Source: a virus. Taken from it: DNA of 26,926 bases. Below the pieces are notes generated by a model. It did not search any database. It had not been told where the DNA came from and was given only the letters and a program-made list of their open reading frames with translations. This document shows, one piece after another, positions 1 through 26,926 of this stretch. The stretch lies in the IMG/VR virus record IMGVR_UViG_3300034190_001327, positions 1 through 26,926 of that record, one strand, 5' to 3'. Position numbers and translations under genes: made by a program. How positions within the stretch are numbered: position 1 is the stretch's first letter; each line of letters begins with the position of its first letter.

Positions 1-76
1 TCAGAGAAGCACAATAGATGTCGTGACCTGCGACATCGAATGGGAAGATGAAGACGAAGAGGAGGACGAGGAATGA
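1..76 (+). CDS. C-terminal end of an acidic protein (partial at left edge)
   Basis: An open frame enters from the left edge (first full codon at 2) and stops with TGA at 74-76. The visible 24 residues end in an acidic tail (WEDEDEEEDEE). The stop overlaps the ATG of the next gene in an ATGA arrangement, the same spacing seen through the rest of this cluster, which supports it as a real gene end. Acidic tails of this kind occur on phage nucleic-acid-binding and partner-binding proteins, but the fold cannot be judged from this fragment. Confidence 0.6.
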   Translation, partial: QRSTIDVVTCDIEWEDEDEEEDEE

Positions 77-294
77 GAAAGCTATTACTCGCCAGCGATG
101 GCATGAAATTGCGAGATGCAATAACAGCAGCGCAGCATCTCGAAATGATCCTGATGAACTTTAGGCGCAACGGACATGGTATCATGGTGCCCTGCAAAGA
201 GCCGCTAATTGAGGGGAATAAGAAGGTTAAGCAAATGCGGAGCGTGGTCGCCGATGTCAATCGGGTCTATGATATGTGGGAGATAGACACATGA
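73..294 (+). CDS. Small hypothetical protein, 73 aa
   Basis: The gene encodes a 73-residue basic-to-neutral protein starting MRKLLLASDGMKLRDAI. I do not recognise a family, and it has no membrane segment or cysteine motif. The ATG overlaps the previous stop (ATGA at 73-76), and its own stop overlaps the next start in the same way (ATGA at 291-294). It therefore sits inside a translationally coupled string of small early-type phage genes. The tight packing is the main evidence that it is real. Confidence 0.65.
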   Translation: MRKLLLASDGMKLRDAITAAQHLEMILMNFRRNGHGIMVPCKEPLIEGNKKVKQMRSVVADVNRVYDMWEIDT

Positions 295-521
295 GTATTA
301 CTGGACAGGAGATCACGTACGAGGCGTTGAAGGAAGAGACCTCCAATTTCGAGGGCCGCGACTTTGCACAGTGGATGATCGACAACATCCAGAATGACGT
401 GCTGCTTCAGATGATGGTCGATTACATGCCCATCGAGGATTGCTGGGACGATGTGGTCGATTATGCCAACGTCGATATCACCGACATCCCAGACAACCCG
501 AGGTGGGGGTACGACACATGA
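291..521 (+). CDS. Small acidic hypothetical protein, 76 aa
   Basis: This strongly acidic protein (MSITGQEITYEALKEET...NPRWGYDT) is rich in Asp and Glu, especially in its second half (PIEDCWDDVVDYANVDITDIPD). The ATG at 291 is chosen over a GTG at 276 because it forms the ATGA overlap used by its neighbours. The stop overlaps the next gene's ATG (518-521). No known family is recognised. Its size and charge would fit a DNA-mimic or inhibitor-type early protein, but nothing in the sequence establishes that. Confidence 0.65.
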   Translation: MSITGQEITYEALKEETSNFEGRDFAQWMIDNIQNDVLLQMMVDYMPIEDCWDDVVDYANVDITDIPDNPRWGYDT

Positions 522-811
522 GTGAGGCGAAGATCAAACTCACCCGCACCATGCTCGACAAGTACATCATCGACGCGAATGCTTCGGTGGTGGCGCTGGC
601 GTTGGCAGCGTGGGGCGTGGACTATTCCAAGATTGTGGGGAGCGGCGTCAAGTTCGAGTTCCTTGCAGATGTGGAGGTAGTCGGTGGTGAGACGCGGCGA
701 ACTTGGCTGCGTTTCTACTGCACCAAGCGAGGCGACAAGCGATTGTCGATTGCAAAGATCGGATCGTTCGCGAAGGCGGGCGATGAGATTGTGCTGACTA
801 AAATAAAATAG
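518..811 (+). CDS. Hypothetical protein, 97 aa
   Basis: This is the last gene of the left cluster, starting MSEAKIKLTRTMLDKYIIDAN and ending in Lys-rich DEIVLTKIK. It has a helical-looking first half and a beta-rich second half (VKFEFLADVEVV, TWLRFYC). The ATG overlaps the previous stop by 4 nt. A pair of hairpins and a Rho-independent terminator follow within 100 nt, which marks the end of the transcription unit. I do not recognise the family. Confidence 0.65.
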   Translation: MSEAKIKLTRTMLDKYIIDANASVVALALAAWGVDYSKIVGSGVKFEFLADVEVVGGETRRTWLRFYCTKRGDKRLSIAKIGSFAKAGDEIVLTKIK

Positions 812-815
812 TTCG

Positions 816-858
816 GGCGGGCCTGCGCCCGCCTGCGCGACTAAAGCCGAAGGCTTTA
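816..858 (+). other. Two consecutive perfect hairpins after the left operon
   Basis: Positions 816-833 form a 7-bp GC-rich stem (GGCGGGC/GCCCGCC, 4-nt loop) directly after the stop codon. Positions 842-858 form a second 7-bp stem (TAAAGCC/GGCTTTA) with a GAA loop. Neither is followed by a T-run, so they look like 3'-end mRNA protection or pausing structures upstream of the terminator at 875-905. Confidence 0.6.
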
Positions 859-874
859 AGGATTAGAAGAGATT

Positions 875-905
875 AGGCCGTCCAATTTTTTGGGCGGTCT
901 CTTTT
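875..905 (+). terminator. Rho-independent terminator
   Basis: An 11-bp stem (875-885 with 890-900, two G-T pairs) closes a four-T loop and is followed by CTTTTG. It separates the small-gene cluster from the promoter of the AAA+ operon. Confidence 0.75.
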
Positions 906-935
906 GTCGTGCCCTCATGGTGGGGGTTCGACGTG

Positions 936-964
936 TTGACACAACGTAAGTTGTGGCTTATACG
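936..964 (+). promoter_or_regulatory. Sigma70-like promoter of the AAA+/VWA operon
   Basis: A consensus -35 TTGACA (936-941) is followed after 17 nt by TATACG (959-964). The expected start of transcription is about 970, giving a leader of roughly 20 nt before the ATG at 989. A 16-bp palindrome fills the spacer, so the promoter is probably repressible. Confidence 0.7.
940..955. promoter_or_regulatory. Palindromic operator CACAAC-GTAA-GTTGTG
   Basis: A perfect 6+4+6 inverted repeat lies between and overlapping the -35 and -10 boxes. The same CACAAC-N4-GTTGTG pattern recurs exactly at 14581-14596, and the 11-mer CACAACGTAAG recurs on the minus strand at 7084-7074. Position and recurrence argue for a repressor binding site. 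Confidence 0.6.
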
Positions 965-988
965 CAACGTCATTGTAGGAGCAATCAC

Positions 989-2656
989 ATGACAACCATT
1001 CAAAATATCATCGATCAGAACACCTCACGCGAGGCCCAGAAAATCTTGCGTAACATCATCATATCCGAGAGCGATGCAGCAATCGGCGGTGGTGACGAGA
1101 TTGATTGGGGCAGCATATGCTCCAAGGCAAACCAATCTGTGCTCGTGAATAGCCCTCACCCGCACAGCAAGAAGCTGTCCTCGGTCGCTACCCGAGCGCA
1201 GTTGCTTGACCGAATGAGTGCCAAAGGGCTCGGCATATTCATCACGATCATGTGCGGAAATGATGGTGGCTCTGTGAGCTTCTTCGTGGGTTCCGCGTTT
1301 GAGCAACCTTCCTCGAACATGGTAGCATGGCCCTTCGGCGATAGCTTCTCCGAGGAGTTCTTCGAGACGGCGTTCGAGACCTTCTCGAGCCTTGATGTGA
1401 GCGACTTGATCCCTCACGAGGAGGACGTGCCCGTCAAGATCAAGAAGGTTACGTTCACCCCCAAGGTGGACGAGGACGAGGACGAGGACGATGCACCCGC
1501 ACCGACCCCGCTGCCTGTGTTCAACCCTGCGCTTGTGACCGCTGCGAACAACGTGATTAGCGTAGCAACCGAGGGTGCCTTCAATGATCTCGAGGATATG
1601 ATTGCTCACCGTGCTCGGCAGGACGAGCGCATCATTGATCTCGAGAGGGCGGCGCTGCACAGTGTGACGCCCGTATTGCAGCCTGTTGTGGGTGATGGCA
1701 CGATCCCTAACGGGACGCCTGTGCGCCGCAATGCACAGTCAGTGTTTGACTTGACCGATCCCTTGTTGGACTTCGAGATCGATTGCTGGGAGTGGGACGA
1801 TGTGAACCCGCTCGTTCCTGTGTACGATAGCAACTACTTGTTCGATGTGAACGTGCTTGCTGATCTGCTGTGGGCCCGTGAACACAACAAGAATGCGTGG
1901 ATGGTTGGTGACACTGGCACTGGCAAGACCACGTTGACCGAGCAGATATGCGCTCGGACATGCACGATGTTTCAGCGTGTGAATTTTGACAGCGACATCA
2001 CTCGTGTGGAGTTCGTTGGCAAGGTCGATGTGACCACTGACGATGTGGGTAGCAAGACCGTGTTCACCGAGGGCATCCTGCCGATTGCGATGCGTATGCC
2101 CTGCATCCTGTTGCTCGATGAGGCTGATGCGATCAGGGGCGACATTGCATATGTGTTGCAGCCCGTGCTCGAGGGTCGGCCTTTGCGTCTGCTCGAGGAT
2201 GGTGGTCGGATGGTGCATCCGCATCCACAGTTCCGCATCTTTGCGGCTGCAAATACTGGTGGCGCTGGCGATAGCTCTGGCTTGTACTCGGCTGCGGTCA
2301 AGGTGCAATCGAGAGCGGCGATGAACAGATACAATGTATTCGTTCGGGTCAGCTACATGGAGGCGATTGAGGAGATGCTGCTGGTCAAGCGCATCACCCC
2401 TGACCTCTCGGAAGCGGCGGCTGATGTGATGCTGGCGTTTCTGAGTAACTATCGCACGGCGTTCAAGGATCGTGAGATCACAACGCCCATCTCTCCTCGC
2501 AACATGATGACGCTCGGTGCGTATGTGTCATCCTTCGAGCCCCGTATCGGGCTGCGCTCGGCACTTGAGCGTGGGCTCAATGCGGTGGTCTTCCAATCGA
2601 TTGACGAGAGCGATGCGCCAGTGGTGCGCGGCATCGCTGACCGTGTGACCCCGTGA
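989..2656 (+). CDS. CobS/CbbQ-like AAA+ ATPase
   Basis: The 555-residue protein has a C-terminal AAA+ module of the MoxR/CobS/CbbQ kind. Walker A GDTGTGKT is at residues 307-314 and Walker B CILLLDEADA at 372-381. A segment reading AAANTGGAGDSSGLYSAA matches the conserved GD-x-(T/S)-GLY stretch of CobS. The first 150 residues are unrecognised and are followed by an acidic spacer (DEDEDEDD). The start is ATG 989 with TAGGAG at 976-981. A GTG at 953 in the same frame lies inside the promoter and is rejected. CobS-type ATPases work as hexamers with a VWA partner, and the next gene encodes exactly that. No cobaltochelatase CobN is seen, so cobalamin synthesis is not implied. A chaperone or remodelling role is inferred. 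Confidence 0.85.
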   Translation: MTTIQNIIDQNTSREAQKILRNIIISESDAAIGGGDEIDWGSICSKANQSVLVNSPHPHSKKLSSVATRAQLLDRMSAKGLGIFITIMCGNDGGSVSFFVGSAFEQPSSNMVAWPFGDSFSEEFFETAFETFSSLDVSDLIPHEEDVPVKIKKVTFTPKVDEDEDEDDAPAPTPLPVFNPALVTAANNVISVATEGAFNDLEDMIAHRARQDERIIDLERAALHSVTPVLQPVVGDGTIPNGTPVRRNAQSVFDLTDPLLDFEIDCWEWDDVNPLVPVYDSNYLFDVNVLADLLWAREHNKNAWMVGDTGTGKTTLTEQICARTCTMFQRVNFDSDITRVEFVGKVDVTTDDVGSKTVFTEGILPIAMRMPCILLLDEADAIRGDIAYVLQPVLEGRPLRLLEDGGRMVHPHPQFRIFAAANTGGAGDSSGLYSAAVKVQSRAAMNRYNVFVRVSYMEAIEEMLLVKRITPDLSEAAADVMLAFLSNYRTAFKDREITTPISPRNMMTLGAYVSSFEPRIGLRSALERGLNAVVFQSIDESDAPVVRGIADRVTP

Positions 2657-2663
2657 TGGGGTC
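2647..2663 (+). other. Hairpin over the AAA+ gene stop codon
   Basis: A perfect 6-bp stem GACCCC/GGGGTC with a 5-nt loop covers the TGA of the ATPase gene. There is no T-run, so it is not a terminator. It may tune the ratio of the ATPase to the VWA protein. Confidence 0.35.
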
Positions 2664-2701
2664 GCACACTTCAACCTTTCAATTTTCAGATGGAGCTACA
2701 A

Positions 2702-4948
2702 ATGTTTGGTAACAACAACCCCCCCGCGCTCAAGCGCGAGATGACTGCACTCAGTCGTGTGCTTGGTGCGAAGCACGTCAAGACTACCTTCGAAGGTCGT
2801 CGCGCCTTTACGAACGGCGACATCGTGAACATCCCCGCAATGCGTGAGGATGCGGTGCTGACCGATTTCGAGAAGGGTGTACTGCGTGGCTATCACATCC
2901 ACGAGGTCAGTCATGTGACCGACACCGATTGGGATCGCGTCAAGCCCAAAATGCGGAGCATGGATGCACGTAAGAAGGGCACGTACAACTCTTGCGAGGA
3001 TGCGTTCATAGAGAAGCAAGCGATTGGTAAGTTCCGAGGCGCAGCGCGTAGCCTTGAGAAGACAGTCGAGGCTGTGCTTCGTGCAGAGAATGCACACTGG
3101 GCAGGTGATGATGCGGCGCAAGCTGCGAGGCTCAAGACATGGTGGGAAGAGATACCATACGCCGCCTTGCAGGAGGCTCGATCACGCATGGGTTACGAGA
3201 GCCCCGCTCTTGACGAGTACCTGTCAGGTCTCCCGAGCGAACTGGTGACTGAGGCTTCCAAGTTTGTCGGCGAGTTGATCAGGGCGCAGTCGAGTGAGGA
3301 CTGCATCACGACCTCTCGCAAGATGATCAGGCGGATGAACAAGCTGGCGAAGGAACACGAGGAAGAGAAGGAAGAAGAGAAGGACGAGGACGAGGGCATT
3401 ATGCCACCGCCACCGCCTCCGCCACCGTGGGATGACGATGAGGGCGAAGAGTACGAGTACGAGTACGAGAGTGGCAACGATGACACAAACGAGGGAGACG
3501 ACGATGGCGATGACGATGAAGGCGATGATGGCGATGACGATGGAGACGAGCGGGATGACGATGGAGGAGAGGATGACGATGGAGGAGAGGATGAAGATGA
3601 TCGAGGAGATGACGACGATGGAGAGGACGAAGGCGGCGGAGGAGATGAGCAAGATGATGGCGACGATGAGGACGACATCGTTGGCGATGGCGACGATGAG
3701 GGCGACGATGACGACGACGATGGAGATGGAGACAGCGGAGATGGCGGAGGAGGCGATGATGATGACGATGATGTCGGCGATGATGATGACGACATGGGAT
3801 TGGTACGCGACGATGAGGGAGATGACGGAGGTGATGACGGAGATGACGGAAATGATGGAGAGGAAGACGAGGGAGATGACGTAGGCGAAGAGGCTGGCGA
3901 TGGTGCTGGTGGCTTCCGCATAGACGAGGCGCAGGATCGTGCGGAGCAGGCTCTCAATGACATACTCGAGCAGCACATGGCACAGGGCAGTGAAGTTTCT
4001 GTAGATACTAACCCGTGTACGACCATCGATAGCATGAGCGATTTCGTCAGGATGCTAAAGGATGCTCCAAAGAATTGGGAGGGCAGCATGTCTGACCAGC
4101 AAAGCAGATGGGGTGTGTTCGCCGCTAATAACTTGGAGGATCGAGACAAAGACTTCTCGGCGTACGATAGGGCGGCGGCGGCGCTGGGCGCAGACCTTCG
4201 TGTTTACTCTGCTCGTGTGGCTCGGTTGCTGATGGCGCAAGAAGACAAGCGCTTGATCGGTGGGCACCTGGAGGGCCGTGTTGATCGGCGGCGCTTCGGG
4301 CAGCTTGTGGCTGGCGAGAAGAATGTCTTTTCTCGGCAGGAGATCAAGCGCACAGACGATGTGGTGGTGTGTACTGCGGTAGACATGAGCGGGTCGATGG
4401 AGATCGATGACACGCTGCCACCGCTCATGGCTCTGAATGATTGTCTCGGCAAGGCAAGTGTGGACTTCGAGTTGATTGCGTGGACGGGTGCATCGGCTCG
4501 GATGCGGCAGTCGAGCCCGAAGAAAGCTGCGCTCATCCCGAATTTAAACGTGCTGATCGAGATGAAACGCATTGCCGAGCGTCACAATACACCGAGGGTC
4601 AAGCGCGAGCTCAACCGTTTCCTCTCCTTTGGTGGTGACACGCCGACCTATGCGGCGCTGACCTCGCTTTACACGAGGGTTTCATCACACCCGCATGGCA
4701 GGAAGATCATCCTGTTCTTGACCGATGGCGAGCCTAACGAGGGGTACGCCGAGGTAGGGATGTGCAGGAAAGTTGTCGAGAACATTCGTGCCACGGGCAT
4801 CGAAGTCTACGGGATCGGCATCCAGCAACAGGTCAGCAATATCTTTGGCGATGACTACTCGGTGCGGGTCAGTAAGAAAGCGCTGGGTGAAACGCTGCTC
4901 GGTCAGATCGAGAAGCTGCTGATCAGCAAGGGGCACGGACATGAGTAA
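2702..4948 (+). CDS. CobT-like VWA protein with HExxH motif and acidic linker
   Basis: The 748-residue protein has three parts. The N-terminal domain carries RGYHIHEVSHVTDTDW with HExxH at residues 67-71, as in the zincin-like N-terminus of phage CobT-like proteins. The middle part, about residues 218-400, is a Pro8 run followed by nearly uninterrupted Asp/Glu/Gly. The C-terminal VWA domain has the MIDAS motif DMSGS (561-565), a GGDTPT threonine loop and LTDGE (D675). The start at 2702 is preferred over ATG 2690 because GGAG (2693-2696) lies just before it. It overlaps the next gene by 8 nt. VWA proteins of this kind act as adaptors for MoxR/CobS ATPases. Whether the HExxH is a working protease cannot be told, since no third zinc ligand is obvious to me. 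Confidence 0.85.
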   Translation: MFGNNNPPALKREMTALSRVLGAKHVKTTFEGRRAFTNGDIVNIPAMREDAVLTDFEKGVLRGYHIHEVSHVTDTDWDRVKPKMRSMDARKKGTYNSCEDAFIEKQAIGKFRGAARSLEKTVEAVLRAENAHWAGDDAAQAARLKTWWEEIPYAALQEARSRMGYESPALDEYLSGLPSELVTEASKFVGELIRAQSSEDCITTSRKMIRRMNKLAKEHEEEKEEEKDEDEGIMPPPPPPPPWDDDEGEEYEYEYESGNDDTNEGDDDGDDDEGDDGDDDGDERDDDGGEDDDGGEDEDDRGDDDDGEDEGGGGDEQDDGDDEDDIVGDGDDEGDDDDDDGDGDSGDGGGGDDDDDDVGDDDDDMGLVRDDEGDDGGDDGDDGNDGEEDEGDDVGEEAGDGAGGFRIDEAQDRAEQALNDILEQHMAQGSEVSVDTNPCTTIDSMSDFVRMLKDAPKNWEGSMSDQQSRWGVFAANNLEDRDKDFSAYDRAAAALGADLRVYSARVARLLMAQEDKRLIGGHLEGRVDRRRFGQLVAGEKNVFSRQEIKRTDDVVVCTAVDMSGSMEIDDTLPPLMALNDCLGKASVDFELIAWTGASARMRQSSPKKAALIPNLNVLIEMKRIAERHNTPRVKRELNRFLSFGGDTPTYAALTSLYTRVSSHPHGRKIILFLTDGEPNEGYAEVGMCRKVVENIRATGIEVYGIGIQQQVSNIFGDDYSVRVSKKALGETLLGQIEKLLISKGHGHE

Positions 4949-5408
4949 GATGTCCCTGCCCAAGCGGTTCGACAGAAGCGTCTCGCCTACGATGAAGGGC
5001 ACATGGCGAGCGATGTGGCCCGAGTGGCGACCGTTCGGATGGTGGTGGCATGTGGCCTACTGCATCCGAGTTAAGCGGATCAACCACAAAAACGCTGAGA
5101 AGATCAGGGCGGTCTGCGCCCTGATCGACAGCGAGATGCCGCACCTGCGTGACAGGTACGTGCGACCAGAACCACACAACACATCGATGCCCTCGGTCGA
5201 GCAGATCGAGAGACTGAGTTACACAGAAAGGGAAGCTCATATGACAGACGACAACAAACTGACGATGGCTCGAGCGCTGAAACGATTGGAGGTCAAGGCT
5301 GGCCTCATGCGGCTCGAGTTCAAGGCGACAGGGCATCCTCGCAAGCACGACTGCGATGAGATGCTCTCGCTGATCGACGTAATCAAAGCAACCATGAGGG
5401 GTAAGTAA
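4941..5408 (+). CDS. Hypothetical protein, 155 aa
   Basis: The gene starts 8 nt inside the VWA gene and encodes a protein with a Trp-rich basic N-terminal part (MWPEWRPFGWWWHVAYCIRVKRINHK) and a helical, charged C-terminal part (NKLTMARALKRLEVKAGLMRLEF). An internal ATG at 5241, preceded by AGGGAAGC, could give a separate 55-residue product. The C-terminal half might therefore be a second gene read through in frame. No family is recognised. The position suggests co-expression with the AAA+/VWA pair. Confidence 0.55.
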   Translation: MSKMSLPKRFDRSVSPTMKGTWRAMWPEWRPFGWWWHVAYCIRVKRINHKNAEKIRAVCALIDSEMPHLRDRYVRPEPHNTSMPSVEQIERLSYTEREAHMTDDNKLTMARALKRLEVKAGLMRLEFKATGHPRKHDCDEMLSLIDVIKATMRGK

Positions 5409-5409
5409 G

Positions 5410-5562
5410 ATGCCGAAGTTTTTATTGACGCGGATCGAAACGTACGAGGCAGAAATTGAGTGCGAAACATACGAAGAAGCGCTCGATAAGCTCGACCAGC
5501 AAGAGTGGGGGAGCATGTCTCCTGAGATTGAAGATTGGGTTGATCATGTGGAGGAGACGTAA
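5410..5562 (+). CDS. Small protein, 50 aa, first of a tandem pair
   Basis: The product begins MPKFLLTRIETYEAEIECETYEEALDKL and ends DWVDHVEET. It begins 2 nt after the preceding stop and ends 1 nt before the next ATG. Its first 30 residues align with those of the following gene (KFLLTR/KFIITR, then IECETYEEAL/IECATYMEAL), showing a tandem duplication. The beta-hairpin followed by an 'EEAL' helix resembles small phage proteins of the DpnD/PcfM kind, but that assignment is tentative. Confidence 0.6.
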   Translation: MPKFLLTRIETYEAEIECETYEEALDKLDQQEWGSMSPEIEDWVDHVEET

Positions 5563-5563
5563 G

Positions 5564-5743
5564 ATGGGTAAGTTTATTATCACCCGAACAGTGCGGCACC
5601 AAGACCAGATTGAGTGCGCGACATACATGGAAGCGCTCGAGATAGCCAAGCAACACCTGTTCATCGAGGCTGCGGAGCCCGATGTGCAGTACCGCGCTTA
5701 CTCGCAGGAAGATGACAGCACAGACGAGGGGGCATTCGGATGA
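5564..5743 (+). CDS. Small protein, 59 aa, second of a tandem pair
   Basis: The product (MGKFIITRTVRHQDQIECATYMEALEIAKQHLFIE...DEGAFG) is a paralog of the protein encoded immediately upstream. A longer frame opens at 5456, but the ATG at 5564 matches the N-terminus of the paralog and sits 1 nt after the previous stop. The acidic tail EDDSTDEG is not shared with the first copy. Its stop overlaps the next ATG (5740-5743). The function is unknown. Confidence 0.6.
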   Translation: MGKFIITRTVRHQDQIECATYMEALEIAKQHLFIEAAEPDVQYRAYSQEDDSTDEGAFG

Positions 5744-5946
5744 GCAAGCCAAGCGTGAAAGAAATTCAGACTGAGTTCGCGAAGTGGGGGCACGTCGGTT
5801 GCCCCCTCACAATGAGAGAGATCGAGGTGTGCTGGCGTCATCGCTTCGGGCTCGAGGATATCTATGGGATCGGCTGCGATGTCGCAGCGGGATACAGTAT
5901 CGAGGATGTGCTGCCGTTTTACTTCAAGCGGGAGTGCGAGATATGA
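5740..5946 (+). CDS. Hypothetical protein, 68 aa
   Basis: This short protein (MSKPSVKEIQTEFAKWGHVGCPLTMREIEVCWRHRFGLEDIYGIG...FKRECEI) has several predicted helices and scattered His/Cys that form no clear zinc motif. The LTMREIEVCWRHRFG and VAAGYSIEDVLPFY stretches are consistent with a small helical DNA- or protein-binding fold. It is coupled on both sides by ATGA overlaps. I do not recognise the family. Confidence 0.6.
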   Translation: MSKPSVKEIQTEFAKWGHVGCPLTMREIEVCWRHRFGLEDIYGIGCDVAAGYSIEDVLPFYFKRECEI

Positions 5947-6218
5947 GCGTGGATGACCAAGCTGATTTGAGATCAACGCGCAAGCGGTTGAGTGTCACGG
6001 GCAAGACGCCAGCCTTGAGCGTGTGTGAAGATGGGTACGTGCGAGTGGGATTGTCGAGCGACATGAGGGAGAATGACATGCTCGTGCTCGGGCTTTACCT
6101 GAGCTTGAGGAATGAGAAATGGAAAAAGAATTTGGTCGAGCGTGTCGAGAAAGAGATGGCGGGGGCGCAGACGCCCACCGCTCGTGTTACGAGAGCCTTC
6201 AAATTAATCGGCGGATAG
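5943..6218 (+). CDS. Hypothetical protein, 91 aa, last gene of the AAA+ operon
   Basis: This basic helical protein starts MSVDDQADLRSTRKRLSVTGKTPAL, continues with a central DGYVRVGLSSDMRENDMLVLGLYLSL and ends in a basic tail (ARVTRAFKLIGG). The start overlaps the previous stop (ATGA). Its last 15 nt overlap the 3' end of a gene on the opposite strand (6204-6218), so the two transcription units are convergent with no intergenic terminator. No family is recognised. Confidence 0.6.
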   Translation: MSVDDQADLRSTRKRLSVTGKTPALSVCEDGYVRVGLSSDMRENDMLVLGLYLSLRNEKWKKNLVERVEKEMAGAQTPTARVTRAFKLIGG

Positions 6219-6848
6219 CGTGGGATCGACATGACAACGATCCAACGCCCACACAACCTTGCAACTTTCCCCATTTGTTTTGGGATTTCTTTGGGTGTAC
6301 TTTGCACGTACGAGCATACCAGCGTTGTATGCAGAGTTGACCCGCGAGTTAATTAAATCATACGCCTTGCGTACGGCCTCAGACATATCGCTTGTCGAGA
6401 ATTTCTCTATGCCTGTTACCCCCCAAAAAATTTGAGGATAGGTCGCGGGGCCATCCTCAAGGAACACCAAAATCATTTCATCGACCTCAGAGCGAGGGCA
6501 GTCAACCAGCGTTGTGCAAGTTGCATCCCTTACACGCGCCGCGAACGGTGTGGCTGTCACGGTTTGGGTGGCTGGCTGTTCGTTGTCCACAACTTCTATG
6601 TCGTCGTCCAGAAGTTCTGTCTCGGGTGCGTCCTCGTCTATATGTATCACAAGGTGTGGGCAAGATTGCTGCCTGTTCTGGAAGTTGTCCACAACTGTGC
6701 AGCCAAGCAGGTCTCCGAGACGTAGATCGTATCTGCCTGCGATTGAGACGGGGATGTAACCATCCTCGCCGAGACCTGTCTCACCAAATGCTGCGCCTGT
6801 GTCGAGCAAGTTGGTGATGAGGATAGTAGTTTTTGTTTTAATTTGCAT
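6204..6848 (-). CDS. Probable nucleic-acid-binding protein, 214 aa
   Basis: The N-terminal 70 residues (FGETGLGEDGYIPVSIAGRYDLRLGDLLGCTVV) read like a cold-shock/S1-type OB barrel. An acidic linker follows (about 71-90), and the last 90 residues (EVDEMILVFLEDGPATYPQIFWGVTG...VRKAYDLINSRVNSAYNAGMLVRAKY) look like a winged helix. The start at 6848 is chosen because AGGA precedes it by 7 nt. The frame stays open to 6929 (MCKNTLSAV...), giving an alternative start. The leader is long and structured, with a putative promoter near 7060-7084. A regulator or single-strand-binding role is inferred from shape only. Confidence 0.65.
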   Translation of the reverse strand: MQIKTKTTILITNLLDTGAAFGETGLGEDGYIPVSIAGRYDLRLGDLLGCTVVDNFQNRQQSCPHLVIHIDEDAPETELLDDDIEVVDNEQPATQTVTATPFAARVRDATCTTLVDCPRSEVDEMILVFLEDGPATYPQIFWGVTGIEKFSTSDMSEAVRKAYDLINSRVNSAYNAGMLVRAKYTQRNPKTNGESCKVVWALDRCHVDPTLSAD

Positions 6849-6857
6849 AGTGTTTCC

Positions 6858-6877
6858 TGTGCATCGATACTGATTGA
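6858..6877. repeat. Exact 20-nt repeat, copy 1
   Basis: This 20-nt stretch, centred on GCATCGATACTGATTGA, recurs without mismatch at 11640-11659. Here it lies between the leader and the ribosome binding site of the 6848 gene. In the other copy it encodes part of a zinc ribbon. The in-frame translation is NQYRCT in both places. Confidence 0.8.
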
Positions 6878-6895
6878 GGGGGGGTAGGTTAGCAA

Positions 6896-6911
6896 TCGGC
6901 GTGACCGCCGA
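6896..6911. promoter_or_regulatory. 16-bp inverted repeat in the leader of the 6848 gene
   Basis: TCGGCG-TGAC-CGCCGA is a perfect 6-bp palindrome about 50 nt upstream of the start codon. It could be an operator or an RNA hairpin acting on translation of the gene. There is no T-run after it. Confidence 0.4.
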
Positions 6912-6946
6912 GAGCGTGTTCTTGCACACCCGTTAGACGTTAAAAT

Positions 6947-6983
6947 GCTGGCAGCTTCCCCTATATGGGGAGTTGGTGCCAGC
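6947..6983 (-). terminator. Two-tier hairpin, possible terminator or attenuator
   Basis: An outer 7-bp stem (GCTGGCA/TGCCAGC) encloses an inner 5-bp stem (TCCCC/GGGGA with a TATAT loop). Read on the minus strand it is followed by ATTTTAACG. It lies downstream of the integrase gene and in the leader of the 6848 gene, so it could end integrase transcripts or attenuate the next gene. The short T-run keeps confidence low. Confidence 0.45.
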
Positions 6984-7059
6984 TTGCAGTTATGCCCAAG
7001 CGTGGTGTAAATTCTTGTAAGTGCTTGGTCTGCATTGGTTTTCATTTAGTTGTGCTCGT

Positions 7060-7097
7060 ATCTTAGTGAACGTCTTACGTTGTGGTCGTGAGTTGTG
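7060..7097 (-). promoter_or_regulatory. Putative regulated promoter upstream of the 6848 gene
   Basis: On the minus strand CACAACGTAAG (7084-7074) repeats the first 11 bases of the operator at 940. A -10-like TAAGAT (7065-7060) stands at the same distance from it as the -10 box does in that promoter. A further CACAAC lies at 7097-7092, and a third at 7054-7049. The -35 (CGACCA) is poor. The cluster might instead be integrase arm-type sites next to attP. Confidence 0.4.
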
Positions 7098-7103
7098 GGG
7101 CGG

Positions 7104-8114
7104 TCACAATGACATGACTGCCGAGATTTGATCTTCAAACGTGGTGTTCATATAGCGCATAACCATCTTCAAGTCACTATGACCTAGTAGGTCAGCGATA
7201 ACTTTGGGTGGTACACCTTTGCGCGCCAACTTGGTAGCGAAGGTGTGTCTCAACGCATAAGGTGTTTTGCTTATGTTGAGTGGTCGAGTTGCAGTTCTAA
7301 AGCTATACTGAATTTGCTTTGTGTCAGCATATTCCGCGCCTTCCTTGAGGAATACTTTAGTCGTGGGCAGTGGTGTTGATCGCGGTATCACTGCGAGTGC
7401 ATCGGGATGGAGAGGTACGCGGCGACCACGTTGTAATCCGCCAGCACCCTTGTACGACTTGAGCATGACGCTGTTGTTATCGAAGTCGATGTCCGAATAC
7501 TCGAGAGCCGTTGCCTCGCATGGTCGAGCCCCCGTCTTGAGCAGAAATATGCAGACACGGCGAACGTCTGGATGAAGCGCCGAGAAGATTGCCTCGATCT
7601 CTTCGTCAGTGAAGGTGTCCGTTTTGTGTGCGTCTTCTGGTGGCTTCTTGATCTTTATAGGCTCTCGCAGTGAGAGGCTGGCAGCAAAGTTCAGTATGCT
7701 TTGCAGTTGCGTGAGGGCTCGTCGAATTGAATTGTTCGAGTTTCCCTTCTGCATGTGACGCTCTTCTATGTATTCCTCGATGTCGTTCTCGTCGATGCTG
7801 TCGATGTCGAAGTCGCCGAAGTGATCGGCAAGAGCCAACGTGTATTCTTTTGTCGAGCGACTGTTGCCAGTGCGCGGTGACGAGATGTAACGCCGAGCGA
7901 CATTCTTGAATTTGTTTTTGCGCTTGGCTGGCGCAGGGTTAGACAGATCGATCTTCCCTGAGATCAGGTCAGCCTCGTAAGATGCGAGGCGGTCAAGGGC
8001 GAGGTCGCGTTCCTTCGTTGCCAACGAGTGTCGTACGCGATGGGGCCCGAAGAAACCAGAGGCGTACCAGACACCATTGCGAGTGCCTCGACGTTTTAGT
8101 GAGAGCATTCCCAT
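7104..8114 (-). CDS. int: Tyrosine recombinase (phage integrase)
   Basis: The 336-residue site-specific recombinase would integrate and excise the phage genome. The N-terminus (KRRGTRNGVWYASGFFGPHRVRHSLATKERDLAL) is the arm-binding type, followed by a SAM-like core-binding domain and the catalytic domain. Visible active-site residues are R197 (GARPCEAT), R289 and H290 (YALRHTFAT), H312 (LLGHSDL) and the nucleophile Y321 (MRYMNT). The first His of the usual HxxR is Tyr (Y286). The start at 8114 follows AGGAG by 10 nt, with a second ATG at 8108. The frame continues open to 8309, but that extension does not look like integrase sequence. It is the last gene of a three-gene operon. Confidence 0.93.
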   Translation of the reverse strand: MGMLSLKRRGTRNGVWYASGFFGPHRVRHSLATKERDLALDRLASYEADLISGKIDLSNPAPAKRKNKFKNVARRYISSPRTGNSRSTKEYTLALADHFGDFDIDSIDENDIEEYIEERHMQKGNSNNSIRRALTQLQSILNFAASLSLREPIKIKKPPEDAHKTDTFTDEEIEAIFSALHPDVRRVCIFLLKTGARPCEATALEYSDIDFDNNSVMLKSYKGAGGLQRGRRVPLHPDALAVIPRSTPLPTTKVFLKEGAEYADTKQIQYSFRTATRPLNISKTPYALRHTFATKLARKGVPPKVIADLLGHSDLKMVMRYMNTTFEDQISAVMSL

Positions 8115-8116
8115 TG

Positions 8117-8341
8117 TTATGTATCTCCTGTTGTTGATGTTGACGGGCGGAGAGTTGCGATGGGCGGGGGAGTTGGGGAGTATATATGGCTCTCGACCCA
8201 ATCCGATGATGGAACTGTCGTTACTCTGCGTGAGATGTACTTTAAAAAGCGTCTCGCTGCCGTGCTCTTTCCACCTGTCAAAGTGCCGTTGCGGTAAAGG
8301 CATCTCCAAGGGAAGATGCTATCTGTATTTCTGTAAGCCAT
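8117..8341 (-). CDS. Possible small basic protein between LuxR-like gene and integrase, 74 aa
   Basis: This frame (MAYRNTDSIFPWRCLYRNGTLTGGKSTAARRFLKYISRRV...STTGDT) begins in a TAATG overlap with the stop of the upstream gene and has AAGGAGG 10 nt before the ATG. It ends 2 nt before the integrase ATG. Such exact filling of the gap is the evidence for it. The basic centre would suit an excisionase-type (Xis) DNA-binding protein, but no recognisable Xis motif is present. It competes with an upstream extension of the integrase frame over the same bases. Confidence 0.45.
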   Translation of the reverse strand: MAYRNTDSIFPWRCLYRNGTLTGGKSTAARRFLKYISRRVTTVPSSDWVESHIYSPTPPPIATLRPSTSTTGDT

Positions 8342-8805
8342 TAAACAGTGCCCTCCTTCTTGTAGATGGCGGCGTACTGATCGTCGGCATCGAAATCGTA
8401 GTTTCTGGCCCAATCTGCGGGGATGCCTCCCGAGAGTTGTCGGTAGTCCTTGTCGCTTACCTTTTCTATTATGTCATTGAGCACCATCGCGGCTTGGCCT
8501 CGTGTCTTGCAGCCGATTTTTTTGCATACTGCTCGGACGTGTAACTTGACCGTGTTCTCGCCGATACCCATTACTTCGCCGATGGATTTGTTCATCCATC
8601 CCATGATGAGCCCTTGCGAGGTTGCGTGTTGCTTGGGGGTGAGGCTTCTTAACAAAGCAAGCTCTGCCGCGTTCAGTTTAGCCGCCATAGTTCCTGTAGT
8701 CTCTGACGCATGGCGGTTGTCAGAGTTGGTGAGGAGTAGGTTGGTAATTATATCCAGCTTGGCTTCGAGCCTAGCTATATCGTATCGCAATGTGTCGTTA
8801 CTCAT
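8341..8805 (-). CDS. LuxR-type HTH transcriptional regulator, 154 aa
   Basis: Residues 55-107 (LTPKQHATSQGLIMGWMNKSIGEVMGIGENTVKLHVRAVCKKIG) form a GerE/LuxR DNA-binding domain, with the recognition helix in ENTVKLHVRAV. The N-terminal 40 residues are a short coiled coil (LRYDIARLEAKLDIITNLLL). There is neither an autoinducer-binding domain nor a receiver domain, so it is a stand-alone HTH protein. The start ATG 8805 is preceded by CAGGAT. The longer frame to 8949 would run through the promoter. It heads the operon ending in the integrase, so it probably controls lysogeny genes. Confidence 0.8.
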   Translation of the reverse strand: MSNDTLRYDIARLEAKLDIITNLLLTNSDNRHASETTGTMAAKLNAAELALLRSLTPKQHATSQGLIMGWMNKSIGEVMGIGENTVKLHVRAVCKKIGCKTRGQAAMVLNDIIEKVSDKDYRQLSGGIPADWARNYDFDADDQYAAIYKKEGTV

Positions 8806-8880
8806 ATTGATATCCTGATTTGTTGAAGTTGAGTGCAGGTTTAACTGCGGGTTGATCGAAGGATGTACCTTCTGATGGTC

Positions 8881-8910
8881 AGAGTAGCGCATAGACCACA
8901 AAGTTGTCAA
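8881..8910 (-). promoter_or_regulatory. Putative promoter of the LuxR-like/integrase operon
   Basis: The minus strand has a consensus TTGACA (8910-8905) followed after 18 nt by TACTCT (8886-8881), leaving a leader of about 70 nt before ATG 8805. An ACAACTTTGTGG stretch just after the -35 resembles sequence beside the operator at 14572-14586. Confidence 0.5.
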
Positions 8911-8956
8911 GGGGATGTCGGAAAGTTTTTGTTTAGACGTACTACGCAATTCAATA

Positions 8957-8988
8957 AACCCCTTATTTTAAAAGACAATAAAAGGGTT
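8957..8988 (-). terminator. AT-rich hairpin after the lysis genes
   Basis: AACCC/GGGTT arms extended by A-T pairs form a hairpin 40-70 nt downstream of the outer spanin stop. It is followed on the minus strand by TTTATTG. It is a plausible but weak Rho-independent terminator for the lysis operon. Confidence 0.45.
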
Positions 8989-9025
8989 ATAGTATGTCAT
9001 TCGCTTTGGCGCAACAGTTTGTGTA

Positions 9026-9238
9026 TTACTCTTTGCACACCCGCAAGCGGGTTTCGTTGTGAATTAATATATCCACGAACAAAATGCGGTCATGCTTGAG
9101 GAGGTAGGTAACGGTATTCTCACCCTCGAATAGTAGCGGTCGAGCGAGGTCACAGTAAGTATCGCCACTAATCCTTGCGCCGCATCCAGCGATCAGCACG
9201 ATGAGCAAGGTAGGTATCGTCAGCCGCGTCCAGTTCAT
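9026..9238 (-). CDS. Outer-membrane spanin lipoprotein (Rz1-like), 70 aa
   Basis: The protein starts MNWTRLTIPTLLIVLIAGC, a signal peptide with lipobox LIAGC, which makes C19 the lipidated residue. The mature part of about 50 residues ends in LIHNETRLRVCKE. Its gene overlaps the inner spanin gene by 71 nt in another frame, the usual arrangement of Rz/Rz1 pairs. GAGG precedes the ATG by 6 nt. It would anchor in the outer membrane and, with its partner, fuse the two membranes in the last step of lysis. Confidence 0.8.
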   Translation of the reverse strand: MNWTRLTIPTLLIVLIAGCGARISGDTYCDLARPLLFEGENTVTYLLKHDRILFVDILIHNETRLRVCKE

Positions 9239-9395
9239 CTTCGACCTCGTTCCTTATACGCATATTGTCCAACCGCTTTTCGTCGATCTTCCTTTTGATT
9301 TTGTCTTGGCCTCGAGCCATGCCTGCGGAGTATATGCCAAGCAGGCCGAGGAAGAATGCGCTGGCGATAAGCGCGTATAGCTGTATCTTTGCCAT
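9168..9395 (-). CDS. Inner-membrane spanin (Rz-like), 75 aa
   Basis: An N-terminal transmembrane helix (IQLYALIASAFFLGLLGIYSAGM) is followed by a charged helical periplasmic domain (KIKRKIDEKRLDNMRIRNEVEDELDAADD) typical of small i-spanins. The ATG is 4 nt after the endolysin stop. The last third overlaps the outer spanin gene. It is shorter than lambda Rz but of normal size for such compact cassettes. Confidence 0.78.
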   Translation of the reverse strand: MAKIQLYALIASAFFLGLLGIYSAGMARGQDKIKRKIDEKRLDNMRIRNEVEDELDAADDTYLAHRADRWMRRKD

Positions 9396-9398
9396 GTT

Positions 9399-10067
9399 TT
9401 AATGCCATCCATCTGCCCACGAGCGGACGCGCTCGCGTAATATATATAGCCCAAGCAACAGGGTAACTGCTGCGGTGCCTATGATTATGTACTGTGCGAT
9501 CTGATCCATTCCCGACACGACACTGACGAGCGAGCCAGCAGAGGCAGCCATCGTTGCGGCTGATGCTTTGACCGTTTTAGATTGCGTAGCCTTAGTGCGC
9601 TCGGGCTTGGCCTCGTGAGCCTCGATGACCTTGCGGCCCGAGAGCCAGCGCTGGACACGGAACCCTGGACAGGCTTTCGAGGACACTCGATTGTGACCGA
9701 TGATGTTGGCCTCGGGAATATTGTATTGGGACTGTAGGTTTCTCACGAGAGAGTGAAGGGCGTCGAGTTGGACGGGGGTGTAGTGCTCGCTCGCTCGATC
9801 TTCTGCGTCCGAGCCGAAGCCGCCCGCTATACACACCCCGATACTATGCGAGTTGTTACCCTTTGCGTGAGCGCCTGCGATCTCGACGGGCCTGCCGTCA
9901 ACTACCTCGCCTGTGCGAGTGATGTAGTAGTGGTAGCCGATCTGGTCGAAGCCTCGGTCTTTATGCCAGCGGTCGATCTCCGCGACTTGGGCCTTGCCTG
10001 TCTGTCCCTCGTACCAATCTGGGCGAGTGGCGGAGCAGTGTATGATGAGTTGATTGATCTTCCTCAT
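9399..10067 (-). CDS. N-acetylmuramoyl-L-alanine amidase endolysin with C-terminal membrane helix
   Basis: The 222-residue protein is a T7-lysozyme-type amidase (Amidase_2) that cuts the bond between MurNAc and the peptide stem. Predicted zinc ligands are H10 (LIIHCSAT), H125 (IIGHNRV) and C133 (KACPGF), with K131 next to the last. The GYHYYI segment at 44-49 holds the catalytic Tyr region. After the catalytic domain (about 1-145) comes a linker and a hydrophobic stretch (about 190-210, AQYIIIGTAAVTLLLGLYIL) with a basic end. The enzyme may therefore be membrane-tethered, which T7 lysozyme is not. Its ATG overlaps the upstream stop by 4 nt, and spanin genes follow. Confidence 0.9.
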   Translation of the reverse strand: MRKINQLIIHCSATRPDWYEGQTGKAQVAEIDRWHKDRGFDQIGYHYYITRTGEVVDGRPVEIAGAHAKGNNSHSIGVCIAGGFGSDAEDRASEHYTPVQLDALHSLVRNLQSQYNIPEANIIGHNRVSSKACPGFRVQRWLSGRKVIEAHEAKPERTKATQSKTVKASAATMAASAGSLVSVVSGMDQIAQYIIIGTAAVTLLLGLYILRERVRSWADGWH

Positions 10068-10345
10068 GTGTTGTTACGATGCCGCAGCATCTCCTCCAAA
10101 TGTTTGATGGTTGTTTGCGCTTCGCCAAGGTCAGCACGTAGCTCGGCGATCTCCCGCAGTAGTAATTCCTTATCGTCATTCATTTTGTTTACGCGGGAGG
10201 CAAGGCGCTCGACCTGCTGAACGAGAGTGTCAGTGTACGCTGATTGGGTGAGCGACTTTTGTTTCTCGCGCAATGAAATGAAGCTCCAAAATCCTGCGCT
10301 GCCGATGAGCGCTATGATGAATGATAAGATTTCTGGATGTTCCAT
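10064..10345 (-). CDS. Small membrane/coiled-coil protein, holin candidate, 93 aa
   Basis: One N-terminal hydrophobic segment (ILSFIIALIGSAGFWSFI, residues 5-22) is followed by a coiled coil of about 60 residues (VQQVERLASRVNKMNDDKELLLREIAELRADLGEAQTTIKHLEEML). The start at 10345 is chosen for GGGAG five nt upstream, against a GTG at 10357. Its position immediately before the endolysin (ATGA overlap) makes it the best holin or holin-partner candidate. A single helix plus coiled coil is also compatible with an antiholin or a membrane scaffold. Confidence 0.65.
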   Translation of the reverse strand: MEHPEILSFIIALIGSAGFWSFISLREKQKSLTQSAYTDTLVQQVERLASRVNKMNDDKELLLREIAELRADLGEAQTTIKHLEEMLRHRNNT

Positions 10346-10400
10346 GCGGGCTCCCAATCACGAGTACACTAGCGCGTGTTTGCGGCATCATCGTCCTTTC

Positions 10401-10428
10401 GTGCAGCGAAGCCCCAGCGTAGCTGCAC
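10401..10428. other. Intergenic hairpin in the lysis operon
   Basis: A perfect 7-bp stem GTGCAGC/GCTGCAC with a 14-nt loop lies in the only gap (10346-10430) of the lysis operon. No T-run follows on either strand, so an mRNA-stability or processing element is more likely than a terminator. Confidence 0.4.
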
Positions 10429-10430
10429 CG

Positions 10431-10691
10431 CTAGTTTCCAAAGCCCTCGCGCAACCCACGAAGCATCTCGTGGACAGTCGGCTTCTTGTCTTTCATTGAT
10501 GAGTAAGGACATTGGAACGTCTTGGGGCACTCGTTCCAATGGTGCGTGGGGAAGTGCGTATAGACCGTTCGGTTCGGCCCGCGATATATGCAGTGCTTGA
10601 CCTCGTTGATCTCGATGCGCTTCCACAGGTGGCACGTCACCGTTTCTGGGCTGAGTAAACCCGCAAGGACAATGGATGCGAGCAGGCTCAT
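10431..10691 (-). CDS. Putative exported Cys-rich small protein, 86 aa
   Basis: The N-terminus MSLLASIVLAGLLSPETVTC reads as a signal peptide or short membrane anchor. The rest has four cysteines (C20, C34, C55, C61) in a His/Trp/Tyr-rich context (THFPTHHWNECPKTFQCPY), consistent with two disulfides in the periplasm or a metal site. The start at 10691 forms an ATGA overlap with the upstream gene. The longer frame to 10715 is not needed. The family is unknown, and the position suggests a late or lysis-related role. Confidence 0.55.
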   Translation of the reverse strand: MSLLASIVLAGLLSPETVTCHLWKRIEINEVKHCIYRGPNRTVYTHFPTHHWNECPKTFQCPYSSMKDKKPTVHEMLRGLREGFGN

Positions 10692-11125
10692 GTCAAAAAC
10701 ATCCAAACGCCCCAAATCATGCAGCCAAGCAACAATACAAACAAAGCCACCGCCGCGCCTATCTCGAGGCGTTGCTGTACCTTGGCGCGTCTAGCTTTTT
10801 CAGCTTCCATGCGCTCGCGCTTAATGCGCCCTCTTAGCTTTAAGAGTTCTTCCCAAGCGTAAAACCCTCTGGTCATTATAACAATTTTCTTTAGGTTTTC
10901 CTCTAGGTCATCAGCTTTTTTCATCGCCGCGAAAGTCTCTAATGCTTCCTCACTGGCTGATGTAAACGGGCTGTTTTTTTTCTTTTTATGCTGACCGCGC
11001 ACCTCGTCAATAGCGCCCCACATCGCGCCAACATCTTTCATCATTGACTGCGTATCTTTACCTAGCTTTACGCCAGCTTTGATTGCGGCAAACGCCGTCA
11101 TGGCAACCGTGATGGGGTCTATCAT
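10688..11125 (-). CDS. Conserved-type phage protein with C-terminal membrane helix, 145 aa
   Basis: The N-terminal part (MIDPITVAMTAFAAIKAGVKLGKDTQSMMKDVGAMWGAIDEVRG) is amphipathic. The middle is a basic helix (LRGRIKRERMEAEKARRAKVQQRLE), and residues about 122-143 (GAAVALFVLLLGCMIWGVWMF) are a single transmembrane helix. AAGGA lies 7 nt before the ATG. This arrangement looks like a tail-anchored membrane protein. It could be a second holin-like protein or a virion-associated membrane protein. I recognise the general type from phage genomes but not a named function. Confidence 0.6.
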   Translation of the reverse strand: MIDPITVAMTAFAAIKAGVKLGKDTQSMMKDVGAMWGAIDEVRGQHKKKKNSPFTSASEEALETFAAMKKADDLEENLKKIVIMTRGFYAWEELLKLRGRIKRERMEAEKARRAKVQQRLEIGAAVALFVLLLGCMIWGVWMFLT

Positions 11126-11128
11126 GGA

Positions 11129-11512
11129 TCATCCTTTGAGATACCCTCGCTCACGAAGAAGGGCTGAGTATAACTCCTTCATATGTTTTAGCCGAATAAC
11201 GCATAGGCTGTCGTCCAACGCCTCTCGGTTACGGCGAGTGATGACCACTGGAAATTCTGTCGAGCGTGTGTCTCTGATATTGCGCTCCGCTTGCGCGAGT
11301 GCGTCTCGCACGTTGAGCCGCTCGGTTCGTTTGGCTTCGACAAATATCTCGGGGGTGCCGAGTAGGTCAGCACCGCCTGCGTGTAGCCCGACCTTGCCTC
11401 CGCCCGAGAGAGGTGCGCGTTGCACCCGCTCTTCGTTGAAGACGTGATCGTTGAACCAGTGTGCGAGATCGACTTCGTATTTGTCACCCTTGTTTTTCTG
11501 TGGATTAGGCAT
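11129..11512 (-). CDS. PD-(D/E)XK endonuclease, Holliday-junction-resolvase-like, 127 aa
   Basis: The small nuclease has an N-terminal helix with KGDKYEVDLA (E13) and SGGG-x-GGADLLGTPEIFVEAKR, giving D49, E59 and K61 of the PD-(D/E)XK core. An amphipathic helix (LNVRDALAQAERN) follows. Size and motif spacing are those of phage resolvase-like or structure-specific endonucleases. A role in resolving branched DNA before packaging is likely but not proven. The start at 11512 has GGGAG 7 nt upstream and lies 8 nt inside the preceding gene. Confidence 0.72.
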   Translation of the reverse strand: MPNPQKNKGDKYEVDLAHWFNDHVFNEERVQRAPLSGGGKVGLHAGGADLLGTPEIFVEAKRTERLNVRDALAQAERNIRDTRSTEFPVVITRRNREALDDSLCVIRLKHMKELYSALLRERGYLKG

Positions 11513-11894
11513 AGCTTTGCTCCCATAAAAATAAATTGCTGATGTCGAACGGCGGCTTGGGGAGCGATGGTTCTCGGTAGCCTTCCTCTTCGTCACCGAA
11601 ATGAATGCGAGACGATAACGCTTCCTTCTCGTGACACGATGTGCATCGATACTGATTGACAGGTCGCTTCTTTTGATCACCGCACAGAGTGCATGGCCTG
11701 TCCCACATCTCCTCTGGCATTTTGAATTGATATTTTGCACCAGCGAAATACTGCAAGCCCTCGCGCATGAGAATGCGCTTGAGCGTGTCCACGCAGCAGC
11801 CCAGCTTTTGCGCTATGGCGGTTAAGTCTAAGTCGCCGTGACGCTTATGCAGCCACTTGCGCTGGCGCTTCGTAAGCTCTCGTCGTTTAGCCAT
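11505..11894 (-). CDS. HTH plus zinc-ribbon DNA-binding protein, 129 aa
   Basis: Residues 20-46 (GDLDLTAIAQKLGCCVDTLKRILMREG) form a helix-turn-helix. A zinc ribbon with C68-x2-C71 and C84-x2-C87 (CTLCGDQKKRPVNQYRCTSC) follows, then an acidic/aromatic tail (FDISNLFLWEQ). The start at 11894 has GAGGT just upstream, so the frame's extension to 11939 is not used. It is first in the lysis-gene transcription unit and may be its activator, or a DNA-binding factor such as a terminase-related protein. The zinc-ribbon coding sequence contains the second copy of the exact 20-nt repeat. Confidence 0.65.
   Translation of the reverse strand: MAKRRELTKRQRKWLHKRHGDLDLTAIAQKLGCCVDTLKRILMREGLQYFAGAKYQFKMPEEMWDRPCTLCGDQKKRPVNQYRCTSCHEKEALSSRIHFGDEEEGYREPSLPKPPFDISNLFLWEQSYA
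11640..11659. repeat. Exact 20-nt repeat, copy 2
   Basis: Identical to 6858-6877. Here it encodes NQYRCT of the zinc ribbon. A 20-nt identity in 27 kb is very unlikely by chance. Confidence 0.8.
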
Positions 11895-11934
11895 GCTCAC
11901 CTCTGTGGCGTCTGTACCACAGGGCAAACTAATA

Positions 11935-11950
11935 CACAACTAAAGTTATT
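11935..11950. promoter_or_regulatory. Imperfect copy of the CACAAC-N4-GTTGTG operator
   Basis: CACAAC-TAAA-GTTATT matches the palindrome at 10 of 12 arm positions and lies about 40 nt upstream of the ATG at 11894 on the opposite strand. On that strand a TATTAG (11934-11929) could be a -10 box. A weak regulatory site is possible. Confidence 0.3.
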
Positions 11951-11986
11951 AAATGTTACATCTACCTGTTGACTTTCCCGACAAAC

Positions 11987-12088
11987 TTGTTACCCTCGGA
12001 GGAGCGAAGACGGCGCAGACAAATGAGTTCCCAACAGAGTTGGAACTCATGCAGGCGAGGATAGTAGGCGAGATGCCGAGGGTAACAA
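11987..12088. ncRNA. Structured 102-nt element (possible ncRNA or cruciform)
   Basis: Perfect 13-bp arms (11987-11999 and 12076-12088) enclose a second hairpin at 12023-12050 with 12 bp, one bulged C (12032) and an AGA loop. AGGCGAG is present twice between them (12053 and 12066). The result is a long-stem structure on either strand. There is no ORF with a ribosome site inside. It may be a regulatory RNA, a protein-binding cruciform or part of an origin. Confidence 0.5.
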
Positions 12089-12100
12089 CTTCTGAGCCAC

Positions 12101-12139
12101 AAAGAATTTGCCACCAATAAAAAGATTTGCTATCAATGA
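12101..12139. repeat. Iteron-like imperfect direct repeats
   Basis: AAAGAATTTGCCACCAATAA (12101-12120) is followed directly by AAAGATTTGCTATCAATGA (12121-12139). The core AGATTTGCTATC recurs inverted, with one mismatch, at 12266-12255. The region is AT-rich. Confidence 0.5.
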
Positions 12140-12200
12140 ATTGTGAGGGTAGCCCGAGACGCAGTTGGGTCGAACTTAGTTTTAATCGCTGCCTTCACAC

Positions 12201-12260
12201 GACCCCTCTGGCTAGGATACGCACTGCGACGAGGGGTCAATAACCCCCTTGACCGATGGC
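12201..12260. other. Overlapping hairpins with alternative pairings
   Basis: GACCCCTC (12201-12208) pairs with GAGGGGTC (12231-12238). The same right arm can instead pair downstream, as GGTCAA (12235-12240) with TTGACC, or GGGGT with ACCCC. These structures are mutually exclusive, as in an attenuator or a switching element. Confidence 0.35.
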
Positions 12261-12315
12261 AAATCTAAAGTTAGCTTTTAGTTGTGCTGATCGTCCTCCG
12301 ACGCAATTCGGCACT

Positions 12316-12374
12316 GGCCCTCGCAGCTTAATCTCATCGCAGCTTAATCTCTTACAGGCGAGGGCCGCTTAATC
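12316..12374. repeat. Tandem 16-bp repeats within a 9-bp inverted repeat
   Basis: CGCAGCTTAATCTCAT (12322-12337) and CGCAGCTTAATCTCTT (12338-12353) are adjacent direct repeats. A partial third copy GCTTAATC lies at 12367-12374. They are enclosed by GGCCCTCGC (12316-12324) and GCGAGGGCC (12358-12366). The block begins at the stop codon of the primase-helicase gene and lacks a T-run, so it is not a normal terminator. Confidence 0.6.
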
Positions 12375-14334
12375 ACTGAGCATTCGCAATAGCACTGGCA
12401 TGTGACATCGCCCGTATCGGCTGCGTCCACTCACGCACCACCGCGATTTGTTTATGCAAGCGTGATGCTATCTCTGCGTCCGACAAGGCTGGGCGAGTGA
12501 CGCCCTTCGCATCCTCCCACTCTTGGGCAAACGTCTGCGCTCGCTGTTGTGGTGTGCGTTGTGACATGATCCGCACAGTGTCGTCGTCACGGTTGCTGAC
12601 AAAGCCCACATGATAGAATGGCTCGTGCGTGTCTGACCACTCGCGTACCTTGCCGAAGCGCACGTCCATCATCACGTCCATATTCTCAGCATCGTCAAGG
12701 TGCTGGGGAGATGACATCCTTGCGAAGGGCGTACTGGGCAGGTCGCCATCCCACAGGCCAGCCTTGATGTCGGCGCTGTCCTTGTCCTCAAATATTTGCG
12801 TGATCTTTATCTGGGTTTCGAGAACGGTAAGCTGGTTGCTCGAGCCAGCCTCACGGCCCGACACGCTGCCATCGGACGGCTTGTTGCTGTGGTGGACGAG
12901 GATGACAGTCAGGCCAGCGTTACGCAGCTTGAGCATCAGGCGATTGATGTTCGACCATTCCTCTGCGCTATTCTCCATCATCCCCGACCATGCGCTCCTC
13001 ACGGTGTCGAGCACAACGATGTCAGGCTTGTTTGCTTTGACCCATTGATAGAACAATTTGAGACCGCTCTCGGTGCGAAGGTTCATATCCTCGTGGTCGT
13101 GGAACGGAGCCCAGATCATAAACTTGTCACCCGCATCGCCAAAGCTGCGCTGGCTGCGAGCCAAAAACTTTGCCACGTTCGACTTGCTGTTCTCAAAATC
13201 GAGGTAGAGAACCTTGGGAGTTTTTATAATGTTGAACGGCCCGAAGCGAGATTGTTTAGCCGCCGCCGCGTACAACATGTGACGCAGGAACATCGACTTG
13301 CCGTGTCCCGAGAACCCGTGGACTTGTATGATCGTGCCACTCGTAGGGATGATGGGGTCAATGTAGTATTCGACGCTGCCGATCTGTGCCTCAAGCTCGG
13401 GTATGTCCTTTGTGGTTATCGGGGTGAACTTGCGCGGCTCGTCAGCTTCCTCAAGCTCCTCTTCTTTCAAGCGATCAGGATGGTTCTTGGCTTCCATGTC
13501 CTCGACACGGCTGCACATTTGAGCAACCTTGGCTGCGTCGATGTAGTCTACAAAAAACTCAGCCATGAATTTGTATGCCTCGTCCACGAGGTCGCCGCCT
13601 CGATAGCCCTCGGCTGCGCGTTCGGCGATAGCCTTCCATAGCCTATCGTCTCGGGCGTTGCCGCCAGCGGTGGGCAGCTTGCCAACTTGCTCGACCAGTT
13701 CAGCAGTCGAGGCCCAAACCGAGACGTGCCGCTTTACGTTTGCAAGGCTCATGCCCTCAAACTTCATCTCGTTGAACGAGATCACGTTGTCGCCGCTGGG
13801 AGTGTCAAATGTTGGCATCGGATAGACAGGCATGTCGTCGAAGTCACAGCCATCCATAATGGCCCATGACTTGCCTGGGGATGGGGGAGCTAGGACGTAG
13901 CCCTTCGAGCCTCGCAGATCGAACCCAGCTACCGCAGGCCACTCGTGAGATCGTGTGACGTTTTTGCCCACGCGGTTCTTGATCCACCCCGCATCTTGGG
14001 GGAACTTAAAATAGTAGTGAAACCCATTTTTGGTACGCGCCACGATGGGTGTACGGGTCAGCCCCGCCGCCTTGGCTGCATCAACCGAGGGGAGATTGCC
14101 TTCATCGTCTGTGTCACAGTCAACAACCACCAGCCCACTCAACGGGCCAGTGATGATTGCTACTTGTGCATCGGGCCATTCAGCCCACCAACCCTCGATC
14201 TCGTCCACCGTGGGCATGGTCATACTGTCAACGTAATGCCCCCAAGTAATAAGGGGTGACTTACTCTGCGGGTTGATGGGCAGAGGTGCCCACCCCTTGT
14301 CCAGATATTCGAGTGCTGCGTCGAGTGCTGTCAT
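12373..14334 (-). CDS. Bifunctional primase-polymerase / RepA-like helicase, 653 aa
   Basis: The N-terminal Prim-Pol domain (about 1-180) shows GWAPLPI, the metal-binding D72-C-D74 (VVVDCDTD) and H106 (GFHYYFK), as in the archaeo-eukaryotic primase family. A helical linker with an acidic patch follows. Residues about 315-560 form a RecA-like ATPase of the RepA/AAA_25 kind: Walker A GFSGHGKS (340-347), LYLDFENS, Walker B DIVVLDT (D443) and VILVHHSNKPS. The protein would prime and unwind DNA at the phage fork. The start at 14334 is preceded by GGAG 9 nt upstream and lies 74 nt inside the upstream HTH gene. A repeat-rich non-coding region follows its stop. Confidence 0.88.
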   Translation of the reverse strand: MTALDAALEYLDKGWAPLPINPQSKSPLITWGHYVDSMTMPTVDEIEGWWAEWPDAQVAIITGPLSGLVVVDCDTDDEGNLPSVDAAKAAGLTRTPIVARTKNGFHYYFKFPQDAGWIKNRVGKNVTRSHEWPAVAGFDLRGSKGYVLAPPSPGKSWAIMDGCDFDDMPVYPMPTFDTPSGDNVISFNEMKFEGMSLANVKRHVSVWASTAELVEQVGKLPTAGGNARDDRLWKAIAERAAEGYRGGDLVDEAYKFMAEFFVDYIDAAKVAQMCSRVEDMEAKNHPDRLKEEELEEADEPRKFTPITTKDIPELEAQIGSVEYYIDPIIPTSGTIIQVHGFSGHGKSMFLRHMLYAAAAKQSRFGPFNIIKTPKVLYLDFENSKSNVAKFLARSQRSFGDAGDKFMIWAPFHDHEDMNLRTESGLKLFYQWVKANKPDIVVLDTVRSAWSGMMENSAEEWSNINRLMLKLRNAGLTVILVHHSNKPSDGSVSGREAGSSNQLTVLETQIKITQIFEDKDSADIKAGLWDGDLPSTPFARMSSPQHLDDAENMDVMMDVRFGKVREWSDTHEPFYHVGFVSNRDDDTVRIMSQRTPQQRAQTFAQEWEDAKGVTRPALSDAEIASRLHKQIAVVREWTQPIRAMSHASAIANAQ

Positions 14335-14527
14335 TAGTTTCGTCTCCGATGAAGTATTGATTGAGGTCTAGGGCAGGCCACACCTCTTTGATTTGTGATA
14401 AGTAAAGAGACGACACTGACGCTCGCCGCATCCAGCCATACGGGACGCAACGATTAGCGCCGATGCCCTTTGCGATGTTGGATGCGCCGCCGAGATCAGC
14501 GACCATCTTGTCGATGTCGAACTTCAT
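14261..14527 (-). CDS. Cro-like small HTH regulator, 88 aa
   Basis: Residues about 8-40 (MVADLGGASNIAKGIGANRCVPYGWMRRASVS) form a YdaS/Cro-type helix-turn-helix, followed by IKEVWPALDLNQYF. Residues after about 64 (TNDSTRRSTRISGQGVGTSAHQPAE) look unstructured and are encoded by bases shared with the primase gene (74-nt overlap). The start at 14527 has AGAGGG upstream. The operator at 14581-14596 lies 54 nt upstream, between this gene and a divergent operon. This is the classic position for an autoregulated repressor, so it is the best candidate for binding CACAAC-N4-GTTGTG. Regulation of its own primase operon is inferred. Confidence 0.65.
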   Translation of the reverse strand: MKFDIDKMVADLGGASNIAKGIGANRCVPYGWMRRASVSSLYLSQIKEVWPALDLNQYFIGDETNDSTRRSTRISGQGVGTSAHQPAE

Positions 14528-14576
14528 TTTTTATTTTCCCTCTTGCTTGTGCTGATTGTGTAGCGTATAGACAACT

Positions 14577-14604
14577 TTACCACAACCCCCGTTGTGCATA
14601 CAGA
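14577..14604 (+). promoter_or_regulatory. Putative promoter of the recombination operon
   Basis: TTACCA (14577-14582) and TACAGA (14599-14604), 16 nt apart, flank the palindrome in the same way as at the AAA+ operon promoter. The boxes are weak. The gene start at 14627 is 23 nt downstream. Confidence 0.45.
14581..14596. promoter_or_regulatory. Palindromic operator CACAAC-CCCC-GTTGTG
   Basis: A perfect 6-bp inverted repeat with identical arms and spacing to 940-955 lies in the divergent region between the HTH gene and the recombination operon. It could control both directions. Confidence 0.6.
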
Positions 14605-14626
14605 CCGTCAACAATCAGGAGTTCAG

Positions 14627-15049
14627 ATGGAAAGAGACATTATATTCGGCGACCAACTATTAACTCTCGCCCCCGAGCACCCCCAAGCAGATCGCCTATT
14701 AGAAGCGGCGATGGCCTACGTGAAATGCCTTGAACAGCAAGAAGAAACTAAGATGCGTTTGGACTATTTAAAAGCCCAACTCTTAGCTGATCTGCCCGAG
14801 GAAGTAGGCGAATACCCCATTCATTTAGATGGCGGCGGTAGCGTCACGGTTAAGCTCGGCGAGAAATACGAGTGGGACAAAAAAGTTCTGTCCGACCTAT
14901 TACTAAATGACAACCTGCCCGACTGCGTAACAGCAGGATACACCGTCTCGAAAGCCAAGTTCGACAAGGCTGACGAGCACACAAGACAGCAACTCTCACC
15001 CGCCCTCACGATTAAACTGGGGCTCCCAACAATCAAGGTTAGTAAATGA
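14627..15049 (+). CDS. Conserved-type phage protein of the recombination operon, 140 aa
   Basis: The first half is helical (LLEAAMAYVKCLEQQEETKMRLDYLKAQLLADLPEEVG). The second half is beta-rich and then helical (GGGSVTVKLGEKYEWDKKVLSDLLLND...AKFDKADEHTRQQLSPALTIKLGLPTIKV). I recognise this layout as common upstream of phage Sak4/SSB genes, but no function is established. ATG 14627 is chosen because CAGGAG lies 5 nt before it. The frame opens earlier at 14594, inside the promoter. Its stop overlaps the next start (ATGA at 15046-15049). Confidence 0.65.
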   Translation: MERDIIFGDQLLTLAPEHPQADRLLEAAMAYVKCLEQQEETKMRLDYLKAQLLADLPEEVGEYPIHLDGGGSVTVKLGEKYEWDKKVLSDLLLNDNLPDCVTAGYTVSKAKFDKADEHTRQQLSPALTIKLGLPTIKVSK

Positions 15050-15825
15050 AAATCACCCCCCTAAAAACAAACGATGGCTCGGTTTCGGGCGCGTCGAAGA
15101 CGCTGCTTTACGGACATCACGGCGCTGGTAAGACCGCGATGATCGGGCAATACCACAAGGCGTTTGGTAAAGGTCTCGTGCTCTCGGGAGAGAGCGGCCT
15201 GTCGAGCATCAGCGATATGGAGATCGACTATCTCCCGTTCAGTTCGTTCGACCGCCCGACGAAAGATGGCGAGTATTCGTTCAAAGATTTATGTGCGTAT
15301 GTCATGTCGCCCGAGTTTGCAAAACAAGAATACAAATGGATCGCAATCGATAGTGCCACCGAATTAAGTCAGCGTTGCTTCGCTGATGTCGAAGTCGAGT
15401 TCGCCAATAACGCGAACGGCTTTGAAAAGTGGGGCGTGTACGAGCGCAAGATTACTGCCGCTCTCAAGTGGGTGCGTGACTTGGATATGCACGTACTGAT
15501 CACTGCTCTCGCAAGTGAGGAGCAAGACGACAATGGCGTCACAAACTACTGGCCCATGCTCGTGCAAAAGAAAGTGCAGAAGCTAATACCAGCGTTGTAC
15601 GACCATGTGTTCTGCCTCGTACGTAAGACCAGCGAGACCAATGGTAAGCTGGATGTGAAGCGTTACTTGGTCTGCGACCAGATCAACGGATGGCATGGCA
15701 AGACCCGTGACCCGCATAGACGCCTCGCCGCATTCGAGGAGTGTGACGATGTAACCGAACTATTGCGCCGAATTTACATGACCGAAGCGCAATTCAAAAA
15801 ACACCAGCAAGGAGTATCGAAGTAA
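15046..15825 (+). CDS. Sak4-like RecA-family ATPase, 259 aa
   Basis: A single RecA-type core has Walker A GHHGAGKT at 23-30, Walker B YKWIAIDSAT (D102), and a later strand MHVLITALASEEQ matching the sensor region of the AAA_24/Sak4 group. The length is normal for the group. Sak4 proteins are single-strand annealing or recombination mediators that work with a phage SSB, and an SSB-like gene follows with a TAATG overlap. The DNA repair or genome-maintenance role rests on family knowledge and context. Confidence 0.82.
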   Translation: MKITPLKTNDGSVSGASKTLLYGHHGAGKTAMIGQYHKAFGKGLVLSGESGLSSISDMEIDYLPFSSFDRPTKDGEYSFKDLCAYVMSPEFAKQEYKWIAIDSATELSQRCFADVEVEFANNANGFEKWGVYERKITAALKWVRDLDMHVLITALASEEQDDNGVTNYWPMLVQKKVQKLIPALYDHVFCLVRKTSETNGKLDVKRYLVCDQINGWHGKTRDPHRRLAAFEECDDVTELLRRIYMTEAQFKKHQQGVSK

Positions 15826-16277
15826 TGTCATTTTCAGAAATGGGATTTGAAGGCGCAGATTTATCAGGCGTCGAAGTGCGGAGCGGTCAAAGCATCTTGG
15901 GTGCGGGTCGTCACGTTGTTAACATCAGCAGTGCAGAGGTCGAGAAGGATGAGAAGAAAAAAACCATCCAGCTTGTGCTCGGATACGAAAACGATGATGG
16001 CGTGATCCGCCAGTGGATTTATAAATACCACGATGGCAGCGAGGCCGCGACACGCATTGGTCTCGAGCAGATTGTTAGCTTGCTGACGTGCATCGGGCAT
16101 GACGCAACGAAGACGCCGCACCCCTCATTCTTCGTGGGTAAAAAGGTGGGCATCGTCGCAAAGGACGAAGTTTATAACGGCAAGACATCAACCAAAGTGA
16201 AGTATCATTTTACTGTACCCGAGGACACCGAGAGCAAAAAAGCGGGTGACATCGGAGACGAAGAAATCCCGTTCTAG
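15825..16277 (+). CDS. ssb: SSB-like protein with IPF C-terminal tip, 150 aa
   Basis: The beta-rich core (GRHVVNISSAEVEKDEKKKTIQLVLGYENDDGVIRQWIYKYHDGSEAATRIG) resembles the DUF669/OB-fold single-strand-binding proteins of phages. The protein ends GDEEIPF, the acidic Ile-Pro-Phe tip that bacterial SSB uses to recruit partner enzymes. The start overlaps the Sak4-like stop by 1 nt, with AAGGAG 10 nt upstream. The tip suggests it recruits host or phage proteins such as the adjacent exonuclease. The fold is not certain from sequence alone. Confidence 0.75.
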   Translation: MSFSEMGFEGADLSGVEVRSGQSILGAGRHVVNISSAEVEKDEKKKTIQLVLGYENDDGVIRQWIYKYHDGSEAATRIGLEQIVSLLTCIGHDATKTPHPSFFVGKKVGIVAKDEVYNGKTSTKVKYHFTVPEDTESKKAGDIGDEEIPF

Positions 16278-16286
16278 GAGACGACC

Positions 16287-17114
16287 ATGCACCCTGTATC
16301 GCCAATAGCAAAAAAAGTAATCGAGCAGATAGATGCAGGGTACGCCGCAGAGGATCGCGGCGAAGCCCGTGCCTACATAGGTGCGAGCATGGCAGGGACA
16401 GACTGCATCGCGCAGATGGCCCTGTCATTGCGTGGCTTCCCTGACAAGGAACCTGACCCGCAACTAAAGCGCATATTTTTTGCGGGGCACCGCATCGAAG
16501 ATTGGGTGGTTAAAGACCTGATCAAGAAAGCTGACGTGCGCGTGTGGGAGAAGGATGACTTCACGGGCCGACAACATAGGCGCGAGTGGCTCAATGGTCA
16601 TGTCGTGTGTCACGCTGACGGGCTGATTGATTTTGAGGACGGGGATGGCCCAGCCATTCTCGAGATAAAATCGATGAACGATGCTAACTTTAAGAAGTTT
16701 GTGTCAGTTGGCGTCAAGGCGAGCCATCGGAAATACTATCGTCAGATGATTATGATGATGGCTATGTTCCAAATCGAGCGAGCGTTCTTCATTTCCTATT
16801 GTAAGAACACGAGCAAGTACCATGCGGAGGTGGTCGCATTCGACCAAGAAGAATGGGATGGCATGTACGTCAAGATACAAGCTGCGCTCGACGGGCAAGC
16901 TACTCGCGTATCTGATAAGCAAGAAGATTGGCGATGCAAGTTTTGCTTCAAATCCGATAGCTGTTGGAGCCCGACCAAACTCAAACCCGCTTGTAACTTT
17001 TGCTCGCACAGCTTTGCGAACGAGAACGGCGGATGGAACTGTAAATTATCTGGCAAAGAAGCGAGAGAGCCGTGCGATAAGTTCGAGCAATTCGCGCCAG
17101 AACCAAAGGTGTAA
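16287..17114 (+). CDS. Cas4/AddB-type PD-(D/E)XK exonuclease with Cys cluster, 275 aa
   Basis: The nuclease core shows H68 and E71 (GHRIEDW), D111 (HADGLID), E126-x-K128 (ILEIKSM) and Q153 (YYRQMIMMM), the motifs of RecB-type exonucleases. C40 together with C217-x2-C220-x5-C226 reproduces the one-plus-three cysteine arrangement that holds the 4Fe-4S 'iron staple' in AddB and Cas4. Four further cysteines (C236, C239, C252, C263) could bind zinc. TAGGAG precedes the ATG. It probably resects DNA ends to feed the Sak4-like/SSB pair. Cluster type is an inference from spacing. Confidence 0.82.
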   Translation: MHPVSPIAKKVIEQIDAGYAAEDRGEARAYIGASMAGTDCIAQMALSLRGFPDKEPDPQLKRIFFAGHRIEDWVVKDLIKKADVRVWEKDDFTGRQHRREWLNGHVVCHADGLIDFEDGDGPAILEIKSMNDANFKKFVSVGVKASHRKYYRQMIMMMAMFQIERAFFISYCKNTSKYHAEVVAFDQEEWDGMYVKIQAALDGQATRVSDKQEDWRCKFCFKSDSCWSPTKLKPACNFCSHSFANENGGWNCKLSGKEAREPCDKFEQFAPEPKV

Positions 17115-17115
17115 C

Positions 17116-17340
17116 ATGGATATCTATGACCAACTATCCGATGTCAGACAGCGCGTGGTACGCAAAGAAGCTGACATCGAAAGCATTAACGAAAGGCTCG
17201 ACGGGATGGATGAGCCCAGTACCGATGACGTTCACCGAGCCGAGACCAAGCTGCGTCACGAGCGAGACAGATTGATCGAACTCAAGTGCAAGCAAGTCGT
17301 ACTCGAGTGTGAGATATTGAGGGAGCGAAAGAATGGTTAA
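17116..17340 (+). CDS. Small coiled-coil protein, 74 aa
   Basis: The product (MDIYDQLSDVRQRVVRKEADIESINERLDGMDEPSTDDVHRAETKLRHERDRLIELKCKQVVLECEILRERKNG) is almost entirely two charged helices around a short DEPSTDD turn, a helical hairpin. The ATG is 1 nt after the exonuclease stop. The frame extends upstream through the exonuclease gene, but only this part is coupled. It may be an accessory or inhibitor of a neighbouring enzyme. No family is recognised. Confidence 0.6.
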   Translation: MDIYDQLSDVRQRVVRKEADIESINERLDGMDEPSTDDVHRAETKLRHERDRLIELKCKQVVLECEILRERKNG

Positions 17341-17647
17341 GTCACGAGACATGCCGCTGCAAGAAGCCTCGCTGATAATCAACAAGGATCGCAACAATGA
17401 GTATGGCGAACCGCACGAGAACTTCATGTCGATTGCAAACATGCTCAACGAATTGCTCAAGCCTCAACTCGCCGAGGGTGCGAAGCTGGGGCCAGAGCAT
17501 GTCACCATGATTATGATGGCGGTCAAGCTGTCGAGGATGGTTACGTCACCCACGAAGTTCGACACTTACGTTGATATCTGCGGCTACGCTGCCGTGGGTT
17601 GGGAGGCGGTCAGGATCGAGGGGGCTAAGAATGGCAAAAAAAGATGA
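17333..17647 (+). CDS. DUF6378-like protein (MazG-like context), 104 aa
   Basis: The pattern INKDRNNEYGEPHENFMSIANMLNELL, MIMMAVKLSRM and DTYVDICGYAAVGWEAV is that of the DUF6378 family found in many phages. It resembles an all-alpha nucleotide pyrophosphatase fold, with the acidic residues of the second and third segments as possible metal ligands. A role in trimming nucleotide pools is a guess from that resemblance. It overlaps the upstream gene by 8 nt and the downstream gene by 17 nt. Confidence 0.7.
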   Translation: MVKSRDMPLQEASLIINKDRNNEYGEPHENFMSIANMLNELLKPQLAEGAKLGPEHVTMIMMAVKLSRMVTSPTKFDTYVDICGYAAVGWEAVRIEGAKNGKKR

Positions 17648-17783
17648 TGACGCCAAGCAACAAGAGAAGATACGACAAATAAGGAACCAGCTTAGAAGCT
17701 CCCAAGCTGGTTCCGTTTACGCTCGAGCGAAAGAGGGCGTGACTGTGACGCTAAAGGATACGCCTTGGGCCGATGAGGGTTAG
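17631..17783 (+). CDS. Small charged protein, 50 aa, last gene of the recombination operon
   Basis: The product is MAKKDDDAKQQEKIRQIRNQ followed by LRSSQAGSVYARAKEGVTVTLKDTPWADEG. It starts 17 nt inside the preceding gene and its stop overlaps the stop of the giant gene on the other strand by 4 nt. Its coding sequence contains an 11-bp perfect hairpin (17683-17714), so part of its codon choice may serve termination. The family is unknown. Confidence 0.55.
   Translation: MAKKDDDAKQQEKIRQIRNQLRSSQAGSVYARAKEGVTVTLKDTPWADEG
17683..17714 (-). terminator. Intragenic, probably bidirectional terminator of convergent units
   Basis: GGAACCAGCTT and AAGCTGGTTCC form a perfect 11-bp stem with a 10-nt loop. 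On the minus strand it lies about 65 nt past the stop of the giant gene and is followed by TTATTTG. On the plus strand GTTTACG follows. It lies inside the coding sequence of the last plus-strand gene. Confidence 0.6.
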
Positions 17784-20700
17784 TAGCCGCTGCCGTAGCC
17801 ACTGCCGTAGCCACTGCCGTATCCGCTACCGCCGCCCGAGCCTGCGCCCTTTTTACCCGCCGCAGCATCAACAATATTTTCGACCACCGACTTAGGTAGT
17901 GGGCCTCGGCTCACTACCTCTCTTACGCCTGCGCGTCTGATGCCATTGGCTTCGTCACCATCCGCATATGAGCGGATCGCCTCTGCCACTGTGAGAGCAT
18001 CGAAGAACAAGCCCGTGGATGGGCCAGCCACCGCTTCCATCACTCTGCGCTGACCGTATGCGCCATTATCAGATTGCGTTGCAACCTCGTACATCAAGTC
18101 GCCAAGCAGACCGAAACCAACGGACGCCATGAACCCATCGAATGTTTGACCCAACACGCGGTCAAGGTTCTCGTTGTCCTCGAACCCCGTGTAAACAGTC
18201 TTGCTTAATCGACGGTCGCGGAGCGCATGTTCTCTGTTCTCCTCACCGCCTCGGCCCTGCACCTTATCTTTGAGGGCGACCGCCGCTGCACCAGCCACGG
18301 GAGCGGCTGTCAGAAGGGCTGCGAGAGGCGCTAGGCGGTTGTCTGAGGCACCGACAAACGCTTTGGCGAAGTTCCCTGTCCGATTGGCAACACCCTGACC
18401 AGCGAACGCCTCACCGAATGTACCGCCGATCATGCGGCCCATCATAAGCGGGAACGATTTAAGCTGCATAACCATCGCGCCAATCGGCGTCTGACCCCAA
18501 AGAGGAATGTCGTTGGGGTTGGGCGTAAAGATCATCTGATTGACCAGCTTAATAACCGAAGCCGATACCTCTTTGCTGCGAGGATGTTCGCTCGCAGAGC
18601 CTCGGCTCTCCATAATCAGATCAATGTCGTCGTCAGCTTCCAAGCCTTTCAGACCGTTCTGATCGAGGATGCGCTTGGCTATGCGTCCTGATCGTGAGTT
18701 CGGAACTTCACGAGCGATACGAGCCTGTGCTTTGAGGTGCTCGTAAGCAACCGCCGCACCCACGTCCCGCATCATGTCAGTCCACGGTGTCAGCAGAGTG
18801 GTGTTAAAGAAGCCCGACATAAACTGGGTTTGATCGACACCGTGAGCCATCGTCATCCGTTGATGCACCACGTTCTCGGTAGCTGCACCGACATTGCGGA
18901 TCATCTCACGATAAGCCTCGCCCGTGTCCGTTTGCTTCGTGTAGTTCTTGAGTGCTCGAGTGTATGATTTAAGATCACCCGTGCGGATCAGTGGAAGAAC
19001 CAAATCAGGCAATGACGTGAGAGTGGTGTAAGTGAGGAGCGTGACGGCGTTTATGCCGCGCAGCCACTTACTTGCGTTGGGCATAGAGTATAGGCCGTGC
19101 ATCCCCTCGATGGGGCGGCGCATAGCTGCGTTAAAGAAGCCTCTCGCGTGTTGCACGTTCTCTGCGCTCGTGTGCTTGGTCAAGCCCTGCGTGTCATACA
19201 GTGCATTGGCGATTGATCGCGCTCTCTTTTGAAAGTTCTGCCGCATTTGCTGGGCGTTTGCTGTGCCTTGGAGGGCCGCTTCCAGTTGCAGCATAATGTT
19301 TTCTTCGAGATCACGAGCCGTGCTCCCTTGACGCGCCATGTTAATAAGCTCGTCCGCTTTCTGCATCGCGGGGAACTGCTCTTTGTATGGAGCCATAAAG
19401 ACATTGTGGTCGAAGGTCTTATTCATCACACCCTGACCGTCACCGCCATTGCGCGAGTAGGTTGTTCGGATGATCTTGTTCGAACTGAGCAAGGTTGCGA
19501 TAGTTGCTTTCGCGCTGGGCGGTGAGCCCACGATTGCAGTGTAGTCGTGATACCCGTGTGCGCCCACCCCGAATGCCTCGGTCATATCGAGACGATGCTC
19601 GAGGTTGTCCGAGTATTTGGTCATGGCGACGAGAATGTCATTCTCGAGATACCCTGCGAGACTGTTAGGGTGGTTAAAGTCTTGGAACGCAGGGAACTCA
19701 TCGAGGCGGATCATGCGTCGATAATCAATGTGATCGTCGCCGTTGACGTTGCGTAGCTGCTGGGCTGGCTGTGACAGCACACCATCCTCGTCAGTTAACT
19801 TAGTGACAATGCGCTCGGCAATCGTACGGGCGTGTCCATCTGGATGAGGGGCACCGCCTGTGGATTTCTGCTCGGTCTCGAGGTACTCGGTCAGGCGTCT
19901 TGTGAAGTCGTCTTGATTGGCGAGGATCAGGTCTTTACGCCACACTTGCGGGAAGTAGTTTTCCTTCAGGTCACCCACAACGATGCCAGCCTTACGCATT
20001 CTTGTGACGGCACTTCTCAGGTACGAGCGAACGTGATCGTAAACCTTTAGTTCTTCGCCGCCGAGGAACCTCTTTGCCTTGCTGTCTCGCAGGGCTGTGA
20101 CAATATCCATATTACTTTTGGGCTGGGATGTTCTGCGGTGGGGGGAGAAGCCCACAACTGAGGCGGCGGAACCTCGGGCTGCGTCCATCATCTGACGTGG
20201 CCCATTATCCCAATAGCGCCCGAGTGCGCCCTTACTATCGGGCAGCTTTCTCATCATGCTCGTAAGGGGCATAAGGAACTTGCCCATGCTTTCGTTCGTG
20301 CGCTCGAAGTGACCACCGCCACCCTTCTCTGGTTCGAAGTGGTTGGCGAGCCAATTCATGCCCGAGTTACGCATGATCGCGCTGTTGGTTTTGAGCGGGT
20401 TCCAGACGTTAGACTTTCTGATTATGTCCTTGCCGTCTTCGCCGATGTTGCGCCCGTTAGCTGCGGCAATCATCTGATCGAGTGTGCGAGGTGGAACACC
20501 GCCCGCCTCGAGAACTCGTGCAGCCGCGACAGCCATGTTGTCTGACGTGTCCTCTGTTATTGAGTTGATCAGCATTGAGTTTACGTTGACCTCATCATTG
20601 CCACCGCCGAGGAGCGGATCAGCCTCATCGAACATAGACGCTTTGATCGAGCGTATATCTGACGGGTTCAGCATTATCCGCTCGCCGTCAACCGCGATAC

Positions 20701-23700
20701 TCGAGTAGCCCTGCTCGCGCAGAATGCGTTGGATATGTCTTGGGCCACCCGCTATTTCAGAGAGCGTCGAGAACATCTTGTCGGACGGCATTATGCCCTG
20801 CAAAAAGAGTGCGGCTTGATCCACATCTAGGTCGCCGCCGTTCTCGGCTACATATCGGCGTATTGCATTGAGAATTGACTGCACTGCTGACGTGTTCTTG
20901 CTGGTTTCTCTCGGGAAGATGATTGGGTTCTTGTCCGAGATGAACACGGGCTCGACAGATGTGATGTCAGTGATGCCCATTTCTTCAAGCTGCTCGGATA
21001 TATCGTCATCCATTGCCCGTAAGACAAAGCGGTCTCCGCCTTGACCCATCTTGGCGCGTACATCCCCAAGCGTTTCAAGCAACTCGGTGGCTATTGCTTT
21101 CTGGTCATCTGGGAGGGCGGCAACCATCTCACCTGTTCTGCGGTGGATATGATCGACAGGCATCTCGTCAACGTAAACGCCATCTCCCATAAGCTCTGAT
21201 GGCGCTCGTTTGCTTTTGTAATAGACACTGACGTTTCCGCCTGTGAAGTTCCTAACCGCATCTATTTGTGCAGGGTTCATACGCGATACGACAGTGCTTG
21301 CGTAGCTAGTAGCAAGCTCGGAAGGAACCTCTTTGCCGTAGGTATCCGCCGCAGACGCATTCGTGATCTTTGCGCCTTCTTTCCCCCCGAATACTGAGCG
21401 AACGAACGGCACGGGGAAGCGGCGTCTTGCGGCAGGCTTGGCGACAATCCCATGCAGGATGTATGAGGCGGCCTCCATCATTTCCTCTGACAGTGACAGG
21501 GTGAAGTCATCAAACTTCGGGATATCGTCGCCTTCCATTGTGTCCATCATCTTGCGGAAGTCGGTCTCGACGCCATCGTCATCGACCCAATCAGCAAAAA
21601 TTCTGCCGAGCAATGTGTCTGCTGGTACGCCTGACTGACGAGCGTACTTGTCTATCAACACGCGGTTAGCATCGGTAACAACAGAAGTGTTATAAAGAGA
21701 TTTTCCGATGTACTGCATACTTTGGGTGATGTCCTCGGACTTGCTTACGTTGCTTGCAACGCCCCGCAACTCTTTGACAAACCCGTTCCATCCCTCGTCC
21801 GCTTTGGACGGCGGTAAGTCCACACCCAGACGAGCGAGGCGAGCCGCAATGGTGCGAGCCGCGTATGTCGCGTCCTCGTTCCGATGGTTGATCTGGCTCA
21901 AGAATGTACGCATTGCAACATTAGCGTTTGCTGGCACACCGTCTTCCGTTCCGCTGCCAACATTTTGACGCTGCTCGACATCAACAGCTTTGCTGATAGT
22001 GGGCGATTTTGCCACTTCCATAAAGTCAGCTTGATCATCGGAAGCTCTGCGGCGCTTGACTTCTACCCGTATAAAATCGCGGTCGGCCTTGGCCTTCTTT
22101 GTTTTTGTTGTGGTAGCCTTCGCGAGCGCCGCCGTAAGCGCATACTTGTCCATTCCTCCGTAACGCTGCTGCGCTTCCGAGACGTTTGCGTCAGACATCT
22201 CGATGGTGTCTTCGCCATTGATTATCTGGTTGACCCTGCGGTGCAGCTTTTTACCCAGCGCTGACGGTACGCCGACTGTCTGTTTCTTTTTATCAACGCC
22301 ATCGGCAACGATATTACGCAAGTAAGCATCGAGAAGTTCGCCTATGCTTGCGGTCTCGTAGTTGATGTTCGCATCGTTGAACTTCTTAATGTCCGCCTGA
22401 GACATGATGGCGTTGGCTTTAGCCGAACCAGACATGATCTCCCGAGCGGCCTTAAAGTAAGCGGCCCTCTTGCGGTTGGCGGCTTGCTTTACCTTTTTGA
22501 AGTTCACCTTTTTCTTTAGAACTTCGGGCGTGAAGTTGTTGCTCTTGCGGAGATCGAGAACTTCGTCTGACAGGCGATACATATCAATATCGCCACCCTC
22601 AATATCCATGAATTTCTCGTTCAAGCTATCGAGGACGTTGTTGATTAAGACCTCAAGATCGCTCTCGTAGAACGCAACCATCTCTGTGTCGAAGCCCTCT
22701 CGAAAGGCTTGGCCCTCGATGACGCCATCACCCTTTTGGTTGACGTACTGGTTCTCTTTATAGAGCATCTTCGAGAGAGTTTCGGCTGCCGCCTTCATCT
22801 TTCTGTTGAACTTCTTGGTCGCTTGGAATGGGCCAGTGGTGGCGCGATATTCTTCCTGCTTCTTGAAAGCAGATATCTTGTTGTCCTTTATCGTGTTCGC
22901 CATTCCGTGAAACTCGTGAGCCACTTTAAGCATCGCCTCGGCTGCCATCTGTGGGTCTCTCACGCTCTCGTCTTGACCCATGATTTGTCTGTACTCTTGA
23001 TGCGCGTCATTCAACTTGGCAAAGCGTATCCGTATTGCCTCGCCTAAACGTGTCGAGGCCTCCACAGGCATGTGAAACTTGACGCGCTTGGCTTCCTTGC
23101 GGCTCACAATCATTTTATCGAATAGCGGTTCTAGCTCAAGATCGTGTACTTTTTTGCCGCTCATGTAAGACCAAAGCATTTTGACTATCTTCGTGACTTT
23201 GTTCCAGAGCTTTTTATTCTGGGGGAAGTAAACCGCGTCATGCCTTCTCTGCATGTATAAGGCGAACTGATTGGCGAACATTTCTTGCGGGCTTTCGGCT
23301 CCGTTAAACGCGCCTATTTCCGCCCCGAAAAGCTCGTCTTCGGGGTTAGTCACTTTGATAAATGGGGTGCGTTGCTCGACCACAGTGCGACCGTAGGCGT
23401 CTTTGCCACCGCCATTAAACGTGCCGTTTTCTGCGTAATACTTATCCATCTGCTGCCAGAACTCGAGTTTCATGTCAGCATTCATCAGGTTTCTGTAAGC
23501 CCAATGGCCCATCTCGTGCATAACAAGGAAGGTTCCCGACATGCCGCCTCGATCTCCATTAGGAAGAACCGCAACACCTGGGTTCCTTCTGCCTTTCATG
23601 TCGAGGTTGATAGAGTTTGTTTTACTCGAAACGGAGTGGATGGACTGATACGATTGGTTGGCCGTTCCTGTGGTGTCTACAAAATTTGGGGCAACGTCCC

Positions 23701-26700
23701 CGTCTTGAATAACGAGGTCAAACAAGCGATTAATTTCTTTTGTTTCCACATCGCTCAAGTGCCGAGTGATCTTGTTAAGGCTGGCCTTTGACGCTTCCAC
23801 CTTGTCGTTAGGCAACTTGATGCCGCTCGGAGCCATCTTGTCGATAATAGAGTACAAGCCCGTTAAGGCTTTGATCCGCGTTTGGAGCTTGATTTCAAGC
23901 ACGTCACCGTCAACAGTCGTGAACTTATTGACCCAATGGTCGCTCTCGAGCCTGTTGAGGACTGACCATAACTGCACAAGGTTTATGGTCTGGGTTCTAA
24001 GGACATCTTTATTGTTCGATATGCCCTGAGTTTGAAGCGGTGTGTTTGGATCGAACTGATACTCTTGCTCTGGGCGGCGAACATTATTGTTGTTTCTCAC
24101 AAGCATCATTGCATTGTGCAGGCGGTCAAATAAATCGGGTTCCTCTTCCGCCAACTCGCTTAGTTTTAGCTGGGTGTTATAGCCATCTTGCGCGTAATCA
24201 ACCATCGGGGGCGGAGCTTCGGGAAGGTCAGCGCGTACCGCACCGTCGAGCAGGTTGTTATCGTTTAGGGGGTCGAAGTTAGCGAGCAATGTTTGAACAT
24301 CAGTCTTCTGCTGACGGGCTGGCTTACCGTTGATTGTCTCTGGTATGTACCCAATGTACCAATCGTCGGCATCTTTGCCGCCAAGGATATCGTCAAGGGA
24401 CTTGTTGTTCTTGACTTGGTATGCGCTCGCCATGCGAACATTGTCTTTGGGCGGGCTGCCATCGTCGGTGGCCTCATTCAGCACACGGCGGATCAAGACT
24501 GCTATCTTGCCATCTCGAGACACGAACCCTTTGACCTTGGACTTCGGCTTGCCGTTAGGCTTGACCTCCACAACAGGCTCGGGCTTGGGGGTGCGAGCGT
24601 TAATGCGGCGCTTCTCGCGCAGGTACTTGTCGAGGTCGCCGTGTCCGCCGTCCAAGTCGCCGTCACCCTCATACCTTTTCTGGGCTGCCTCGAGTGCGGC
24701 TTCTGCTTCCTCCGCATTAGTAAACATTTTCTCGGGCGTAACTGGCGGGCTATCTGTAGTCTTGCCCGCCCAAGCTGGGCCGAACTGAGCCTTCATTGCC
24801 AATTCTTCGGTGGCAAAAACCTTAATCGTCCATCCTGATTTGGTCTTAATAGGTACACCAAAGAGCATGTCGCCTTTGGTAGCCTTACCCATCACGCCGA
24901 CTTTGCCGCTCTTGATGCCCACTGCTTGCTCGCCGCCTTGCGAGGTGAAGCGGTAAACGGCCTTCTGAACCTTGAGCCCAGCATCTTTAATTGCGAGAGC
25001 GAGAACCTGCTGTTTGTTAAACGAGCGAGGGTCTAAGTCACGGACACCATCGGTCACGGTAAACCCGTCACCAATGTCCAAGCCCCTTCTGAACAGGCTG
25101 GATATCTTACTACTTACTTTCCGCTCGCCCTTGCTGTTGACGTACGTTTTGAATACGCGACCACCCACAGGATCATTCTCGAGCGCTGCGCCTGCCTTGG
25201 CTGTCGAGCCACCCACGCGGTTGCCGCCCGAGGACTTTTGCGAACTGGCTAGGTCGGCCTCGCGGTTCAGAACAAGGTCTTCGGATTTGATGCGCTTGAT
25301 TTCTTCTGCGCTTTCGTCCGCTTTGACTGTCTTGCGTACCTTATCCCAGCTATTTATGCGGCGCTTGATGGCAGCATATACTTCGTCCGTTACCTCGTCC
25401 TTGTAGGCCACGAGATACTTGTTGATTAGTATTTTCCTGTCTGCCCCGAGGTAGCGTTTGCTCGAGGCAGATGCCTCGATGATGTCCATAAATATGTTGT
25501 CAGCCACATCACTGACAGCCTTGTCACCCGCCGCTTGCTCTGGCGTTCTACCGTCAAGATAAGCCTGCCGTCTTGCCGCTTCGCTGTCCTCAACCTCCGT
25601 TACGGTTTTGCGCTTGCTGCTCTGGTATTGTTTCTTCTCACCGCCACGAGCCGAGGCGATCTCCATGATTTTTTCAAAGCCATTTGTGGTAATGCGCCCG
25701 TCATCGGTCAGCTTAATTTGACCGCCTTTGACTAGCTTACCTATATCGTCCTCGGTAAGAGGTGGATAGTCACCGAACTCTTCCGCATTCTTTGCATATA
25801 TCGCAAGACGATTGCGGAGTTTCGCCATCTTCTTGTCTTGTGTCTCGGGCTTGACGCTAAAGATAATGTCGGCGGCGCTGCCGTCATTGTCAGGTATTTC
25901 AGCGCCAATCCGCCTTACAAAAAGCTCGGCTTTGGTTTCGTTAGTGCCTCTGTTATCCGCGTTTACATCCGAAGGCGGGGGCGTTTCAACGTCAAGGTCA
26001 GGAGTGTCATCCACATCAACGTCAGGAGTGTCAGCGTCAGCGCTTGCAGCCTTTGGCTTTGCGGATGGCAAATTGGGTACAAACTGCTTTTCGGGAGCGC
26101 CGAGACGAGATGATGCCCACTGGCGAACCTGTTGCCTGCCTTTTGCGGACAGAGCGCCCGCTTTAGTTATGTCAATCTCACCCGCATCGATCAGCCTGCC
26201 GATCTCATCGTCAGTAATTGGCTTGAGGCTTGTGCCGTTTTCTTTGTTCAGCTTCTCTATTGTTGCTGCGTAACGCGCTCGCATTTCGTCGAGAGACTTA
26301 ACCCACTTATGAGGCGCGTCTTTCTTGGTCTTGCCTGCGGCCTTTTTCGTAATGGCAGTCGTGTACGTTGCGGTGCCGTCACCATCAGGGATTTCAAACT
26401 CAACGAAGCGCTTGTACGCCGCTGCCCTCTCGGGGCTTGCGGGCTCTTTAGGTGGGTCGGCTGGCGGTGTGGCCCCAGCGTCCGCGCCGACATCATCATC
26501 CATGTCCGCGTCTGATACTTCATCATCATCAGGCTTGGTGTTGGTGCCAGTGTCGTCCGCTGTCTTGTTGCCTGCGCCCGTGGCGGCATTGGGATCGGGG
26601 GTGCTGCTTGCGCCTCGAGCGGCAGCCCTTGTCGCGTCAAACCCTCTGCGCCACATGCGAGCGGCTTCCTCGCCGTGGACAGATTGGTAGGCGGCTTGCT

Positions 26701-26926
26701 GTGCAGCAACTTGCTCGTCACTCAAGTCCTTCATAGTGCCGTTGCCGTCACTGTCGTACTGCGTAGATTTTGCGCCTTCCTTCTCGTGACGAGCCATGCT
26801 TGGGTTGTTAGCGCTCGTTCCACCCGCATTGGTTCCCGAGCCACCCGCATTGGTTCCCGAGCCGCTCGTGTTAGTGCTCGAGCCGCCCGTGTTGGGGGGA
26901 GGGGTTGCCGCCGCTGCGGGCGGAGC
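17780..26926 (-). CDS. Giant virion-type polyvalent protein (at least 3048 aa, N-terminus beyond the right edge)
   Basis: A single frame with no stop runs from the right edge to 17780. The ATG at 26797 is only internal, since 43 in-frame codons of Gly/Ser/Thr/Asn linker precede it. Order of parts: repeat linker; two copies of a module with EIPDGDG and ITDDDIG (26412-26070, 25930-25620); basic segments; a zincin region with LVMHEMGHWAYR (HExxH at 23518-23504) and a downstream SPQEMFANQF that may give the third ligand; long helical stretches; an ADP-ribosyltransferase-like region (about 21240-20635) with GDGVYV, ISDKNPIIF and DPSDIRSIKAS-like elements (read as NPSDIRSIKAS); and a C-terminal part typical of phage internal virion proteins (TSLPDLVLPLIRTG, NPNDIPLWGQTP) with one hydrophobic segment and a (GSGY)4 tail. 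Such proteins are thought to be injected with the DNA to act early on the host. This role is inferred. Confidence 0.8.
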   Translation of the reverse strand, partial: APPAAAATPPPNTGGSSTNTSGSGTNAGGSGTNAGGTSANNPSMARHEKEGAKSTQYDSDGNGTMKDLSDEQVAAQQAAYQSVHGEEAARMWRRGFDATRAAARGASSTPDPNAATGAGNKTADDTGTNTKPDDDEVSDADMDDDVGADAGATPPADPPKEPASPERAAAYKRFVEFEIPDGDGTATYTTAITKKAAGKTKKDAPHKWVKSLDEMRARYAATIEKLNKENGTSLKPITDDEIGRLIDAGEIDITKAGALSAKGRQQVRQWASSRLGAPEKQFVPNLPSAKPKAASADADTPDVDVDDTPDLDVETPPPSDVNADNRGTNETKAELFVRRIGAEIPDNDGSAADIIFSVKPETQDKKMAKLRNRLAIYAKNAEEFGDYPPLTEDDIGKLVKGGQIKLTDDGRITTNGFEKIMEIASARGGEKKQYQSSKRKTVTEVEDSEAARRQAYLDGRTPEQAAGDKAVSDVADNIFMDIIEASASSKRYLGADRKILINKYLVAYKDEVTDEVYAAIKRRINSWDKVRKTVKADESAEEIKRIKSEDLVLNREADLASSQKSSGGNRVGGSTAKAGAALENDPVGGRVFKTYVNSKGERKVSSKISSLFRRGLDIGDGFTVTDGVRDLDPRSFNKQQVLALAIKDAGLKVQKAVYRFTSQGGEQAVGIKSGKVGVMGKATKGDMLFGVPIKTKSGWTIKVFATEELAMKAQFGPAWAGKTTDSPPVTPEKMFTNAEEAEAALEAAQKRYEGDGDLDGGHGDLDKYLREKRRINARTPKPEPVVEVKPNGKPKSKVKGFVSRDGKIAVLIRRVLNEATDDGSPPKDNVRMASAYQVKNNKSLDDILGGKDADDWYIGYIPETINGKPARQQKTDVQTLLANFDPLNDNNLLDGAVRADLPEAPPPMVDYAQDGYNTQLKLSELAEEEPDLFDRLHNAMMLVRNNNNVRRPEQEYQFDPNTPLQTQGISNNKDVLRTQTINLVQLWSVLNRLESDHWVNKFTTVDGDVLEIKLQTRIKALTGLYSIIDKMAPSGIKLPNDKVEASKASLNKITRHLSDVETKEINRLFDLVIQDGDVAPNFVDTTGTANQSYQSIHSVSSKTNSINLDMKGRRNPGVAVLPNGDRGGMSGTFLVMHEMGHWAYRNLMNADMKLEFWQQMDKYYAENGTFNGGGKDAYGRTVVEQRTPFIKVTNPEDELFGAEIGAFNGAESPQEMFANQFALYMQRRHDAVYFPQNKKLWNKVTKIVKMLWSYMSGKKVHDLELEPLFDKMIVSRKEAKRVKFHMPVEASTRLGEAIRIRFAKLNDAHQEYRQIMGQDESVRDPQMAAEAMLKVAHEFHGMANTIKDNKISAFKKQEEYRATTGPFQATKKFNRKMKAAAETLSKMLYKENQYVNQKGDGVIEGQAFREGFDTEMVAFYESDLEVLINNVLDSLNEKFMDIEGGDIDMYRLSDEVLDLRKSNNFTPEVLKKKVNFKKVKQAANRKRAAYFKAAREIMSGSAKANAIMSQADIKKFNDANINYETASIGELLDAYLRNIVADGVDKKKQTVGVPSALGKKLHRRVNQIINGEDTIEMSDANVSEAQQRYGGMDKYALTAALAKATTTKTKKAKADRDFIRVEVKRRRASDDQADFMEVAKSPTISKAVDVEQRQNVGSGTEDGVPANANVAMRTFLSQINHRNEDATYAARTIAARLARLGVDLPPSKADEGWNGFVKELRGVASNVSKSEDITQSMQYIGKSLYNTSVVTDANRVLIDKYARQSGVPADTLLGRIFADWVDDDGVETDFRKMMDTMEGDDIPKFDDFTLSLSEEMMEAASYILHGIVAKPAARRRFPVPFVRSVFGGKEGAKITNASAADTYGKEVPSELATSYASTVVSRMNPAQIDAVRNFTGGNVSVYYKSKRAPSELMGDGVYVDEMPVDHIHRRTGEMVAALPDDQKAIATELLETLGDVRAKMGQGGDRFVLRAMDDDISEQLEEMGITDITSVEPVFISDKNPIIFPRETSKNTSAVQSILNAIRRYVAENGGDLDVDQAALFLQGIMPSDKMFSTLSEIAGGPRHIQRILREQGYSSIAVDGERIMLNPSDIRSIKASMFDEADPLLGGGNDEVNVNSMLINSITEDTSDNMAVAAARVLEAGGVPPRTLDQMIAAANGRNIGEDGKDIIRKSNVWNPLKTNSAIMRNSGMNWLANHFEPEKGGGGHFERTNESMGKFLMPLTSMMRKLPDSKGALGRYWDNGPRQMMDAARGSAASVVGFSPHRRTSQPKSNMDIVTALRDSKAKRFLGGEELKVYDHVRSYLRSAVTRMRKAGIVVGDLKENYFPQVWRKDLILANQDDFTRRLTEYLETEQKSTGGAPHPDGHARTIAERIVTKLTDEDGVLSQPAQQLRNVNGDDHIDYRRMIRLDEFPAFQDFNHPNSLAGYLENDILVAMTKYSDNLEHRLDMTEAFGVGAHGYHDYTAIVGSPPSAKATIATLLSSNKIIRTTYSRNGGDGQGVMNKTFDHNVFMAPYKEQFPAMQKADELINMARQGSTARDLEENIMLQLEAALQGTANAQQMRQNFQKRARSIANALYDTQGLTKHTSAENVQHARGFFNAAMRRPIEGMHGLYSMPNASKWLRGINAVTLLTYTTLTSLPDLVLPLIRTGDLKSYTRALKNYTKQTDTGEAYREMIRNVGAATENVVHQRMTMAHGVDQTQFMSGFFNTTLLTPWTDMMRDVGAAVAYEHLKAQARIAREVPNSRSGRIAKRILDQNGLKGLEADDDIDLIMESRGSASEHPRSKEVSASVIKLVNQMIFTPNPNDIPLWGQTPIGAMVMQLKSFPLMMGRMIGGTFGEAFAGQGVANRTGNFAKAFVGASDNRLAPLAALLTAAPVAGAAAVALKDKVQGRGGEENREHALRDRRLSKTVYTGFEDNENLDRVLGQTFDGFMASVGFGLLGDLMYEVATQSDNGAYGQRRVMEAVAGPSTGLFFDALTVAEAIRSYADGDEANGIRRAGVREVVSRGPLPKSVVENIVDAAAGKKGAGSGGGSGYGSGYGSGYGSGY
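17783..17830. repeat. 12-bp tandem repeat, four copies, encoding the GSGY tail
   Basis: Four consecutive copies of GTAGCC(G/A)CTGCC (the last is GTATCCGCTACC) encode the repeated Gly-Ser-Gly-Tyr end of the giant protein. Codon identity between copies suggests recent slippage expansion. Confidence 0.85.
25620..25930 (-). repeat. Second copy of the duplicated N-terminal module in the giant protein
   Basis: The segment starts ELFVRRIGAEIPDNDGSA, contains LTEDDIGKLVKGGQIKLT and ends GGEKKQYQS. It matches the first copy at 26070-26412 in order and spacing, although the DNA has diverged. Confidence 0.65.
26070..26412 (-). repeat. First copy of the duplicated N-terminal module in the giant protein
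   Basis: The segment starts KRFVEFEIPDGDGTA, contains ITDDEIGRLIDAGEIDIT and ends GAPEKQFVPN. It aligns with the module at 25620-25930. Confidence 0.65.
26800..26897. repeat. 21-bp tandem repeat encoding a Gly-Ser-Gly-Thr-Asn linker
   Basis: Two perfect copies (26821-26841, 26842-26862) are flanked by degenerate copies with the same 21-nt period. Read on the minus strand they encode GSGTNAG-like heptads upstream of the ATG at 26797, which shows that the giant frame continues through that ATG. Confidence 0.8.

Follow-up and report, generated by a model that had tools for sequence, protein, structure and literature searches.

A phage CobS/CobT-like gene pair with a conserved HExxH motif and its possible role in the replication or recombination of mobile elements

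The cobST pair and its operon

A 26.9-kb IMG/VR record, possibly a fragment (hereafter the window, i.e. the whole stretch of DNA analysed), carries adjacent genes for a CobS-like ATPase and a CobT-like protein. Surveys of marine and other viruses have repeatedly listed viral cobS and cobT among auxiliary metabolic genes for vitamin B12, and the pair has been described under a B12 label in many tailed viruses (PMC8651126). The question raised by this locus is whether the pair serves B12 synthesis or another function. As originally predicted, both ORFs are intact and adjacent (Table 1), and the residues of full Walker A and B motifs and of a complete MIDAS were located in the two proteins, the numbering of K313 being correct.

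The CobS-like protein consists of a helical N-terminal extension (residues 1–140), a low-confidence acidic stretch (145–168) and an AAA+ core (about 240–555), with Walker A (GDTGTGKT) starting at residue 307 and including K313, and Walker B (DEAD) at 377–380. Residues G307, G310, G312, K313, D377 and E378 are invariant across 50 CobS relatives. The protein matches phrog_249 (E 7.4e-46) and PF07728 (1.2e-19), a PDB search returned CobS (9ujv, E 3e-89) as well as midasin, and the predicted structure has a pLDDT of 87.5. The CobT-like protein matches phrog_1576 over nearly its full length (E 2.9e-44, residues 23–745 on positions 19–728 of the 729-position profile); in the N-terminal domain, PF06213 is present in 64/64 family members. 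An acidic linker of roughly 180 residues had been predicted. It is real, with 215 residues, but nothing unusual: linkers in relatives have 50–280 residues and a median of 33% D/E, and a long acidic linker as a special trait was rejected.

Table 1. Features of the cobST region and of the second dyad-bearing region in the window
Feature	Position	Strand	Remarks
Intrinsic-terminator-like stem-loop	875..900	+	stem of 11 pairs with T-rich tail; by consensus scan alone
cobST promoter with operator dyad TTGACACAAC-gtaa-GTTGTGGC	936..957	+	between -35 TTGACA and -10 TATACG
CobS-like MoxR-clade AAA+ ATPase	989..2656	+	555 aa, ATG start
CobT-like protein (zincin-like N-domain, acidic linker, VWA domain)	2690..4948	+	752 aa
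CobT-like N-terminal domain, residues 1–225	2690..3364	+	mostly helical, zincin-like model
HEVSH, residues 71–75	2900..2914	+	in CobT-like N-domain
N100-x-x-E103-D104-x-x-x-E108, candidate third metal ligand	2987..3013	+	helix after HEVSH helix
Acidic low-complexity linker, residues 226–440	3365..4009	+	53% D/E, pI 4.05
VWA domain with MIDAS (D565, S567, S569, D679)	4325..4924	+	PF00092 2e-7, CobT_C 2e-4
Small ORF, 155 aa	4941..5408	+	no family; overlaps CobT stop by 8 bases
Small ORF, 50 aa	5410..5562	+	by eye similar to the 65-aa ORF after it
Small ORF, 65 aa	5546..5743	+	or shorter from internal start
Small ORF, 68 aa	5740..5946	+
Small ORF, 91 aa	5943..6218	+	relatives (56–59% identity) downstream of cobST in six groups
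Prim-Pol gene	12373–14334	-
Second operator dyad copy CACAAC-cccc-GTTGTG	14577..14596	+	divergent Prim-Pol / Sak4-Cas4-exonuclease gap
Sak4/Cas4-exonuclease operon	about 14594–17114	+

The pair had been placed in its own regulated operon with six small genes. The upstream stem-loop, which would insulate the operon from the preceding genes, and the promoter with its dyad agree with this, but the tightly spaced small ORFs (4941–6218) number five, not six. The terminator consensus scan of the region found 7 sites against 4.5 expected. The cobST promoter is absent from the list of a generic promoter scan because its second hexamer ends in G. The operator dyad has 4 strand matches in the window (0.20 expected), and the same dyad lies just upstream of CobS, or at an over-extended ORF start, in close relatives (e.g. 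loci L017, L022, L024, L086 and L095). At the Prim-Pol/Sak4 gap, three relatives have a weaker related dyad (4 mismatches). A partial relative of the 155-aa ORF adjoins cobST in one group of relatives.

The metal-site motif of the N-terminal domain

The predicted HEVSH is present, but its numbering (H67/E68) was wrong, the correct residues being H71, E72 and H75. On its own HExxH is weak evidence, because 2.1% of shuffles of the CobT-like protein contain it; since it is universal among relatives, a chance occurrence was rejected. All 55 full-length CobT proteins gathered through an adjoining CobS, without selection for HExxH, carry the motif, and in 53 the complete pattern HExxH...N..ED...E is present. 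Alignment of nine divergent plasmid and phage proteins showed H71, E72, H75, N100, D104 and E108 to be invariant in all, and HExxH was seen in aligned examples from an IncC plasmid, Rhizobium, Vibrio, Klebsiella and Acinetobacter. In the family alignment of 115 rows, E103 is found in 112, D104 in 114 and E108 in 112, and E72 is kept as strictly as both histidines (all 114 rows with letters).

In contrast, HExxH is carried by none of 31 biosynthetic CobTs, which were sampled from the Alphaproteobacteria and gathered by genome search, since a genome-contig scan gave five loci. These 31 proteins form one clade that excludes the window protein, with a support of 1.0 even when the motif columns are left out.

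The N-domain model (residues 1–225; pLDDT 95.5, pTM 0.90) has HEVSH on helix 59–78 and the conserved N100, E103, D104 and E108 on the next helix (93–114). A Foldseek search of the PDB found nothing significant for this domain, and zincins ranked first only in the VIA second look (BepA Z 6.3, 3c37 Z 5.1, jannalysin Z 4.5, ArdC Z 4.2), with further zincins at Z 3–5 mixed with TetR-like helical matches. Values of Z 4–6 fall where the tool warns of common-arrangement likeness, and the modelled domain resembles zincins weakly. The original prediction had named as contrary to it a fold that would keep HEVSH from binding metal; the predicted N-domain did not come out that way. The motif on the second helix of the domain is shared by the anti-CRISPR AcrIIA26. 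AcrIIA26 was not among the fold-search matches, which does not count as evidence either way, and a search of phages and viral contigs for its relatives found none.

Occurrence and gene neighbourhood

PHROGs 249 and 1576 are a common phage pair, and cobST relatives reside in phages, phage-plasmids and IncC conjugative plasmids. The window belongs to a lineage of integrase-bearing phages whose genomes measure about 55 kb; among named phages, the closest one infects Roseobacter. A nucleotide search of phage records gave no match, and a viral-contig scan with a single protein returned nothing, whereas an alignment-based scan did retrieve relatives.

On IncC plasmids, which occur in 91 E. coli genomes, the genes are arranged in the row AAA, unknown, ssb, bet, exo, DUF3150 and VWA (with HEAAH). 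The bet-exo operon of SXT and IncC has been described as a recombination operon activated by SetCD/AcaCD (PMC4344509, PMC4542580). In SXT, deletion of genes after exo cut transfer 10-fold or less (PMC2791158); none of s067, s068 and s070 could be equated with the VWA gene, as the E. coli collection yielded no SXT record. A literature search found no paper that assigns a function to the IncC VWA gene.

Neighbours of phage cobST include genes for DNA polymerase, primase, helicase and DNA-binding proteins, and replication genes adjoin cobST in ICP2, Cobavirinae, Rhizobium and Acinetobacter elements, whereas some relatives adjoin endolysins instead. All 67 recognised terminase genes lie on the strand opposite to cobST. 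In the window, cobST is 10 kb from the recombination operon, across the integrase.

Possible functions and comparison with known systems

We suggest, with moderate confidence, that the pair is an early ATP-driven remodeller, possibly a protease, serving the replication or recombination of the mobile element. In such a machine, CobS would form a ring and hydrolyse ATP, the VWA/MIDAS domain would capture an extended peptide of the target protein or of CobS, and the metal-site N-domain, tethered by the acidic linker, would hold or cut the target while the ring pulls. The target may be a protein on DNA or in a replication or recombination complex, handled early in the life of the element. The conservation of HExxH and of the AAA+ residues, the zincin-like model, the IncC gene row around ssb, bet and exo, the replication genes beside phage cobST, the opposite strand of the terminase genes and the operator dyads at the cobST promoter and in the Prim-Pol/Sak4 gap count for this reading. 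Counting against it are the weakness of the gap dyad in relatives, the distance from the recombination operon, the relatives beside endolysins, the fold matches of only Z 4–6 and the small effect on transfer of the SXT deletions after exo; moreover, no published experiment on the family turned up that demonstrates proteolysis, zinc, coupling to ATPase activity or a target. The original prediction of a dedicated remodeller with a possible peptidase, rather than a cobalt chelatase, draws support from the distribution of HExxH, the absence of CobN (0/49) and the zincin-like model, which has high confidence but low-Z fold matches.

Across the family, B12 synthesis and virion assembly fit poorly. 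If the phage proteins joined host CobN, they could load the corrin ring with cobalt and so increase B12 output, e.g. for a class II ribonucleotide reductase, as proposed for viral cobST (PMC8651126). Besides the CobS match given above, homology to cobaltochelatase extends to CobT (9uka, E 3e-58), and B12-making alphaproteobacteria are plausible hosts, in keeping with the Roseobacter phage. We nevertheless regard this role as very unlikely. As had been noted, no CobN is visible in the window, and none occurs in 49 related CobST-bearing records, although CobN might come from the host; relatives are also found in E. coli, of which the control genome lacks CobN. The proteins score far below the NCBIfam equivalog cut-offs (CobS, 138 vs 558.55 bits; CobT, 17.5 vs 759.05 bits), 216 of 289 alphaproteobacteria already possess CobT, and a catalytic subunit of ribonucleotide reductase of any class is present in only 16 of the 49 records, the closest relatives (G001–G007) all being without one. 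Chelation also fails to explain the retention of HExxH, because biosynthetic CobT works without it. Just as unlikely is a chaperone/co-chaperone with a peptidase maturing structural proteins of the virion, a role that has been put forward, on the model of the two-tailed archaeal virus, for the MoxR-vWA-metallopeptidase pair in jumbo phages of group 2.2 (PMC7824862). Relatives with the same motif sit on IncC conjugative plasmids, which build no virion, and both the opposite strand of the terminase genes and the replication genes as neighbours speak against such a role.

A pair common to phages and conjugative plasmids, with an operator-controlled promoter, could also act when infection begins or a plasmid enters, unfolding or cutting a nucleoid or defence protein of the host. 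The ArdC anti-restriction zincin among the matches of the modelled N-domain would be consistent with this, as would the N..ED..IE pattern that the domain shares with AcrIIA26 (24.4 bits vs at most 10.5 in 20,000 shuffles), but this likeness spans about 44–70 residues. PADLOC gave no family for the VWA partner at E 0.01 and only weak generic AAA matches for the ATPase, and the gene context points rather to replication and recombination; an anti-defence or host-takeover role seems unlikely. A ternary VMAP-type conflict system was also considered. A somewhat better case, though still a doubtful one, can be made for a pure remodeller like RavA-ViaA or NorQ-NorD, in which the metal of the N-domain would be structural or peptide-recognising and nothing is cut. 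It is compatible with the context of the replication/recombination remodeller, and biosynthetic CobT retains the N-domain without HExxH; but the would-be general base E72 is conserved as strictly as the histidines, and a site with a structural role alone would have no need of this. A broader proposal, which we consider rather improbable, is that i) phage and plasmid CobSTs are one misannotated class of AAA+/zincin machines stripping or cutting proteins on DNA in replication and recombination, ii) biosynthetic CobT is a single later branch that lost the metal site, and iii) AcrIIA26 derives from the same N-domain. If the difference in HExxH holds, many viral B12-gene claims are based on a misannotation, and phages and resistance plasmids share a very common machine with an undiscovered target.

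Among known systems, the aerobic cobaltochelatase CobNST (PDB 9uka, 9ujv, 21vu) has a homologous CobS AAA+ core and the full-length CobT architecture of N-domain, acidic linker and VWA, but HExxH and the ED pair are missing from biosynthetic CobT, whereas the window pair lacks CobN and lies far below the equivalog cut-offs. The viral cobST pairs (PHROG 249/1576) of Cobavirinae, ICP2, CRP-810-type and Rhizobium phages (PMC8651126, PMC11288001) are the same pair, with HExxH in all those aligned; they do not differ in kind, and their B12 reading is unsupported by the metal-site and CobN evidence. In the VWA protein of IncC plasmids the N-domain recurs, with HEAAH, along with a linker and MIDAS, but the IncC ATPase bears a CbbQ_C domain, and the ssb, bet, exo and DUF3150 genes separate the AAA and VWA genes. 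By their published description, group 2.2 jumbo phages likewise have a MoxR-clade AAA+ beside a VWA protein that bears a metallopeptidase domain at its N-terminus (PMC7824862), so that such a domain on the VWA partner of a phage MoxR protein has a published precedent; here, a 27-kb fragment from an integrase-bearing lineage with genomes of about 55 kb is concerned, and the context favours an early role over virion assembly. What is added here is the split in HExxH between the CobTs of mobile elements, which carry it, and the alphaproteobacterial biosynthetic CobTs sampled, which do not.

The CobST pair, its promoter and its surroundings

The CobS-like and CobT-like proteins form a real, well conserved pair of a kind that has already been described. 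Pfam searches detected AAA_5 (1.2e-19), VWA (2.4e-7) and CobT_C (1.7e-4) in the pair and the N-domain of CobT only weakly; the PHROGs matches were phrog_249 ('porphyrin biosynthesis', 7e-46) for CobS and phrog_1576 (3e-44, nearly end-to-end) for CobT. Every motif named for the pair in the original prediction was found, although its H67/E68 should be numbered H71/E72, the second histidine being H75. Other genes of the window, an entire 26.9-kb IMG/VR virus record that is perhaps a genome fragment, encode an integrase, an amidase-type endolysin, a RusA-like resolvase, a Prim-Pol/helicase, Sak4 and a Cas4-type exonuclease. A giant open frame (>3000 aa) continues past the window end; it has no Pfam match, but its C-terminal third matches PHROGs at 1.6e-8 and 2.2e-7, one being a virion structural protein. 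Two small adjacent proteins resemble paralogues (MPKFLLTRIETYEAEIECETYEEALD / MGKFIITRTVRHQDQIECATYMEALE).

Coordinates of features in the window
Feature	Position	Size or remark
Operator-like dyad	936-957	cobST promoter
CobS-like AAA+ protein	989-2656	555 aa
CobT-like protein	2690-4948	752 aa
N-domain of CobT-like protein	2690-3364	residues 1-225
Small protein	5410-5562	
Small protein	5546-5743	
Operator-like dyad	14577-14596	divergent gap, Prim-Pol vs Sak4/exonuclease operon
Giant open frame	17780-26926	- strand

A terminator-like stem lies 5' of cobS, followed by TTGACACAACgtaaGTTGTGGCTTATACG. Many relatives have the dyad just 5' of cobS, the copies in loci L022, L024 and L095 being perfect. 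Its pattern has 4 strand matches in the window (0.20 expected), located at the cobST promoter and at 14577-14596. A related dyad with 4 mismatches occurs at the Prim-Pol/Sak4 gap in three relatives (G001, G002 and G006). Control of cobST shared with replication/recombination genes is thus suggested, not proven.

The putative metal motif of the CobT N-domain

Two viral-contig scans, with CobT and CobS as queries, gave 156 usable loci. In the 150 fetched loci with both genes, these are always on the same strand, mostly with CobS first and short spacing. Since the CobT scan pattern itself contained HExxH, the motif was counted only in CobS-found loci, where it is present in 55/55 full-length CobT proteins, 53 of them having HExxH...N..ED...E. 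The same residues are invariant in an alignment of nine divergent CobT-type proteins (from the window, an IncC plasmid, Klebsiella and Acinetobacter phage-plasmid-like records, three further plasmids, a Rhizobium phage and Vibrio phage ICP2). HExxH in the CobT-like protein is not a chance occurrence.

In the N-domain model (1-225, 64 sequences; pLDDT 95.5, pTM 0.90), helix 59-78 carries HExxH and helix 93-114 carries N100/E103/D104/E108. Foldseek itself found no significant match in the PDB; a second-look aligner ranked BepA (Z 6.3) and the Zn-dependent peptidase 3c37 (Z 5.1) highest, followed by jannalysin (4.5) and ArdC (4.2); thermolysin-type, M1, DPP3 and Wss1 proteins ranked lower, and TetR-type helical proteins were interspersed. 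Against viral models, CobT proteins came top. The modelled domain therefore appears zincin-like, not a proven zincin. The CobS model (pLDDT 87.5) consists of a helical extension at the N terminus, an acidic stretch modelled with low confidence and an AAA+ core.

The N-domain profile also matched the anti-CRISPR AcrIIA26 (PDB 9zq6) with its positions 74-140 (E 2.3e-4); the fragment scored 24.4 bits (maximum of 20,000 shuffles, 10.5), and hhalign gave 70% probability over 44 columns. Residues N46, E49 and D50 of AcrIIA26, which touch Cas9 (PMC13089141), align with N100, E103 and D104. The AcrIIA26 fold was reported as novel, with no DALI neighbours (PMC13089141). Common descent is possible, not shown. 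Both proteins have an N..ED..IE...Y.G..N stretch.

Gene neighbourhoods and proposed role

The pair adjoins polymerase, primase, helicase or ligase genes in Cobavirinae, ICP2, Rhizobium phages and an Acinetobacter plasmid. Among 140 co-directional neighbours (74 groups), the commonest recognised families are a DNA-binding protein, endolysins, DNA polymerases, DnaB helicases, sigma factors and primases, so the replication link is common, not universal. Terminase genes are on the opposite strand in 67/67 cases.

The IncC gene order is AAA(CbbQ) - unknown - ssb - bet - exo - DUF3150 - VWA (HEAAH). The VWA protein matches 877 plasmid records, 796 predicted conjugative, and the IncC genes are present in 91 E. 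coli genomes. The bet-exo genes belong to an operon switched on by the transfer activators SetCD/AcaCD (PMC4344509, PMC4542580), and SXT deletions of bet, exo, s067, s068 or s070 reduced transfer by no more than 10-fold (PMC2791158). In the IncC plasmid (L164 1628-9621), exo and the VWA gene are separated by a DUF3150 gene, and a Methylobacter plasmid (L168 4885-6249) also has one close to its VWA gene; DUF3150 may be a third component.

For the relatives carried on plasmids, a virion-assembly role does not hold. Our preferred reading, given an even chance, is that the pair would act as an early ATP-driven remodeller serving replication/recombination of the element, with a metal-site N-domain that is probably a peptidase.

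Comparison with B12 cobaltochelatase

The B12 label of the pair is not supported. Equivalog scores of the window proteins are far under cut-off, and CobN is missing in 49/49 pair-bearing records, as it is in the E. coli control. Of these records, 16/49 encode a catalytic subunit of ribonucleotide reductase, whatever its class, and the closest relatives of the window all lack one; 216/289 alphaproteobacteria have their own CobT. In the CRP-810 paper (PMC11288001), phage cobT is assigned the function of a different, unrelated CobT, the lower-ligand-activating one; the two names apparently clash.

Biosynthetic CobTs (31, from alphaproteobacteria) have HExxH in 0/31 cases; the site reads G-x-x-D-[SA]-x-[AS]-L-like and the ED pair is lost. 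In a tree built without the motif columns they form a single clade (support 1.0) on a long branch. As this tree is effectively unrooted and its biosynthetic side is Alphaproteobacteria only, we infer the direction of change, namely loss of the metal site in biosynthetic CobT. Homology to cobaltochelatase is real, since the mobile CobT family aligns along its whole extent with the solved CobT of that enzyme (9uka, E 3e-58) and mobile CobS matches the solved CobS (9ujv, E 3e-89); CobS also matched midasin.
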